A program made the position numbers and the translations under genes. DNA of 64,000 nt. It comes from Pseudomonas sp. ADAK18. Its GTDB lineage: Bacteria > Pseudomonadota > Gammaproteobacteria > Pseudomonadales > Pseudomonadaceae. Position 1 is the first letter of the stretch, and each line of letters opens with the position of its first letter. Under the pieces are notes generated by a model that worked only from the letters and a program-made list of their open reading frames with translations, searched no databases and had not been told where the DNA came from. The stretch is from positions 2,459,001 to 2,523,000 of the forward strand of contig NZ_CP052859.1 in the NCBI RefSeq assembly GCF_012935695.1, read 5' to 3'. Below, one piece after another: positions 1 to 64,000 of the stretch.

Positions 1-11
1 CAAATCGCCTG

Positions 12-233
12 ATGTGGGAGGTTGTCTTGAGCCTCGCAGCGGTCATTTGCCTGTACGGCACAGTGGAGTACTGCTTGCGGGGTCAGTCGAGGGATGATCT
101 GGATGAGGCGAGCCTGATTCCGTTTGCCGACGACCCGGAGGTTGCGCGGCGGGTGGAGTTGGCGACGGGCAAGCGGGTCAAGGCCGTGGAGCCTGAGGAA
201 ACAAAGAAGGGTTGGGGTAATGTAGAGCTCTGA
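12..233 (+). CDS. CcoQ-like small membrane protein
   Basis: A 73-residue protein with one N-terminal membrane segment (about residues 3-20) and an acidic soluble tail. The tail carries DEASLIPFADDP, which resembles the FDEAANLPFADD tail of CcoQ/FixQ, the small accessory subunit of cbb3 cytochrome oxidases. The ATG overlaps the TGA of an upstream gene that has only its last three codons in the window (TGATG at 10-14), so the two are translationally coupled. In Pseudomonas such a CcoQ-like gene can follow an orphan ccoN, which would fit, but the upstream gene cannot be seen. It is longer than a typical CcoQ, and the match is by motif only. Confidence 0.55.
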   Translation: MWEVVLSLAAVICLYGTVEYCLRGQSRDDLDEASLIPFADDPEVARRVELATGKRVKAVEPEETKKGWGNVEL

Positions 234-250
234 ATGTGGGTGGACTTGTG

Positions 251-333
251 TGGGAGCTGGCTTGCCTGCGATAGCATCACCTCGGTGTAACTGATGCATC
301 GAGGCGTCTGCATCGCAGGCAAGCCAGCTCCCA
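251..333. repeat. REP-type palindrome
   Basis: Two perfect 22-base inverted arms, at 251-272 and 312-333, are separated by 39 bases. The arms read TGGGAGCTGGCTTGCC and onward, the common P. fluorescens REP type (GTGGGAGC-GGCTTGC). It lies just after the CcoQ-like gene and before the convergent end of the next gene, where it could act as a bidirectional terminator or mRNA stabiliser. The ORFs drawn across it are not credible genes. Confidence 0.85.
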
Positions 334-360
334 TACTTGATCTTCAGTGTTGCCGAGACC

Positions 361-855
361 TCATCCGCGCTCGCGGGGAATCAAACTCTGCAACTGCAAG
401 GCCAGGAAATTGGCGTCGAAGGCGAAGGTGTCCGGGTCTTTCAGGCCGTTGGTTTTCTTCCACAGCCAGTCGTTCTTGCCTGGCAGCAACACCAGGGAAA
501 TGCTGCCGTAGCGGGCGGCGGTCAGGCCCATCACCGACAACGAAATCAAACCACCAACGCCCATCACGTCCGGCACGAACTCCACCGGTTTGCCCGCGAT
601 ATGGATGGTCAGCTTCTCGGTCTTGAAGGTCGATGTTTCCACCGGCACGCTGGGGCCGGATGCCACATAGGCTTCACGTTGCACTTCCAGCAGGCCAACG
701 CTTTTAACCGGCTCCAGCCACTGCTCGATCTGGCCGAACAGCTCAGTGATTTTCTGTGCCCAGTGCGCGGACTGCACCTCGAACTGCTGCTGTTTGTGCG
801 CTTCGCTGTCGGCGTAATGACGAAGCATCTCGCCCAGTTGCTGTACATCGTCCAT
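361..855 (-). CDS. Conserved hypothetical protein, 164 aa
   Basis: I do not recognise a characterised family. The start chosen is the ATG at 855 (MDDVQQLGEML), preceded by a clear GAGGAA ribosome site. The longer frame running back to 1290 has no support and overlaps the divergent racemase gene. The protein has an amphipathic helical first third rich in Gln and Glu, then a mixed region with several valine-rich stretches and a KNDWLWKKTNGLKDPDTF segment. No signal peptide or obvious membrane helix is seen. It is transcribed away from the racemase family gene, and the two share a 126-base promoter region. Confidence 0.7.
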   Translation of the reverse strand: MDDVQQLGEMLRHYADSEAHKQQQFEVQSAHWAQKITELFGQIEQWLEPVKSVGLLEVQREAYVASGPSVPVETSTFKTEKLTIHIAGKPVEFVPDVMGVGGLISLSVMGLTAARYGSISLVLLPGKNDWLWKKTNGLKDPDTFAFDANFLALQLQSLIPRERG

Positions 856-981
856 TGCGGTGTTCCTCGGGTAACCCTGACTGCGAACAACCAGCATGGC
901 AGATGCGGCACCGACGCGTATGACTAACGCATCGGTCTTGGGTAATGTGTGCCTTTCGCCCATCTGTTTGAGGAGCATCGC

Positions 982-1683
982 ATGCGCACCATCGGCCTTA
1001 TCGGCGGTATGAGCTGGGAGTCCAGCGCCGAGTATTACCGGATCATCAATCAACAGGTCCGCGACCGATTGGGGCCGCTGCGTTCGGCGCAGATACTGAT
1101 GTATAGCGTTGACTTCGGCCCAGTGGAACAGGCCCAGCACGCTGGCCGCTGGGATGACGCGGCACTGATCCTGGAAGACGCCGCACGCCGGCTGCAAGCG
1201 GGCGGTGCCGAATGCGTGGTGCTGTGTACCAACACCATGCATCTGGTGGCGCCACAGATTGAGGCGGCGGTGTCGATTCCGTTTCTGCATATTGCTGATG
1301 CCGCCGTCGCCGCTGCTATCGGGGCCGGCACACTCACGGTGGGCCTGCTAGGCACGGCGTTCACCATGGAACAGGACTTTCTCAAGTCTCGCCTTACCGC
1401 CCAGGGGCTGACCGTGCTGATACCTGACGCGGATGAGCGCCAGGCCGTGCATCGGATCATCTATGAGGAGTTGTGTGTCGGGGTAATCAGCGAAGCGTCA
1501 CGCCGGGAATACCTGCGGGTGATCGACTCCCTGGCCGCTCGCGGTGCCCAGGCGATCATCCTTGGTTGCACGGAAATCAGTCTGCTGATCAAGCCGGAAC
1601 ACAGTGACCTGCCGCTGCTGGACACCACCGAGCTGCATGCGCAGGCTGCGGTGGCGTTTGCCTTGGAAGGTCAGGCGGTCTGA
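982..1683 (+). CDS. Aspartate/glutamate racemase family protein
   Basis: A 233-residue cytosolic enzyme of the PLP-independent Asp/Glu racemase superfamily, most like aspartate racemases and E. coli YgeA. The N-terminus MRTIGLIGGMSWESSAEYY is the family signature. The two catalytic cysteines lie in CTNTMH and LGCTEI, so both acid-base residues are present. The ATG at 982 is used because AGGAG precedes it by 7 bases; an in-frame ATG at 949 would add 11 residues without homology. The stop overlaps the 3' end of the convergent acetyltransferase gene by 13 bases. Substrate (Asp, Glu or a broader set) cannot be told from sequence. Confidence 0.88.
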   Translation: MRTIGLIGGMSWESSAEYYRIINQQVRDRLGPLRSAQILMYSVDFGPVEQAQHAGRWDDAALILEDAARRLQAGGAECVVLCTNTMHLVAPQIEAAVSIPFLHIADAAVAAAIGAGTLTVGLLGTAFTMEQDFLKSRLTAQGLTVLIPDADERQAVHRIIYEELCVGVISEASRREYLRVIDSLAARGAQAIILGCTEISLLIKPEHSDLPLLDTTELHAQAAVAFALEGQAV

Positions 1684-2183
1684 CGCAAGCGGGCCATGGT
1701 CAGGGCATCGACAAATACGCCGTCACGCACGGCGTAATCACGCAGCCGACCTTCGGTCTCGAAGCCGAACTTGCGGTAGAGCGCCTGGGCCGGCTCGTTG
1801 TCGACATACACCGTCAATTCTACGCGGCGCAGGTTCATCCAGTTGTCGGCAACATCCAGCGCCGCCCCCAGCAACTTTGTACCCACGCCCTTGCCCTGCC
1901 AGGCCACTGCGACCCCCATGCCAATCCCGCCGACATGGTTTTGGCGGCTGCGTGAATACTGGTCCAGGGTGCAATTGCCAATCACCTCACCTCCGTGCAG
2001 GGCGACCAGCCTGATCAGTCGCTCATTGGTGTCTGCCAGGCGTTTGCGCCAGATCTCCACCGACTGGAAAGGCATTTGCAGCACCTGACGGCACACGGCC
2101 GGGTCGTTGTAGAGCGCATTCATGCCTTCGATATGGTCTTGGGCAAAGCGCTGGATCACGATCTTGGGTTCAGGTGGGTGCAT
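1671..2183 (-). CDS. GNAT N-acetyltransferase (AaaT/YhhY-like)
   Basis: A 170-residue GCN5-related N-acetyltransferase. It follows E. coli YhhY/AaaT, an L-amino acid N-acyltransferase, along most of its length: an N-terminal R-F helix region, the acetyl-CoA loop with WQGKGVG (Q-x-x-G-x-G/A), then ELTVYVDNEPAQALYRKFGFE and a VDALTMARL tail. The start at 2183 has AGGATG upstream. It converges with the racemase family gene and overlaps its end by 13 bases, so their placement next to each other does not prove a shared pathway, although both would act on amino acids. Confidence 0.88.
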   Translation of the reverse strand: MHPPEPKIVIQRFAQDHIEGMNALYNDPAVCRQVLQMPFQSVEIWRKRLADTNERLIRLVALHGGEVIGNCTLDQYSRSRQNHVGGIGMGVAVAWQGKGVGTKLLGAALDVADNWMNLRRVELTVYVDNEPAQALYRKFGFETEGRLRDYAVRDGVFVDALTMARLRQTA

Positions 2184-2388
2184 TGTGTTTCATCCTTTGA
2201 AAGACAAGTGGCAGCCCAGTGTAGAGGGATGGGGGCTGTCATGGCGAGACCTGATGCGCGGGTTTTTCGGTTCACCGTGGAGGTCGGACCTGTACGATTT
2301 TTGATGGTTGCGGAGTCTGGGAGTGGGGCTGGGAGTTGGGTACATATCCGTTGCTGCGGTAATGGCTGAGTAGGGTCCCGCCCTTACG

Positions 2389-2442
2389 GCGGGTCACTTT
2401 TGGCTGGGCCGGCATTCCGGCTCTTTTCCAAGAGTGACCCGC
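2389..2442. repeat. Hairpin repeat with GGCGGGTCACTTTTGG arms
   Basis: An imperfect inverted repeat: GCGGGTCACTTTTGG at 2389-2403 pairs with 2428-2442 with one mismatch, and a nested GCCGG-CATT-CCGGC sits in the middle. The preceding bases (GGGTCCCGCCCTTACGG) belong to the same element, a sequence common between genes in Pseudomonas. The short antisense ORF over it is repeat-derived and not called. Confidence 0.65.
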
Positions 2443-2506
2443 TGTAAGAGCCAGCCCTTTCAAGATCTTTGAGAACGCAGCCGTACTTGGAAAGAGAACA
2501 CTGACC

Positions 2507-2637
2507 TGTGGCGAGGGGGCTTGCCCCGTTGGGCTGCGGAGCAGCCCTAAAACCTGCCATCTCGGTCTATCTGAAGAAACTCAGCGATCCTATTGGGGCC
2601 GCTTCGCAGCCCAACGGGGGCAAGCCCCCTCGCCACA
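2507..2637. repeat. REP pair (large inverted repeat)
   Basis: Two outward-matching arms begin and end with TGTGGCGAGGGGGCTTGCC and its complement; each arm also contains a small GGGCTGC/GCAGCCC hairpin. The left arm has lost one C relative to the right. The spacer is about 40 bases. A second copy of the same element is at 36755-36887. The 582-base gap from 2184 to 2765 holds this element, the hairpin at 2389-2442 and no convincing gene. Confidence 0.85.
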
Positions 2638-2765
2638 GGGTCAATGTGCACCTCTAATGACTGTTTTTTCAAAGACCTTGAAAGAGCTGGCTGTAAGAGC
2701 GGAACCAATAGCCGCCATTACTGCAGCAACGGATAAGCCCCTCATCGCATCCTCACCCACCAAGA

Positions 2766-3680
2766 TCAAAGATCAAACCGATCCACCGCCATCCGCCGCT
2801 CATTATCATCGCGCACGTCATAACTCGCGGTGGTCTGAATATTAGTGTGGTGCGCCAACTTCTGGGCAATGGACAAGTCATGCTCTTCAATCACCCGCGT
2901 AATAAACGAGCGCCGAAAATCGTGGGGCATGATCTTCACCCCCACTTGCTGCCCTCGCTGACGGGCGATGTAGTAAATCGCATGTTTGGTGATGCGCTCC
3001 CGGGTGATGTGGCTACCCCGGCGGATGCGGTTGAACAGGAAGGTATCGTCCTCCTCCCCCTCTTTAAGCTGTTCGCGACGAAACGCCAACCAAGCCTGCA
3101 GTTTGGCAAAGGCCCAAGCCGGAGCATACTTGATCAGTTCCTTGTTGCCCTTGCCGATCACCCGCAGGCTGCGCTCGTCAAAGTTGATCTGCGTCAGGTC
3201 GAGGTTGACCGACTCGGATTTACGCATCCCCGAACCGTACAGAATCCCGATGACTGCTGCGTCCCGCAGACCCTGAGGGCGCGGGTCGGCGGCGCAGACG
3301 TCCATCAATTCTCGGATCAGTGAGCGCCGCAGGTTGCGCCCCTGGCTCAAGCGCGTGCCGGGTGTGGCCTTGACCGAACGCATCTTCAACAGATGGTCCT
3401 GGCTGATCAGGCTCATGCGCCAGGCTTCGTTCATCACCCCGCGCACCGCGTTGACATACAACGACGAGGTGTTGGGCGCATAGCCGTCCTCTCGCAGCAC
3501 GGCCACCAGGGCCATGACCTGTTCGGGTTGCAGCAAGTGCCAGGGGATGTCTTCCAGGTTGACCTCTTCAAAGCCCAGGCGGTCGGCGGCATCTTGCAGC
3601 ACGTAGCGCATGGTCAGTTGGCTTGAAGGGGCCAGACGGGTGAGGTAGAGGGTCAGCGGGTTGCGGGTAGACTCAGTCAA
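2766..3680 (-). CDS. Tyrosine recombinase / site-specific integrase
   Basis: A 304-residue XerC/XerD-like integrase. The N-terminal part (about 1-115) is the SAM-like core-binding domain; the catalytic part holds the family residues: Arg in GSGMRKSE, Lys in IGKGNKE, H-x-x-R in PHDFRRSF, His in AHHTN and the nucleophile Tyr in ASYDVRDDNERR. All are present, so it should be active. It stands alone between a repeat-rich gap and an exported-protein gene, without excisionase or phage genes. It could be a resident recombinase or the mark of an island that includes the operon starting near 4689; no flanking att duplication was recognised. Confidence 0.88.
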   Translation of the reverse strand: MTESTRNPLTLYLTRLAPSSQLTMRYVLQDAADRLGFEEVNLEDIPWHLLQPEQVMALVAVLREDGYAPNTSSLYVNAVRGVMNEAWRMSLISQDHLLKMRSVKATPGTRLSQGRNLRRSLIRELMDVCAADPRPQGLRDAAVIGILYGSGMRKSESVNLDLTQINFDERSLRVIGKGNKELIKYAPAWAFAKLQAWLAFRREQLKEGEEDDTFLFNRIRRGSHITRERITKHAIYYIARQRGQQVGVKIMPHDFRRSFITRVIEEHDLSIAQKLAHHTNIQTTASYDVRDDNERRMAVDRFDL

Positions 3681-3740
3681 GGTAGATCAGCCTTTGGATT
3701 AAATACAGCGACTAACCAATTGTTTAATCGATATATTTAG

Positions 3741-3791
3741 TGGTTTGGCGAGCACGGAGTCTAACGCAGGTTCTGCGCGCCCGCCAAACCA
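3741..3791 (-). terminator. Nested hairpin, possible terminator
   Basis: TGGTTTGGCG (3741-3750) and CGCCAAACCA (3782-3791) form a perfect 10-base stem enclosing a second small hairpin (CGCAG-GTT-CTGCG). It lies directly downstream of the exported-protein gene on the minus strand and upstream of the integrase start. There is no clean U-tract, so termination is an inference. Confidence 0.45.
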
Positions 3792-3799
3792 GGGGCTTA

Positions 3800-4600
3800 T
3801 TACTGATCGTCTGGCTGATCGTCGGAAGGCTCCTGGGGCTGGCTCCAGGTAGTGTCTTGCTTGGCCATCAGCGCGAACCATTGCTGACGCATAAAGTCCA
3901 GGTACGGCTGGGGTGCCTTGGCGAAATCGTCCTCATCGCCATAACACCCCGGCAAGGGCAGTTCGGTGCCCTGCTCCTTGAACTGGCTGACCAGCGCCTG
4001 TTGCCCGGCGGTGCTGCAATCCTTGGGCAGCGGCATGCCTTGGAGCGCTCCGGCGTCTTCATCCCACCAACTGGCGCCATAGCGGTCGACGCCGCGCAAG
4101 CGGTACCGCTGCGTCTTGCCCACGTGCATGATCAGCTTGAATTCATTGGGGCTGACATCGCTGGTACAGGTGCGGGAATAGCCGACGGTGGCCTGGGTGA
4201 TACCGTCCCCCAGCAGGTCAGTGACCAGGGTCGCCTCGGGATTGAAGTGCACGCCAGCATCAAATTCACAATGCTGGACGTCGTCGTAGAGCATCCATAC
4301 CCGCTTGGGGCGGCTGCCATCGAGCAAGTACTGGGCGGCGTAGACGAAAGCCGACTGCGCGCCATCGTCATCGCGCTCGCTGGTCTGTTCGCCCAGCACC
4401 AATAGGTTTTTGCCTTGCCGGTCGTTCCAGGTATAGGCGCCCACCTGCTTGCCACGCAGCTCGACACCGTCCGGCAGTTGATCCAGCGGCGTAAGCGCCA
4501 CTCGGTCATCGGCCCATACCGTGGAGGCACAGGCCACCGTCATCCACATCACCATCAGGGCCGGCCGTAATTGACCGCGTAAACGTTGCACGCTGTTCAT
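3800..4600 (-). CDS. Exported protein, M949_RS01915-like
   Basis: A 266-residue protein with a Sec signal peptide (hydrophobic core about residues 14-28, likely cleavage after TVWA). The mature part has four cysteines (in HCEF, RTCTSD, KDCST and PGCYG), consistent with two periplasmic disulfides. The central segment, with DLLGDGITQATVGY, then CTSDVSPNEFKLIMH and YRLRG, resembles the M949_RS01915 family annotated as surface polysaccharide related; the actual function of that family is not established. Its start is close to the divergent AAA+ gene, so promoter elements must overlap the beginnings of both genes. Confidence 0.7.
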   Translation of the reverse strand: MNSVQRLRGQLRPALMVMWMTVACASTVWADDRVALTPLDQLPDGVELRGKQVGAYTWNDRQGKNLLVLGEQTSERDDDGAQSAFVYAAQYLLDGSRPKRVWMLYDDVQHCEFDAGVHFNPEATLVTDLLGDGITQATVGYSRTCTSDVSPNEFKLIMHVGKTQRYRLRGVDRYGASWWDEDAGALQGMPLPKDCSTAGQQALVSQFKEQGTELPLPGCYGDEDDFAKAPQPYLDFMRQQWFALMAKQDTTWSQPQEPSDDQPDDQ

Positions 4601-4688
4601 TCGTCTATCCAGGCGAGAGATGGCTTACTTTACCGATACTTGCAGGACAATGGAGAGAAGATTCGTCAGCAAAATCGGCCCTATGCTA

Positions 4689-6557
4689 ATGTCCGATCCT
4701 GCTTCCTACGACGAGTTTTTTTCAATGCCACGGACTGCCGCCTTCGAAAAGCCGCGCTGGCTGCGCGACCTGCTGCGTTTTTTACCCCTCAAAAGCCAGT
4801 TTGTGCTCTCCGGCAATGTCCGCGACCTACAAGCCAGCGAGGTCGCGCCAGGGGTGATTACCGCCCAGAGTTTCAACCTCAACCTGCGGGACGCGCTGCT
4901 ACAAGGTGGTTTTAGCCAGGTGCTGATCTGGGACCCGCTGGCCGGCTTCAGTGTGTTGGATGCACCTGGTACCGATCCCGCCAGCGGCCAGACCCTGCTG
5001 CGTGAGCTGGGCCTGACGCCGGTTGACGGTCACGCCCCGGCCGGCATCGACTTGCTGAGCGCCACCCTGCAGCGTCTGATTACCCGCGCGGGTGAGCCCG
5101 TTGCACTGATCATCGACTTCGCTTCCCGCCTGGTGGTACGCAACGATTCGTTGACCGCTGCCGAACACCAGCTGTTCACCCAAGCCCTAGTGTTGTCCCA
5201 TCAAGCCACCAGCCGCCCCGCTGGTGAACAACGCAAGCCCTTCTTTAATAGCGTGCTGTGGGTGGTGGAAAAGGAAGGCGATTTACCGGACTGGCTACTG
5301 GTAGACAACCCGCGCCTGCGCCACATCCCGGTATCCAAGCCCGACCTGCAAGCCCGCCAGGCCTTGGCCCCGGCTCTGTTGCGGGGGTTGCCCGGCGCCC
5401 AGCAGGCCACCCCTGAAGCCCAGGAGCAAGCCGCCAAGGCTTTTGTCGAAAACACCGAAGGCCTGTTGCTGCTGGACCTCAATGCCATCGCCCAACTGGC
5501 CCGGGTCGAAGCCGTGGCCATGGAGCGCATCGCCGATGCCGTGCGCCGCTACAAGGTCGGCGTTACCGAAGACCCATGGTTGAAGATCGACCGCCAGCGC
5601 ATTCGCCAGGCCGACGACTTTATCCGCCAGCGGGTCAAGGGCCAGACCCACGCGGTGACCCATATGCTGGACATCGTCAAACGCGCCATGACCGGCGTCG
5701 GTGCCAGCCGCAAGGGCAACCGGCCCCGGGGCGTGGCGTTTCTCGCCGGCCCCACCGGCGTGGGCAAGACTGAACTGGCCAAGACCATTACCAGCCTGCT
5801 GTTTGGTGACGAAGGCGCCTATATCCGCTTCGACATGTCGGAATTCAGCGCCGAACACGCCGACCAACGCCTGATCGGCGCCCCACCCGGCTATGTCGGC
5901 TATGACGTGGGCGGTGAGTTGACCAATGCGATCCGCGAGAAGCCCTTCAGCGTGGTGCTGTTCGATGAAATCGAGAAAGCCCACCCGCGAATCCTCGACA
6001 AGTTCCTGCAAATCCTCGACGACGGCGTGCTGACCTCCGGCCGTGGTGATCGGGTGTACTTCTCCGAAGCGTTGATCGTGTTTACCTCCAACCTTGGCAT
6101 CTATCGCCAGGGCGAGAACGGCGAACGGGTCGCCAATGTGTTGCCCGGCGATGCCTATGACCAGGTGCAGGGCAAGGTCCTGAGCGAGATCGAGCGTTAC
6201 TTCAAGCTGGTGCTCAATCGCCCGGAGATCCTCAACCGTATCGGCGAGAACATCATCGTCTTCGATTTCATTCGCCCTGATGTTGCCGAGCAGATCTTTA
6301 CCCAGATGGTCAGCGCCACCCTGAGCGACCTGGCCGCTCAAGAACTGCATGTCGAGCTGACCGACAGCGCCCTGCAAGCCTTGCGCGAGGTGTGCCTGCA
6401 CGACCTGTCCAATGGCGGCCGCGGGATTCGCAACCAGTTGGAAGCGCACCTGCTCAACCCATTGGCCCGCGCCCTGTTCGATCAAGATGCACAACCCGGC
6501 GAGCACTTCAGTTTGACCCGACTCGACAGCCAAGGGTTGTCCCTGGAGCGTCGTTGA
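4689..6557 (+). CDS. ClpB-like AAA+ ATPase, first gene of four-gene operon
   Basis: The C-terminal half is a ClpA/ClpB D2-type AAA+ module: Walker A GPTGVGKTE (5748-5771), Walker B VVLFDEIEKAHP (around 5955-5985), the arginine-finger region NRPEILNRIGENIIVFDF and a sensor-2-like GGRGIRNQLEAHL. The N-terminal half resembles a second AAA fold, with LSGNVRDL and a Walker-B-like ALIIDFASRL, but has no P-loop. ClpB's N domain and coiled-coil M domain are missing. The start is uncertain: in-frame ATGs exist at 4620, 4650, 4683, 4689 and 4725 and none has a strong ribosome site. A downstream start is preferred because the divergent gene begins at 4600. Its stop overlaps the TTG of the next gene (TTGA). 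It is likely an energy-driven remodeller or sensor for the proteins encoded downstream. Confidence 0.85.
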   Translation: MSDPASYDEFFSMPRTAAFEKPRWLRDLLRFLPLKSQFVLSGNVRDLQASEVAPGVITAQSFNLNLRDALLQGGFSQVLIWDPLAGFSVLDAPGTDPASGQTLLRELGLTPVDGHAPAGIDLLSATLQRLITRAGEPVALIIDFASRLVVRNDSLTAAEHQLFTQALVLSHQATSRPAGEQRKPFFNSVLWVVEKEGDLPDWLLVDNPRLRHIPVSKPDLQARQALAPALLRGLPGAQQATPEAQEQAAKAFVENTEGLLLLDLNAIAQLARVEAVAMERIADAVRRYKVGVTEDPWLKIDRQRIRQADDFIRQRVKGQTHAVTHMLDIVKRAMTGVGASRKGNRPRGVAFLAGPTGVGKTELAKTITSLLFGDEGAYIRFDMSEFSAEHADQRLIGAPPGYVGYDVGGELTNAIREKPFSVVLFDEIEKAHPRILDKFLQILDDGVLTSGRGDRVYFSEALIVFTSNLGIYRQGENGERVANVLPGDAYDQVQGKVLSEIERYFKLVLNRPEILNRIGENIIVFDFIRPDVAEQIFTQMVSATLSDLAAQELHVELTDSALQALREVCLHDLSNGGRGIRNQLEAHLLNPLARALFDQDAQPGEHFSLTRLDSQGLSLERR

Positions 6558-7207
6558 AGCTGTCCCGGGTGCATTTTCCGGTCACCACGTTGGGGCCAGG
6601 TAATCGCCTGGGCATCTGGTTCCAGGGCTGCAGCATCCGCTGTCCCGGCTGTATTTCTGCCGACACTTGGGGCCCGGGCAAACACGCGATCGAACTGGAG
6701 GCACTGCTGACGGATTTGGCGCCGTGGCTGGAACACGCCGACGGCATCACCATTTCCGGCGGTGAGCCCTTCGACCAGCCCGACGCCCTGCTGGCCTTGC
6801 TTGGCGGTCTGCGCCGAAGCGCCCACGTTGATATCCTGGTGTACAGCGGCCATGCCCGCGAACAGCTTGAACCTTGGCTGGCCCAGGCCGACGGTTTGAT
6901 CGACGCCTTGATCTGCGACCCCTTTGAGCAACAACAGCCACAAACCCTGGTCCTGCGGGGCAGCGACAACCAACGCCTGATACTTTTAAGCGAGCTGGGC
7001 CGCCAGCGCTTCGCGGGCTATGAACGCCCGCTGAATGCCAGCGACCGGGCTCTGGATTTGATGTTCGACGACGATGGCAGCATCTGGATGGCTGGAATCC
7101 CGGGACGCGATGACGTGTTGCGCTTGCGCGACCTGTTGCAGTCCCAAGGTCACCAGCTCCAGACCAGCGCCCACACTTCACGCCGCCGTTTACCGGAATT
7201 GCCTTAA
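6554..7207 (+). CDS. Radical SAM activase-like protein (NrdG/PflA type)
   Basis: A 217-residue protein of the glycyl-radical-enzyme-activase class. The [4Fe-4S] motif is C26-SIR-C30-PG-C33 inside WFQGCSIRCPGC, followed by ISGGEPFDQPD, the SAM-binding GGE motif. The short length and FQGC context match NrdG-like activases, with no extra ferredoxin domain. The start is the TTG at 6554, which overlaps the previous gene's TGA; the longer upstream frame lies in the AAA+ gene and has no homology. Its TAA overlaps the next ATG (TAATG). No glycyl radical enzyme is encoded nearby, so the substrate is unknown; it may modify a protein of this operon or process a small molecule. Confidence 0.85.
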   Translation: MKLSRVHFPVTTLGPGNRLGIWFQGCSIRCPGCISADTWGPGKHAIELEALLTDLAPWLEHADGITISGGEPFDQPDALLALLGGLRRSAHVDILVYSGHAREQLEPWLAQADGLIDALICDPFEQQQPQTLVLRGSDNQRLILLSELGRQRFAGYERPLNASDRALDLMFDDDGSIWMAGIPGRDDVLRLRDLLQSQGHQLQTSAHTSRRRLPELP

Positions 7208-10200
7208 TGATACGTTTTTGCCCCAACTGCCAGACCGAACGCTCCCTGGCCGAACTGTTCTGCGAAGGCAGCGTCCACGAGCAGCCATGTGGCTGGGACT
7301 TGTCCAGCGTTGCCATCCAGCAAGCCGGCTGGCGCCCGCAGACGGTGGTAACCGTCGAAGTGGCCGAGCAACAAACCGCCTTGCAGTGCAGTAATGGTCA
7401 CCCGATGGAGGCCGGCGACCTGATGTGCATGGTCTGCGATGCTGAGCCTGCCACGGACGCGCCAGCCGAAGAGGTGCCGGTTGAAACTACCAGCAGCGAA
7501 ACCCTGATCGACGGCTGGCGCCTGCTGCGCCAGATCAGCAGCACCGATGGCGTGCGTGAGCGCTACCAGGCCGAGCAGGTCAGCGACGGCCGTCAGGCGG
7601 TGCTGACCTTGTACCGTGCCGGCTCCGAACCCGACCCCGCGGTCTACGAAGTGCTGCGTCGCCTGCCCCGCGAACATGTGCCAGAAATCATCGCCACGGG
7701 CCGTTGGGACGACCGCGCCTATGAAATCGCCGAAGAACTCACCGGCGGCACCCTGTCCGAGTTGGGCATCGTCGTCACCGACCTGACGGCCGTTGAGCAT
7801 ATCGTGCGTGAACTGGGCCAGGCCCTGCACGCCTTCAGCGAAGCCGGCCTGCGCCACCGTGACCTGCGCCCGGGCACGTTGCTGGTGCGCAGCCGCGAAC
7901 CGCTGGACCTGGTGATCAGCGGTTTCGGTTCGGCACGCTTGTCAGAGTTCGACCTGGACATCGTCTCGCCCCTGGAAACCAGCCGCTACATGGCTCCCGA
8001 AGCCATCGCCGGTGGCGTCGCCGCCGCGTCCGACTGGTGGAGCCTGGGGATGATCCTGTTGGAGCAATTGACCCAAGGCGAGTGCTTTGCCGGGATCAAC
8101 CCCAACGCTTATCTGATTCATGTGCTGGCCAGCGGCGTGCCGTTGCCGGAAGACCTCGACCCGCGTCTCGACCTGCTACTGCGTGGCCTGCTGGCCCGTG
8201 ACCGCCATCAACGCTGGCAGTGGCCGCAGGTCCAGGCCTGGCTGGCCGGTGAAGACGTAACGGCCCCGGCGTCCCATGTCGCCGAACAGGATGACGCTGA
8301 AGGCGCAACTATTGCCCTCGGCACGCGGCGCTTCCGTAAACCGGCGCTGTTTGCCCTTGGCGCTGCTGAAACTGAACACTGGCCGCAAGCGGTGGATCAC
8401 CTGCTGCGCGGGGTGATTGTGACCTGGGCCGAACAGGCCGGGCTGTCACCCAAGCTGCTGGCGGGCCTGCGTCAGGTGGCCCAGCACGATGGCCTTGAAG
8501 ATGACGTACGGCTGATGCTCGCGCTGAAACTGCTGAACCCGGAAATGCCGCTGATCCAGCGCGGCGAAATCGTCACCCCGGGTTGGCTGCTGGAACACCC
8601 ATTGGAAGGCTACCGACTGATCACCGGCCCTGCGCCGGACCTGCTGGAACGTCTTAGCCAACTGGTCAGCGACAGCGGCGAAAACTGGCTATCGCGCCTG
8701 AAAAACCGCGCCGAGCAGGTGCGTCAACGGGCGCTGCACCAAAGCATTGAGCTGGACGAAGAACAACTGCGGATCTACCTGCTTTCCACCTCCCGCGCGC
8801 GCCTCGCCGCGCAATGGGAAGAACGCCAGCGCCTGCTGCCGGACAGCGACCATGCCGGATTACTGTCGTTGTCCGACCGTCGGCTGATCAGCGAAGAAGA
8901 CCTGATCGTGCTGCTGAGCGCTGCCATCGGCCAGTTCCGCTCCGTAGACGGCATTCTCGAAGAGGCTGCGGGCCTCGCCAGGGACGTCGAGGTGCTGCTG
9001 TTTGATCAGGACGCCGCTCGAGCCTTGCTGGCGTTGCCGCGCCAGGACATCTATCGCCAGGTGGACGAGCGCATCACCGGTTTTGCCCGCTGCGGCGTGC
9101 CGGCCGTGGACGAATGGGCGGAACAGTTTCGTCTGGAACGGCGCATGCCCCTGGCCCGCGCACTGGTGTTGCTGGCGGTGCCGGCCGAACAATGGCTGGA
9201 GCCGCAAAAACAGCACTATGTGGCGCAGATCCTCGATTTCTTCGAGAAAAAGGTCTCCAGCGCGGTGATGCGCGGACCGCTGGTGCGTATGAGCATCGGC
9301 AAGACCACCGCCCGGGTTGACCTGCAAGAGTTGCACAGCGAGCGCCGCCCAGCCGCTGCGTTGCTTGATCACCTGCTGCAACGCAATGCCCAGTCGGTGC
9401 CGCTGGACGCGGCGATCTTTGCCGACAATCCCGGCTTGGAGCAGCGCCTTAACAGCCTCAGCCGGCAAAGCTCGCTGTACAAGCGCGACACGGGTATCGA
9501 CGGCCTGTACCTGGGCTTCCCGTTCTTGCTGACCCGCGACCCGCGTGGCACCACCCGTACGCGCATCGCACCGTTGCTGTTATGGCCGGTGAAGTTGCAG
9601 CTGGAAGTGGGCAGCCGTGGCCAGGTGTCACTGGTGTTCGACAGTGAACGCGAAGAAGTGCGCCTCAACCCGGCCCTTGAAGGCATGCTCGGCATCGACG
9701 GCTGCAAAGCTTGGCGCCAGGCCGCCGATGAAGTACTGGGCCGCTCCTCGCTGAAAGCCGCCGATGTGATGGATGCCTTTGGCATGCTCGCCACCAGCCG
9801 CGCCCGAGTGTTGGGCGCCCTGCCCCCGGTGGGCACCGAAGTGGTGGCGTATCAGGATGAACTGGCCTGTGCGGCGGTGTTCTTCCACGTGACCTTTATG
9901 GGGCAAGCGATTGGCGAAGACCTGCGCCAGCTCAAGGCCTTGCCGCCCGGCGGCACCGGCCTGGAAACCGCACTGCGCCTCAATGGCAGCAGCACCGAAG
10001 CACCGGATCAGGAACACGTGCCGGAGTTGCAGCGCTTCTTCACCGTCGCCAGCGACCCCTCCCAGGAAGCCGCCGTACTGCAAGCGCGCATGGCCCCCGG
10101 CTTGCTGGTCGAAGGCCCGCCTGGCACCGGCAAGAGCCAGACCATCGTCAATATGGTGGCCGACGCCATTGGCCGCCAACGCAGCCTGCTGATCGTCTGC

Positions 10201-13200
10201 CAGAAGCACGCGGCCCTGGAAGTGGTGCATAAGCGCCTGGTGGCCGAGGGTTTGAGCAACCGCATCGTTATGCTCAATGACGTCAACCGCGACCGTGAGC
10301 CGGTGATTCGCGGGGTGCGCGAGCAGTTGGAAGAACTGTTCAAAACCGAATTGATTACCCAGCCCTGGCAGCGTCAGCGCGAACGCCTGGCCGCTCGGAT
10401 TGAAGCGCTGGAAGGTGAACTGGATCGCTTCCATCAAAGCCTGCACAAGGTTGATGAGCACAGTGGCTTGAGTTATCGCAGCCTGATCGGTGAGTTGATC
10501 GAACTGGAACGCGGTGAGCCGCCGCTGGAGATTCCGGCCCTGCGCCAACGCCTGGCGGCCCTGGACATCGCCGACCTGACGCGCCTGGAAGAAAACTGCG
10601 CGCCGTTGGCCCGGTTCTGGTTGCCGGCCCGTTACGAAGGTAGCCCGCTGGCCCAGTTGCAGGCCTTCCCCACGGACAAGGCCACTTTGGCTGCGTTCGA
10701 CGACAGCTTCCAGCGCTTCTGCGCCTGTGAAACCGCACGCCTGGACGTTCTGCAAGCCCACCCCGCACCGTTTGAGGTCGACGACCCAGCGCCTTATCGC
10801 GCCTGGCTCGACAGCCATGTGCAAACACTGCTGGCGCTGAATGATGAGCAACGGCAACTGTTGGCCCGCTGGTTACCGCTGTTCCGTGCCGACAGCCAGG
10901 GCGAAAGCCTGATCCAGGAAGTGGCCGGGCTTGAGCGCCAGTTGCAGCAGTGCGCCGCCGATCAGTACAGCCCTGCCTTGTCTTCGCCGTTGTCCGCGCT
11001 GGCCAATGCCGAGTTGCGTACGCTGCAAAACAACGCAGCCAACGTGATCAAGGGCACCTCCTGGCTGGCCCGCCTGAGCCCCGTACGGTTTGTGCGACGC
11101 CGCAAACTGCTGGGATTCATCAGCGAATCCGGCGATGTGGCCGGCGACGAGCGCTTGCCGGCCCTGTTGGCCGCCGCGCAGTTGGAAAGCCAGTGGCGCC
11201 CGTTGCGTGCCGAACTGCAAAAGCTGCATCAACAGCTAGGCCTGCCGGCCATCGCCGCTGACAGTGGTCCGGACCTGCATCGCCAAAGCATTACCGACCT
11301 CAATCGTCTGAACGAAGTGCGCAGCCTTGCCGACGGTCTACGCCAAGCGCCTCGTACTGAACAAGTAGATGCCGCCGTACTGACCGGCGAACGCCAGTCC
11401 TTTGAAACCCTGCTGGCCCAGTACGACGCTGCCTTCATCCGCCACAACGCGCGCCAGAACAGCCTGGAAACCCTCAAGCGCCTGGCCGATTGGCTGGACG
11501 CAGGCTTGGTGCGAGCGCTGCAACACGCCGTCGAACGCAACCAAAGCAACCTGCTGGCCCTGAATCCGCTGACTGCCGCCCTGCCCCACGTCGGCGCCTA
11601 CCAGCAGTTCCGCGCCCGCTCCGGGCAACTGACCGAGGCCGATACCGCCTTGTTCGCCTTGCTGCGTGAATACCAGCCAGCCCTGGAGGCCTACCCGGCC
11701 GAACAGTTGGACGCGGTGGTCCGCCGCCTGCTCAACCGCGAAGCGCGCCTGGGCTGGAAGCGCAACCTGGAACAGCAAAACCCCGAGCTGATGCTGGAGC
11801 ACAGCGAAACCCAGGACAAAATCACCAGCCTCGCCGAGGCCGATACCCAGATGCGCGGGCTCAACCGCCAGTTGCTCAGCGAGGGCATCGACCTCAGCCG
11901 TCTCGGTACGCGTAAGGAATGGGAAGACGTCACCCGCCTCACCGGCAAGCGCTCCCGGCGTTTGCGTGAGTTTATCGAGCTGGGGGCCAATCTTGGCCTG
12001 ATGAGTGTGCGCCCGGTGTGGTTGATGAACCCGGACGTGGCCAGCCGCGTCCTGCCCTTGAAAGCCGGGCTGTTCGACACCGTGATCTACGACGAAGCCT
12101 CGCAGATGCCGGTGGAGTTCGCCTTGCCGACGTTGTATCGCGGTCGCGTCACGGTGGTCAGTGGTGACGAGAAACAAATGCCGCCCACCGCATTTTTCTC
12201 CAGCCGCATTGAAAGCGACGAAGCCGAGCTGTTCGACGGTGACATGCCCGAAGACCAGGCCGATGAAGAACAGCGCGAAGCCTTCGAAGACACCTGGAAC
12301 CGCCGGGAAATCAAAGACTGCCCGGACCTGCTACAACTGGCCCGCAGTTCGCTGCCTGCCACCACCTTGCAGATTCACTATCGTTCGGCCTACCGCGAAC
12401 TCATCGGTTTCTCCAACGCCTCGTTCTACGGCAACCGCCTGAGCATTCCGGTACGTCACCCGCAGGCCAACATCCTCAGTATCAAGCCGCTGGAGCTGAT
12501 CCGCGTCGACGGTGTATACCAGAACCAGACCAACGAGCAGGAAGCCGAACGCGTCGTCGATCACTTGGCCCAGTTGTGGCTCAAGCCATATGCCGAACGC
12601 CCATCCGTGGGCGTCGTGACCTTCAACCGCAAGCAGGCGGACTTGATCGAGGAACGCCTGGAACTGCGTGCCGAGCAGGACGAAGCCTTCCGCGCTGCCT
12701 ACAGCCAGGAACGCGAGCGCAGCGAAGACGGTGAAGACATGTCGGTGTTCGTCAAGAACGTCGAGAACGTGCAGGGGGATGAGCGCGACATCATCGTCTT
12801 TTCCTCGACCTTCGGCCGCAACACCCAAGGCACCTTCCGCCGCAATTTTGGTGTACTGGGGCAGACCGGTGGTGAACGCCGGTTGAACGTAGCGGTAACC
12901 CGGGCGCGCAAGAAGGTGGTCATGATCACCTCGATGCCGATCGGCGATATCTCCGACATGCTCAGTACCCAGCGTCCACCGGCTAGCCCACGGGATTACC
13001 TACAAGGCTACCTGGAATATGCACGGGCCCTCTCCGCCGGCGAGTTCGACACCAGCCACAGTGTGCTGGGCCGCCTGCTGACGGAACGCACGCAAACCCG
13101 CAAGCAACAGGCAACCTTGGGCGACGGCTTCACCGAAGCGGTGGCCGCCTACGTGCAAACCCTCGGCTGGACTGCGGCGCCCGCCAACGAAGGCGATGCC

Positions 13201-13482
13201 TTCGGCCTGGACTTTGCCATCGAGAACCCGCAAACCGGGCTCTACGCTCTGGGCATCGAATGTGACACCCCACGGCATGCGCTGCTAGCCAGGGCGCGTT
13301 CCCGGGAAATCTGGCGCCCGTCGGTACTGCGCCGGGCGATCCCACATATTCACCGGGTTTCGTCCCAGGGCTGGTATCAGGACGTCGAGGGGGAAAAGGC
13401 CCTGCTCAAGGCGGCGATAGAGCAAGCCCTCAAGGTCGTGCAGCCAGTTCAACCGCTGCTGGACGTGGAGCCTGCACAATGA
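7207..13482 (+). CDS. Zn-ribbon/pseudokinase/SF1 helicase/MTES_1575 nuclease fusion
   Basis: A 2091-residue protein. Domains in order: a zinc ribbon (C5, C8, C19, C28), a second one (C61, H65, C74, C77), and a Ser/Thr kinase-like domain (about 99-360) with HRDLRP at 217-222 and APE at 263-265. The glycine loop, the VAIK lysine and the DFG aspartate (S238-G-F-G) are lost. A helical middle region follows, then a DUF4011-like block (KRDTGIDGLYLGFPFL, near 765). The Dna2/NAM7-type SF1 helicase has Walker A GPPGTGKSQ (970-978), DEASQMP (1629), GDEKQMPP, NVQGDERD (about 1855) and NVAVTRARKK. The C-terminal MTES_1575-type REase fold has D2002, E2018 and D2020 in LDFAIE and GIECD. It is cytosolic. 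The closest named idea is the kinase-helicase protein of Mokosh type I, but no PLD nuclease is present. Confidence 0.88.
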   Translation: MIRFCPNCQTERSLAELFCEGSVHEQPCGWDLSSVAIQQAGWRPQTVVTVEVAEQQTALQCSNGHPMEAGDLMCMVCDAEPATDAPAEEVPVETTSSETLIDGWRLLRQISSTDGVRERYQAEQVSDGRQAVLTLYRAGSEPDPAVYEVLRRLPREHVPEIIATGRWDDRAYEIAEELTGGTLSELGIVVTDLTAVEHIVRELGQALHAFSEAGLRHRDLRPGTLLVRSREPLDLVISGFGSARLSEFDLDIVSPLETSRYMAPEAIAGGVAAASDWWSLGMILLEQLTQGECFAGINPNAYLIHVLASGVPLPEDLDPRLDLLLRGLLARDRHQRWQWPQVQAWLAGEDVTAPASHVAEQDDAEGATIALGTRRFRKPALFALGAAETEHWPQAVDHLLRGVIVTWAEQAGLSPKLLAGLRQVAQHDGLEDDVRLMLALKLLNPEMPLIQRGEIVTPGWLLEHPLEGYRLITGPAPDLLERLSQLVSDSGENWLSRLKNRAEQVRQRALHQSIELDEEQLRIYLLSTSRARLAAQWEERQRLLPDSDHAGLLSLSDRRLISEEDLIVLLSAAIGQFRSVDGILEEAAGLARDVEVLLFDQDAARALLALPRQDIYRQVDERITGFARCGVPAVDEWAEQFRLERRMPLARALVLLAVPAEQWLEPQKQHYVAQILDFFEKKVSSAVMRGPLVRMSIGKTTARVDLQELHSERRPAAALLDHLLQRNAQSVPLDAAIFADNPGLEQRLNSLSRQSSLYKRDTGIDGLYLGFPFLLTRDPRGTTRTRIAPLLLWPVKLQLEVGSRGQVSLVFDSEREEVRLNPALEGMLGIDGCKAWRQAADEVLGRSSLKAADVMDAFGMLATSRARVLGALPPVGTEVVAYQDELACAAVFFHVTFMGQAIGEDLRQLKALPPGGTGLETALRLNGSSTEAPDQEHVPELQRFFTVASDPSQEAAVLQARMAPGLLVEGPPGTGKSQTIVNMVADAIGRQRSLLIVCQKHAALEVVHKRLVAEGLSNRIVMLNDVNRDREPVIRGVREQLEELFKTELITQPWQRQRERLAARIEALEGELDRFHQSLHKVDEHSGLSYRSLIGELIELERGEPPLEIPALRQRLAALDIADLTRLEENCAPLARFWLPARYEGSPLAQLQAFPTDKATLAAFDDSFQRFCACETARLDVLQAHPAPFEVDDPAPYRAWLDSHVQTLLALNDEQRQLLARWLPLFRADSQGESLIQEVAGLERQLQQCAADQYSPALSSPLSALANAELRTLQNNAANVIKGTSWLARLSPVRFVRRRKLLGFISESGDVAGDERLPALLAAAQLESQWRPLRAELQKLHQQLGLPAIAADSGPDLHRQSITDLNRLNEVRSLADGLRQAPRTEQVDAAVLTGERQSFETLLAQYDAAFIRHNARQNSLETLKRLADWLDAGLVRALQHAVERNQSNLLALNPLTAALPHVGAYQQFRARSGQLTEADTALFALLREYQPALEAYPAEQLDAVVRRLLNREARLGWKRNLEQQNPELMLEHSETQDKITSLAEADTQMRGLNRQLLSEGIDLSRLGTRKEWEDVTRLTGKRSRRLREFIELGANLGLMSVRPVWLMNPDVASRVLPLKAGLFDTVIYDEASQMPVEFALPTLYRGRVTVVSGDEKQMPPTAFFSSRIESDEAELFDGDMPEDQADEEQREAFEDTWNRREIKDCPDLLQLARSSLPATTLQIHYRSAYRELIGFSNASFYGNRLSIPVRHPQANILSIKPLELIRVDGVYQNQTNEQEAERVVDHLAQLWLKPYAERPSVGVVTFNRKQADLIEERLELRAEQDEAFRAAYSQERERSEDGEDMSVFVKNVENVQGDERDIIVFSSTFGRNTQGTFRRNFGVLGQTGGERRLNVAVTRARKKVVMITSMPIGDISDMLSTQRPPASPRDYLQGYLEYARALSAGEFDTSHSVLGRLLTERTQTRKQQATLGDGFTEAVAAYVQTLGWTAAPANEGDAFGLDFAIENPQTGLYALGIECDTPRHALLARARSREIWRPSVLRRAIPHIHRVSSQGWYQDVEGEKALLKAAIEQALKVVQPVQPLLDVEPAQ

Positions 13483-14825
13483 GCGGCCCTAAAGTGGTGC
13501 GGATCGTCACCCGCGAAGAAATCATCGCGATTTGCCAGGGGCATCTGAATCGCCTGGAAAAGGCCGTGGCTCGCTGGGAAGCCCAAGGGATGAAGATCGG
13601 TGAGTTGAGCGACAGTGAGCGCGCGGCCACTCACGCCCGGCGTGATCAGTTGCGCCAGTTACTGGCCGACGACCAGTTACTGGAGCTGCAAAAGCGTGTG
13701 CCGATCGAAATCGAGTTCCTGTCCCGGGATATGGCACAGCGCGAAGAGCAGGCGGTGAGCAAGGCCATTAACGTCCGCCAGCAGCAACGCAACCTGCGGG
13801 AGAGCGCCGCAACGCTGGCCAAGGCCCTGGAAGGCAAGAACGCAGCACCTGCCCTGCTCGACCAATTGCATGAAGTAAGCGCCGGTAAGCTGGCGGACCA
13901 AGCCCAGGCCTTGCTGGCCCAAGGGTTTGCCCTGCTGAGTGCAGCGCCTCAGGCTGAACAGCTGACAGAGCGCCAACGGCAATTGGCCCAGCAGTTGAAA
14001 ACCGGCGAGCCCGTTATTCAGTTCAGTCAGTGGCTGGCCGACCAAGCGCGGCAAACCGTGCGCGACCCGCGACTGGAGCGGATCGATCAACATATCGCCC
14101 GCCTGCAAACCCTGGACGGCCCGGCGATTGCTGCGCCTTTCCTGCTGCAACTGAGCCGCCTGGAAAACGAAACGCGTGAAACCCAACGCAATCTGCTGCT
14201 GGACAGCCTGGTATTGGACCTGGCCCAGGCCACCCTGACGCATCAACAGCGTCGCCTGGCCTTTGAGCAGTTGCAGTTGTTGGCGGCAGAAGTCGCGGCA
14301 TTAGGCGCAGCGAACAACGCTGAACTGTTGGAGCAGGTGGCTGCCAGCGAAGCTGATAGGGACCTGGCCACCCTTGCGCAACTGACGGAACAGTGCCAGG
14401 CGCAGATTGCCCTTGAACTGCGACAACGCGCGGCCCTGGCCCGGCGTCAGGCCGTGCTGGAGGGGTTGGGCAGCCTGGGTTATGAAGTACGCGAGGGCAT
14501 GGCCACCGCGTGGGCCAACGAGGGTCGGGTGGTATTGCGCAAAACGGCGACACCGGGAGTTGGGGTGGAAGTCGGCGGCAATGCCGAAAGTGGCCGCCTG
14601 CAAGTGCGCGCCGTGGCCCTCAGTGCAGACCATGACGCCCGTCGGGACCGCGACATCGAGACGATCTGGTGCGGCGAGTTCCAGCGTCTGCAGGCATTGC
14701 TGGCGTCCCGGGGCGATGACCTGAGTATCGAGCGAGCATTGGCGGTAGGAGAGGTGCCGCTCAAGGTCGTCGCTTTGGATGCGTCTGTAGTACCACGAGA
14801 AGTTGCACAGCACAGAACGCTCTAG
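13479..14825 (+). CDS. Coiled-coil protein, fourth gene of the operon
   Basis: A 448-residue protein with no enzyme motif that I recognise. It starts MSGPKVVRIVTREEI, then is almost wholly alpha-helical: long Gln, Leu, Ala and Glu rich segments with heptad character run from about residue 15 to 330. A compact C-terminal part (about 330-430, around EGLGSLGYEVREGMATAW and VVLRKTATPGVGVEV) looks like a small beta-containing domain. The ATGA overlap with the helicase gene shows translational coupling. Such a protein could be a scaffold or adaptor for the ATPase and helicase-nuclease. No signal peptide or membrane helix is present. Confidence 0.75.
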   Translation: MSGPKVVRIVTREEIIAICQGHLNRLEKAVARWEAQGMKIGELSDSERAATHARRDQLRQLLADDQLLELQKRVPIEIEFLSRDMAQREEQAVSKAINVRQQQRNLRESAATLAKALEGKNAAPALLDQLHEVSAGKLADQAQALLAQGFALLSAAPQAEQLTERQRQLAQQLKTGEPVIQFSQWLADQARQTVRDPRLERIDQHIARLQTLDGPAIAAPFLLQLSRLENETRETQRNLLLDSLVLDLAQATLTHQQRRLAFEQLQLLAAEVAALGAANNAELLEQVAASEADRDLATLAQLTEQCQAQIALELRQRAALARRQAVLEGLGSLGYEVREGMATAWANEGRVVLRKTATPGVGVEVGGNAESGRLQVRAVALSADHDARRDRDIETIWCGEFQRLQALLASRGDDLSIERALAVGEVPLKVVALDASVVPREVAQHRTL

Positions 14826-14941
14826 TTCGGGCTGCAACAAGGCATTCACAGATAGGGGTTACAGTGTGAAAAGGCTCTTGTTCGCCAATCTAGCGATGTT
14901 TTAGCTGAACACTAGCTGTCTGCTCGCAAAATAAACGAGTT

Positions 14942-14970
14942 TTTCATCTGCGTTTCATATTCGTTATACA
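14942..14970 (+). promoter_or_regulatory. TTTCAT-N5-TTTCAT box and -10 of arn promoter
   Basis: TTTCATctgcgTTTCAT (14942-14958) is a perfect hexamer direct repeat with an 11-base period, the layout bound by OmpR-family regulators such as PmrA, PhoP, ColR or ParR. TATACA at 14965-14970 fits a sigma-70 -10 element, and the first repeat stands 17 bases upstream, in the -35 position. The regulator itself is not in the window, and the hexamer is not a textbook PmrA or PhoP site. Confidence 0.45.
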
Positions 14971-15114
14971 TTTTTGCGCTTAATCTTGGCCGCGGGATTT
15001 GAGAACTAACCGCATCTTGATGACTAACCTGTTGATTCAGCTTTACCTTTGAGTTTTTTCGGCTTTACTCTTGATACTCACGGAAGGCTCTACCAGACCC
15101 ACCAGGAACCGCTC

Positions 15115-15144
15115 ATGACTGTCATGAAACCTCTCGATATTTAA
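15115..15144 (+). CDS. Possible leader peptide upstream of arnC
   Basis: A 9-codon ORF (MTVMKPLDI, stop TAA) with AGGA seven bases before its ATG, inside the arn leader. It could be a regulatory leader peptide or chance. No attenuator structure was worked out. Confidence 0.2.
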   Translation: MTVMKPLDI

Positions 15145-15222
15145 TCGGCACTGGTTATTAACGGCTGTTGATTGTCCTTGTTCTCAAGCTCTAACTTGCT
15201 CTAAACCCGAGGTAATGAATCT

Positions 15223-16257
15223 TTGAAACCCTACCCAATTCATTGCGTGTCGATCGTTATCCCGGTCTACAACGAAGAACAGAGCCTGCCTGAACTGCTG
15301 CGGCGCACCAGCGCGGCCTGCAAGCAGTTGGCTTATGAATACGAAATCATCCTGGTGGACGACGGTAGTCGCGACACTTCCGCCCAACTGCTGGAAGACG
15401 CTGCTGCCGAACCCGACAGCAACGTGGTGGCGGTGATCCTCAACCGTAACTACGGTCAACACGCCGCCATCATGGCGGGCTTCGAGCACTGCCGCGGTGA
15501 CGTGGTGATTACCCTCGACGCCGACCTGCAAAACCCGCCGGAAGAAATCCCGCGCCTGGTCGAGCAAGCCGCCCTGGGCTACGACGTGGTCGCCACCGTA
15601 CGCAACAACCGCCAGGACTCGGCCTTCCGCCGCTGGCCTTCGCGCCTGATCAACCTGGCTGTACAGCGCTCCACCGGCGTGGCCATGAGTGACTACGGCT
15701 GCATGCTGCGCGCTTACCGCCGCACCATCGTCGACGCGATGCTGGCCTGCCGCGAGCGCAGCACCTTTATCCCGATCCTGGCCAACAGCTTCGCCCGCCA
15801 CACCACGGAAATCCTGGTGCATCACGCCGAGCGTGAACACGGTGAGTCCAAATACAGCCCGATGCGCCTGATCAGCCTGATGTTCGACCTGCTGACCTGC
15901 ATGACCACCACGCCCTTGCGCCTGCTGAGCATCGTTGGTTTCAGCCTCGCGGCCCTGGGCATGCTCTTCGCCTTTGCGCTGATCGTGATGCGCCTGGCCT
16001 TCGGTGCCGGCTGGGCCGGTGACGGTACCTTTGTACTGTTCGCCGTATTGTTCGTGTTTACCGGTGGCCAGTTCATCGGCATGGGCCTTCTGGGTGAATA
16101 CCTGGGCCGCATGTACAGTGACGTGCGCGCACGTCCACGGTTCTTTATTGAAAAAGTGCTGCGCAACCAACCGGCAGCACCGGCTCCTACCGTCATTGTC
16201 GACGGCCTGAGCTCCTCTCATACTTCCACTTCTCCTTCCGATCAGGTTTCGTCATGA
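15223..16257 (+). CDS. arnC: ArnC, undecaprenyl-P 4-deoxy-4-formamido-L-Ara transferase
   Basis: A 344-residue GT2 glycosyltransferase that moves the formamido sugar from UDP onto undecaprenyl phosphate at the inner membrane face, the first lipid-linked step in making L-Ara4N for lipid A. The GT-A part has [15 protein letters not shown] and LVDDGSRD, and the metal site DADLQNPP. Two C-terminal membrane helices (about 235-265 and 270-300) anchor it. The TTG start at 15223 ([13 protein letters not shown]) is preceded by GAGG about ten bases upstream and matches the length of ArnC homologues. It is here the first gene of the operon. arnB, which makes the amino sugar nucleotide, is not upstream. 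It overlaps arnA by ATGA. Confidence 0.95.
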
Positions 16258-18245
16258 ATCCAAAAGCTGTTGTCTTCGCCTACCATGATATTGGCTGTGC
16301 AGGCATTGAAGCCCTGCTCAACGCGGGTTACGACATCGCCGCCGTGTTTACCCATGCCGATGACCCCAAGGAAAACAACTTCTACGGTTCCGTCGCACAG
16401 CTGTGCGCCCGCAACGGCATTCCAGTGCATGCCCCGGAAGACGCCAACCACCCGCTGTGGATCGAGCGCATCGCCAAACTGAACCCTGAGTACATCTTCT
16501 CTTTCTACTACCGCAATCTGCTGAGCGAGGCCTTGTTGGCCACCGCGAGCAAAGGCGCGTTCAACCTGCACGGCTCCTTGCTGCCGACATACCGTGGCCG
16601 CGCACCGGCCAACTGGGTACTGGTCAAGGGCGAAACCGAAACCGGCGTGACCCTGCACCGTATGGTCAAGCGTGCCGATGCCGGCGCGATCCTGGCTCAG
16701 CAAAAAGTCGCTATCGAGCGCACCGACACCGGCCTGACCCTACACGCCAAACTGCGTGAAGCCGCCAGCAACCTGCTGCGTGATGCGCTGCCACAACTGG
16801 CCCAAGGCAAGTTGACGGAAACCGCCCAGGATGAAAGCAAAGCCACCTACTTCGGTCGCCGCACCGCTGCCGACGGCAAGCTTGAGTGGAAAAAACCGGC
16901 TGAAGAGCTGTTCAACCTGGTTCGCGCTGTTACCCAGCCTTATCCAGGTGCGTTCTGCGCCGTGGGCGAGCACAAGCTGATCGTCTGGAGTGCCGAAGTC
17001 GTCAAAGGCAACGAAGGTCAGGCCCCTGGCCGTGTGATCAGCGTCGACCCGCTGCGCATTGCCTGCGGTGAAGACTCGCTGGTGATCACTTTCGGTCAAC
17101 GCAACGAAAACGGCCTGTACCTGGCCGGCCCATCCCTGGCCGACGAACTGGGCCTGGTGGACGGTTCCGTCCTGCGCGGCGCCGAGTCGGGTCGCAAGCC
17201 ACGTCGTACCCGCGTACTGATCCTGGGCGTTAACGGCTTTATCGGTAACCACCTGTCCGAGCGCCTGCTGCGTGACGATCGTTACGAAGTCTACGGCCTG
17301 GACATCGGCTCCGACGCCATCGAGCGCCTGCGCAGCCACCCAAACTTCCATTACGTGGAAGGCGACATCAGCATCCACTCCGAGTGGATCGAGTACCACA
17401 TCAAGAAGTGCGACGTGGTCCTGCCGCTGGTAGCCATCGCCACCCCGATCGAATACACCCGTAACCCGCTGCGCGTGTTCGAACTGGACTTCGAAGAGAA
17501 CCTGAAACTGGTTCGCTACTGCGTCAAGTACAACAAGCGCGTGATCTTCCCGTCGACTTCCGAAGTCTATGGCATGTGCCAGGACGAAAACTTCGACGAA
17601 GACACCTCCAACCTGGTAGTCGGTCCGATCAACAAGCAACGCTGGATCTACTCGGTCTCCAAGCAATTGCTGGACCGCGTGATCTGGGCTTACGGCGACA
17701 AAGGCCTGAAGTTCACCCTGTTCCGTCCGTTCAACTGGATGGGCCCGCGCCTCGACCGCCTGGACTCGGCCCGTATTGGCAGCTCCCGTGCCATCACCCA
17801 GCTGATTCTGAACCTGGTGGAAGGCACGCCAATCCGTCTGTTCGACGGTGGCGAGCAGAAGCGCTGCTTCACTGATATCGCCGACGGCATCGAAGCCCTG
17901 GCGCGCATCATTGATAACGACAACGATAACTGCAACGGTCAGATCATCAACATCGGCAACCCGGAAAACGAAGCCAGCATCCGTCAGTTGGGCGAAGAAC
18001 TGCTGCGTCAGTTCGAAGCTCACCCACTGCGCGCCAACTTCCCTCCGTTCGCCGGTTTCCGCGACGTGGAGAGCAAGGCGTTCTACGGCACCGGTTACCA
18101 GGACGTGGCACACCGCAAGCCAAGCATCGAAAACGCCAAGCGCCTGCTGGACTGGGAGCCTACCGTGGAGATGAGCGAAACCATCGGCAACACCCTGGAT
18201 TTCTTCCTGCGTGAAGCCATGCTCGAAATCGCGGACAAGCGTTGA
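16254..18245 (+). CDS. arnA: ArnA, bifunctional formyltransferase/UDP-GlcA decarboxylase
   Basis: A 663-residue cytosolic enzyme with two parts. The N-terminal formyltransferase (about 1-305) has the [16 protein letters not shown] motif, whose His and Asn are catalytic neighbours in the family, and transfers a formyl group from 10-formyl-THF to UDP-L-Ara4N. The C-terminal SDR part (about 318-663), starting [14 protein letters not shown] for NAD binding with STSEVYG and the Y-x-x-x-K motif in YSVSK, oxidatively decarboxylates UDP-glucuronate to the 4-keto-pentose. The 4-keto-pentose would normally be aminated by ArnB. Length is normal for ArnA. It is coupled to arnC and arnD by overlapping codons. 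Confidence 0.96.
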
Positions 18246-19129
18246 TGCAGGCAGGTCTACGCATTGACGTCGACACCTACCGAGGCACCCGTGATGGGGT
18301 GCCGAAGTTGTTGGAACTGCTCGATGAAGCCGGGATCAAGGCAACGTTCTTCTTCAGTGTCGGGCCGGACAATATGGGGCGCCACTTGTGGCGCCTGATC
18401 CGCCCGCAATTTCTGTGGAAGATGTTGCGCTCCAATGCAGCCGGTTTGTATGGCTGGGACATTTTGCTGGCCGGCACCGCCTGGCCAGGCAAACCCATTG
18501 GCCGCGACCTGGGGCATCTGATGCGCCAGGCCAAGGCTGCCGGCCATGAAGTGGGCCTGCACGCCTGGGATCACCACGGCTGGCAGGCCAATACCGGACG
18601 CTGGAGCGATACCCAGTTGATCGAACAGATTCGCCGTGGCGTCGACACCTTGAGCGACATTCTGGGTGATCGCGTGGACTGCTCGGCGGCCGCCGGTTGG
18701 CGTGCCGATGAGCGCGTGGTGCAAGCCAAGCAAGGTTTCAATTTCCGTTACAACAGTGATTGTCGCGGTGACAGCCTGTTTCGGCCAACCCTGGCCGATG
18801 GCAGTGCTGGCACCCCACAAATTCCGGTGGACCTGCCGACCTTCGACGAAGTCGTCGGGCCGGTGGTGGCTGCCAAAGATTTCAATGCCTACATCCTCGA
18901 TCGGTTTACCGAATCGAAGTTGAACGTTTATACGATCCACGCAGAAGTAGAAGGGATTCTGATGGCCAATGAGTTTCGTCAGTTGCTGGCCCACGCCGGG
19001 CAGCGCGGCATTGACTTCCAACCGTTGGGTAACCTGTTGCCCGCCGACCTTGCCACCCTGCCCCAGCAACAGCTGGTGCGCGGTGCGTTGAGTGGCCGCG
19101 AGGGTTGGCTGGGAGTGCAACAGGCATGA
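18245..19129 (+). CDS. arnD: ArnD, formamido-Ara-phosphoundecaprenol deformylase
   Basis: A 294-residue NodB-like polysaccharide deacetylase that removes the formyl group from the undecaprenyl-linked sugar, making transfer of free L-Ara4N possible. The first catalytic motif, [13 protein letters not shown], carries the metal-binding aspartates; ATFFFSVG and [11 protein letters not shown] (His metal ligands) follow. The start is the ATG at 18245, overlapping the arnA TGA as TGATG; a TTG one codon earlier is also in frame. It acts at the cytoplasmic face of the membrane. The ATGA overlap with arnT shows coupling. Confidence 0.95.
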
Positions 19130-20781
19130 TCCGCCGTTGGGCTTTGCCCCTGCTTCTGCTGGCCTTTGGTGTGTTCTACCTGCTGCCATTGGCCACCCAT
19201 GGCCTGTGGATTCCCGACGAAACCCGCTATGCACAAATCAGCCAGGAAATGCTGCTGACCGGCAAGTGGGCGTCGCCGCACTTCATGGGCATCCGCTACT
19301 TCGAAAAACCGGCGGCCGGCTACTGGATGATCGCGCTGGGCCAGGCGATTTTTGGCCAGAACCTGTTCGGCGTGCGCTTCGCCTCGGCCTTGAGCACCGG
19401 CTTGAGCATCCTGCTGGTGTATATCGTCGCCCGGCGGTTGTGGAACGACCCGCGCAAGAGTCTGGTCAGCGCTGTGCTGTACATGAGTTTTGTCAGCGTG
19501 GCGTTGCTGGGCGGCTACGCCAACCTGGATCCGCAATTCACCTTCTGGGTCAACCTGACGGGCGCCGCCTTGTGGTTCTGTTTCGACAGCACGACACGTC
19601 GGGGCAAGTTGTGGTCCTGGGCCCTGCTGGGTTTCGCCTGTGGCATGGGGTTCATGACCAAGGGTTTCCTGGCTTGGCTGCTGCCGGTATTGATCGCCCT
19701 GCCCTACGCAATCTGGCAAAAGCGCTTTCGTGAATTGCTGGGCTATGGCCTGGTGGCCGTGGTGGTGGCGATTGTCGTAAGCCTGCCGTGGGCGCTGGCC
19801 GTGCATGCCCAGGAAGCGGATTATTGGAACTTCTTTTTCTGGCACGAGCATATCCAGCGCTTTGCCGGTGACGACGCCCAGCACGCAGAACCGTTCTGGT
19901 ATTACCTGCCGCTGCTGGTCGCCTTCTGCCTGCCGTGGATGGCCCTGCTGCCTTCGACCCTGAAACAGGCGTGGCAGGAAAAACGTACGCAGAAGACCGC
20001 GTACCTGCTGCTCTGGCTGTTGATGCCCCTGGCGTTCTTCAGCCTGGCCAAAGGCAAACTGCCGTCCTACATCATGCCGTGCCTGCTGCCTCTGGCCTTA
20101 CTGATGGGCAATACCCTGGCAGACAAACTGGCCCAGGCCCGCGGTCGTGTGCTGCGCATCAACGGTTGGCTGAACCTGATCCTAGGCGTGCTCGCGTTGC
20201 TGGCCCTGACCTGGTTCCAACTGAAGAAGCCGGTGTACGAACACAACGAAGAGCTGCTGAGCCTGGTGCTGGTGTTCGTGTTCCTGTTCGGCTGGATCAT
20301 CGCCAACGTTCTGCAAGCGGCTCGTCCACTGCACCTGTGGGCCGCACCGGTGGTTGGCACCTGGCTGCTGGTGGCATTGGTTCCAGCGGCGCTGCCTCAC
20401 TCGGTGGTTTATAACAAGACTCCCGACCAGTTCATCATTGATCACATCCCAGAGCTCAAGCAGGCCAAGCAACTGCTGAGCAACGATCTGGGAGCCGCCT
20501 CCGCCTTGTCCTGGCGCCTGGCCCACCCGGAAATCATGCTCTACAACACCGTCGGCGAAGTGAAATACGGCATTGCCTTCCCGGATACCGCCTATCGCAA
20601 GATCGACACTGCAGAAGTCCAGCAATGGATGACGGATGCCCGAAAACAGGGCCCGGTGGGTGTGGTGATGCGGGTCAAAGGCGACGATGAGCAACGCGAA
20701 GTGGACTTGCTGCCCCAAGACGGCAAGCGCTACGAGCAAGGCAATCTCGTGATCCTGTTTTTCCCGCAGAGTGCGCCATGA
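19126..20781 (+). CDS. arnT: ArnT, lipid A L-Ara4N transferase
   Basis: A 551-residue GT83 integral membrane glycosyltransferase that transfers L-Ara4N from undecaprenyl phosphate to lipid A phosphates on the periplasmic side, lowering negative charge and giving polymyxin resistance. The first periplasmic loop has the conserved [17 protein letters not shown] acidic motif, followed by [16 protein letters not shown]. About twelve hydrophobic segments fill the first 420 residues and a soluble periplasmic tail closes the protein. The start is the ATG at 19126 overlapping the arnD stop; an ATG seven codons earlier lies inside arnD. Confidence 0.95.
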
Positions 20782-21125
20782 CCTCTCTGCTCCTGCTGCT
20801 GGTGGCCTGCTTGTTGACCTGTATGGGCCAGGTGTCCCAGAAGTTTGCCGTCGAGAGCTGGCGCGACCAGCCCGACGGTTGGGCAACCAAGCTGCGCTCG
20901 CCGTGGCTATGGTCGGCGTTGATCTGCCTGGGCCTGGGCTTACTGGTCTGGCTGCTGGTACTGCAACGCCTGGAAGTCGGCGTGGCCTACCCCATGCTCA
21001 GCCTGAACTTCGTGCTGGTGACCCTGGTGGCACGTTTTGTCTTTCATGAACACATTGACGGTCGGCACTGGCTGGGTGTGGCCCTGGTGATTGCCGGCGT
21101 TGTGCTGTTGGGGCGCCAAGTATGA
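20778..21125 (+). CDS. arnE: ArnE, L-Ara4N-phosphoundecaprenol flippase subunit
   Basis: A 115-residue SMR-like membrane protein with four predicted helices. With ArnF it is thought to flip undecaprenyl-phosphate-L-Ara4N to the periplasmic leaflet so that ArnT can use it. The segment [19 protein letters not shown] and the [14 protein letters not shown] ending are typical of ArnE. It is coupled on both sides by ATGA overlaps. Confidence 0.92.
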
Positions 21126-21535
21126 GCCGGGTTCGCGGTTTTGCCTTAGCCCTGGGCAGCGTCGCGCTGGTCAGCAGCGCCCAGTTGGGCATGCGCTGGA
21201 GCATGACCCGCCTGCCGTTGCCCACCGAGTGGCTGAACGCTCTCAACAGCGGCTCCATCGACCTCGGCGCGCTCGGTGTGGTGATCCTGGCGATCATCGC
21301 CTACGCCCTGTCGATGCTCTGCTGGCTGGGCGCCCTGCGGGATCTGCCCTTGGGCCGTGCCTATTCGCTGCTGAGCGTCAGTTATGCGCTGGTGTACCTG
21401 CTGGCTGCCAGCCTGCCGGTCTTCAACGAGCACTTTTCACTTTCTAAAACGGCGGGGGTGGCGTTGGTCATCTTCGGTGTACTGACTATCAACTCTCGTC
21501 GTGCTAGCACCACAAGTCCCAGGAATGCCCCATGA
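21122..21535 (+). CDS. arnF: ArnF, L-Ara4N-phosphoundecaprenol flippase subunit
   Basis: A 137-residue membrane protein, the partner of ArnE, with four hydrophobic segments and the ArnF-type stretch [20 protein letters not shown]. The tail is polar ([12 protein letters not shown]). It overlaps arnE and ugd by four bases each. Together the two small proteins form the presumed heterodimeric lipid flippase. Confidence 0.92.
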
Positions 21536-22911
21536 AAATCAGTGTATTTGGTAGTGGTTACGTCGGTCTGGTACAAGCCACCGTACTGGCCGAAGTTGGT
21601 CACGATGTCATCTGCATGGATGTTGACGAGAAAAAGGTCAAGCTACTGCAGCAAGGCCACGTGAGCATTTTCGAGCCAGGGCTTGCGGCCATGGTCAAAG
21701 AAAACCTCGAAAGCAAGCGCCTGCAATTTACCTATGACGAGAAGCTCGCTGTCGAGCATGGCGAAGTGTTGTTCATTGCGGTGGGCACGCCTTCGGATGA
21801 AGACGGTTCGGCAGACCTGAAATACGTGCTATCGGTGGGCGATGCCGTCGCCCGTCACCGTGTTGCGCCCGTCATCCTGGTGGAGAAGTCAACCGTGCCC
21901 GTCGGCACCGGTGACACCCTGCGCGCGCATATGGAAAAAACCTTGCACGCGGCCGGACGCAGCCTTGAGTTCGATATCGTCTCCAACCCGGAATTTCTCA
22001 AGGAAGGCTCGGCCGTCGCCGACTGCCGCCGTCCAGACCGTATCGTCATCGGTTGTGAGCGCGAAGAAGTGCGTGAGGTGATGCGTGAGCTGTATGCACC
22101 CTTCAACCGCAACCATGACCGCATCATCTTTATGGACCTGCGCAGCGCCGAGCTGACCAAGTACGCCGCCAACTGCATGCTGGCCACCAAGATCAGCTTT
22201 ATCAACCAGATCGCCGAACTGGCCGAACACCTGGGTGCAGACATCGAAGCCGTACGCCTGGGCATCGGTGCCGACTCGCGTATTGGTTACCACTTTATCT
22301 ACCCGGGCTGCGGTTATGGCGGCTCGTGCTTCCCCAAAGACATGCGCGCGCTGATCCACAGCGCCAAGGAAGCCAACTGCTCCAGCGACCTGCTCGAAGC
22401 AGTGGAAGCCATCAACCAGCGCCAGAAAAGCAAGCTGTTCGAGCGCGTCAACGCCTTCTTCAAGGGCGAACTGCGCGGCAAGACCTTCGCCCTGTGGGGC
22501 CTGGCATTCAAGCCCAACACCGACGACATGCGTGATGCGCCAAGCCGGGTGTTGATGGAAGCGTTGTGGGCGGCCGGTGCCAATGTGCGCGCGTTTGACC
22601 CGGAAGCCATGCAGGAAACCCAGCGCCTGTACGGCGATGACCCGCGCCTGATGTTGATGGGCACGCCGGAGTCGACCCTGAGCGGTTCCGACGCCCTGAT
22701 CATCTGCACCGAATGGCAGCAATTCAAGGCCCCGGATTTCGACTTGATCCACGAACGCCTCAAGACGCCGGTGATCTTCGACGGGCGCAACCTGTACGAC
22801 GGCGAACGTCTGGCGCGCAAAGGCTTCCAGTACTTCCCGATAGGCCGTGGCGATTCGTGCAACCTGCCTATCCCCCAACAACAATGGGTATCTGCGGTCA
22901 AGGAAGCGTAA
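21532..22911 (+). CDS. ugd: UDP-glucose 6-dehydrogenase
   Basis: A 459-residue cytosolic enzyme that oxidises UDP-glucose to UDP-glucuronate with two NAD, supplying the substrate of ArnA. The N-terminal Rossmann motif is [20 protein letters not shown]. The active site cysteine is in [13 protein letters not shown], with Lys in the [14 protein letters not shown] block. The length is normal. Its place at the end of the arn operon, with ATGA coupling to arnF, is the usual Pseudomonas arrangement (also called pmrE). Confidence 0.95.
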
Positions 22912-22914
22912 AAC

Positions 22915-24537
22915 GTGGATAAAGTTCTCCAGCCCCTGCTCAGTCCGACAATTCGCCGACACTCGCTGGGGCTGGGGCTCCTGACATTGATCCTGTTTGT
23001 GGCCGGCAATTGGCACCAGGCGATCATTGGCTTTGATTCACGCTTCGTGCTCTTCGCCCAGGAAATGCTGCGTCATGGTCCAGGGTTTTTCCCCACCACT
23101 TATGGGCAGCCCTATGCCGACTATTCGGCGACCTCCACGCTGTTTGTCTGGCTGTTATCGCTGCCGTTTGGTGAGGTGACCAGCTTCACCGCTTGGTTGC
23201 CGACGGCGATTGCTTCGGCCGTGATCGTGATGCTGATCTACCGGCTAACCGCGCCCTACTCCCAACGCTGGGCGTTACTGAGCGTTGCATTGCTGTTGCT
23301 CAGCAGCACGTTCATCAGCGAAACCCGTGCGGTGTCGCTCGACCAGATGCTGGCCGCGGTGGCCCTGACTGTGTTCTACCTCGGTTATGCCCATGATCAC
23401 TTTGGTGCCAGCAAACGCCTGCACTGGCTTTTGCTGTTGGTGATTCTGGGATTCGCCATTCGAGGCCCCATCGGCCTGGTGATTCCGACGGGCATGCTTT
23501 GCAGCTATTACCTGATCAATCGGCAATGGCGCCAACTGTTCACCTTCGGCCTGTTGGCCCTGGCGTTGCTGATAGCGTGCATCGGCCTGTTGCTCTTGCT
23601 GGCCAAGCTCAGCGGCGGTGAACCGTTCATGCAGGAAGTCATCCGCATGCAGTTCCTCGGCCGCATGGACGGCACTGAAGGCGCCAGCCCGTTGCTGTAT
23701 TACTTCACCAGCTCCATGGGCAACTATGCCCTGGCCTATCCCATGGCGGTATTGGTGTTGGTTGCCGTACTGGTGGGTGGTCGCCGACCGGTGGATCCTG
23801 CCCTGCAATTAGTGCTGTATTGCGCGGCTGCCGGCTTGATCGTGATGATTGGCCTGTCGGTTCCGCAGGCGAAAAAAGCCCGCTACATGTTGCCGATGTT
23901 GCCCATGGCGGCGATCATTGCGGCGTATCCGTTCCAGGTGACTCAGGGACGCGTGTTCGCCTCGCTGCGAGTCCTGATGCTGGGGCTCTGGACGCTGATT
24001 CCGGGGTTGCTGATCGCGGGTCTGTTCGTGGCTCGCCATCGCTTCGCCAAGGACTTGGGCAGCCTCAACCCCATCTTCGGGATTCTGATAGCGCTCCAGG
24101 TGCTGAACCTGGGGCTGCTGTTCAAACAACGCCTGCGCTACCTGGGCCCTGCCTTTGGTGCGGTGTTGGCGGTGTGGGCCACCTATATCGTGATGGTCGA
24201 GCCGCTGCAGCGCAGTCTGTATGACACTCGCACCTTTACGGTTCAGGCCCATACGTTGATCAAGGAACAACCGGCGCCGATTGTGCTGCATGCGTTGGGC
24301 AAGGACGCGAAAGCGATCAAGTTCATGGTCAACCTTGATTGTGATCGGGTGCCTTTGTTTACCCAGCAGCCTGGCGATCTGACGCCAATCCAGGCACCCG
24401 CCTGGTTGGTGATGAGTCAGGCTGATTTTGAAGCGTTGACTGATCCGCGCCTGCGTGCGTTGTCTCCGGTGCTGATTGGACAGTTTGACAAGGACCCCTA
24501 CGTGCTTCTGCATCTGGTCAAGGGTTCCCAGCCGTAG
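22915..24537 (+). CDS. GT39/ArnT-like membrane glycosyltransferase
   Basis: A 540-residue polytopic protein of the dolichyl/undecaprenyl-phosphate-dependent glycosyltransferase fold. The first loop has GFDSRFVLFAQEMLRHGPGFFP with acidic residues in the place of the ArnT catalytic pair, and YADYSATSTLFVWL. About eleven hydrophobic segments precede a soluble C-terminal part from about residue 420. It starts with GTG three bases after the ugd stop, so it is very likely part of the arn operon. It may add another sugar to lipid A or surface polysaccharide; acceptor and donor cannot be told. Confidence 0.82.
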   Translation: MDKVLQPLLSPTIRRHSLGLGLLTLILFVAGNWHQAIIGFDSRFVLFAQEMLRHGPGFFPTTYGQPYADYSATSTLFVWLLSLPFGEVTSFTAWLPTAIASAVIVMLIYRLTAPYSQRWALLSVALLLLSSTFISETRAVSLDQMLAAVALTVFYLGYAHDHFGASKRLHWLLLLVILGFAIRGPIGLVIPTGMLCSYYLINRQWRQLFTFGLLALALLIACIGLLLLLAKLSGGEPFMQEVIRMQFLGRMDGTEGASPLLYYFTSSMGNYALAYPMAVLVLVAVLVGGRRPVDPALQLVLYCAAAGLIVMIGLSVPQAKKARYMLPMLPMAAIIAAYPFQVTQGRVFASLRVLMLGLWTLIPGLLIAGLFVARHRFAKDLGSLNPIFGILIALQVLNLGLLFKQRLRYLGPAFGAVLAVWATYIVMVEPLQRSLYDTRTFTVQAHTLIKEQPAPIVLHALGKDAKAIKFMVNLDCDRVPLFTQQPGDLTPIQAPAWLVMSQADFEALTDPRLRALSPVLIGQFDKDPYVLLHLVKGSQP

Positions 24538-24679
24538 GTATCGGGCGATTTTTAACGGATATGCCCCCAGCCATCCGGGCTACAGAATGCTGCCCGCAAA
24601 GATGTATCGATAGCCATGCCTATAAGGGCGCTTGTTTGGTTACAATCGGCGCCCTCTCCCACTTCCCCAAGGAACCCCA

Positions 24680-25243
24680 ATGTCCGGGCTTGAACTGTTT
24701 GCCGCCGCGCTGGGGGTGATCGCCGTCTGGCTGACAGTCAAACAGAACCCCTGGTGCTGGCCCATCGGCCTGGTCATGGTATTGCTGTACACCTGGGTGT
24801 TCTTCGATGTGAAGCTGTATTCCGACATGTTGCTACAAGTGGTCTACGCCGCCTTGCAACTCTACGGTTGGTGGCAATGGACCCGGGCCGGTGAGGTCAA
24901 GCAAGGGCGCCAGGTCACCAGCCTTGGCTTGCAACCGATCCTCCTTAGCTTGGCCCTCGGCGCCGTAGGCAGCCTGTTGCTGGGGGCTGCCATGGCCCAC
25001 TGGACCGACGCCGCGCAGCCGTGGCTGGACGCAGCACTGACCGGTTTCAGCCTGGTGGCACAAATGTGGATGGCGCAGAAACGCGTGCAGTGCTGGCCGT
25101 TGTGGATTGCCGTGGACGTGATCTTTGTCGGCCTGTTCCTCTACAAAGGCCTGTACCTCACCGCCGCACTGTATGCCCTATTCACCGTGATTGCCGTGCA
25201 AGGCTGGCGGGAATGGCGCGCTGACCCGGCGTTACAGGCATGA
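24680..25243 (+). CDS. pnuC: PnuC, nicotinamide riboside transporter
   Basis: A 187-residue membrane protein with about seven helices, of the PnuC family that takes up nicotinamide riboside by facilitated diffusion. Family features are the LEFA-like N-terminus (SGLELFAAALGVIAVWL), QNPWCWPIGLVMVLLY, and the YGWWQWT motif whose tryptophans line the substrate site. The ATG at 24680 is preceded by AAGGA; the 16 codons upstream in the same frame include the ribosome site and are not coding. It is coupled by ATGA to a riboside kinase, which would trap the substrate. Confidence 0.92.
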   Translation: MSGLELFAAALGVIAVWLTVKQNPWCWPIGLVMVLLYTWVFFDVKLYSDMLLQVVYAALQLYGWWQWTRAGEVKQGRQVTSLGLQPILLSLALGAVGSLLLGAAMAHWTDAAQPWLDAALTGFSLVAQMWMAQKRVQCWPLWIAVDVIFVGLFLYKGLYLTAALYALFTVIAVQGWREWRADPALQA

Positions 25244-25773
25244 AGGTAGTGGTCATGGCCGGCCCCGAATCCAGTGGTAAAAGCTGGTTGGCCGGAGAAT
25301 TACAGGCGCATTTTGGCGGCCTGATGGTCGGGGAATATGTGCGCTATTTCATCGATCACCACCAGCGCGATACCACCCTGGACGATATCCCGGACATTGC
25401 CCACGGCCAATTGGCCTGGGAAGACGCCGCCCGCGCAGAACAGCCCGCGCTGTTGATCCTCGATACGAACCTGCTGACCAACAAGCTGTGGAGCCTGACG
25501 CTGTTTGGCGACTACCCGAAATGGCTCGACAGTGAACTGTTGGCTCGGTACTACGACCTGCACCTGCTGCTGTCCCCCGAGGACGTTGGCTGGGCGGAGG
25601 ATGGGCAGCGTTGCCAACCGGAACTGGCGGACCGCCTGGCGTTTTTCCAGGCAAGCCGCGAGTGGCTGGAGCAACACCAGCAGCCACTGCTGGTGATCCG
25701 AGGGGATTGGGAGGAGCGCCGTACCAAGGCGTTCTCAGCCGTCGAACAACTGCTTACTGGCGCTGCTCGCTGA
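25240..25773 (+). CDS. nadR: NadR-type nicotinamide riboside kinase
   Basis: A 177-residue P-loop kinase equal to the C-terminal kinase domain of NadR. Walker A is GPESSGKSWL; EYVRYFID and LLILDTNLL (Walker B) follow, with LLLSPEDVGWAEDGQR near the lid. It phosphorylates nicotinamide riboside to NMN in the cytosol. It lacks the helix-turn-helix and adenylyltransferase domains of enterobacterial NadR, so it should not be a regulator. It is coupled to pnuC and converges with pvdQ, overlapping its end by 20 bases. Confidence 0.88.
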   Translation: MKVVVMAGPESSGKSWLAGELQAHFGGLMVGEYVRYFIDHHQRDTTLDDIPDIAHGQLAWEDAARAEQPALLILDTNLLTNKLWSLTLFGDYPKWLDSELLARYYDLHLLLSPEDVGWAEDGQRCQPELADRLAFFQASREWLEQHQQPLLVIRGDWEERRTKAFSAVEQLLTGAAR

Positions 25774-28060
25774 TCACCTGCAACTGATACTGCGGGTCCG
25801 TCTTGATCTGCTGCTCGGTAAAGGGCAGCGGGCTCAACTTCTTCTCCGAAAACGCCTGGGTCTGGTCCTTCGAATACTTCGACGCCGGGTCACTGGACAA
25901 TGAGAACGCCAACAGCCCTTGCGCACGCGGCCCCTGATCGTCGAAGGTGACAATCTGCAAGTAGCTGCTGCCACTGACCACTTCACGCTTGCCGTCTTCC
26001 CGAGGCACGCTCTGCATTGCGTTATAAATGCCCAGCTCTTGCGGCCCGCCGTGGAGCGGAACCTTGCCGGACACCTGAACATCACCCCAATGGCTGTCCT
26101 GGTTCAACCCAAGTTTTGTCACCTGCGCCGCTGACGCCAACATGGCCTCGCGCAGCGCCTTGGCCACCGGCGCCCGCTCGATAGCCAGCCCACGCGGCGT
26201 GGTGAGCGGCTGCGCCGGATCGAAGCTCACTTGCCACGCCTCAGGCACTTGCTGCATCTGCTTGAACAGGTTGATGAAGTGCACAAGGCCCAGGCCGCTT
26301 TCAAGATTGGCTTTCTGATCCCAGTTTTTCAGGCTGTCACACACCGGCTGCAAGGTAGTGGCGTCAGTGCCCAGGTCTTGCCTACAGAACTTCATCAGGT
26401 CCGGCATGACCAGGCTGGCGAGGTACACTTGGTTATCCATGACCATGTGTTGCAAGTCGGAGGGAGTAATCGGTTGCTTATCCAGCGCCTGCAAGCGCTG
26501 CAAAGCGAAGCGCGCACGCGGCCCCAAGCCAATCTTGTCCTGGCTGATCACGGGTGAGAACCCGGTCAGCGGTGCCTTGGGATTGACCATCCACGCCGAA
26601 TCATTGGAGTGCTGCACGTAATCGGTGCGCGCAAGCTGCGGCAATTGGTCGGAGGGGAAAATACCCGCCTGTGCTGCACGCGGATCCACGTCCCAGGCGC
26701 AAGCGCTATGGGAGCCATCGAGCATGATCATTTGCAGGCCCGCGCGAGGGTCGCTGCATTGCGCCAGTTTCTTCGCGCTGACGTTAGGCACCACCGACAG
26801 GTTCATGTACAGGCTCTGGCCCTGATCATCCGCCGCCAGCGTGTTGACCCACGGGATCCCTTGCAGGGTGTGCACGGAAGTTTGCAGGTCCTTGAGGCTG
26901 CCGGCGCGGTTCATCGCGTACCACTGCTGCAGCACCCGGTCGTTACCCAGGTTGGCGTCCCGCAGGCTGAAAGCGTATTGCCTGTTCCAATCCAGCTTGC
27001 CCGGCCATTGCACCACCGGGCCGAATTGCGAGCTGTAGACCGTGCGCGATTGGCTCTGGGTACTGCCATCAGCGGTTTTCACCTGCACTACGATGGTGGA
27101 CTTATCCATAGGAACGGACTTGCCATCCAGCAGGTAGCGGGTTGGGTCTTTCGGGTCCAGGGTCAGGCGATACAGGGTGAAGTGCTTGGAGGTATCCACC
27201 GTGTGGGTCCAGGCCACATGCTGGTTAAAGCCGATATTGATCACCGGCAATCCCGGTAAGGCCGCGCCCATCACGTCCAGTTGACCGGGAATGGTCAGGT
27301 GCATTTCATAGAAGCGCATACCGCCAATCCAGGGGAAGTGCGGGTTGGCCAACAACATGCCACGGCCGTTGAACGAACGCTCACGCCCCACCGCCACCGC
27401 GTTACTGCCGCGATCGAGGGCAAACCGCTGTTGATTGGCGGCTGCGACTTCAAACGTTCGGGTGTCAGGCTGCACACTCGCGGTGGCTTGAGGGGGCGTG
27501 GCGCCCACCAGGGCCTCGGCGAACTGGCCTACGCCACCTTCCACCAGCAAACGTCGGGTCAACTTGACCAGATCCTCGGGAGTGATCGCCCGCACCCAGG
27601 CACCTTGGCACTGCTCGGGCAGGCCGGTGGCCGTGCGCTCTTTCAAATAACGGTTGTAGCCCGCGACATAACCTTCGATCCGCTGCTGCATCTGCGGGGT
27701 CTGGGCGTTCCAGAATGCCGCAATCGCCTGGGGCGTGTTGAGCCAGGTAAAGAACACATCGCTGGTGAGATTGTTACGCCGCTCCAGGGGCGACTTCTCG
27801 GCGCCAAAATACTGGGCACGCTCACCGTTCACGGTCACCACTTCGTTGGCCAGCAGGCACAGATTGTCCTGGGCGTAGGCGTAACCAATGCCGTAACCCA
27901 GTCCGCGTTCATCATTGGCACGAATGTGCGGGACACCAAACCCGGTACGGCGAATCTCGGCCTTCGTCTCGCTGACCTGTACCCGGGCCGACACTGAAAG
28001 GCTCAAACCGAGACACACCCCCGCTACACACACCCTGCACAATCCGTTGGAAATATTCAC
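25754..28060 (-). CDS. pvdQ: PvdQ, periplasmic acylase (pyoverdine/AHL)
   Basis: A 768-residue N-terminal-nucleophile hydrolase of the penicillin acylase family. It follows P. aeruginosa PvdQ closely, for example in ERGLGYGIGYAYAQDN, LTRRLLVEGGVGQFA and LPGLPVINIGFNQHVAWTHT. The autocleavage site is RGS219NAVAV, where Ser becomes the N-terminal nucleophile of the beta chain. PvdQ removes the myristoyl chain from pyoverdine precursor in the periplasm and also hydrolyses long-chain acyl-homoserine lactones. The GTG at 28060 was chosen because GGAG stands five bases upstream and a signal peptide follows; the longer frame adds 17 unsupported residues. A candidate PvdS promoter lies upstream. Confidence 0.93.
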   Translation of the reverse strand: MNISNGLCRVCVAGVCLGLSLSVSARVQVSETKAEIRRTGFGVPHIRANDERGLGYGIGYAYAQDNLCLLANEVVTVNGERAQYFGAEKSPLERRNNLTSDVFFTWLNTPQAIAAFWNAQTPQMQQRIEGYVAGYNRYLKERTATGLPEQCQGAWVRAITPEDLVKLTRRLLVEGGVGQFAEALVGATPPQATASVQPDTRTFEVAAANQQRFALDRGSNAVAVGRERSFNGRGMLLANPHFPWIGGMRFYEMHLTIPGQLDVMGAALPGLPVINIGFNQHVAWTHTVDTSKHFTLYRLTLDPKDPTRYLLDGKSVPMDKSTIVVQVKTADGSTQSQSRTVYSSQFGPVVQWPGKLDWNRQYAFSLRDANLGNDRVLQQWYAMNRAGSLKDLQTSVHTLQGIPWVNTLAADDQGQSLYMNLSVVPNVSAKKLAQCSDPRAGLQMIMLDGSHSACAWDVDPRAAQAGIFPSDQLPQLARTDYVQHSNDSAWMVNPKAPLTGFSPVISQDKIGLGPRARFALQRLQALDKQPITPSDLQHMVMDNQVYLASLVMPDLMKFCRQDLGTDATTLQPVCDSLKNWDQKANLESGLGLVHFINLFKQMQQVPEAWQVSFDPAQPLTTPRGLAIERAPVAKALREAMLASAAQVTKLGLNQDSHWGDVQVSGKVPLHGGPQELGIYNAMQSVPREDGKREVVSGSSYLQIVTFDDQGPRAQGLLAFSLSSDPASKYSKDQTQAFSEKKLSPLPFTEQQIKTDPQYQLQVISEQRQ

Positions 28061-28129
28061 GCAGACTCCACACTCAACCCGGAAAAAATACGACGTGGCC
28101 CAACAGACCACCGCGACCTTCCAGTAGAG

Positions 28130-28152
28130 ACGTAAAAAGCGGGAATAATTTA
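28130..28152 (-). promoter_or_regulatory. Candidate PvdS iron-starvation box for pvdQ
   Basis: On the minus strand CTAAAT at 28153-28148 is followed by a CCC-containing spacer of 15 bases and CGT at 28132-28130. The PvdS consensus is TAAAT-N16/17-CGT, so the spacer is one base short. Position fits: transcription would start about 60 bases before the pvdQ GTG. Confidence 0.45.
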
Positions 28153-28307
28153 GCGGGCACAGACGTTTATTCGCAGGCGTTCACATGTCACAGACCTGAT
28201 ACCGACAAATTTTCTACATGTTGCGCTTCATGATTTGCGCTGCTCGTTCGTCTTAGTCACTAAGAGCGCCATCATTTTCCTGATCAGGCTCTGAAAAGGA
28301 GTTTTGC

Positions 28308-28688
28308 ATGTACAACCCGCAACTGCCCACGGAAGGTCACCCATCGACGCACGATGCTGCTTTTGGCACCGGCGCCCAAGCGTTCGGCAAGGAGCTGGAG
28401 CGGCACGGCAACCAGCGCATTCGCTACTTGCTCAAGTGTTTTGGCCTGCGCACCAGCCTGATCCGGCTGAAGGTCATCGACGCCCTCCTCACCGCCGCCG
28501 ACAACCAGCGCAGCCTGGGTGTTCGAGGGGTGCACAGCCATTTGTTGGAACTGGGCATCCCGCTGTCGTTTCTCAGCGTGCGCGAGGTGCTCAAGCGCCT
28601 GTGCAGCGAGGGCGTGGTTACCCTCAATGCCGATAAGAGCTACAGCCTGCACGAGCAGGCTGCCAAAGTCCTCGAAGGTCGCGCCTGA
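28308..28688 (+). CDS. Fur-like winged-helix protein (PA2384-like)
   Basis: A 126-residue protein resembling the N-terminal DNA-binding domain of Fur: TSLIRLKVIDALL, a helix-turn-helix with GVRGVHSHLLE and SFLSVREVLKRLCSEGVV, then a wing. The C-terminal metal-sensing and dimerisation domain of Fur is missing, as are its His/Cys clusters. P. aeruginosa PA2384, an iron-responsive gene with the same trait, lies beside pvdQ (PA2385), which supports orthology. The ATG has AAGGAG eight bases upstream. It diverges from pvdQ, so it may share or control that promoter region. Confidence 0.8.
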   Translation: MYNPQLPTEGHPSTHDAAFGTGAQAFGKELERHGNQRIRYLLKCFGLRTSLIRLKVIDALLTAADNQRSLGVRGVHSHLLELGIPLSFLSVREVLKRLCSEGVVTLNADKSYSLHEQAAKVLEGRA

Positions 28689-28689
28689 C

Positions 28690-28884
28690 TCAAGCGTTGG
28701 GCTTGACCTTGCGGCGCATGAAGCCGTTGATCACCACCACGACTACCGCCACGCCAATGGCGATGTACTGGAATGTTTTTTCGCTGATAGCCCCGGTGTT
28801 CTGCAAATAGGACAGGCCAAACATCGTCCCAAGGACGACCAGAGCGATCAGAATCGAGTATTTCAAACGTTGTGACTGGGTCAT
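28690..28884 (-). CDS. Small two-helix membrane protein
   Basis: A 64-residue hypothetical protein with two hydrophobic segments (LIALVVLGTMFGLSYL and YIAIGVAVVVVVINGFM) and a basic tail RRKVKPNA. The start at 28884 (MTQSQRLKYS) has CAGGA eight bases upstream; a longer frame to 28917 lacks a ribosome site. It converges with the PA2384-like gene, with one base between the two stops. Function unknown. Confidence 0.7.
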   Translation of the reverse strand: MTQSQRLKYSILIALVVLGTMFGLSYLQNTGAISEKTFQYIAIGVAVVVVVINGFMRRKVKPNA

Positions 28885-29057
28885 GACGGGTTCCTGAACC
28901 TGAAGATATGTATCCACTTTGTATCGACAACCATGCCAAACGCATACCCGGTTACGGGGATGGCGCGGGGTTATCAGGGTCTCATGTTACAGGCGATGAA
29001 AAGCTTTGGCTTGTCTTGCGCCTGATTGAACTTGTGAGAACCCTAGAGGATTTAATA

Positions 29058-29192
29058 ATGCTCCGTCGAATCACACTGCTGATTCCCCTGCTGATCATGT
29101 TGAGTATGAGCGGCTGTCTCTTTTTCCCCCATGAGGGCGGCCGGCATGACCACCGCTATAGTGAGGGCGGACCGGGGTACTACCATCGCTGA
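29058..29192 (+). CDS. Small lipoprotein, 44 aa
   Basis: A 44-residue protein with a lipoprotein signal: MLRRITLLIPLLIMLSM then the lipobox SMSGC with Cys20 as the lipidation site. The mature part is only 25 residues, rich in His, Gly and Tyr (HEGGRHDHRY, GGPGYYHR), which may bind metal. GAGGA precedes the ATG by seven bases and a strong terminator follows 17 bases after the stop. Function unknown. Confidence 0.7.
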   Translation: MLRRITLLIPLLIMLSMSGCLFFPHEGGRHDHRYSEGGPGYYHR

Positions 29193-29209
29193 TCACGTGG
29201 CATAAACAA

Positions 29210-29234
29210 CAAACCCGATATTCAATCGGGTTTG
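29210..29234. terminator. Bidirectional intrinsic terminator
   Basis: CAAACCCGAT (29210-29219) and ATCGGGTTTG (29225-29234) form a perfect 10-base stem with a 5-base loop, with T-rich sequence after it on the plus strand. It separates the small lipoprotein gene from the converging ABC permease gene and can serve both. Confidence 0.8.
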
Positions 29235-29256
29235 TTTGTAACTACAACTACAGGCT

Positions 29257-30033
29257 CTAATTGTTCGCACCATGCACCCAACGCTGATGCAGCCACCGCG
29301 CAAACGCATCCAGGGCAAAGCCTAACAGCCCGATCAGCAATACCATCGCCATCAGCTCTGAATAGGCCAGCCGATCCCGGGTGTCGAGGATGTAGTAACC
29401 CAACCCCGCACTGACCCCGAGCATCTCGCACGGTACCAGCACAATCCACAGGATCCCGATGGCCAGGCGCACGCCGGTCAGCACATGCCCCATCACCCCA
29501 GGAATAATCACCCGGCGCAAGGTTTCCCAGCGCGTGGCGCTCAGGCTTTTGCTCAGTTGCAGCCAACGCGGGTCCAACTGACGCACACCGGCCGCCGTAT
29601 TGAGCAGGATCGGCCAGACAGCGGCGAAGGCCAGCAGGAAATAGATCGGCTGGTCCCCTACCCCCATCAGCATCACCACGATAGGCATCCACGACAGCGG
29701 TGAAATCATCCGCAAAAACTGGAACGCCGGCGTGGTGGCCGCCTCCAGGTTACGCGAACTGCCCACCAGCAATCCCAACGGCACGCCCACCAACAAAGCC
29801 AGGAACAACCCGACAAAGATTCGCTTGAGGCTGACGGCGATGTGCAGGTACAGCTCGCCACGCCCCAGCAATTCCCACAAGCTGGCCAGGGTGGCCGACA
29901 ACGAGAACCGCGCAGACAAGCCGCCCGCCTCGCCAAATACGTTCACCCCCAGCCACCAGAGCAACAACAACCCTGCCAATCCGGTGACGCCGAGCAACCA
30001 GCCCGGCCACACCACGGTTTTGCCGTTGTTCAA
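29257..30033 (-). CDS. ABC transporter permease (TauC/SsuC type)
   Basis: A 258-residue inner membrane permease of the nitrate/sulfonate/taurine (NitT/TauT) class, with six predicted helices and the EAA-like loop around LDPRWLQLSKSLSATRWETLRRVIIPG. It is the last gene of a five-gene minus-strand operon and overlaps the binding-protein gene by four bases. It would form the membrane channel with the ATPase encoded two genes upstream. Confidence 0.88.
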   Translation of the reverse strand: MNNGKTVVWPGWLLGVTGLAGLLLLWWLGVNVFGEAGGLSARFSLSATLASLWELLGRGELYLHIAVSLKRIFVGLFLALLVGVPLGLLVGSSRNLEAATTPAFQFLRMISPLSWMPIVVMLMGVGDQPIYFLLAFAAVWPILLNTAAGVRQLDPRWLQLSKSLSATRWETLRRVIIPGVMGHVLTGVRLAIGILWIVLVPCEMLGVSAGLGYYILDTRDRLAYSELMAMVLLIGLLGFALDAFARWLHQRWVHGANN

Positions 30034-31229
30034 ACGCCAATCTCCTCGCTGCGCTCAAAGCTATCGGCCAAACCGAAGGTTTTCATGCCGCCCACCGCTT
30101 CGATGGCATTGCGCACAAAGCGGTCGTCCACCAGGTCCTTGGCGACGAACGCCGGGTCCAGGTCAGCGAGAAAGCGCTTGTCACCTTCGATCAGCGTGTC
30201 TTTCAGGCGACGTACCAGTTCCTCGGTGTAGCTGGGGAACGGGTACGGTTGGAAGTCGATACGGTGCTCATCCCAATTGGCGTGCTGGATCGCGCCATCG
30301 GCCAGATACGCTGCGCGGTCGCTGGCCGGTGGTGCCAACACTTTGCTCAACACCGGTTCAGCGTGTGGGGTGTAGCGATTCGGACCGTCCTTGGACAGCA
30401 GCTTCACCGCTTCTTCGCGGTTATCACGGGTCCAGACCTGCGCCTTGACGATGGCATTGACCACCTTCTGCGACCATTCCGGGCGATTGGTCAGGTCGTG
30501 CTCATGCATGAACACCACGCAACACGCGTGATTGCGCCACACATCGCCGGTGAAACGCTGCACCCGGCCAACATTGAGGTTCTCCGCCAGGGCGTTGAAC
30601 GGCTCGGCGACGATATAGCCGTCAATACGTTTGCTGGCCAGCGCCGGCGGCATGTCCGACGGCGGCAATACGATCAGGTTGACTTCGTTAGCCGCCAGGC
30701 TGCTGCCGGCGGCGCGGCTGACCGGGGTCAGACCGTTGTCGCGAAACAGTTGCTGCACCACCACGTTGTGGATCGAGTACCAAAACGGAATCGCCACCGA
30801 TTTGCCGCCCAACTGCTTCACATCGGTAATGCCTGGCGACACGGTCAGGCCCGAGCCGCCCACATGGTTCCACGCCACCACTTTGGCAGGCACCTTGCTG
30901 CCATAGCGCGCCCAGATGGTCATCGGCGACAACAGGTGAATCACGTTGACCTGGCCCGAGATAAACGCCTCGATCACCTGGGCCCAACTGCGCAGCAGCA
31001 CCGGGCGTTCGGCCTTGATGCCTTCGGCTTCGAACAGACCGTTGTTATGGGCCACCAGCAACGGCGTGGCGTCGGTGATTGGCAGGTAACCGATGCGCAC
31101 CGGTGCGTCCGGTTCGGCTGCCGCGCGGGCTTGCAGGCTGCTCAGCAGCGGCAAAGCACCGGCCGCGCTGAGCACGGCCGAGAGTTTGAGAAAGTCACGG
31201 CGCGAGTGGGTCAGGTCATCCAGACACAT
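30030..31229 (-). CDS. ABC transporter substrate-binding protein, Tat-exported
   Basis: A 399-residue periplasmic binding protein of the NMT1/NrtA/SsuA class. The N-terminus has a twin-arginine signal (SRRDFLKLSAVLSAAGALPLL, cleavage near ARAAA), followed by VRIGYLPITDATPLLVAHNNGLFEAEG, typical of the family. The start at 31229 (MCLDDLTHSRRDF) overlaps the ATPase gene by 14 bases; the longer frame to 31433 lies wholly in that gene. Use of the Tat route suggests folding before export. The ligand is not evident: the family binds nitrate, sulfonates, taurine, thiamine precursors and others. Confidence 0.88.
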   Translation of the reverse strand: MCLDDLTHSRRDFLKLSAVLSAAGALPLLSSLQARAAAEPDAPVRIGYLPITDATPLLVAHNNGLFEAEGIKAERPVLLRSWAQVIEAFISGQVNVIHLLSPMTIWARYGSKVPAKVVAWNHVGGSGLTVSPGITDVKQLGGKSVAIPFWYSIHNVVVQQLFRDNGLTPVSRAAGSSLAANEVNLIVLPPSDMPPALASKRIDGYIVAEPFNALAENLNVGRVQRFTGDVWRNHACCVVFMHEHDLTNRPEWSQKVVNAIVKAQVWTRDNREEAVKLLSKDGPNRYTPHAEPVLSKVLAPPASDRAAYLADGAIQHANWDEHRIDFQPYPFPSYTEELVRRLKDTLIEGDKRFLADLDPAFVAKDLVDDRFVRNAIEAVGGMKTFGLADSFERSEEIGV

Positions 31230-32019
31230 GTTGAGGCTCCAGCAATTCAGAGGTATGGGGTAAAGGGCGGCTTGCCCGCCGTAGGGTTTTGAGAATGTCG
31301 ATACGCAGGGCGCCGATTTCCTCGACCTGCTCTTCCCGCGGTTGCGGCAGGTCGATGCGCCATTCTCCCAGGGTTCGCGCCGGGCGGTTACCCAACAGCA
31401 GAATCCGATCGGAAAGCAACAGCGCTTCATCAATGTCGTGGGTGATCAGCACCGCAGCCGAACCTTGCTCGCGATTGACCTTGAGCAGCAAGTGTTGCAT
31501 GTCAGCGCGGGTTACTTCATCCAGCGCGCCGAAGGGCTCATCCAGCAGCAACACCTGGGGTTGGCGGGCCAAGCAGCGGGCCAGCGCCGTGCGCTGGGCC
31601 ATGCCGCCGGATAACTGCGCCGGGAATTGCAGACGGGCGTGTTCCAGGCCGACGGCGGCAATCGCATGATCCACTCGGGCCCGGCGCTCTTCAGCACTCA
31701 AGTGCGGTTGACGGGCGAAGTCCAGGCCAAAGGCGACGTTTTTTTCCAGGCTCAACCACGGCAGCAGGCTCGGATCCTGAAAGGCTACCGCCACCCGTGG
31801 ATGCGGACCGTTCAACGGCTCGCCGAGCAAGCGAATGCTTCCGCCCTGAGGCGCCTGCAAACCGGCGAGCACCCGCAGCAGGCTGGACTTGCCAACACCG
31901 CTGGGGCCGAGGATCGACACCACTTCACCGGGCTGCAGTTGCAGGTCGAAACCTTCCAGTACCGGTCCGCTGGCGTAACCCAGGCAGATCCCCTGGGCCT
32001 GCAAGACCGCCTGACTCAT
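31216..32019 (-). CDS. ABC transporter ATP-binding protein (TauB/SsuB type)
   Basis: A 267-residue ATPase with Walker A GPSGVGKSSLL, Q-loop FQDPSLLPWL, signature LSGGMAQRTALARCLA, Walker B VLLLDEPFGALDE and the H-loop ITHDIDEAL. The LSGGM-QR form and length match the nitrate/sulfonate/taurine importers. It is coupled to the flavoprotein gene upstream by an ATGA overlap and to the binding-protein gene downstream. Confidence 0.9.
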   Translation of the reverse strand: MSQAVLQAQGICLGYASGPVLEGFDLQLQPGEVVSILGPSGVGKSSLLRVLAGLQAPQGGSIRLLGEPLNGPHPRVAVAFQDPSLLPWLSLEKNVAFGLDFARQPHLSAEERRARVDHAIAAVGLEHARLQFPAQLSGGMAQRTALARCLARQPQVLLLDEPFGALDEVTRADMQHLLLKVNREQGSAAVLITHDIDEALLLSDRILLLGNRPARTLGEWRIDLPQPREEQVEEIGALRIDILKTLRRASRPLPHTSELLEPQHVSG

Positions 32020-33077
32020 AAGGCAGCCTGACGTGCCAACTCGGTCCGCAACTGCACCAGGCTCGGGGTGACAATCGGCACAAAGGCCGACTCCCTCCAG
32101 CGCCGGGCAAAGCCGCTGCCGTGGGCCGTCAGGTAGGCTTTGCCGCCGCTGGCCTGCAGCTCAAGCTGCACTGCGTTGGCGGCAGTTTCCGCCAGCGCAA
32201 TACGCAAACGGAACAACGGCGCAGGCTCGGCAGTGAAGCGCCCGGACAGCAACCCTTGCTTGAGTTCGGTGACCAGATGATCCAGGGTCGCCCGCAGCGC
32301 CTCCAGTTCCTCACGCAATACCGTGCGGCTGGAGCCCAAGTGGTTGGCCACCTCTGCCAAGGAACGCCGGGCCAGGCCGATGGCCATGCCGCATTGCAGG
32401 CCAAGGAAGGCTGGACGCACTGCCGGCAGGAACTTGCGGGCATCTTCATGCAGCAACCAGTCGCGGCTCAATTCAACGCCTTCCAGGCCAAGGGCGGCCG
32501 TGTTGCTCGATTGCAGGCCGAGCAATTCCAAGTCACGGGAACGTTGCAAGCCGGCCACCGAGTCGGGGATCGCCATGATAAACGGCGTACCACCCTGGTT
32601 ATGCTCGACGGCCGCAGCCACCACAAAACCGTTCTTGCGCAGGTTGGTCACCCAATGCAGACGGCCATTGAAGATCCAACCGTCATCCGTTGGCTCGGCA
32701 TTGATCTGCAAGGTCTCGATGCCGGAAAGAAATTTCATCGCGTTGGAAAGCCCGGTGGCCCCGGCGAGTTTGCCGCTGAGCAGGTCCGGCAGCAGTTGTT
32801 CGCGCAGGCGTTCATTCGGGCTCAGTAGCAGGTACTCGATAAACGAACGCTGGCCCCAACAGACAAAGGCCGCCGCTAGGGAATGACTGGCCACATCGGC
32901 AATGGCCTCTACAGCGCCGGCCACGTCGCCGCCCAGTCCGCCCTGGCTTTTCGGTACACCGATTCGTAATACATTGGCTTCTGCCAGCCTTGGCAGCACT
33001 TCCTGTGGATCGCAACTGCCCACATCCAGGGCTTGCGCTTGAACATCGAGCCAGCGGCTCAAGATAGGGTCAAGCAT
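32016..33077 (-). CDS. Acyl-CoA dehydrogenase-like flavoprotein
   Basis: A 353-residue protein of the acyl-CoA dehydrogenase fold: an N-terminal helical domain, a middle beta domain (GATGLSNAMKFLSG through GWIFNGRLHWVTN, flavin contacts) and a C-terminal helical domain. It is shorter than true fatty acyl-CoA dehydrogenases. In this transporter context it may be a flavin-dependent monooxygenase or desulfurising enzyme of the SfnC/DszC type rather than a beta-oxidation enzyme; that is inference. It sits between the AhpD-like gene and the ABC genes in the same operon. Confidence 0.78.
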   Translation of the reverse strand: MLDPILSRWLDVQAQALDVGSCDPQEVLPRLAEANVLRIGVPKSQGGLGGDVAGAVEAIADVASHSLAAAFVCWGQRSFIEYLLLSPNERLREQLLPDLLSGKLAGATGLSNAMKFLSGIETLQINAEPTDDGWIFNGRLHWVTNLRKNGFVVAAAVEHNQGGTPFIMAIPDSVAGLQRSRDLELLGLQSSNTAALGLEGVELSRDWLLHEDARKFLPAVRPAFLGLQCGMAIGLARRSLAEVANHLGSSRTVLREELEALRATLDHLVTELKQGLLSGRFTAEPAPLFRLRIALAETAANAVQLELQASGGKAYLTAHGSGFARRWRESAFVPIVTPSLVQLRTELARQAAL

Positions 33078-33155
33078 GGGTGTCTCTCCTTGTTACAGCA
33101 TGTTTACCATCGCTGACGCCAGCGCGCCGCTTCTGCCTGAGTGCATCGAGCGTCT

Positions 33156-33716
33156 TCAGCCCGCAGGCCTTTCCCAACGGTATTGCGCCAGCTCCGGGTT
33201 CAGCGGCGTACGGGCAAACACGTTGGCGAAGTTGCACAGCGTGGCCAGGCTGACACCCAGAATAACTTCCAGAGCATGACCGTCCGTGTAACCGGCTGCA
33301 CGCAATTGTTCGTAACCAGCGTCGCTGACATCACCACGGGTGGCGATCACTTCCCGGGTAAAGGCGGCCAGTGTCTCATAACGCTCGTTGGGCAGCTCAC
33401 CGCGCTGGCGCAGGGCATCGATGACTTCTTCCGAGAGCTTGGCCTTGTTACGTGCTACCGCCGTGTGCCCGGCGACGCAGAAATCGCAACCGTGGGTGGT
33501 CGCGGCAATCAACTGCACCACTTCCCTTTCCGCCAGGCTCAGCTCGGACTTGGCGTTGAGGCCCGAGACGGTGACGTAGGTTTCCAGCGCGGCCGGAGCA
33601 TTGGCCAGCACGGCCAGCAGGTTAGGGATGAAACCAGAGCCCTTGAGGGCATTTTCGAGGAACGGTTTGGCCGCTTCCGGTGCGGTTTCCAGAGTCAGCA
33701 TGGGTACACGGGACAT
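33156..33716 (-). CDS. AhpD-like carboxymuconolactone decarboxylase family protein
   Basis: A 186-residue helical protein of the CMD/AhpD superfamily, peroxidase-related subgroup. The redox pair is in THGCDFCVAGHT (C-x-x-C with the following His), the active-site pattern of AhpD-type alkylhydroperoxidases. AGGAG stands eight bases before the ATG at 33716. It is probably the first gene of the ABC-flavoprotein operon (78-base gap to the next gene) and may detoxify peroxide released by the flavoprotein. Confidence 0.85.
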   Translation of the reverse strand: MSRVPMLTLETAPEAAKPFLENALKGSGFIPNLLAVLANAPAALETYVTVSGLNAKSELSLAEREVVQLIAATTHGCDFCVAGHTAVARNKAKLSEEVIDALRQRGELPNERYETLAAFTREVIATRGDVSDAGYEQLRAAGYTDGHALEVILGVSLATLCNFANVFARTPLNPELAQYRWERPAG

Positions 33717-33818
33717 GGAGTGGTCTCCTGATTGATTCGTGCTCCAAGTCTGTTGGTTATAAAAAAACCTCTCAATAGTCTAAAGTAGCGATTACTTGCT
33801 CTAGAGTCTTTCCATTAG

Positions 33819-34724
33819 ATGAATTCGTCCAATTCACTCCTCGATTGGTTATTAGATAGCCTCGAACTCGATACCAGCCTGTTCCATGTCGGGCGCTATT
33901 GCGGCGGCTGGCACGCCAGTACCCACGGCTTGGCCAACGCCAGTTTTCACCTGGTTGTACAGGGTCAATGTTGGTTGCATGTGGAGGGCGATGATGCCCC
34001 AGTACTGTTGAACAACGGCGACGCCCTGTTTCTGTTGCAAGACCTGGGTTTTCGGCTGTCAAGCGAAGCGACCGCTGAGGGCGCCCGCAAATCCCCGCGC
34101 CGTCCGATGCTGCCGCTGGATGCCGAAGCCACCGACGGCGTGGGCCTGGTGTGCGGTTTCTTTCACTTTCATTCGGGCTTGTCGGCGATGATTGTGGACG
34201 CCCTGCCCAACTGGATCATCTTGCGGGCCGGCGACCCGTCACTGGTGGCCGCGCGCAACCTGTTCGAACTGATTCTCCAGGAATGCCAACGCAAGCCCGT
34301 GCCGTCCTCGGCACTGTTGGAGCGCCTCTGCCACCTGTTGTTTCTCTATGTATTGCGCCAACAGGTGGTGGACAACACCGACCTCGGCGGCCTGGCGGCG
34401 CTGGCTCGGCAACCGGCGTTTGCCGGTCTGCTGGAGCGATTGATCGCCCAACCGGCCGAGCCGTGGAGCCTGGAAAGCATGGCGGCCTGTACGGGCTTGT
34501 CCCGTTCAGCATTTTTCAAGCGCTTCAATGAGCTGTGCGGGCAATCACCGGGGCAAGTACTGTTGATGATGCGCATGCGCCACGCCCGCCAGTTGTTCAA
34601 GAACAATCTGACAGTGGCGGATGTTTCGCTGGCGGTGGGTTATCAGTCAGTGGCAGCGTTTACTCGGGCCTTCCACAAGGTCACCGGACAACAACCCGGC
34701 GCCTACCGAAAGGCTCAGGGCTAA
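33819..34724 (+). CDS. AraC-family transcriptional regulator
   Basis: A 301-residue regulator with an N-terminal cupin-type sensor domain (HLVVQGQCWLHVEGDD, then GDALFLLQDLGFRL) and a C-terminal pair of helix-turn-helix motifs (SLESMAACTGLSRSAFFKRF and VADVSLAVGYQSVAAFTRAF, ending HKVTGQQPGAYR). It diverges from the AhpD/ABC operon across a 102-base AT-rich gap, so it most likely controls that operon. The 3' end overlaps the convergent LysR gene by four bases. Confidence 0.9.
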   Translation: MNSSNSLLDWLLDSLELDTSLFHVGRYCGGWHASTHGLANASFHLVVQGQCWLHVEGDDAPVLLNNGDALFLLQDLGFRLSSEATAEGARKSPRRPMLPLDAEATDGVGLVCGFFHFHSGLSAMIVDALPNWIILRAGDPSLVAARNLFELILQECQRKPVPSSALLERLCHLLFLYVLRQQVVDNTDLGGLAALARQPAFAGLLERLIAQPAEPWSLESMAACTGLSRSAFFKRFNELCGQSPGQVLLMMRMRHARQLFKNNLTVADVSLAVGYQSVAAFTRAFHKVTGQQPGAYRKAQG

Positions 34725-35632
34725 CGCTGCAATCCATTGTCAGGATGGGCACAAAGCTCCACCAGCCAATCCACAAACACCCGCACCCGCTGGGACAGCT
34801 GGCGGTGCGGCGGGTACAGCGCGGTCAACGCCAATGGCGGCGGCAGCAAGGCCGGCAGCACCTCGACCAAGGTGCCTGCTTGCAGCTCGCGCCTGGCGTG
34901 ATAGTACGGCGTCTGCACCAGCCCATAACCGGCAGCACAGGCTGCGAGGTAACCGTCGGCACTGTTGACCGCCACCTGCTTGGGCAGGTCTACCAGACGT
35001 ATTTCGTTGTCTATCTGGAATTCCAGACCGTAACGCTTGCCACTGGCGCTTGAAAAATACTCGACGACTTGATGGCCGGCCAACTCATCCAGACTATTGG
35101 GCACACCAACGCGCAGCAGGTATTCAGGACTGGCGCAGGTCACCTGATCCATCATCGCCAGCGGCCTTGCCACCAGTGATTCGTCCAGGGCCAGGCCGCC
35201 GCGCAAGACGCAATCCACGCCTTCGCGAATCAGGTCTACAGGACGGTCATTGAGGCCGATTTCCAGGTCGATCTGCGGGTAGCGTGCCGTGAACTCGGGC
35301 AACGCCGGAATCACGATAAATCGCCCTATTCCTGCAGGCATATCAATACGCAACGTGCCGCGCGGGTTGCGACGGCTGGTGGAGAACACCGCTTCGGTTT
35401 CCTCCAGGTCCGCCAATAGACTGACGCAGCGTTGATAGTAGGCAGCGCCGTCCAGGGTTGGGCTGACCTGGCGCGTGGTGCGTTGCAACAATTGCACGCC
35501 CAAATGCGCCTCCAACTGCTTGATCAGAATCGTCACAGACGCGCGCGGCAGTTGTAGGCTGTCGGCCGCCTTGGCGAACCCGCCCAATTCGACAATCCGC
35601 GTAAAGACCCGCATGGCGTTGAAACGGTCCAA
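34721..35632 (-). CDS. LysR-family transcriptional regulator
   Basis: A 303-residue LysR regulator: winged helix at 1-60 ([24 protein letters not shown]) and a two-lobed effector domain ([15 protein letters not shown] onward). The TTG start at 35632 is set by a strong GAGGAGG nine bases upstream. It diverges from the aldo/keto reductase gene, which is its likely target. A TTAG-N6-CTAA inverted repeat lies between them. Confidence 0.9.
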
Positions 35633-35657
35633 AGGACGGCCTCCTCTAAGGGATTAT

Positions 35658-35671
35658 TTAGAATTTACTAA
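35658..35671. promoter_or_regulatory. Possible LysR operator
   Basis: TTAGAATTTACTAA is an inverted repeat (TTAG/CTAA) in the short gap between the divergent LysR and aldo/keto reductase genes. It is a plausible LysR-type site by place and symmetry only. Confidence 0.3.
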
Positions 35672-35753
35672 TAGTGATAGTGTTTTTAGCCGGTTTATCT
35701 TGGTTTTGTCGAGGACAACAATGGAGCCCTTCCCCCTCAACGGAGCTGGACCC

Positions 35754-36749
35754 ATGCACACTCGTCAACTCGGCAAAAACGGCCCCCACGTCTCCGCCAT
35801 CGGCCTCGGCTGCATGGGCATGACTGATTTCTACACCACCGGCACCGATACCACGGAGGCCACCGCCACCCTGCACCGTGCCCTGGAGCTGGGGATCAAC
35901 TTCCTCGACACCGCCGACATGTACGGCCCCCATACCAACGAGACCCTGATCGGCAAGGCCATTGCCGGCAAGCGCGACCAGGTGTTCCTGGCCAGCAAGT
36001 TCGGCATCGTGCGTGACCCGGCCAATCCCGCGATACGTGGCGTGAATGGCCGCCCAGAGTACATTCGCCAGTCCATCGACGGTACGTTGCAACGCCTGGG
36101 TATCGACACGCTGGACTTGTACTACCAACACCGCATCGACCCCGCTGTGGCCATCGAGGAAACCGTCGGTGCCATGGCCGAATTGGTCAAGCAAGGCAAA
36201 GTGCGTTACCTGGGTTTGAGCGAAGCCTCGGCCGCCACCCTGGAGCGGGCCCACAAGGTCCACCCCATCAGTGCGCTGCAAAGTGAATACTCATTGTGGA
36301 GCCGGGATCAGGAAGACAATGGCTGCCTGGCGGCCTGCCAACGCCTGGGGATCGCCTTCGTCCCGTACAGCCCTCTGGGCCGTGGTTTTCTGACCGGCGC
36401 ACTGAAAAGCCCGGATGATTTTGCGGCGGACGACTACCGCCGTTTCAGCCCACGCTTTCAGGGTGAGAACTTCACGAAGAACCTGTTACTGGTGGATCAG
36501 GTGCAGGCGCTGGCCGTCGAGAAAGGTGTTAGCGCAGGCCAGTTGGCGTTGGCGTGGGTGTTGGCACAGGGGGACTACCTGATCCCGATTCCGGGGACCA
36601 AGCAGCGTAAGTATCTGGAAGAGAATGTGGCGGCACTGGAGGTTAAGCTGAACGCTCAAGAGCTGGCGGCACTGGAGGCGATATTCCCGGCCAATGCCAC
36701 TGCAGGCCAGCGGTATCCGGAGGCTGTGATGCAGTTGCTCGATAAATAG
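35754..36749 (+). CDS. Aldo/keto reductase
   Basis: A 331-residue NADPH-dependent oxidoreductase with the TIM-barrel AKR pattern: [11 protein letters not shown], catalytic Asp and Tyr in [14 protein letters not shown], Lys in [12 protein letters not shown] and His in LYYQHRIDP, with the cofactor region [15 protein letters not shown]. It is closest to AKR13-type reductases of small aldehydes. The ATG at 35754 has GGAG upstream; the frame is open further back to 35475 but that part overlaps the LysR gene. LysR probably regulates it. Physiological substrate unknown. Confidence 0.88.
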
Positions 36750-36754
36750 CAGAC

Positions 36755-36887
36755 TGTGGCGAGGGGGCTTGCCCCCGTTGGGCTGCGGAGCAGCCCCAGA
36801 TAAAACGACTGCTGTCTTTCAGGAAGACCGAACAGGCAGGTTTTAGGGCTGCTTCGCAGCCCAACGGGGGCAAGCCCCCTCGCCACA
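36755..36887. repeat. REP pair (second copy)
   Basis: The same element as at 2507-2637: arms beginning TGTGGCGAGGGGGCTTGCC and ending with its complement, each with an inner GGCTGC/GCAGCC hairpin. It fills nearly the whole gap between the converging aldo/keto reductase and enoyl-CoA hydratase genes and can terminate both. Confidence 0.88.
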
Positions 36888-36890
36888 GGG

Positions 36891-37664
36891 TTATTTGTCC
36901 TTGAACTCCGGCGCGCGTTTGGCCACAAATGCCGCCATGCCTTCCTTCTGATCCTGTGTGGCAAACGCCGCATGGAACACCCGACGCTCAAAGCGCACGC
37001 CTTCAGACAGGCTGACTTCAAAGGCGCGGTTGACGCTTTCCTTGACCATCATGCTGATGGGCACCGATTTGCTGGCGATCAATGCCGCGACTTTCAGTGC
37101 TTCTTCGAGCAACTCATCCGCCGGCACGATCCGTGCGACGATGCCACAGCGCTCGGCTTCCACCGCATCAATAAACCGTCCGGTAAGGCACATTTCCATG
37201 GCCTTGGCCTTGCCCACCGCACGGGTCAAGCGCTGGGTCCCGCCCATACCCGGCAGCACACCCAGGTTGACTTCCGGTTGGCCAAACTTGGCCGTGTCGC
37301 CTGCCAGGATGAAGTCGCACATCAGCGCCAGCTCACAGCCGCCACCCAAGGCGAAACCGTTGACGGCCGCGATGATCGGCTTGCGACGGTTGGCCACGCG
37401 GTCACTGTCGCTGAACAAGTCGTCGAGGTAGATCTGCGGGTAGGTAAGATCGGCCATTTCCTTGATGTCGGCACCGGCAGCAAAGGCCTTTTTCGAGCCG
37501 GTGATCACGATGCAGCCAATCTCGGGGTTGGCCTCCAGGCTGTCCAGCGCCAGGTTCACCTCGCTGACCAACTGCGCGTTCAGGGCGTTCAGCGCTTGCG
37601 GGCGGTTCAGGGTAATCAGCCCGACCCGGCCCTGGACGTCCAGCAAAATGGTTTCGTAACTCAT
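36891..37664 (-). CDS. Enoyl-CoA hydratase
   Basis: A 257-residue crotonase-family enzyme with the oxyanion-hole segments [11 protein letters not shown] and [16 protein letters not shown], and both catalytic glutamates in GGGCELAL and in [14 protein letters not shown]. It hydrates 2-enoyl-CoA to 3-hydroxyacyl-CoA. GAGGAG precedes the start. It is the last gene of a five-gene minus-strand acyl-CoA degradation operon, ten bases after the acyl-CoA dehydrogenase gene. Confidence 0.93.
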
Positions 37665-37674
37665 CTAGTGCTCC

Positions 37675-38802
37675 TCAGAGATTGCGTGAGATGACCATGC
37701 GTTGAATATCGCTGGTGCCTTCGTAGATCTGGCAGACCCGCACATCGCGATAGATCCGCTCCAGGGGAAAGTCGCTTAGGTAACCGTAGCCGCCGAGGGT
37801 TTGCAAGGCTGCCGAACAGACCTTTTCGGCCATTTCCGAGGCAAACAGCTTGGCCATGGACGCTTCCACCAATGCCGGCTTGCCGCTGTCACGCAGGGCC
37901 GCAGCGTAGTGCACCATCTGCCGGGCGACCGCAATCTGGGTTGCCATGTCCGCCAGACGGAAGGCCACGGCCTGGTGTTCGATCAGTGCCTTGCCGAAAC
38001 TTTCCCGCTCGCGGGCGTAATCACGGGCTGCTTCAAACGCCGCCCGGGCCATGCCCACTGACTGCGAGGCGATGCCGACGCGACCGCCTTCCAGGTTAGC
38101 CAGGGCGATCTTGTAGCCTTCGCCCTCCTCGCCCAAACGGTTAGCCACTGGCACCTTCACGTCCTCGAAGAGAATCTGGCAGGTGTCGGACGCATGTTGG
38201 CCGAGCTTGTCCTCGACCCGCGCCACCTTGTAGCCCGGCGAGTCGGTGGGCACGATAAACGCACTGATGCCACGCTTACCCGCCGCCGGATCAGTCACGG
38301 CAAACACAATCACGATCCCGGCGTTTTGCCCGGAAGTGATGAATTGTTTGCAGCCGTTCAGCACGTAATGGTCACCGTCCAGGCGGGCACGGGTTTTCAG
38401 GCTGCTGGCGTCGGAACCGGCCTGGGGTTCGGTCAGCGCGAAGGCACCGAGCATGGCGCCGCTGGCCAAAGGCTTGAGGAATTGCTCTTTCTGCTGGTCC
38501 GTGCCGAACTTGAGGATCGGCACGCAGCCCACGGAGTTGTGCACGCTCATGATGGTCGAGCAGGCGCCATCACCGGCGGCGACTTCTTCAAGCGCCATGG
38601 CATAGGCCAGGTAACCGGTGTCGCAACCGCCCCATTGCTCTGGAACCAGCATGCCGAAGAAGCCCAACTCGGCCATTTCGCCAATGGCTTCCTTGGGGAA
38701 ACGGTGCTCGCGATCCCACTCGGCGGCGAACGGTTTGAGCCGTTCCTGGGCAAATTGCCGAGCTGCTTCGCTGATCTGCAGTTGTTCGTCATTGGGTAGC
38801 AT
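37675..38802 (-). CDS. Short/branched-chain acyl-CoA dehydrogenase
   Basis: A 375-residue FAD enzyme with the family signatures [17 protein letters not shown] and [20 protein letters not shown], and the catalytic Glu in [11 protein letters not shown]. It oxidises acyl-CoA to 2-enoyl-CoA and passes electrons to ETF. Its neighbours (thiolase, SDR, ligase, hydratase) match the PA2552-PA2555 cluster tied to isoleucine degradation, so 2-methylbutyryl-CoA is the likely substrate. Confidence 0.92.
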
Positions 38803-38811
38803 GGGTGCTCC

Positions 38812-40005
38812 TTAGTACAGGCATTCAACGGCCATGGCCGTGGCTTCGCCGCCGCCGATACAGATGGCCGCCACACCGCGTTTCAAACCTTGCTGGCGCA
38901 GGGCCGACAACAGCGTCACCAGAATTCGCGCACCGGACGCTCCAATCGGATGCCCCAGTGCACAAGCGCCGCCGTGGATGTTGACCTTGCTGTGGGGGAT
39001 CTCCAGCTTGCTCATGGTTACCAGACTGACCACGGCAAAGGCTTCGTTGATTTCAAACAAGTCCACTTCGCCCAGGTTCCAGCCGGTCTTGCTCATCAGC
39101 TTGCGAATCGCCCCCACCGGCGCTACCGGAAACAGGCCTGGCTCATCGGCAAACGCCGCATGGCCATGAATCACCGCCAGAGGTTTAAGCCCACGCTTTT
39201 GTGCCTCGGACTGGCGCATCAACAGCAACGCCGCCGCACCGTCGGAGATGGAGCTGGAGTTGGCCGCTGTCACCGTGCCGCCCTCGCGAAATGCCGGTTT
39301 CAGCGTCGCGATCTTGTCCAGCTTGGCCTTCGGCGGCTGTTCATCGTGGCTGATGGTTTTCTGTTCCTTGCCGACGGTGACCTGCACCGGAACGATCTGC
39401 GCAGCAAAGTTGCCTTCGGTGATGGCTTGCTGAGCGCGGGTCAGGGAGGCAATGGCGAATGCATCCTGGGCTTCACGGGTGAAGCCGTTATGTTCGGCGC
39501 AGTCTTCGGCATAGGTGCCCATCAGGCGGCCCTTGTCATAGGCGTCTTCCAGGCCGTCGAGGAACATATGGTCGATGACCCGGCCATGGCCCATGCGGTA
39601 ACCACTGCGGGCGCGGTCCAGCAGGTACGGGGCGTTGGACATGCTTTCCATGCCACCGGCGATGATCACGTCAACGCTGCCGGCCAGCAGAGAGTCATGG
39701 GCGAGGATGGTGGCTTCCATGCCCGAGCCGCACATTTTATTGAGGGTGGTGCAACGGGTGGATTTGTCCAGGCCAGCACCGAGGGCAGCCTGACGTGCGG
39801 GCGCCTGGCCCAGCCCGGCGGGCAGCACACAACCGAACAGCACTTCATCCACCGCATCACTGGCGATACCGGCGCGTTCAACCGCTGCGCGAATCGCCGC
39901 CGAGCCAAGTTGCGGCGCGGTCAGGCCCTTGAGGTCGCCCTGAAAACCGCCCATGGGCGTGCGCACAGCACTGACGATAACGACGGGATCGTGATTAGTA
40001 GTCAT
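38812..40005 (-). CDS. Acetyl-CoA C-acyltransferase (thiolase)
   Basis: A 397-residue thiolase. The nucleophilic Cys is in NKMCGSGMEA, the second half has NEAFAV, and the C-terminal GGACALGHPIGASGARI and CIGGGEATA carry the His and second Cys of the active site. It cleaves 3-ketoacyl-CoA with CoA; by context it would split 2-methylacetoacetyl-CoA into acetyl-CoA and propionyl-CoA. It lies between the SDR and acyl-CoA dehydrogenase genes in one operon. Confidence 0.93.
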   Translation of the reverse strand: MTTNHDPVVIVSAVRTPMGGFQGDLKGLTAPQLGSAAIRAAVERAGIASDAVDEVLFGCVLPAGLGQAPARQAALGAGLDKSTRCTTLNKMCGSGMEATILAHDSLLAGSVDVIIAGGMESMSNAPYLLDRARSGYRMGHGRVIDHMFLDGLEDAYDKGRLMGTYAEDCAEHNGFTREAQDAFAIASLTRAQQAITEGNFAAQIVPVQVTVGKEQKTISHDEQPPKAKLDKIATLKPAFREGGTVTAANSSSISDGAAALLLMRQSEAQKRGLKPLAVIHGHAAFADEPGLFPVAPVGAIRKLMSKTGWNLGEVDLFEINEAFAVVSLVTMSKLEIPHSKVNIHGGACALGHPIGASGARILVTLLSALRQQGLKRGVAAICIGGGEATAMAVECLY

Positions 40006-40017
40006 GACAAATATTCC

Positions 40018-40785
40018 TTATTTGGCGGCCATGCGCAAGGCGCCGTCGAGACGGATCACCTCGCCGTTGAGCATGCTGTTTTCAATGATATGCCGGACCA
40101 GCGCGGCGTACTCGCTCGGCTTGCCCAGGCGTGGCGGAAACGGCACGCCGGCGGCCAGGGACTCGCGCACTTCGGGGGTCATGCCGGCCATCATCGGGGT
40201 CTCGAAAATACCGGGAGCGATGGTCATCACCCGAATGCCGAAACGCGCCAGTTCCCGGGCGGCGGGCAACGTCAGGCTGGCAATCGCGCCCTTGGAGGCC
40301 GCATAGGCTGCCTGGCCGATCTGGCCGTCAAAGGCGGCCACCGAGGCGGTATTGATGATCACGCCGCGCTCACCATCGGCATTGGCCTCGGTTTCAGCGA
40401 TGGCTGCTGCACATAGGCGCAACAGGTTGAAGCTGCCAATCAGATTCACGTTGATCACCTGGGCGAAGCTGCTCAGGGCATGAGGGCCGTTCTTGCCAAG
40501 GATCTTCTCGCCACGCACCACACCGGCGCAGTTCACCAGCCCATGTAAACCGCCGAAGGCGGCAACGGTGGCCTGCACGGCGGCTTCGGCGGCGGCTTCC
40601 TGGCTGATGTCAGCCACGGTGCTGCGGGCCTGGTCGCCCAGCTTGGCGGCCTGGGCGGCGACAGCGTCGGCGTTCAGGTCGACCAGCATCACCTTGGCAC
40701 CGGCCGCTACCAGCATCTCAGCGGTGGCCGCACCGAGGCCCGAGGCACCGCCGCTGACCAGAAAAACCTTGTTCTCAATCTGCAT
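40018..40785 (-). CDS. SDR 3-hydroxyacyl-CoA dehydrogenase (HSD10-like)
   Basis: A 255-residue short-chain dehydrogenase, type II 3-hydroxyacyl-CoA dehydrogenase-like. NAD motif [15 protein letters not shown], the NCAGV segment, catalytic Ser in NTASVAAF and Y-x-x-x-K in YAASKGAI are all present. AAGGA stands before the ATG at 40785; the nine extra codons upstream contain that site. It likely oxidises 2-methyl-3-hydroxybutyryl-CoA in isoleucine breakdown. Confidence 0.92.
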
Positions 40786-40808
40786 CACTGTTTCCTTGAA
40801 AGAGGGGG

Positions 40809-42473
40809 TCAAACCGCAGTCGCAGCAGCTTGCGCCGCCTGGACCTTGGCAATTTCCTGATTACGCAAAATGAAGCGTTGCAGCTTGCCGCTCGGGGTCT
40901 TGGGCAGCTCGCTGACAAATTCGATTTCCCGTGGGTACGAGTGAGCCGCCAGACGCTTGCGCACGTGTTGGCGCAGCTCCTCGGCCAGTTCCGGTGCGGC
41001 GCGGTATTGCGGGCTGAGCACCACAAACGCCTTGACCAGTTCGGTACGCTCCGGGCACGGCTTGCCCACCACTGCCGCCTCCACCACGGCCGGGTGTTCG
41101 ATCAGCGCACTTTCCACATCGAAGGGGCCGACCCGATAGCCGGAGGTGGTGATCACATCATCGCTGCGCCCGACAAAGCTGATGCTGCCGTCGGGATTCA
41201 ATTCCACGGTGTCGCCACTGAGGTAGTACTGGCCGACGAAGGCCTTGGTCTTGCCTCCTTCGTAGCCGGCGAACCAGCACATCGGTGACTGGTCGCGGTC
41301 GATGGCCAGAATCCCGGGCTGGCCGGCAGGCAGCTCCTGATGGTTGTCGTCCAGCACCACAATGCGATGGCCCGGAGAGGCAAAGCCGGCCGAGCCGACG
41401 TGCACCGGGTGATCCAGGCCGTGGTGATTACACAGGACCATGCCCAGTTCGGTCTGGCCATAATGGTCGTGGATGGTGACGCCCAGGTTGTCGGCAAACC
41501 AGCGGATCACTTCCGGGTTCAACGGCTCTCCAGCGCTGCTGACAATCCGCAGCTTGCCCTTGATCGAGCTGGCAAATTGTTCGCCACCGGCAATCAGCAG
41601 CCGATAGGCCGTGGGTGAACCGGTGAGGTTGGTGATGCCATATTTATTGATGACCCGGCAGGTGCTTTCCAGGGTGAACGGACCATCGTAAAAGGTAATC
41701 GGATGCCCCATGGACAAGGGCCCGGTCACGCCAAAATAAATGCCATAGGCCCAGCCCGGATCGGCTACGTTCCAGAACGCGTCTTCGGGGCGCAGGTCCA
41801 CGGCGTCGCGGGTGTAGCTCTGGAAGGCGACAATCGCCTTAAGCGGCACCGCCAAGGCTTTTGACGGACCGGTGGTGCCAGAGGTGAACATCAACAGAAA
41901 GGGCTCATCAGCGTCCAACAGCACCGGCTCGCAGACGCTGGAATGATTGGGCAACTCCGCCCAGAAACTGAAATCGCCACGTACAATGCCTTCACCCTTG
42001 GGGCCGGCGACGGTGACGATGGTTGGGCAGTCGGCAACTTCGTTGAGTTTGGGCCGGTTGACCGCATCGGTGACCACCAGCGCGGCGCCGGAGCTGCTCA
42101 GGCGGTGCTCGATGGCCTTGGGGCCGAATGCGGTGAACAGCGGCTGATAGACCGCGCCGATGCGCCAGGTGGCAAACACCACCACCAGCAATTCGGCGGT
42201 ACGCGGCAACAGGCCGGCCACTTTGTCACCCCGCTTGACCCCCTGGGCCAGGAGGAAATTGGCGAAACGCGCCGCCTGGTCCTGCAACTCGCTGAAGGTG
42301 GACGTGGCACTGCGGCCATCCTTGCCCTCCCAGAACAGCGCAATACGCCCCGGCAACGCATGCCGATCACAGCATTCAACGCAGGCATTGAGCCCTTGCA
42401 GGCTGCCGGACAGTGCGGCGTCGACCGTTTGCTGGTAGTTGAACTGGGTGGTGGCCGTCGAGTAATCACGCAT
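40809..42473 (-). CDS. AMP-binding acyl-CoA ligase
   Basis: A 554-residue adenylate-forming enzyme of the acetyl-CoA synthetase type: P-loop-like [22 protein letters not shown] (A5), and [23 protein letters not shown] (A7-A8) with the catalytic Lys in TPSGKLQR. It would activate a short or branched carboxylate to the CoA ester for the downstream genes. The ATG at 42473 ([11 protein letters not shown]) is used; upstream codons in frame have no homology. First gene of the operon; P. aeruginosa PA2555 holds the same place. Confidence 0.88.
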
Positions 42474-42701
42474 CGCTTCAAATCCCTCTGTGTTTTTGTT
42501 TTCAGGATGGGCTACGTAAACCGGGGAAATAGTCGCCCCAGAGCGCCCGGCGGACAATGGTCAAAGCCTTCAACATGGCTGACTGGTTTGGCCAATAGCC
42601 TGGGTCATAGAGCCCGCCGATCACGCGGTCGACACTGGCGATTGGACGCTGCGCGGCCAGGCTTCTAATCTGATGGCCTGCACTTGCGATGAAGCCCTCC
42701 G

Positions 42702-43595
42702 ATGATCGTCCGTCCAAAACCCAAACTGCTCGGCATCCTGTTCTCGCTCAAAGGCTCGATTGCCAAGCGCATCGCCACGCGCAGCCTGATGGTCACGTTG
42801 CTGGCCTCGGTGATTGTGCTGGTGGAAACCCTGCACCCGGCGTATTTCTCCAAGGTCAACGCCACGCCCTTCACCTTGTTGGGCCTGTCGCTGTCGATCT
42901 TCATGAGTTTTCGTAACAACGCCTGCTATGACCGTTGGTGGGAAGGTCGCAAACAACTGGGGCAGATGGTCATTGAGATACGCTCGTTGATCCGTGAAAC
43001 CCAGGTCTTGCGCGACCCCGCCGAGCGTGCCGGCGTGCTCCGGGGTTTGTGCGGGTTTGCCCATGGCTTGGTTGCGCACCTGCGCCGGGAAGATGAGGCG
43101 CGCGTTATCCAGCCGTGGATCGTCGTGACCCCAGGCCACCCCAACCTTCCCGACAGCGTCCTGCAAGCGGTCGGCGCCCAGTGTTCGACGGCGGCTGAAC
43201 AAGGCCGGATCAGCGACTGGCGCTACACCCAGCTGGAAACCCGTCTGGCGGGCCTGAGTCAGGTCCAGGCCGCCTGTGAGCGGATAAAAAGTACCCCGTT
43301 GCCCTTCCCCTACACCTTGCTGCTGCACCGCACCATTTACCTGTTCTGTATTCTGCTGCCCTTCGCTATGGCTGAGCCGTTGGGCTGGCTCACGCCGCTC
43401 TTCACCGCCATCGTCAGCTACACCTTCTTTGGTCTGGACGCCATCGGTGATGATTTGGAGGACCCGTTTGGCTTCGATGAAAACGATCTGCCCTGCGATG
43501 CCATCGTTCGCACCCTGGAGCGGGAAATCCTCGCCGCCCTCGGCGAAACCCAACTGCCGCCGGCGCTGGAGCCTGTGGACTATGTGCTGACGTGA
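42702..43595 (+). CDS. Bestrophin-family anion channel
   Basis: A 297-residue membrane protein of the bestrophin (UPF0187) family. The conserved FRNNACYDRWWEGRKQLGQM segment and a second hydrophobic block YLFCILLPFAMAEPLGWLTPL are present, followed by the acidic FGLDAIGDDLEDPFGFDENDLP. Bacterial members form pentameric channels in the inner membrane; some conduct cations. It diverges from the acyl-CoA ligase gene and has no evident partner. Confidence 0.9.
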   Translation: MIVRPKPKLLGILFSLKGSIAKRIATRSLMVTLLASVIVLVETLHPAYFSKVNATPFTLLGLSLSIFMSFRNNACYDRWWEGRKQLGQMVIEIRSLIRETQVLRDPAERAGVLRGLCGFAHGLVAHLRREDEARVIQPWIVVTPGHPNLPDSVLQAVGAQCSTAAEQGRISDWRYTQLETRLAGLSQVQAACERIKSTPLPFPYTLLLHRTIYLFCILLPFAMAEPLGWLTPLFTAIVSYTFFGLDAIGDDLEDPFGFDENDLPCDAIVRTLEREILAALGETQLPPALEPVDYVLT

Positions 43596-43670
43596 TGCGG
43601 GTTTGACACATCGAGTGGTCTGACCGAAGCTGATGGCTTTGTAATAGCTGCCCAGCTTTTGGACGCCTGC

Positions 43671-44729
43671 ATGTCAAAGTCTCGCCGTTACTCCATCATC
43701 GGCTTGTGCGCCCTGTTGTTTATCGTGCTGATCACCTGGTATTTCACCCGCACCGCTCAAGTGGCCGTGCCGCCAGCCATTGCCCACGGCTATTCCAAGG
43801 CTTTGAAACAAGCCCGTAACGGCGAAGCAGGAGCCGCACGGGTGTTGTATCAACAACTGGGGCGTCCAGACTTGTCCGATGTACGTCGGGCCGCCCTGCA
43901 TGCCGAACTGGCGAACTACCCCAGCCCCCAAGCCTTGAAGCTGGCAGACAAGGACCTGGCCAACGAAGCACCGTTGGTGCGCCAGGCGGCCATTCACAGC
44001 GTTGTCGGGCTGGTACCCAGCGGCCAACGCACGTTATTGCTTGGTCCTCTGCTGGAAGATCCCGAACAAAGCGTACGGTTTGCCGCCGCCAACGCCTTGC
44101 TGGGCCTTTCACCCGACACCCTGGGCTTGTACTTCGGACCGTTGCAACGAGTGCTCGACGAGTTTGAGAAGCAGCTCAAGGGTCAACCCGAAACCGCCGA
44201 GGGCTGGATTCAACTGGCACGCCTGTACATTCACAACGCTCGCCTGCAGGAGGCGCAGAATGCTCTGGAGCAGGCCCTGCGCCTTGAGCCGGACAACCTG
44301 CCGGCCGTCGTGGCGCAAATCGAGTTGCTGGACAAGCAAGGCAAGGTCGACGACTCCCGCCAGTTGCTGGCCAATCAACTGCAAGCGCACCCCGAGTCGG
44401 CCTACCTGCAGCACGCCTTGGGCATGTGGCTGCTGCATCATGGCGAACGCGAATACGCCCTGCTCGGCCTGTCCAAGGCTGTAGAACTTGAGCCGGGCAA
44501 TCAGGATTACCGCTACGACCTGGCTACCACCCTACACGCCCAGCAGGAACTGGAAGCTGCCCAGCGTCAGTTGGAAGAGATCGTCCAGCGCCACCCGGAG
44601 AACCGCAAGGCACGGGTGCTGCTGGTCAACTACTGGACGCAAAGCGGCCAGTTGCAAAACGTCCAGGTGTTATTGGCACAGCTGGAACAGCAGAATCCCG
44701 ACGATCCGGCGCTGCAACAGGGTCTGTAG
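43671..44729 (+). CDS. Membrane-anchored HEAT/TPR repeat protein
   Basis: A 352-residue protein with an N-terminal membrane anchor (IIGLCALLFIVLITWYF). HEAT-like helices follow (residues about 60-155: APLVRQAAIHSVVGLV, QSVRFAAANALLGL), then four to five TPR-like units (AEGWIQLARLYIHNARLQEA, EPDNLPAVVAQIELL, ESAYLQHALGMWLL, NRKARVLLVNYW). The repeats face the periplasm and suggest a protein-binding scaffold. The start is at 43671 (MSKSRRYS), four codons inside a longer frame. No operon partner; function unknown. Confidence 0.75.
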   Translation: MSKSRRYSIIGLCALLFIVLITWYFTRTAQVAVPPAIAHGYSKALKQARNGEAGAARVLYQQLGRPDLSDVRRAALHAELANYPSPQALKLADKDLANEAPLVRQAAIHSVVGLVPSGQRTLLLGPLLEDPEQSVRFAAANALLGLSPDTLGLYFGPLQRVLDEFEKQLKGQPETAEGWIQLARLYIHNARLQEAQNALEQALRLEPDNLPAVVAQIELLDKQGKVDDSRQLLANQLQAHPESAYLQHALGMWLLHHGEREYALLGLSKAVELEPGNQDYRYDLATTLHAQQELEAAQRQLEEIVQRHPENRKARVLLVNYWTQSGQLQNVQVLLAQLEQQNPDDPALQQGL

Positions 44730-44869
44730 CCCTGCAAAAGTTGGAGACTGCGAGCCACCTTGCATAATTGAAAGATAACGTTGAACGGCCCCACGGCTCC
44801 ACTGTCAAGTGAATATGGCATGCCTCACCCGGCGTGCCTTTCTCCTGACACGTGACTTGAGGGCACTCC

Positions 44870-46372
44870 TTGTCTACATCCAAAGAGCTGTTCACAGCAA
44901 AAGCAGCAACCGGTATTGAAGGGCTCGATGACATCCTTTCCGGTGGGCTGTCCCGTAGCCATTTGTTCCTGCTCGAAGGTGAGCCCGGCACCGGCAAAAC
45001 CACCGTGGCCCTGCATTTTCTCCAGGCAGGGGCCAGGGCTGGCGAGCGCTCGCTGTACATCACGCTGTCGGAAACCGAGCGGGAACTGCGCCAGGGTGCC
45101 AAATCCCACGGCTGGGATCTGGACGAGAACATCCATATCTTCGAGCTGACCCCGCCGGAAAGCCTGCTCAACGCGGACCACCAGCAAAGCCTGCTGTACT
45201 CTTCGGACCTGGAGCTGGGGGAAGCCACCCGACAGATCTTCGAAGTGGTAGAACGGGTCAAGCCGACCCGCGTGGTCATCGACAGCCTCTCGGAAATCCG
45301 CCTGCTGGCGCAAAGTTCCTTGCGTTATCGCCGGCAGATTCTGGCGATCAAGCACTACTTCGTGCGCTACGACGCCACCGTCCTGCTGCTGGACGACCTG
45401 ACCACCGAATCCCTCGATAAAACCGTACACAGCGTGGCCCATGGGGTGATCCGCCTGGAAGAACTGACCCCCAACTACGGCGCTGAACGACGGCGTGTAC
45501 GGGTGGTGAAGTACCGGGGCCAGAAATACCGCGGTGGTTTTCATGACTTCACCATCATGGAAGATGGCGTCCATGTGTTCCCTCGCCTGGTGGCGGCCGA
45601 GCACCGTGGCGGCTACAACCGCGAAACCTTGACCAGTGGCATCCGCGAAATGGACGCGCTACTGGGGGGCGGTATCGAGACCGGATCCAGCACCCTGATC
45701 CTCGGTCCAGCCGGTACCGGCAAGTCGCTGATCTCAATGATCTTTGCTGCGGCCGCCGTGGCTCGTGGCGAAAAAGCGGCGTTGTTCATTTTTGATGAGG
45801 AACTGGGGCTGCTGTTCGAACGAATGAAAAACATGGGCATCGACCTGGCGGCCCTGCAACAAACGGGCAATCTGCTGATTGAGCAGGTAGACGCCGCGGA
45901 GCTGTCCCCGGGGGAGTTCTCGCACCGGGTCCGACGTTGCGTCGATGAGCGTGGGATCAAAACCGTGGTGATCGACAGTGTCAACGGCTACCAGGCCGCC
46001 ATGCCGGAAGAGAACGCCCTGATCCTGCACATGCACGAACTGCTGCTCTACCTCAACCGCCGAGGTGCCGCGACCTTCATGACCGTAGCCCAGCACGGCC
46101 TGGTTGGCGATATGCAGGCACCGGTGGACATTACCTATCTGGCCGACACGGTCATTCTGCTGCGCTACTTTGAAGCGCTGGGTAAAGTCCGCCGGGCCAT
46201 TTCGATCATCAAGAAACGCACCGGTAGCCATGAGTCGACCATTCGCGAATACCGTATTGGCGGCCGGGGCATGACCATCGGCGAACCCCTCGAGGCCTTT
46301 CAAGGCGTGCTGCGCGGCGTACCGAACTATATGGGTGCAGGCAGCCCATTGCTCCAGGATGAGGAAACGTGA
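44870..46372 (+). CDS. KaiC-like dual-domain ATPase
   Basis: A 500-residue RecA-fold protein with two KaiC domains. Walker A motifs are GEPGTGKTT (37-45) and GPAGTGKSL (279-287); Walker B-like VVIDSLSEI and VVIDSVNGY follow. The catalytic acid pair is clear in the second domain (FIFDEELG) and less so in the first (TLSETERE). The TTG start has GAGGG six bases upstream. Outside cyanobacteria such proteins are linked to stress adaptation. No kaiA or kaiB is in the window. The stop overlaps the GTG of a hybrid histidine kinase (GTGA), so the two are a unit. Confidence 0.9.
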   Translation: MSTSKELFTAKAATGIEGLDDILSGGLSRSHLFLLEGEPGTGKTTVALHFLQAGARAGERSLYITLSETERELRQGAKSHGWDLDENIHIFELTPPESLLNADHQQSLLYSSDLELGEATRQIFEVVERVKPTRVVIDSLSEIRLLAQSSLRYRRQILAIKHYFVRYDATVLLLDDLTTESLDKTVHSVAHGVIRLEELTPNYGAERRRVRVVKYRGQKYRGGFHDFTIMEDGVHVFPRLVAAEHRGGYNRETLTSGIREMDALLGGGIETGSSTLILGPAGTGKSLISMIFAAAAVARGEKAALFIFDEELGLLFERMKNMGIDLAALQQTGNLLIEQVDAAELSPGEFSHRVRRCVDERGIKTVVIDSVNGYQAAMPEENALILHMHELLLYLNRRGAATFMTVAQHGLVGDMQAPVDITYLADTVILLRYFEALGKVRRAISIIKKRTGSHESTIREYRIGGRGMTIGEPLEAFQGVLRGVPNYMGAGSPLLQDEET

Positions 46373-48039
46373 GTGGCCTGCCGGCCATCTCCGAGCGTGC
46401 GATCATTCTCGCGCCGCTGGGACGCGACAGCGCGCTGGCGCTGATGATGCTCAATGAGGCAGGTTTCAGCGGCATCATCGCCTCCCACTTGCAGATGTTG
46501 TGTAACGAACTCGAACAGGGCGCCGGCCTGCTGATCATCGCAGCCGAAGCCCTGCGTGGTGTCAACCTGGACCCACTGCTTGACTACCTGCATCAACAGC
46601 CTGCCTGGTCAGACCTGCCTATCGTGCTGATGACTCACCATGGCGGCGTGGAGCAAAACGCCTCCTCACACCTGAGCGCACTGCTGGGCAACATCACCTT
46701 GCTGGAACGACCTTTCCATCCGGTGACCCTAATCAGCCTCGTGAGCACCGCCCTGCGTGGTCGATGCCGACAATACGAGGCCCGGGACCGCTTGATCGAC
46801 CTGAGCCAAGGCGAATTGCGCCTGCAACGCACCCTGGAAACCCTTGAGCAGCAGGTTGAAGAGCGCACCGCACAGTTGCGCAACAACGAAGAGGCGCTGC
46901 GCCAATCACAGAAAATGGAAGCCGTCGGGCAGTTGACCGGCGGTATCGCCCATGACTTCAACAATATGCTTACCGGGATCATCGGCAGCCTGGAGTTGCT
47001 GCGCAGGCGACTGGCCCGAGGCCGGCTGGAAGACCTCGACAGCCTGATCGACCTTGGCGTCACTTCGGCCAACCGTGCCGCCGGCCTGACCCACCGCCTG
47101 CTGGCGTTTTCCCGTCGCCAGTCACTGGACTCAAAACCGGTGGAGATCAATCATCTGGTGACGTCCATGGGTGAGTTGCTGCAACGCAGCCTCAACGAAA
47201 GCATCGTCCTCGACATGCGCCTGAACGAACCGCTCTGGATTGCCGAGGCCGACCCCAATCAACTGGAAAGTGCCCTGCTCAACCTGGCTATCAACGCCCG
47301 AGACGCTATGCCCGACGGCGGCCAACTGGTGGTGGAAACCAGCAATCGCCATCTGGACAGCATTTTTACAGCCGCCTATGGCACCCTCACCCCCGGTGAC
47401 TACGTGGAGCTGAGCGTCAGTGATACCGGCTGTGGCATGCCCGACAGTGTGATCAGCCGCGCCTTCGATCCCTTCTTTACCACCAAGCCCATTGGCCAAG
47501 GGACCGGCCTGGGCTTGTCGATGATCTATGGCTTTGCTCGACAGTCCCACGGCCATGTGACCATTCACAGCGTCGTCGGCGAGGGCACCACCGTCAGCCT
47601 GTTCCTGCCGCGTTTTGCCGGCGAAGTGGCAGCTGATGAACCCCTCAACCCTGCCCTGCTGCCTTACGCCAATGCCGGTGAAACGGTGCTGATCGTCGAG
47701 GATGACCCCGCCGTGCGGGTATTGGTGAGTCAAGTACTAAGCGAGCTGGGTTACGCGTTTGTCGAGGCCGGTGACGCCAACAGCGCCATGCCGATTATCG
47801 AATCCGGGCAGCGGATCGACCTGATGATCAGCGACGTCGGTTTGCCGGGAATGAATGGCCGGCAACTGGCGGAAATCGGGCGGCAGATTCGTCCGGACTT
47901 GAAGGTGTTATTTATCACGGGGTATGCCGAGCACGCGGCGGTGCGCGGCGGGTTCCTGGATCCGGGAATGCAGTTGATCACCAAGCCGTTCACATTTGAT
48001 TTGTTGACGGCGAAAGTGCGGGAGATGATTCGGGCGTGA
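46369..48039 (+). CDS. Hybrid histidine kinase coupled to KaiC
   Basis: A 556-residue cytosolic kinase. The N-terminal ~125 residues fold like a receiver (LPIVLMTHHGG, LLERPFHPVTL) but lack the acidic pair and the phospho-acceptor Asp (LLIIAAEAL), so it is a pseudo-receiver. After a coiled coil come HisKA with H195 in IAHDFNNML, HATPase_c with NLAINARDAMPDGG and GTGLGLSMIYG, and a C-terminal REC with D489 in ISDVGLPGMNG. GTG start at 46369. It may read the KaiC state through the N-terminal domain. Confidence 0.9.
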   Translation: MSGLPAISERAIILAPLGRDSALALMMLNEAGFSGIIASHLQMLCNELEQGAGLLIIAAEALRGVNLDPLLDYLHQQPAWSDLPIVLMTHHGGVEQNASSHLSALLGNITLLERPFHPVTLISLVSTALRGRCRQYEARDRLIDLSQGELRLQRTLETLEQQVEERTAQLRNNEEALRQSQKMEAVGQLTGGIAHDFNNMLTGIIGSLELLRRRLARGRLEDLDSLIDLGVTSANRAAGLTHRLLAFSRRQSLDSKPVEINHLVTSMGELLQRSLNESIVLDMRLNEPLWIAEADPNQLESALLNLAINARDAMPDGGQLVVETSNRHLDSIFTAAYGTLTPGDYVELSVSDTGCGMPDSVISRAFDPFFTTKPIGQGTGLGLSMIYGFARQSHGHVTIHSVVGEGTTVSLFLPRFAGEVAADEPLNPALLPYANAGETVLIVEDDPAVRVLVSQVLSELGYAFVEAGDANSAMPIIESGQRIDLMISDVGLPGMNGRQLAEIGRQIRPDLKVLFITGYAEHAAVRGGFLDPGMQLITKPFTFDLLTAKVREMIRA

Positions 48040-48040
48040 G

Positions 48041-48103
48041 GCCCAGCATTCAGTGCGGACTGGGCATGAAGCCCGTCTTCGCTTTGTTTGTTAGCAAAGA
48101 CGG
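48041..48103. terminator. Hairpins between converging genes
   Basis: GCCCAG...CTGGGC (48041-48065) and a second hairpin GTCTTcGCT...AGCaAAGAC (about 48075-48101, one mismatch) lie between the kinase stop and the end of the converging toxin gene. They are a plausible terminator pair, without a strong U-tract. Confidence 0.45.
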
Positions 48104-48115
48104 AGCCTGTAAAAC

Positions 48116-51100
48116 CTAGTGCGCTAATTGTTCAATATTTCTGTTCAGCGTGCTCGCCGGTGTGAAAGCGAAGTCGTATCGATGTCCGACAAGGCCCGGT
48201 ATGTTATCCCCCACATCGAGCCATGTTTGTAGCGCCTGTTGCTTACTGTTATCTAGATTGAATGCCCTCACAGAACGGGACTCATGTACTGCGTCCCCAG
48301 TACGAATAAGTGCGGCATCCAAAGTGATTTGATTGCTGTTGTAAAGGTATAGTTTGTTATCGACTGTTCTCTGAATATAAGCCGTATGGACTACTTTCCC
48401 GTTGGCGTTCTTGTCTATGAAATTTATGAATCCTGACTCGGTAATATCCGCAGGATTAAATGTATGTTTTATGGTGTCGGGGGCGATCCCCATAAAATCC
48501 CGATAGCCTTTCGGATACCCATCAACAAGTTTTGAACTGTTGATTGCCTCATAAGCCTTCGCTGAAATTGTACTCTCAGCACGCGCAATTTGCGATGACC
48601 TATGAAAACAGAGCCCGGCGTCTTCCGCAGCATTCGTTATCTGTGTATCAAATTTTATTTGCAGCTTATCGTAAGTTGTTTTTTTAAGCGCAGGTGCAGC
48701 CTCGGGGGTAAAGTCAATAGGCATTCCATACGCACGGCGCGTGGCCGGATCATAGTGATACCACTTACCCGTTGCCTCATCGAGTCGTGCAGTTCCCCTG
48801 ATGCTATCGACCTTATTGGCAGCCTTATAAGTGCCCTCAGCGACGTTAGGCCGTTTGGCTAATTCAACCAGGTCTACTTTACGTATGCCAGGGCGCAATT
48901 GCGCTACTACAGCACCTGCACCGCGCCGGACGCCATTAGCCGCATCTGTCACGAAATTGCCGGCATTTGAAGCCGCTTTTCCGAGCGCCTTTCCGAATAA
49001 CCTGGTGCTTTTGAGCCCATTCAGCCCCTTCGCCGCTCCAGCTGCCTTGCCAAAACCAAGAGTTGTCGCATACATCACGCCATCGAAAACGACATCGCCC
49101 AAAGCCTCCAAGGGCTTTCCCTGAATAAGGTGGCGAATAGCCGAGGCGCCAGGTATAACGCCGAGGAAAATCTCAGTTGCCATTGCCTTTCTGGCTTCTT
49201 CATTATCAAACGTCGTAATAGCCTTGGATGACTCAAATAGGCTGTCGAAGCTAAACGCATCGGTAGTGTGCTTGGAGAGTAACTCACCAAGGTATTGACT
49301 TCGCTGGCTGGAAAATGATGCTGGTGCACTGGTCAATTCCTGCTGTGCATCTTGCAGAGCCTTGTGCTGCTCAGTGCCTGGCTTTTTCTCCTGAATAGCC
49401 CTGTTGGTTTCTTTCTTGCCATTAGGGGATGGCCGCTCGACCCATCGTTCCTGCACACCTTCCAGAAATCCGCTCTTTAAGTCATCTCGCCTGCGGATCC
49501 GCCCGTGCTGTGGCGATATTTCATAAAAGGTCGTCTCGTCATTTCGCTCAGTTTTGATCAACAGCACACGCTCTTTCAAAGGTTGCTCTGGAAACGACGA
49601 CTCGTGGACATGGGTAAACCCCGGCAGAAATGATGTAGTTCGAGTGACCTCCCCATCGACATAAACATTAATTTTTCCATATTCAATATTTTTCCTGTCT
49701 TCCAGTGGTAGCTGTGAGATCAGGTTTTTAGTTAAAGTGACATAGGCGTTCTTTATCCCACTTTCGTACTCGGCAAATACTTTCTCATGCAGGCCTTTCG
49801 GTTTCTGGAGCGCCACTAGTTTGTTGAGCATATAGGAAATAGGTACATCTTTATCAGTGGAAAACCACCCCACTGGATCCGCGGCGCGCCCTGATAAATA
49901 GAGATCCAGCATTGAGTAATCGCCCGTGGGCTCTGTCGTGAGAGAGGGGGTAAGATAATGGCTGTCTTGCGTTACACGGTTGCTGTTGATGCAGTTACGT
50001 TCAAAAGGAATGCCCTCGCCAAAAGCTTCTTTGAGCGCTTTCAGCGCGATACTTTTCTGCGTCGGTATTTCAGCCCTCAGGGCCGGGGAGACTTTGCTCA
50101 ACTGCTCCGTTTTTTCAGCGATCGCTTGTTGCGCGAGGTCAACATGCGACTGCGAATAGACGCCTGTTGTTGACTTCGGGAACACCCCATTTATTTCCCC
50201 CCACTCAATGAGTGCCGATCGCCGGGCCTGGCTCTGAATCAGGTCGTCGTCTGCCGAAATCGGATCGTTGGCGTCCCGTAAAATCACCTCTGCAAACGTC
50301 ATTTTCGCACTGGTACCAGGACTTTGAGCTTCAATACGCGCCACCGCAGCCTTCAGACTCACCCAGGCCATAGAGCCATAGGTCACGCCATCAGGGATGT
50401 CTCTGACCAGCAGCTCAGGAGCTGCGTGAGACAGCAGCAGATGAGCGCCGATAGGGGCCATTTCGACGGTGGTTTTGTTCCTCGCGACCAGATGATCAAT
50501 CAACCCCTGTTTGATCGCCCCAAGAGGCTGCCCATAATGGTTTCCGGACGCTAGATCGAATCCAGCCACATGATTTTTTTTCGGGTTGAAGATGCTTTCA
50601 CTATCCAGCGTGGTGGCGATGGCCGTCAAAATCCAGTCTTGGTTACTTTTTTCAGTCGAAAGCGCGCCCATCTTTTCTTGCAGAGCCTTACCCAAGGCCT
50701 GCGCCTTGGGCGAATCGACGATTTGCTCAATAACTCGACCTGGGTTACGCAGCTCGCTGGCGGACCAATGAAGATTACGGCTGAGGTACCCTAGCGCCCC
50801 CGTTACTCTGAACTGCTCACCCAAATCTGGCAGCCCCACGTTGTTATGAGTGACGTGGCTATACACCCACTTTTTTTGGTCGCTACTCAGTGGGATTTTC
50901 CAGGAAAGAGCGCCGCCGAGATTGCCAAGGCTTACCTCCGGCAAGGAGGGAGTGATCAACACACGTATCAGGTTGGCAAGTTCGTCCTGACTGTTGGGTA
51001 GTCTCCAGCCGCTGTTACTAATGAATGTCTCAAGGCTGACAGCATTGGCATCGACCGGCTCACTCTGCTTGGAGTACGTGCTATCCGGGTGGACTGACAG

Positions 51101-51892
51101 AAGAGTGTTCTTCAAATACTCATCAAGCCGGCGTGATCCATTGCGGGGGAAACTCTGCAACTTTTCCGTCAAAGCATGTTGGTTCTGCGAATCTCCCAAG
51201 GCAGTTTTTGCTGAATCTAGTGCACTGTCAGATCGTATCTCTGCAGCACGGGTTGTATCACCGAGAGGTATTTTATTGAAGGCCCCCTGTTGTTGCAGTT
51301 CGGCAGAGCGTTTCGTCGCGATTTGCGTCGAAATGGGAAACCTGGGCTCACCATAAAACTGGGCCACCGCAACAAAAGGCGCAGATGTACTGGAGGTTGG
51401 CGCGGTAACTTCTCTTCCTGCCCCCACAACTTTAACAGCGTGCATCAAGGGCGCCGTTACTGTTGACCAACGGCTGTCCTGTTCAGGACCCCACAATGTC
51501 TGGCGTTTACCACTGATGGTGCAGGCTATCTGATCGAAAGAAGGATGAATGTCTATGGGCTTTGAAAGATCAATGTTCTTGCTTTTTGCCCAAGCGATAA
51601 ACGAGGGGTTTTTAATGGCCCCACATAGATGTGACCACCATTTGCCAAATGTTGAGTCTTTGGGGATATTCTCGAGAAATTCCGGTACTGCGCCTGTTTT
51701 TATTCCCTCTTGAAGGGCCTGCGCGTAAAGATTAGCTAATTTTCGATCTCCATTATGCTCGGCGTTATTGGCCAGCGCTGGCACCTCGCTACTCACTGAT
51801 GCTCGCTTCTCGCGCCCTACGCTGTGTGCCTGAGCAGCCTCCTGCGGAAAAAGCTGATGCACATGGGCAATACCTATAGTGGGAGAGATCAT
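48116..51892 (-). CDS. Large toxin/effector-like protein, papain-like C-terminus
   Basis: A 1258-residue protein paralogous to the one at 58905-62474. Shared blocks include VSLETFISNSG, LGNLGGALSWKIPLS, a long region ending GTSAKMTFAEVI, and a GKWYHYD linker. It has no Sec signal. A hydrophobic Gly/Ala stretch near residues 920-990 could insert into membranes. The C-terminal domain has C1095 in GLCFHRSSQIAR, H1169 in VVHTAYIQ and N1185/N1187 in LYLYNSNQ, a papain-like order. GGAG precedes the ATG. Base composition is visibly richer in A+T than neighbours, suggesting transfer. It resembles large Pseudomonas dermonecrotic-type toxins; the target is unknown and no immunity gene is adjacent. Confidence 0.75.
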   Translation of the reverse strand: MISPTIGIAHVHQLFPQEAAQAHSVGREKRASVSSEVPALANNAEHNGDRKLANLYAQALQEGIKTGAVPEFLENIPKDSTFGKWWSHLCGAIKNPSFIAWAKSKNIDLSKPIDIHPSFDQIACTISGKRQTLWGPEQDSRWSTVTAPLMHAVKVVGAGREVTAPTSSTSAPFVAVAQFYGEPRFPISTQIATKRSAELQQQGAFNKIPLGDTTRAAEIRSDSALDSAKTALGDSQNQHALTEKLQSFPRNGSRRLDEYLKNTLLSVHPDSTYSKQSEPVDANAVSLETFISNSGWRLPNSQDELANLIRVLITPSLPEVSLGNLGGALSWKIPLSSDQKKWVYSHVTHNNVGLPDLGEQFRVTGALGYLSRNLHWSASELRNPGRVIEQIVDSPKAQALGKALQEKMGALSTEKSNQDWILTAIATTLDSESIFNPKKNHVAGFDLASGNHYGQPLGAIKQGLIDHLVARNKTTVEMAPIGAHLLLSHAAPELLVRDIPDGVTYGSMAWVSLKAAVARIEAQSPGTSAKMTFAEVILRDANDPISADDDLIQSQARRSALIEWGEINGVFPKSTTGVYSQSHVDLAQQAIAEKTEQLSKVSPALRAEIPTQKSIALKALKEAFGEGIPFERNCINSNRVTQDSHYLTPSLTTEPTGDYSMLDLYLSGRAADPVGWFSTDKDVPISYMLNKLVALQKPKGLHEKVFAEYESGIKNAYVTLTKNLISQLPLEDRKNIEYGKINVYVDGEVTRTTSFLPGFTHVHESSFPEQPLKERVLLIKTERNDETTFYEISPQHGRIRRRDDLKSGFLEGVQERWVERPSPNGKKETNRAIQEKKPGTEQHKALQDAQQELTSAPASFSSQRSQYLGELLSKHTTDAFSFDSLFESSKAITTFDNEEARKAMATEIFLGVIPGASAIRHLIQGKPLEALGDVVFDGVMYATTLGFGKAAGAAKGLNGLKSTRLFGKALGKAASNAGNFVTDAANGVRRGAGAVVAQLRPGIRKVDLVELAKRPNVAEGTYKAANKVDSIRGTARLDEATGKWYHYDPATRRAYGMPIDFTPEAAPALKKTTYDKLQIKFDTQITNAAEDAGLCFHRSSQIARAESTISAKAYEAINSSKLVDGYPKGYRDFMGIAPDTIKHTFNPADITESGFINFIDKNANGKVVHTAYIQRTVDNKLYLYNSNQITLDAALIRTGDAVHESRSVRAFNLDNSKQQALQTWLDVGDNIPGLVGHRYDFAFTPASTLNRNIEQLAH

Positions 51893-52045
51893 AAAGGCTC
51901 CGATCTTTGGGTGACTTGAAGGAGTAACCTGAACGACTGTTAGTCCGCCAGGTTTAACCTTCTTGTCAAAAACGATCGATCGGTTCCGCTACTGAAAGGA
52001 TTGGTACTAATAGTTTTTTAGCAGGATGGCAACCGTGAATATCAT

Positions 52046-52423
52046 TCAGGCCAACAACCGCTGGATATGCTCCTGCAACGTATCCAGATCAAACGGCTTG
52101 GCCAGGATCGGTGCGTTGCGGGTAATCGGACTGTTGCAGTCCAGAATCTCCTGCGGATAGCCACTGATAAAGATGACTTTCAGCTCAGGCCGCAGTTTGA
52201 CCGCCGGTTCAGCGATCTGCACCCCGGAAATGCCACCCGGGAGGCGATAGTCGGTCACCATCAAGTCCAGATGCGGCTTGGAGGCAAGAATCTCGAAAGC
52301 CTGCTCACCGTCCTCAGCCTTCAGCACCCGATACCCCAAGCCCGATAAATACTCGCCCAGGACAAACAGAATCGAAGGGTCATCTTCGACGATCAGTACA
52401 ACGTCTTGCGCATCTTCACTCAT
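52046..52423 (-). CDS. Single-domain response regulator
   Basis: A 125-residue receiver with the acidic pair in VEDDPS, the phospho-acceptor Asp in VTDYRLPGG, Ser in FISGYP and Lys in LAKPFD. It has no output domain and so probably passes phosphate or binds a partner. The ATG at 52423 has AAAGG upstream; a TTG at 52444 is also in frame. It follows the REC-histidine kinase gene by 78 bases and may be its partner. Confidence 0.88.
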   Translation of the reverse strand: MSEDAQDVVLIVEDDPSILFVLGEYLSGLGYRVLKAEDGEQAFEILASKPHLDLMVTDYRLPGGISGVQIAEPAVKLRPELKVIFISGYPQEILDCNSPITRNAPILAKPFDLDTLQEHIQRLLA

Positions 52424-52501
52424 GGGAAGCCTTTGTTCGGTCAATTGCTGCTGTTACGACCATAGGGTCACGCAGAGGTTGCGTCAGATGCTCGATTGAT
52501 T

Positions 52502-53695
52502 TCACCCACCAGACTCCAAAGGCAGGCACACCCGGAACAACGCGCCCTCGCCTATCCGGCTCTCAACCTCAATCGTCCCGCCGTGAGCAGCGACGATCTG
52601 CTCGGAAATAAACAGCCCCAGCCCCAGCCCTGCCACTGCATGGTTGGCGGAAACCCGCTCGAACTGTTGAAAAATTCGCTTCTGGTTGTCTTCGCTGATG
52701 CCAATCCCATGGTCACGCACCTCAACCCGGGCCTCACCATGCTCGGCGTACACTCGTACTTCCACCGGACTCTTGGCCCCGTAACGTAAAGCATTGGTCA
52801 GCAGGTTGGACACCACTTGTTCGATCCTGAACTCATCCCAGTTACCTTCCACCGGTTGCGGCGCATCAAACTGCACCGAAGATTCGGCCGCCGCGACTTG
52901 CGGGGCGAAGTTCTCCAGAAGGTTGCGCACCAACTGGCACAGGTCGAAATGCCCCGGGCGAATCGACAGCTTGCCGGTGCGGATTCGCGACACGTCGAGC
53001 ATGTCTTCGATCAGGCGGATCAGGCTCTGGATCTGCCGCTCATCTCGGTCGACCATGGCGTGCATCTTGTCCAGGGTAAAGGCTGCAGCGTTGTCCCGGG
53101 CCAGGTGCATCTTGCGCAACTGGGTTTCCAGGATGAGACCGTTGAGGGGGGTGCGCACCTCGTGGGCAACGATCGACATGAAGTCATCGCGCATGCGTAC
53201 CGCTTGTTCCAGTTGCGCCTGGGTCGCCTGCAGGCGCGTCAACAACAGCTCCTGCTCGCGACGGCTCTGCTCCAGGGCCTCGACCTGCAGTTTCATGGCC
53301 TTGCTCTGGCGGTACAGGTCGACGAAGACATTAACCTTACTCTTGACCGCATGGATATCCAGTGGCTTGTGCAGGAAGTCCACCGCACCACTCTCGTAGC
53401 CCTTGAACGCATAGTTGAGTTCACGACCGGCCGCGCTGACAAACACGATGGGAATGTTCTTGGTCTTCTCGGTACCACGCATCAACTCGGCTAACTCGAA
53501 ACCGTTCATACCAGGCATTTGCACGTCGAGAATCGCCATGGCGAACTCGTGCTCCAGCAACAGCGACAAGGCCTCGTCGGCGCTCAGCGCCTTGTAGACC
53601 TGGCGGTCCTCGCGTTTGATCAAGGCCTCAAGGGCCAGCAGGTTTTCCGGCAGATCGTCGACGATCAGCAGTTTGGCCTGGACATTACTTAACAT
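52502..53695 (-). CDS. REC-HisKA-HATPase hybrid kinase
   Basis: A 397-residue cytosolic protein with an N-terminal receiver (LLIVDDLPENLLALEAL, phospho-Asp in ILDVQMPGMNG, Lys in HKPLD), a coiled-coil linker, HisKA with IVAHEVRTPLNG and HATPase with N-box NLLTNALRYG, DHGIGISE and GLGLGLFISEQIV. It has no membrane part, so the receiver is its input. It overlaps cheB by seven bases and lies downstream of cheR and the CHASE3 kinase in one operon. Confidence 0.92.
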   Translation of the reverse strand: MLSNVQAKLLIVDDLPENLLALEALIKREDRQVYKALSADEALSLLLEHEFAMAILDVQMPGMNGFELAELMRGTEKTKNIPIVFVSAAGRELNYAFKGYESGAVDFLHKPLDIHAVKSKVNVFVDLYRQSKAMKLQVEALEQSRREQELLLTRLQATQAQLEQAVRMRDDFMSIVAHEVRTPLNGLILETQLRKMHLARDNAAAFTLDKMHAMVDRDERQIQSLIRLIEDMLDVSRIRTGKLSIRPGHFDLCQLVRNLLENFAPQVAAAESSVQFDAPQPVEGNWDEFRIEQVVSNLLTNALRYGAKSPVEVRVYAEHGEARVEVRDHGIGISEDNQKRIFQQFERVSANHAVAGLGLGLFISEQIVAAHGGTIEVESRIGEGALFRVCLPLESGG

Positions 53696-54294
53696 GAGGA
53701 AGATTCCAGGGAGGCCAGCAAATCGCCAATGCGGCTCAAGGTGAGAATATGGTCAGGTGTGTGCAGCGCCAAGGCTGCCCGGGGCATGACGTCTACCCGC
53801 GCCTGCGATGGGTCCTGGACCACCGTGATACCGCCGCGCCGCTTGACGTGAGCCAGGCCGCGCGCGCCATCCTGATTGGCACCGGTGAGCAGGATCGCCA
53901 GCAGGTTCGGGCCGTATACGTCGGCGGCCGATTCAAACAGATAATCAATGGCTGGCCGGGAGTGATGCACGCGCTCCTCCTGGCTCAACGACAGGCTACG
54001 GTCGTGCTCCACCGACAAGTGGTAACCAGGGCCAGCAAAATATAGAGTGCCGTCCTCAATCGCTTCTTTGTCCCGCGCCTCCACCACAGGCATCGACACA
54101 CGCCGGGCAAAGACCTCCGCCAACTGACTGCGACGCTCGTCCGGCAGGTGCAGTACGGTGATGATCGGCAGGCGGAAGCCTTGGGGCAACGTGCCATAAA
54201 TGCTCAGCAACGCCTCGACCCCGCCCGCGGATGCGCCCACGACAATGGCTTCGATACCGGGTACAGCCACAGGTCTGGCAGCAACTTCATTCAT
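53689..54294 (-). CDS. CheB-type methylesterase, no receiver domain
   Basis: A 201-residue protein equal to the catalytic domain of CheB. The active-site Ser is in VVGASAGGVEALL, His in VLHLPDERRSQLAEVFA, and the third region is LLTGANQDGARGLAHVK. The start at 54294 (MNEVAARPV) overlaps the cheR stop by ATGA; the longer frame lies inside cheR. Without a receiver it cannot be switched by CheA in the usual way. No methyl-accepting protein or CheA is in the window. Confidence 0.88.
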   Translation of the reverse strand: MNEVAARPVAVPGIEAIVVGASAGGVEALLSIYGTLPQGFRLPIITVLHLPDERRSQLAEVFARRVSMPVVEARDKEAIEDGTLYFAGPGYHLSVEHDRSLSLSQEERVHHSRPAIDYLFESAADVYGPNLLAILLTGANQDGARGLAHVKRRGGITVVQDPSQARVDVMPRAALALHTPDHILTLSRIGDLLASLESSSC

Positions 54295-55106
54295 GATTTT
54301 CGGTAGATCCGTTCTTGCTTGACCAAGGGTTCGAACTGCTTGCTGTAGGCGGAAAAATCCAGGGTTTCCTTGCTGCCCAGCACCAGAAAGCCGCGATGGC
54401 ACAGCGACTCATGAAACAATCCAAACGCTCTGTCTTGTAGTTTTTTATTAAAATAAATCAATACATTACGACACGAAATTAATTGAGTTTCTGAAAAGAC
54501 ACTGTCGGTTGCCAGGCTGTGGTCGGCGAACGTCACATTTTCCCGCAGGGTCTTGTCGAAAATCGCGTAATCGTATGCCGCCGTGTAGTAGTCGGCAAAC
54601 GAGCGCTGCCCACCCGCTTGCTGGTAGTTGTGGGTGTAGGCGCGGATATTCTCCAGGGAGAAGATCCCCTGCTTGGCCTTTTCCAGGGAACTCGGGTTGA
54701 TATCAGTGGCGTAGATGATAGTGCGCTCCAACAACCCTTCTTCCCGCAGCAAGATGGCCATGGAGTACACCTCTTCCCCCGTGCTGCACCCGGCGATCCA
54801 GACCTTGATCGACGGATACGTCTTGAGCAGCGGCACCACTTCCTGACGAATCGCCAGGAAGTGCGACGGGTCGCGAAACATCTCGCTGACGGGAATCGTC
54901 AGGAACTGCAGTAACTGCATGAACGCCGTAGGATCGTGCAGCACCCGCTCTTGCAAGGCCGAAATGGTCTTGCAATCGAACTGGCGCAAGGCATGCGCCA
55001 CGCGGCGCTTGACCGAAGCCCCGGAGTAGTCACGAAAGTCATAGCTGTACTTGAGGTAAATCGCCTCAATCAACAAGCGCAGTTCAATATCAGTACTTCG
55101 GTCCAA
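54291..55106 (-). CDS. CheR-type methyltransferase
   Basis: A 271-residue SAM-dependent methyltransferase of the CheR class, with the N-terminal helical domain (YDFRDYSGASVKRRVAHAL) and the SAM-binding IAGCSTGEEVYSMAILL, ATDINPSSLEKA and LISCRNVLIYF motifs. Start TTG at 55106, 15 bases after the stop of the large kinase gene. It pairs with cheB to add and remove glutamyl methyl groups, but the substrate here is unclear and may be the CHASE3 kinase. Confidence 0.88.
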   Translation of the reverse strand: MDRSTDIELRLLIEAIYLKYSYDFRDYSGASVKRRVAHALRQFDCKTISALQERVLHDPTAFMQLLQFLTIPVSEMFRDPSHFLAIRQEVVPLLKTYPSIKVWIAGCSTGEEVYSMAILLREEGLLERTIIYATDINPSSLEKAKQGIFSLENIRAYTHNYQQAGGQRSFADYYTAAYDYAIFDKTLRENVTFADHSLATDSVFSETQLISCRNVLIYFNKKLQDRAFGLFHESLCHRGFLVLGSKETLDFSAYSKQFEPLVKQERIYRKS

Positions 55107-55121
55107 TTAGTGTATTTCCAC

Positions 55122-58100
55122 TTAAATGCGTTCCATCTTCGGCAACCACACGCGAATCAACGAGAACAGTCGATCAAGGTCGATGGGCTTGGCCAGGTAA
55201 TCGTTGGAGCCCGCCGCCAGGCAGCGCTCCTGATCGTCCTTCATGGCCTTGGCCGTCACCGCAATGATCGGCAGCTTACGCCAGCGCGGGTCCTGTCGGA
55301 TCAGCGCGGTGGCTTCATAGCCGTCCATCTCCGGCATCATCACGTCCATCAGCACCAGATCGATGTCGTCGACCTCATTGAGTTTCTCGATCGCCTCACG
55401 GCCGTTACGGCCAATGACCACAATCGCCCCCTTGTGCTCCAGGGCACTGGTGAGGGCGAAGATGTTGCGCACATCGTCGTCCACCAACAGTACCTTGCGC
55501 CCCTCGAAGACCTTATCGCGGCTGCGGGCGGTCTTGAGCATCTTCTGGCGCTCTTGGGACAACCCGGATTCGACTTTGTGCAGAAATAACGTCACTTCGT
55601 CCAGCAATCGTTCAGGTGAGCGGGCACCCTTGATGATGATGGAGCGTGAATACTTGCGCAGTTCCGCCTCTTCATCCCGGGTCAGGTTACGCCCGGTGTA
55701 GATAATCACCGGCGGGAACGAACAGATGTCCTCGGTGGCCATGCGCTTGAGCAATTCATTACCCAGCATGTCCGGCAGTTTAAGGTCGATGATCATGCAG
55801 TCATAGACCGTGCTGCGCAGCAGGTCCAGAGCCTCCTGAGCGAAGCCAACTGCAGTGATTTCAATGTCATCGTCGCCGATCAGTCGGGCAATGCTGTCGC
55901 GCTGCAGGTCATCGTCTTCCACCAGCAGGATTCGTTTGACCTTCTGCGTCAGCTTGGCTTCCAGGCGTGCAAACACGTCCTTGAGCTCTTCGCGGGTGGT
56001 GGGTTTGACCGCATAACCGATGGCGCCCATATGCATGGCGGCTTCGACGCGGTCTTCCACGGAAATCACATGCACCGGGATATGCCGGGTTTCGGCGTGC
56101 TCCTTGAGGCGCTGCAGCACGGTCAACCCCGAATGGTCCGGCAAGCGCATGTCCAGCAAAATCGCGTCGGGCAGGTACTGTTCGGCCAGGCTGTAGCCCT
56201 CGTCCGCACCATGGGCCACCAAACAGTGGTAACCCAACTCATGAGCGAGATCGAAGAGGATACGCGCAAAGTTCGGCTCATCTTCCACCACCAGGATACA
56301 GCGTGTGGCAAACGGAGCCTTTTCGCGATCGTCGGCAAAACGTGGGATCAGCGCTTCGTCGGCCACCGGTAACGGTGAAACCTTGATTGAGGCTGCGGGT
56401 GCAGGAGTAACCACCACCGCCCGGGAGTGCTCGATAGCCGGAGCGTCTTCGTCACGCTCGACATACTGCTCTGGCAACACCAGCGTAAAGATACTTCCCT
56501 GGCCCGGCTCACTGGTGACGCTGATGTAGCCCCCCAGCAACGTGGCCAGGTCCCGGGAAATCGAGAGCCCCAGGCCAGTGCCGCCATAACGGCGGTTGGT
56601 GGTGCCATCGGCCTGGCGGAAGGCTTCGAAGATACTTTCCTGCTGGTCCGGGGCAATACCGATCCCGGAATCGCGCACGGTGAAGGCAATGCCCTCCCCC
56701 GGCTGACGGGAAATGGTCAGGCTGACCTGGCCCTTCTCGGTGAACTTGACTGCGTTGGACAGCAGATTCTTGAGGATTTGTTCCAGACGCTGGCGGTCGG
56801 TGAACAGCATCAGCGGCGCACCTTCCTGTACCTCCACCTGAAACCCCAGTTTGCGGTCGGCCGCCAAGGGTTCGAACATCCCGCGCAAGCCATCCGTGAG
56901 GCGCGCCACGCTGGTGTTCTCCGGGCGCATTTCCAGCTTTCCGGCCTCGACCTTGGCAATATCCAGGATGTCGTTGATCAGGTTGAGCAAGTCGTTACCC
57001 GCCGAGTAGATCGACTCGGCAAACTTGACCTGTTCGGCGCTGAGGTTTTCCTCGGAGTTCTCCGCGAGCAACTTGGCCAGGATCAGCGAACTGTTGAGCG
57101 GTGTGCGCAGCTCGTGGGACATGTTGGCGAGGAACTCGGACTTGTACTTGCTGGAGCGCTGCAATTCGTCGGCGCGATCCTCCAGCTCGACCTGCACACG
57201 ATTGAGTTCAACGTTCTTGCGGTCCATGGCATCGCGCTGGTCGGCCAGGATCTGGGTCTGTTCGGCCAGTTGCTCGTTAGTCTGCTCAAGCTCCGCCTGT
57301 TGAGTTTCGAGGTGAGCCTGGGACTCCTTGAGGATGCGTGACTGCTCTTCCAGCTCCTCGTTGGCGGTCTTGAGCTCCTCTTGCTGCACTTGCAGCTCTT
57401 CATTGAGCTGCTGGGTCTCGGCCAGCACTTCCTGCAGGCGCTGGCGATAGCGTGCCGCTTCGATGGAGGTACCGATATTGCCGGCGATCAGCTCCATCAA
57501 TTCCACATCACGCTCATCCAGCGGGCGCAAGAAACCCAGCTCGATCACCCCGTTGACCCGGTCATCGTCACTGGTAGGCACCACCAGCACGCTGCGGGGC
57601 GCACCGTCACCAAGACCGGAACTGACTTTGAAGTAGTCCACGGGCACATCATCCAGACGGATCAGGCGGCGTTGTTGGGCGGACTGGCCGACAATGCCTT
57701 CGTCGTTGTAGATCGACTGTTCCTGCTGCTCCTGCTCACGGGAGAACCCGTACGCGGCCACGCGCGTCAGGCCACCGTGCTCTTCGCGTACATACAGCGC
57801 GGCAACCACCGAGCCCATGTATTGGGCAAAGAACTGCAGGATGTTACGACCCAGCAGGTTCAAGGTCAGTTGGCCGAGTACCTGTTCCGCCAGTTCGGTC
57901 TGGCCATTGCGCAGCCAGGCTTGCTGTTCCAGGCGTTTTGATATCTTCATTTGCGACGCGAGGTTTGTGCTGTAACTATCTGAAAGTACTAAAAGATTTT
58001 TCCTACCAGCGTAGGCTAAAAAACCACTCAGGCCCAGAACGAACAACAGATAGAGGGTGACGCTCAGGACCGTGGTGCGGGTGACGTCCTCATTGCGAGT

Positions 58101-58622
58101 GATGCGAAACTGTTGCTCCATCGCCACCGCCTGGTCGTACTCCTTGCGCACTTCATCGGTCAGGCGCTTGCCGCGCCCAGCCTGTACCGCGGCCCGGTAA
58201 TCGCCGTTCTGACGGCGCATTTCGATCATTTCCTGGGCGTAGTTATTCCACTCATTCTGCAAGGACTCCAGGCGTTTGAGGCGGTCAACCTGCTGTGGAT
58301 TGTCAGACACCAGCTCCTGCAGCCCACGCAGGTCGGAAATGATCCGTGGCTTGGCCACTTCGTACGGGTCGAGGAAATGCTCGTCGCCAGTGATCAGGAA
58401 ACCACGCATGCCTGTTTCCAGGTCGATGGTCAGTTTCGAGGTTTCGTTGAGATTGGTAATCACACGATCGGTGTGCTCCACCCACTGGATCACCGATAAC
58501 AAATAGGTGATCAGGCACACAAAAAACACCGCACTGAGTACACCAACCCCCAGCGGCAACGCCACGTTGCGGCTCAGAAGTTTGCGGAAACTGTTCTCAT
58601 CGATAGACGACGCGGGAGTCAT
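55122..58622 (-). CDS. CHASE3-GAF hybrid histidine kinase with three receivers
   Basis: An 1166-residue membrane sensor. Order: TM1, periplasmic-type CHASE3 (ETGMRGFLITGDEHFLDPY), TM2 (about 195-215), GAF (about 260-405), a long Gln/Glu-rich coiled coil (about 410-490), HisKA with H503 in NMSHELRTPLN, HATPase with NLLSNAVKFT and GTGLGLSISRDL, then three receivers with phospho-Asp in LLDMRLPDHSG, MIIDLKLPDMLG and VLMDVMMPEMDG. The ATG at 58622 follows AAGG; 15 codons upstream are not conserved in type. It is the first gene of the cheR-cheB-kinase-receiver operon and should be its input. Confidence 0.92.
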   Translation of the reverse strand: MTPASSIDENSFRKLLSRNVALPLGVGVLSAVFFVCLITYLLSVIQWVEHTDRVITNLNETSKLTIDLETGMRGFLITGDEHFLDPYEVAKPRIISDLRGLQELVSDNPQQVDRLKRLESLQNEWNNYAQEMIEMRRQNGDYRAAVQAGRGKRLTDEVRKEYDQAVAMEQQFRITRNEDVTRTTVLSVTLYLLFVLGLSGFLAYAGRKNLLVLSDSYSTNLASQMKISKRLEQQAWLRNGQTELAEQVLGQLTLNLLGRNILQFFAQYMGSVVAALYVREEHGGLTRVAAYGFSREQEQQEQSIYNDEGIVGQSAQQRRLIRLDDVPVDYFKVSSGLGDGAPRSVLVVPTSDDDRVNGVIELGFLRPLDERDVELMELIAGNIGTSIEAARYRQRLQEVLAETQQLNEELQVQQEELKTANEELEEQSRILKESQAHLETQQAELEQTNEQLAEQTQILADQRDAMDRKNVELNRVQVELEDRADELQRSSKYKSEFLANMSHELRTPLNSSLILAKLLAENSEENLSAEQVKFAESIYSAGNDLLNLINDILDIAKVEAGKLEMRPENTSVARLTDGLRGMFEPLAADRKLGFQVEVQEGAPLMLFTDRQRLEQILKNLLSNAVKFTEKGQVSLTISRQPGEGIAFTVRDSGIGIAPDQQESIFEAFRQADGTTNRRYGGTGLGLSISRDLATLLGGYISVTSEPGQGSIFTLVLPEQYVERDEDAPAIEHSRAVVVTPAPAASIKVSPLPVADEALIPRFADDREKAPFATRCILVVEDEPNFARILFDLAHELGYHCLVAHGADEGYSLAEQYLPDAILLDMRLPDHSGLTVLQRLKEHAETRHIPVHVISVEDRVEAAMHMGAIGYAVKPTTREELKDVFARLEAKLTQKVKRILLVEDDDLQRDSIARLIGDDDIEITAVGFAQEALDLLRSTVYDCMIIDLKLPDMLGNELLKRMATEDICSFPPVIIYTGRNLTRDEEAELRKYSRSIIIKGARSPERLLDEVTLFLHKVESGLSQERQKMLKTARSRDKVFEGRKVLLVDDDVRNIFALTSALEHKGAIVVIGRNGREAIEKLNEVDDIDLVLMDVMMPEMDGYEATALIRQDPRWRKLPIIAVTAKAMKDDQERCLAAGSNDYLAKPIDLDRLFSLIRVWLPKMERI

Positions 58623-58904
58623 GGGCATGCCTTGGCCAAGTGCGGAAAAACCGCGAGTTTGCCCCAAAGCCGGTGTCGAGGGCTACGTTTCTGACGTGTA
58701 TCAAGGACAAACCTTAGGTGTCATTTCCATCAGTTCCCCTCCGAACGCCTTTTTACATCGTGTCACCTACATAAAACTTGACAACTACCGGCACCGCCCA
58801 ACGGAACGCAGTTATCTGTTTTGAACACCCAACGATACGCCTCGGGTACAGGGAAGCTCCTTTGGGAAGGCGTTTTTCCGGAACATTCAAACAGGTAATC
58901 CGAG

Positions 58905-61900
58905 ATGAATGCAGTCAACAGCCTACATTTGCCCCTCGCCACCAACCTCCCACTAGCACCTGTCACCACCTCCGATACAATTGCTTCCCCGCCTGGGAGT
59001 ACAGGCGCGACAACTACTTCCGCCGTCAACACCCCCCAAGCGCTGCAACAGGCACTCGGGGACCAAGGTAACCGGCACAACCTGGCGCAAGCACTTTATA
59101 CAGTTGCTCAAGGTTTACCCAAAAACGCCGATGAGCAGGCCGTATTGGCCGCTCTGAAAAACCAGCAAATGGACATTCATCCTGCCTCCAGCTACCCCCA
59201 GGAAACTCCGCAGGCAAGCAGGCGAAGCGTCAGTCTTGAAGCATTCATCACCCAGAGTCGCCTGGCCCTGCCAAAAACCCAAAACCACTGTGTCTACCTG
59301 GCAGATGCTGTAGCCCAGAAAGCACTGCAACATCCTTTAGGCAATTTTGGTGGTGGTCTGTCCTGGCCAATCCCCTTGAGCGTGGAAGATCAAAGCAAGG
59401 TCGGCACCCTGGTAGATAAGAATACGGCGGACTTGCCGGGCCTCCCACTACAGGACATACGCAAGGGCACGCTTGGTTACCTGCTCAGTAGTACCCCCTT
59501 GTCCACTGCTGAACTGCAAGATCCTGCCAAAGCGCTGGAGAAACTTGTTGCCTCCCCCGCAGCACAAGCGTTGGGCCAAGCCATCCAGACTCAACTGAAC
59601 GGCATCCCCACCGCCAACAGCGTCACTGATTATGTACTGGCCGCCATCAACATAGGCCTTGATGTGGACTCCATGTCTGTGGCGCAGAGAAACAGCGCCG
59701 CAGGATTTGACTTGGCAAAGGCACAACACTGGGGCAAACCAGCCTCATCTATCGTCAATAACCTGAGCCTGCATCTGGTCAGCGAAGGTAAAGCTACAAA
59801 TGCAACGGCCAAGCTTGCCACTCACCTGCTGCTGGCACGTACCGCTCCTCAGTTTCTGGTCAAGGACATTCCCGCCTCCACCGTTTACGGTAGCCAGGCA
59901 TGGGCCAACTTCTGCATTGCGGTCGCCAAAGTGGAAGCTGAAGTCCCTGGAACCGCCGCCAACATGACGTTCGCCCAGGTCATGAAAGCCGCTGGTGGAT
60001 CCGACGCGGCCGCACCCGAGTCTGCGCAGAAAGCCGCGCTGGTGGACTGGGCCGTCGCCAATGGCATCGTTCCTAAGATTGACGACGATACCTATACGCC
60101 CGCTCAACTGGAGACGGTAAGAACCGCATTTAATCAACAACAAAGTGAACGATTAGATGCCTCGGACTTGTTGAGTACGCCGATCCCGAGCCGAAAAGAA
60201 ATCGCACTGGCCAAACTCAAGCAACAGTTTGGGGACAAAGTACCGTTTGAAGAAAAACTTTTGCGCCTTGACGAGCCCGGCACACCCTACGCCGAACCGC
60301 TCTACAACCCGAATCGGCGCCCCGCCGGCCTGCATTCGATGCTCGATATTGCCATGATGGAGTTAGGCGACGCCAAATGGAAAACGACTGACGAGCGCAT
60401 TCCCATTGACGCAATCAACGCGCCTCTCAAGTTCGAGGTAAACAAGACATTCAACGATCAATTCAAAACGGCCATCGAGTCGCGCCAAAAAGGCATTGGC
60501 ACGACCATCAAACACCTTATTGCCCAGCTTCCATTGGCCGACAGGCAAAACCTGGAGCATGGAAAGCTCGAATTCTTCCAGAAAAAAACTTACGCCTTGG
60601 GTTTGGACTTCACGTCTAAAACACTTCACGACAAAGACAACAACCTGTTGGTTAAAGCCACTGGGGTTAATGGGGAGAGCGTCTATGAAATTGACATCAA
60701 GAAAGGCGCAATCACTGCTGTTTCAGCGTCTGCACTGACTAGGACCAAGGAGCGGCAAGCCAATAAGGTAGAAAAAATAGAACTGTTCACGCCGTCCAAA
60801 ACCAGCGAATCAGACCTGAGCCAAACACCGCAAGGCGGCTCATCGACCGTGCCCTCCAGCTTTTCCTCCACTCGAACACAGTCCATCGCCGATGTATTTG
60901 TTGAGCACCTTGATATCGACAGTGATGACGTCGTGAAACACGCCAGGGGAGCCAGCACACTCGATAAACAAAAAGAACACGAATGGAAAGTCGCGGATTT
61001 TTTCCTGAACCTGGTGCCGCTCAGGTCGGCCATTGTCAACTTTCAGAACGGCAACTACCTGGACGGTGCGACAGACTTGGCGATGGATGTCTTTGGCTTC
61101 GTGACCGCCGGCGTGGGAACTGCAGCGAAAGTCGCAAAGGTCAGCGCCACAACCGCCAGCACGACCGCCAAGGCCGCGAAAATGGCAAAAATCATTGGCG
61201 TGGGCACGATCAACGCATTCAATCCGGCGGGCGGGGTCGGGGATTTGCTTGTGGGCGCAGGAAGAGTCGCGGTAGGTGGAGCGAAGGCCGCCGCACGGGG
61301 CTTGGGTTCCGCCGGCAAGGCTGGCTTATCGCTAGTGTCCGACACTATTAACAAAGCCCGTGGCGCATCGGGTAGCTATGATCTGTTGAAAGCGGCCAAC
61401 AAAGAATATGGGGCGGCGGCATTAGGCTCCTTCAAAGTAGCGAATCGTAATATCGAAGGGGCCGCCATATTCCAAAATGGCAATTGGTATCACTACGACC
61501 TAGTCAAGCAACAGCCATTTGGCTCACCCATCCAGAACTTCACCCCTATAAACGGTAGGCTGGGAAGCCCCATAGGTGCTGGAGCACCGATGGGCCCCCG
61601 CCATGAGGGCTTCCAAAAAAACCTGGACAGTGCGCGAGAGTCACACAATCGTGCAGCCTTTGACCAGGGCTATGAACATGGGCACGTGACCAACCTTCCA
61701 GATTATTATCCGAACATAAACTATGACGGACTTGTAGAGTTGGTTTCAAAACCCAATCGACTGCCGGAAGAGATCGGCATCCTCGCCAAGGAAATAAAAC
61801 TAAAGAGCATGGAGGGCGCTAAATATGCGTCTCAACTTCTTAACAATGACGTAAAGGCACCAGGTGTTCAGTTGATCCCTGCCTCACAAGCCCATTACCT

Positions 61901-62474
61901 CGCTCATGTCGACCCAGCTTCAAGAGGCGAGTGCGCCGCACTGGCAAATGCTATGGCAATGGCTATCGGGAACGGAAAAGAAGACTTGCTCCTGAATAAC
62001 CTTTACCGGGCGGCGAACGTCCCAACGACAACCGAAGCCCAAAAATTCATTAAAACCTTAAGGTCTTTTCAGGAGGTCGTAGGCAATAAGAAAACTTTTC
62101 ATTTGGATCAACCCATCAGAAAATTGAGTGTTGCAGATATCATCGAAAATCTCACCAATTCCCCTACATCAAAGACACTTAGAATCGGAGAAAAAGATCA
62201 TGGATTGATAGCAGGCATAAAAGTTGAAGCTGGAAAAACGGAATGGTTCTTCTACGATCCGAACGCGGGATTGGTAAAATTTCAAACATTGCAATCCATG
62301 CAAGAAGGTATAGAACTTACATTAAGTAGCGGACTGAGTGCTGCAACGCGAAAGCCATATGGATCAACACGTGGGGCCGTCGAATATAATGTCAGTGAAT
62401 TCCATAATGGCGACGTAGTTTTCGATAACGTTGACGATTTAGCCTTGGCACACTTGGTATTCACTCCGTTATGA
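58905..62474 (+). CDS. Large toxin/effector-like protein with C58-like protease end
   Basis: A 1189-residue paralogue of the protein at 48116-51892, similar through about the first 800 residues (VSLEAFITQS, LGNFGGGLSWPIPLS, GTAANMTFAQVM). No Sec signal. A Gly/Ala-rich hydrophobic region (about 705-820) may cross or insert into membranes. The C-terminal domain has C1010 in RGECAALANAMA, H1099 in KDHGLIAGI and D1118 in FFYDPNAGL, the Cys-His-Asp order and D-P-N-x-G of the C58 (YopT/AvrPphB) family. No strong ribosome site is seen before the ATG. A hairpin terminator follows. Likely an intracellularly acting cysteine protease toxin; secretion route not encoded here. Confidence 0.78.
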   Translation: MNAVNSLHLPLATNLPLAPVTTSDTIASPPGSTGATTTSAVNTPQALQQALGDQGNRHNLAQALYTVAQGLPKNADEQAVLAALKNQQMDIHPASSYPQETPQASRRSVSLEAFITQSRLALPKTQNHCVYLADAVAQKALQHPLGNFGGGLSWPIPLSVEDQSKVGTLVDKNTADLPGLPLQDIRKGTLGYLLSSTPLSTAELQDPAKALEKLVASPAAQALGQAIQTQLNGIPTANSVTDYVLAAINIGLDVDSMSVAQRNSAAGFDLAKAQHWGKPASSIVNNLSLHLVSEGKATNATAKLATHLLLARTAPQFLVKDIPASTVYGSQAWANFCIAVAKVEAEVPGTAANMTFAQVMKAAGGSDAAAPESAQKAALVDWAVANGIVPKIDDDTYTPAQLETVRTAFNQQQSERLDASDLLSTPIPSRKEIALAKLKQQFGDKVPFEEKLLRLDEPGTPYAEPLYNPNRRPAGLHSMLDIAMMELGDAKWKTTDERIPIDAINAPLKFEVNKTFNDQFKTAIESRQKGIGTTIKHLIAQLPLADRQNLEHGKLEFFQKKTYALGLDFTSKTLHDKDNNLLVKATGVNGESVYEIDIKKGAITAVSASALTRTKERQANKVEKIELFTPSKTSESDLSQTPQGGSSTVPSSFSSTRTQSIADVFVEHLDIDSDDVVKHARGASTLDKQKEHEWKVADFFLNLVPLRSAIVNFQNGNYLDGATDLAMDVFGFVTAGVGTAAKVAKVSATTASTTAKAAKMAKIIGVGTINAFNPAGGVGDLLVGAGRVAVGGAKAAARGLGSAGKAGLSLVSDTINKARGASGSYDLLKAANKEYGAAALGSFKVANRNIEGAAIFQNGNWYHYDLVKQQPFGSPIQNFTPINGRLGSPIGAGAPMGPRHEGFQKNLDSARESHNRAAFDQGYEHGHVTNLPDYYPNINYDGLVELVSKPNRLPEEIGILAKEIKLKSMEGAKYASQLLNNDVKAPGVQLIPASQAHYLAHVDPASRGECAALANAMAMAIGNGKEDLLLNNLYRAANVPTTTEAQKFIKTLRSFQEVVGNKKTFHLDQPIRKLSVADIIENLTNSPTSKTLRIGEKDHGLIAGIKVEAGKTEWFFYDPNAGLVKFQTLQSMQEGIELTLSSGLSAATRKPYGSTRGAVEYNVSEFHNGDVVFDNVDDLALAHLVFTPL

Positions 62475-62506
62475 AGTATTGCCTCACCCGTTGAATACGT
62501 TGTGGA

Positions 62507-62541
62507 CCCCAGCCTCGTTCAGTTTTCGAGTGAGGCTGGGG
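62507..62541 (+). terminator. Terminator hairpin after toxin gene
   Basis: CCCCAGCCTC (62507-62516) pairs perfectly with GAGGCTGGGG (62532-62541) around a 15-base loop, 33 bases after the stop. The following tract is not U-rich. Confidence 0.6.
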
Positions 62542-62729
62542 CGACTATAAACAGGCCTCTGGCCAGACAAAACTCCCCTGTTTCTGTTTCCTGAACGGGA
62601 CATTCTTGTCCATTGCCGTCACAATGCCTCGCTTGTTTCGGGAACTTGCCACGATCGACATGACTCACTAGAGAATAGTCTTTCAACTGACCCCAAGCCC
62701 TTTACCTTCACCTCTCGGGAACCCTCATC

Positions 62730-63092
62730 ATGTCCACCGCCTCCACCATCCTTGTAGTCGAAGACGATGCCATCGTGCGCATGCTGATCGTCGATGTCCT
62801 CGAAGAGCTGGAGTACATGGTGCTTGAAGCGGCAGACGCCACACAGGCCCTGAAAAACATCGAAAATACCGATCAAGCGATCGACCTGATGATGACCGAC
62901 TGGGGCTTGCCCGGTATGAACGGCAACGAATTGGCAAAAAAAGCCCGGGAACTACGCCCCACATTACCCATCCTGTTTGCCAGCGGTTATGCCGAGAACA
63001 TTGAGCTTCCCCAAGGTACGCAGATGATCGGCAAGCCATTTTCCATCGACCAGTTGCGCGATAAAGTCAAAGGCATGCTGGTAAACCACTGA
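62730..63092 (+). CDS. Single-domain response regulator
   Basis: A 120-residue receiver with VVEDDAIVRML, phospho-Asp in MMTDWGLPGMNG, Ser in FASGYAEN and Lys in IGKPFS. No output domain. GGGAACC lies upstream of the ATG. It is similar in type to the receiver at 52046-52423. It stands alone after the toxin gene and may take phosphate from one of the nearby kinases. Confidence 0.88.
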   Translation: MSTASTILVVEDDAIVRMLIVDVLEELEYMVLEAADATQALKNIENTDQAIDLMMTDWGLPGMNGNELAKKARELRPTLPILFASGYAENIELPQGTQMIGKPFSIDQLRDKVKGMLVNH

Positions 63093-63142
63093 TCCCCTTT
63101 ATCCAGGGGTCGCTTCCACGGCGACATCCGAGCAAACACTGA

Positions 63143-63226
63143 TTCGGCTATTTCCGACTGTATGCCCCCACCGAGGCCTACTTCGATAAAAGCTGGAAAC
63201 TCGACGACATCACCCCAGCTCCTTAA
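63143..63226 (+). pseudogene. Fragment: 3' end of a DUF1254/DUF1214 gene
   Basis: Twenty-seven codons ending in TAA translate to FGYFRLYAPTEAYFDKSW and KLDDITPAP, the usual C-terminal end of DUF1254/DUF1214 proteins. The frame is closed by TGA at 63140-63142 just before it, and the rest of the gene is absent. It lies 15 bases before an intact gene of the same family, so it looks like the residue of a lost tandem copy. Confidence 0.65.
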
Positions 63227-63241
63227 TAGAGACGCAACAAC

Positions 63242-64000
63242 ATGATCAGAAAACCGACGCGCCTGCTGTTGGCGAGCCTCTCGATTCTCATGAGCACCGG
63301 CGCCTGGGCCGACTTCACGGCTACCCCCAGTGATGCCAGGGTCATTGCCAAGGAGGCCTACTTGTATGGCTTCCCGGTGGTGGAAATGTACAAGACCCTC
63401 TACGCCCAGGCGGTGGATAAGGGCGGGGCGAATTTCAAGGCGCCGTTCAACCATATCGGCAACACCGCTCAGGTCTTCACCCCCAAGGACACCGCGTTCG
63501 TCACCCCCAACTCGGACACGCCCTACTCCTTCGTCTGGCTGGACCTGCGGGCTGAACCGGTAGTGCTGACCCTGCCAACGATCGAGGAAAACCGTTATTA
63601 CTCGGTGCAATTGATTGACCTCTATACCCATAACTTCGGCTACCTGGGCACTCGCAGCACCGGCAACAACGGTGGGCATTACATGATCACCGGGCCCGAC
63701 TGGAAAGGTCAGCAGCCGGCCAATATCGATCGCGTGGTGCGCAGTGAAAGCAACATCGCCTATGCGCTGTATCGCACCCAATTGCTCGATGACAAGGACC
63801 TGGGCAAGGTCAAGCAGATTCAGGGCGGCTACAAAGTGGAGCGCCTGAGCCGTTATGTGAACCAGCCCGCGGTCAAGGCATCGAAGATCATCTGGCCAAA
63901 ACCCTCGCCCCACATGAGCGACAGCCCTCAACTGTTCCGCTACTTGAACTTCATGCTGGCCTTCGCCGCCCCGCAAGACAGTGAAAAAGACCTGCTCGCA
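63242..64000 (+). CDS. DUF1254 domain protein, exported (runs off window)
   Basis: The first 253 codons of a gene cut by the window end. It starts MIRKPTRLLLASLSILMSTG with a Sec signal cleaved near GAWA. The DUF1254 domain follows: AKEAYLYGFPVVEMYKTLYAQ, FNHIGNTAQVFTPKD, VTPNSDTPYSFVWLDLRAEP and YYSVQLIDLYTHNFGYLG. A C-terminal DUF1214 domain is expected beyond the window. These periplasmic proteins are common but without proven function. Confidence 0.85.
   Translation, partial: MIRKPTRLLLASLSILMSTGAWADFTATPSDARVIAKEAYLYGFPVVEMYKTLYAQAVDKGGANFKAPFNHIGNTAQVFTPKDTAFVTPNSDTPYSFVWLDLRAEPVVLTLPTIEENRYYSVQLIDLYTHNFGYLGTRSTGNNGGHYMITGPDWKGQQPANIDRVVRSESNIAYALYRTQLLDDKDLGKVKQIQGGYKVERLSRYVNQPAVKASKIIWPKPSPHMSDSPQLFRYLNFMLAFAAPQDSEKDLLA

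Follow-up and report, generated by a model that had tools for sequence, protein, structure and literature searches.

In Hhe, by its name a long DUF4011 anti-phage protein, a DUF4011 domain is followed by an SF1 helicase and a C-terminal nuclease. Mokosh pairs a helicase with a catalytically competent Ser/Thr kinase, and the Dodola defence system contains a ClpB-like AAA+ protein (DolB) with a DUF6414 partner (DolA). We analyzed a 64,000-nucleotide stretch of Pseudomonas sp. ADAK18 DNA (the window), in which positions 4689 to 14825 hold four overlapping genes over 10.1 kb of the plus strand, gene 2 beginning with a TTG that overlaps the stop codon of gene 1 (Table 1). A sequence-only reading had described them as coupled genes for a ClpB-like ATPase, an NrdG-like activase, a 2091-aa multidomain protein and a coiled-coil protein, and we confirmed this organization. 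We found no name for a system with this four-gene combination.

Table 1. Features of the four-gene cassette, in window coordinates
Feature	Position	Strand	Basis
Whole cassette	4669..14900	+	Extra sequence compared with two same-genus genomes that lack it
Gene 1, AAA+ unfoldase, ClpB-D2-like	4689..6557	+	AAA_2, ClpB_D2-small
Gene 2, NrdG-like radical SAM enzyme, 217 aa	6554..7207	+	Fer4_12, NrdG
Gene 3, 2091 aa, zinc ribbon/pseudokinase/helical/DUF4011/SF1 helicase/nuclease	7207..13482	+	
Gene 3, two zinc-ribbon-like Cys/His clusters, residues 5-28 and 61-77	7219..7437	+	
Gene 3, pseudokinase domain, residues 97-349	7495..8253	+	
Gene 3, all-helical region without family, residues 379-740	8341..9426	+	AlphaFold
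Gene 3, DUF4011, residues 741-828	9427..9690	+	Pfam 8.4e-12
Gene 3, SF1 (Upf1/IGHMBP2-like) helicase, residues 936-1911	10012..12939	+	AAA_11/AAA_12
Gene 3, MTES_1575 restriction-endonuclease-fold nuclease, residues 1975-2071	13129..13419	+	Pfam 1.5e-16
Gene 4, coiled-coil protein with composite alpha/beta head, 448 aa	13479..14825	+	

Gene 3 has the Pfam domain order of Hhe, but ahead of DUF4011 it carries zinc-ribbon-like clusters, a dead kinase domain and a helical stretch, and three partner genes nearly always accompany it. Its match to the Hhe model (NCBIfam NF042953) reached 323 bits against a cut-off of 2000, the best stretch being residues 1316 to 2063 in the helicase and nuclease. The best matches for its helicase-nuclease half were ProA (NCBIfam NF058533; 522 bits over residues 936 to 2076, below the cut-off of 1500) and PADLOC PDC-S37 (499 bits over residues 938 to 2078), and the N-terminal 900 residues fall outside both. 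Mokosh MkoA (180 bits) and MkoC (102 bits) matched helicase stretches only (residues 1622 to 1911, 1621 to 1936 and 950 to 1072), not the full length; the helicase cores are related, but the kinase of gene 3 is degenerate and the partner genes differ. The helicase-nuclease half thus resembles anti-phage Hhe and ProA, at scores far under their cut-offs.

Gene 1 is a ClpB-D2-type AAA+ protein, as had been claimed (AAA_2, 2e-44, plus ClpB_D2-small), with one AAA_2 domain as opposed to the two AAA domains of the ClpB chaperone; it scored 265 bits against the ClpB model TIGR03346, whose cut-off is 1232. Its N-terminal ~290 residues gave no Pfam match. DolB matched with 66 bits, only over residues 307 to 492 in the AAA domain, and Pfam searches of the four cassette proteins found no DUF6414; among flank families, none was present at more than 13 loci. 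NTP-dependent conflict systems are described as MoxR-vWA or GTPase based (PMC7159879). The four cassette proteins gave no Pfam match to a vWA, MoxR or GTPase hub, and we did not retain the earlier assignment of the locus to NTP-dependent conflict systems in that published sense.

Across homologues, hardly any variation is seen in the catalytic motifs of the AAA+, radical SAM, helicase and nuclease parts. This is the case for Walker A and B, sensor 1, the Arg finger, sensor 2 and the pore loop of gene 1 (79 sequences), and for Walker A at residue 970 and motifs II, III, V and VI of the gene 3 helicase (80 sequences), which matches the IGHMBP2 family and is interrupted by a long insert. The nuclease keeps D2002 and E2018 in 80/80 sequences and D2020 in 79/80. 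Within the zinc-ribbon-like clusters, four Cys are present in all 80 sequences, and C61, H65, C74 and C77 of the second cluster each in 79. The kinase domain is degenerate: a Lys at positions 133 to 136 occurs in 0/80 sequences, the DFG Asp in 2/80 and the catalytic-loop Asn in 7/80, with the HRD Asp kept in 76/80. An AlphaFold model of residues 1 to 760 has a mean pLDDT of 86.8. Pfam matches and motif alignment therefore bear out the earlier view of gene 3 as a 2091-aa protein with pseudokinase, helicase and MTES_1575 nuclease domains.

Gene 2 matches Fer4_12 (1.1e-19) and shares with NrdG, the activase of class III ribonucleotide reductase, the radical SAM fold, the CX3CX2C cysteines and an RGSxNQ motif that is also found in the NrdG of Saezia. 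Its cysteines, GGE and RGSDNQ are kept in 79/79 sequences. It differs from NrdG in its score against the model (6.9e-19; 68.3 bits, below the NCBIfam cut-off of 126.1) and in its host, as neither NrdD nor a Gly_radical protein was found in the window's genome. Among the 12 own-genus genomes with the cassette, 5 have NrdD, and 6 of 14 control genomes were positive. The description as an NrdG-like activase was accordingly upheld for the radical SAM and NrdG-like character, but not for the NrdG cut-off or for an NrdD partner in the window's genome, where gene 2 is a radical enzyme without a recognized glycyl-radical partner.

Viperins are radical SAM enzymes that produce antiviral nucleotides. 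By this precedent, gene 2 might make or alter a nucleotide whose binding to the pseudokinase would unleash an indiscriminate nuclease and kill the infected cell. The conserved dead kinase could bind such a ligand, but gene 2 is NrdG-like, no viperin model matched in profile searches of the cassette proteins, and no small-molecule product is known. We consider abortive action of this kind very unlikely.

Gene 4 is a coiled-coil protein, as had been read, and has a conserved alpha/beta head besides, made of a strand at residues 2 to 10 and of residues 335 to 427 (mean pLDDT of the model, 87.6). Among 77 sequences, the N terminus is conserved (S2 in 77; G3, P4 and K5 each in 76), as are C398 (76), E364, Q375, D390 and E394 (75 each) and K429 (74).

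On balance, these features probably describe a self-contained four-gene cassette against invaders, phages or plasmids, in which an unfoldase and a radical enzyme would control a helicase-nuclease. Gene 3 would be sensor and effector in one chain: its DUF4011-type SF1 helicase would engage foreign or aberrant nucleic acid, and the coupled C-terminal nuclease would cut it. The zinc ribbons, which may take part in sensing, the dead kinase and the helical region would be regulatory or docking parts, with the kinase binding a ligand or partner without phosphorylating it. Gene 4 would be a partner specific to this system, its conserved head either binding to gene 3 or serving as the target of the radical enzyme. 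Control would fall to genes 1 and 2 as a pair: the unfoldase would remodel gene 3 or gene 4 to allow its modification by the radical SAM enzyme, and this would license or arm the nuclease.

All four genes, each defined by a match of more than 60 bits to the window's protein, lie in a single order and on a single strand at 76 of 81 loci; the 80 genome loci were the top-ranking ones among 254 relatives by gene 3 similarity, so complete cassettes are favored among them. Over the 76 loci, the four genes have correlated distance matrices (r 0.87-0.93). The genes are thus found as a co-localized set that travels as one unit, with near all-or-none inheritance. Saezia keeps gene 3 without neighboring genes 1, 2 and 4, which may therefore be dispensable there, or the copy may be decaying.

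The cassette occurs in three proteobacterial classes but is rare. Genes 4 and 2 are present in an identical 12 of 298 own-genus genomes (4%), a patchy distribution; gene 2 is in 1/293 genomes of the order and gene 4 in 3/398 of the phylum, the window's own being counted each time. An initial search of 57 relatives gave a gene 3 match of some kind at E<=0.001 in 34, and gene 3 was nearly full length in 3 of 36 own-genus genomes (G000, G010 and G003). Blastn matches between the window and two relatives, G017 (L118) and G004 (L119), stop at 4668 and resume at 14901; in those genomes the matched ends are separated by 67 and 103 bp, and both sites are clean and cassette-free. In the window, arnC follows the cassette. 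The 11 other own-genus carriers all lack arnC in the 1.5 kb around gene 4: genome-wide, four of them gave no arnC at E<=1e-60, and in the remaining seven it lies on another contig (4) or at a distance of 0.38-1.35 Mb (3), showing that the cassette occupies a different site there. The 81 loci comprise 53 flank contexts, a count in which distant taxa are separate even with shared gene order because flanks were joined at the DNA level. Among 72,556 plasmid records, 8 have a match to gene 3 that spans 80% or more of its length; in four of these copies (H4, H6, H7 and H8) the alignment falls into two or three pieces, and the gene may be broken. The three Rhizobium plasmids with the cassette that were examined were typed as conjugative.

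In the window itself, the cassette has an arn-type operon and ordinary genes for neighbors, which do not make up an island. For the flanks of the cassette at large, defence-island enrichment was probed with PADLOC at E<=1e-20 on a random draw of 294 of 442 called genes, proteins above 900 aa being dropped, and on a control set of 147 of 329 called genes. The listed families (25 out of 63 that matched in one flank set and 25 out of 40 in the other) include GajB, LmuB, JetA, BilC, BilD, HamC and DUF4297, as well as SIR2, PDC-S20, MTase_II, AbiEi, AbiEii, IetA and RTasHel. In the control, the 147 proteins gave matches to mad3, RtcR, PDC-S07 and a GlgB-like model and to nothing else; the first two of these models also occur in the flanks. 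Known defence genes are thus commoner beside the cassette than in the control, in a semi-quantitative comparison whose taxa are unmatched (Pseudomonadales only for the control, several classes for the flanks) and whose gene calls are rough in both sets.

Wadjet and Lamassu offer a comparison for a cassette directed at incoming mobile DNA, that is, against plasmids or conjugation instead of phages. In line with this, JetA and LmuB models are among the neighbors, the cassette is retained for long, and no phage-borne relative was seen: two peptide patterns gave no relative in viral contigs, gene 4 had no relative in 50,697 phage records, and gene 2 gave only partial matches in phage records, below 60% identity and none covering 80%. 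However, the cassette itself resides on conjugative plasmids and its nearest named relatives are called anti-phage, making a specifically anti-plasmid role quite unlikely.

At core defence hotspot 1 of P. aeruginosa, flanked by tRNA-Pro, merR, ihfA and pheT, a DUF4011 gene is reported in every isolate, where it was used to mark the core border and was not treated as an immune system (PMC10250203). This helicase-like gene therefore behaves as a core gene there. The paper presents the right-flank genes as invariant border markers and does not describe them as a system (PMC10250203); its "small" gene fits gene 4 (448 aa) only loosely. In P. otitidis (L027), the cassette lies 7.4 kb from tRNA-Pro, merR, ihfA and pheT, the same flank. 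It is thus very probable that an orthologue of the cassette borders hotspot 1 in P. aeruginosa, where we know it from the published description. We take PA2725-PA2728 to be the PAO1 names of the cassette genes, with PA2727 presumably gene 3. PA2727 is described as helicase-like and is read jointly with PA2728 in another strain, and sequence differences in it have been published.

The reported core status in P. aeruginosa (PMC10250203) would suit a role in genome maintenance or stress response, in which the helicase-nuclease would process damaged or stalled host nucleic acid such as R-loops, broken forks or aberrant RNA-DNA, regulated by the radical enzyme and the unfoldase under oxidative or anaerobic stress. 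The mean pairwise identity of gene 3 (56% over 76 loci) is high for a defence effector and counts against the defence reading, its tree groups nearly by class (5 label changes, the minimum possible being 3), and SMUBP2 is among the solved relatives of its SF1 helicase. In contrast, the low own-genus presence with clean absence from relatives, plasmid carriage and defence-rich neighbors argue against maintenance, as do the published differences, which, if PA2727 is gene 3, suggest that P. aeruginosa tolerates altered copies. We regard a maintenance role as unlikely. A single core position throughout the genus with no island association was looked for and is not what we found, because the cassette is patchy, sits at different sites with empty counterparts, is carried on conjugative plasmids and has defence-rich flanks and anti-phage relatives. 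These properties support the defence reading in part; P. aeruginosa core status and conservation speak against it, as do the rarity of the cassette, the lack of relatives in the viral contigs and phage records searched and the ordinary neighbors in the window.

A more specific form of the anti-invader proposal, which we consider doubtful, is that of a radical-gated immune nuclease, in which the unfoldase would open up gene 4 or gene 3 for the NrdG-like enzyme to add a radical-derived mark, and this mark would switch the helicase-nuclease on or off. Candidate sites for the mark would be the SGPK N terminus or Cys398 of gene 4, or the regulatory parts of gene 3. Our searches revealed no immune precedent for an NrdG-like radical SAM enzyme that lacks a recognized glycyl-radical partner in its host or, Dodola apart, for a ClpB-type unfoldase. 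Whether the cassette is defensive is directly testable because the cassette is compact, is found in three classes and has natural plus/minus relatives. If radical gating were true, immunity would be tied to the redox state of the cell and its SAM supply, and the border marker of hotspot 1 would be an immune system beside which the hotspot has grown. If the cassette is defensive, it would join a known type of helicase-nuclease effector to two unusual regulators, and genes published as neutral border markers of a major P. aeruginosa defence hotspot would be part of the defence.

The sequence-only reading described four genes with stop-start overlaps, and these proved to be real, with open lengths beyond chance. 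Family searches identified gene 1 as a ClpB-D2-like AAA+ protein, with ClpB and ClpC as its closest solved structures, and gene 2 as NrdG-like, its sole solved-structure matches at E ≤ 0.01 being pyruvate formate-lyase activating enzymes. The multi-domain character proposed for gene 3 was borne out: it comprises two zinc-ribbon-like clusters, a kinase fold, a helical region, DUF4011, an SF1 helicase and an MTES_1575 nuclease. Gene 4 encodes a long coiled coil; in the predicted fold, its two ends appear to close into a single alpha/beta head.

Coordinates of the cassette and of other features in the window
Feature	Position	Strand	Remark
Cassette	4689-14825	+	four genes
Gene 1	4689-6557	+
Gene 2	6554-7207	+
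Gene 3	7207-13482	+	2091 aa
Gene 4	13479-14825	+
arn-type operon	15223-24537		directly adjoins the cassette; first gene arnC-like
Large ORF	48116-51892	-	1258 aa; reduced third-position G+C
Large ORF	58905-62474	+	1189 aa; reduced third-position G+C

The AAA+ Walker A, Walker B, sensor 1, Arg finger and sensor 2 motifs, as well as the radical SAM cysteines, GGE and RGSDNQ of gene 2, are invariant or nearly so (n = 79 for each gene), and the same holds for the helicase motifs and the nuclease D and E of gene 3 (n = 80). In contrast, the gene 3 kinase is degenerate, with the VAIK-site Lys found in none of the 80 sequences, the DFG Asp in two and the catalytic-loop Asn in seven; the HRD Asp is retained in 76. 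This pattern indicates that selection has maintained four catalytic parts together with a dead kinase. In gene 4, the SGPK at the start (76-77/77) and E364, Q375, D390, E394, C398 and K429 (74-76/77) are conserved, and the spacing of residues 390, 394 and 398 would put all three on the same side of a predicted helix. The conserved residues may form a binding or reaction site. NrdD and Gly_radical gave no match in the genome of the window, and among the 12 carriers of its genus NrdD was found in five and Gly_radical in none, control genomes being positive for both. Judged by sequence, gene 2 is a predicted radical SAM enzyme without a recognised partner in this genome.

We searched for the four genes as a co-localised set in genome contigs, using the best 80 of 254 relatives plus the window. 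All four occur in a single order and on one strand in 76 of these 81 loci, a count that takes in one locus with gene 4 in two frames (L023) and one with a short gene 4 near the contig end (L051). Of the five exceptions, L037, L065, L067 and L087 run off the end of a contig. The fifth, Saezia sanguinis (L093, 9998-16423), has gene 3 alone, adjoining a lon-like gene, on a long tree branch; the only radical SAM match elsewhere in that genome lies beside NrdD and looks like a true NrdG. The Saezia locus may be a solo or decaying form of the cassette. The loci come from Alpha-, Beta- and Gammaproteobacteria and one Simkania (Chlamydiota) MAG, whose contig (L090) carries the whole cassette and is placed among Alphaproteobacteria in the tree, by transfer or binning error. 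Over the 76 loci, the four genes give correlated pairwise distances (r 0.87-0.93), and nearest neighbours are concordant between genes in 38-53, arguing for a shared history that is broad, not perfect. Within the genus, genes 4 and 2 occur in the identical 12 of 298 genomes, one of which is the genome of the window. No fifth gene accompanies the cassette across all loci. A large flank family (up to 1167 aa), perhaps a second helicase-nuclease, recurs on either side in six loci (L053, L064, L069, L070, L078 and L090).

In two cassette-free genomes of the genus, the two flanks of the window adjoin, separated by 67 and 103 bp. Both also have the upstream region with a tyrosine integrase, which therefore lies outside the insertion. 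The proximity of arnC to gene 4 (within 1.5 kb) in the window recurs in none of the 11 other carriers in the genus: arnC is on another contig in four, 0.38-1.35 Mb away in three, and without a match at E ≤ 1e-60 in the whole genomes of four. The arn-type operon encodes a glycosyltransferase, a formyltransferase/epimerase fusion, a polysaccharide deacetylase, a UDP-glucose dehydrogenase, two PMT-family transferases and two small EamA-like proteins. Farther on, the 1258- and 1189-aa ORFs, with no Pfam or PADLOC match, flank a CheB/CheR/hybrid sensor kinase cluster.

Compared at the DNA level, the flanks of the loci make up 53 contexts. Gene 3 was found at ≥80% coverage in eight of 72,556 plasmid records, one from Caballeronia and seven from Rhizobium; in four of these records the match is split into two or three segments, so that some copies may be broken. 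The three Rhizobium plasmids examined were typed as conjugative. On a Microvirga plasmid (L124, 11926-15224), a truncated gene 3 directly follows an ISKra4 transposase gene and is accompanied by a normal-length gene 4, the remnant adjoining a type I restriction endonuclease and a SIR2 gene. Scanning IMG/VR with two patterns yielded no relative, and no gene 4 relatives were found among phages.

We called up to five genes per side in the 53 contexts and scanned 294 of 442 with PADLOC models (E ≤ 1e-20). The families listed include Gabija, Lamassu, Wadjet, Bil, Hachiman, DUF4297 and SIR2 models, PDC-S20, a type II methylase, AbiE, IetA and a DRT protein. As a control we scanned 147 of 329 genes in 19 randomly chosen 20-kb regions, where the matches were to mad3, RtcR, PDC-S07 and a GlgB-like model; mad3 and RtcR occur in the flanks too and were counted for neither side. 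As the control comes from one order and gene calls were rough, this contrast is indicative and does not measure an enrichment. In the window itself, the cassette is not surrounded by a defence island.

In P. aeruginosa, both border markers of core defence hotspot 1 are present in every isolate (PMC10250203). The cassette of P. otitidis (L027) ends 7.4 kb from tRNA-Pro, merR, ihfA and pheT. Two protein clusters, with 2367 and 3452 members, are represented by P. aeruginosa sequences that share 74% identity with gene 3. Thus, this cassette very probably makes up the border genes of the hotspot, a match by flanks and homologues rather than by the sequence of the PA14 border gene PA14_RS11765. A published table gives an indel of one base in PA2727 that separates PAO1 from clone CHA and is known from six other strains as well (PMC3697988), and another paper has PA2727 altered between two isolates from one patient (PMC4918941). 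If PA2727 is gene 3, the PAO1 copy may be broken, and this could explain why PAO1 work has shown no function. Core status in P. aeruginosa favors the main rival explanation, a role in genome maintenance, as do slow sequence change and the class-wise clustering of the tree (5 label changes against a minimum of 3). We consider this role unlikely overall.

The helicase-nuclease half is nearest to the anti-phage proteins ProA and Hhe, yet falls under both model cut-offs. Together with the patchy, mobile and nearly all-or-none distribution and the neighbors, this likeness makes an anti-invader role the best reading, one we favor by a modest degree. AAA+ protein/radical activase pairs occur in glycyl-radical enzyme operons, e.g., that of benzylsuccinate synthase; here the unfoldase (gene 1) and the radical enzyme (gene 2) would serve as a control pair. 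The claim that no named system has this gene set agrees with the family databases and literature searched: the effector type is already known, and it is the four-gene combination that lacks a name in these sources.
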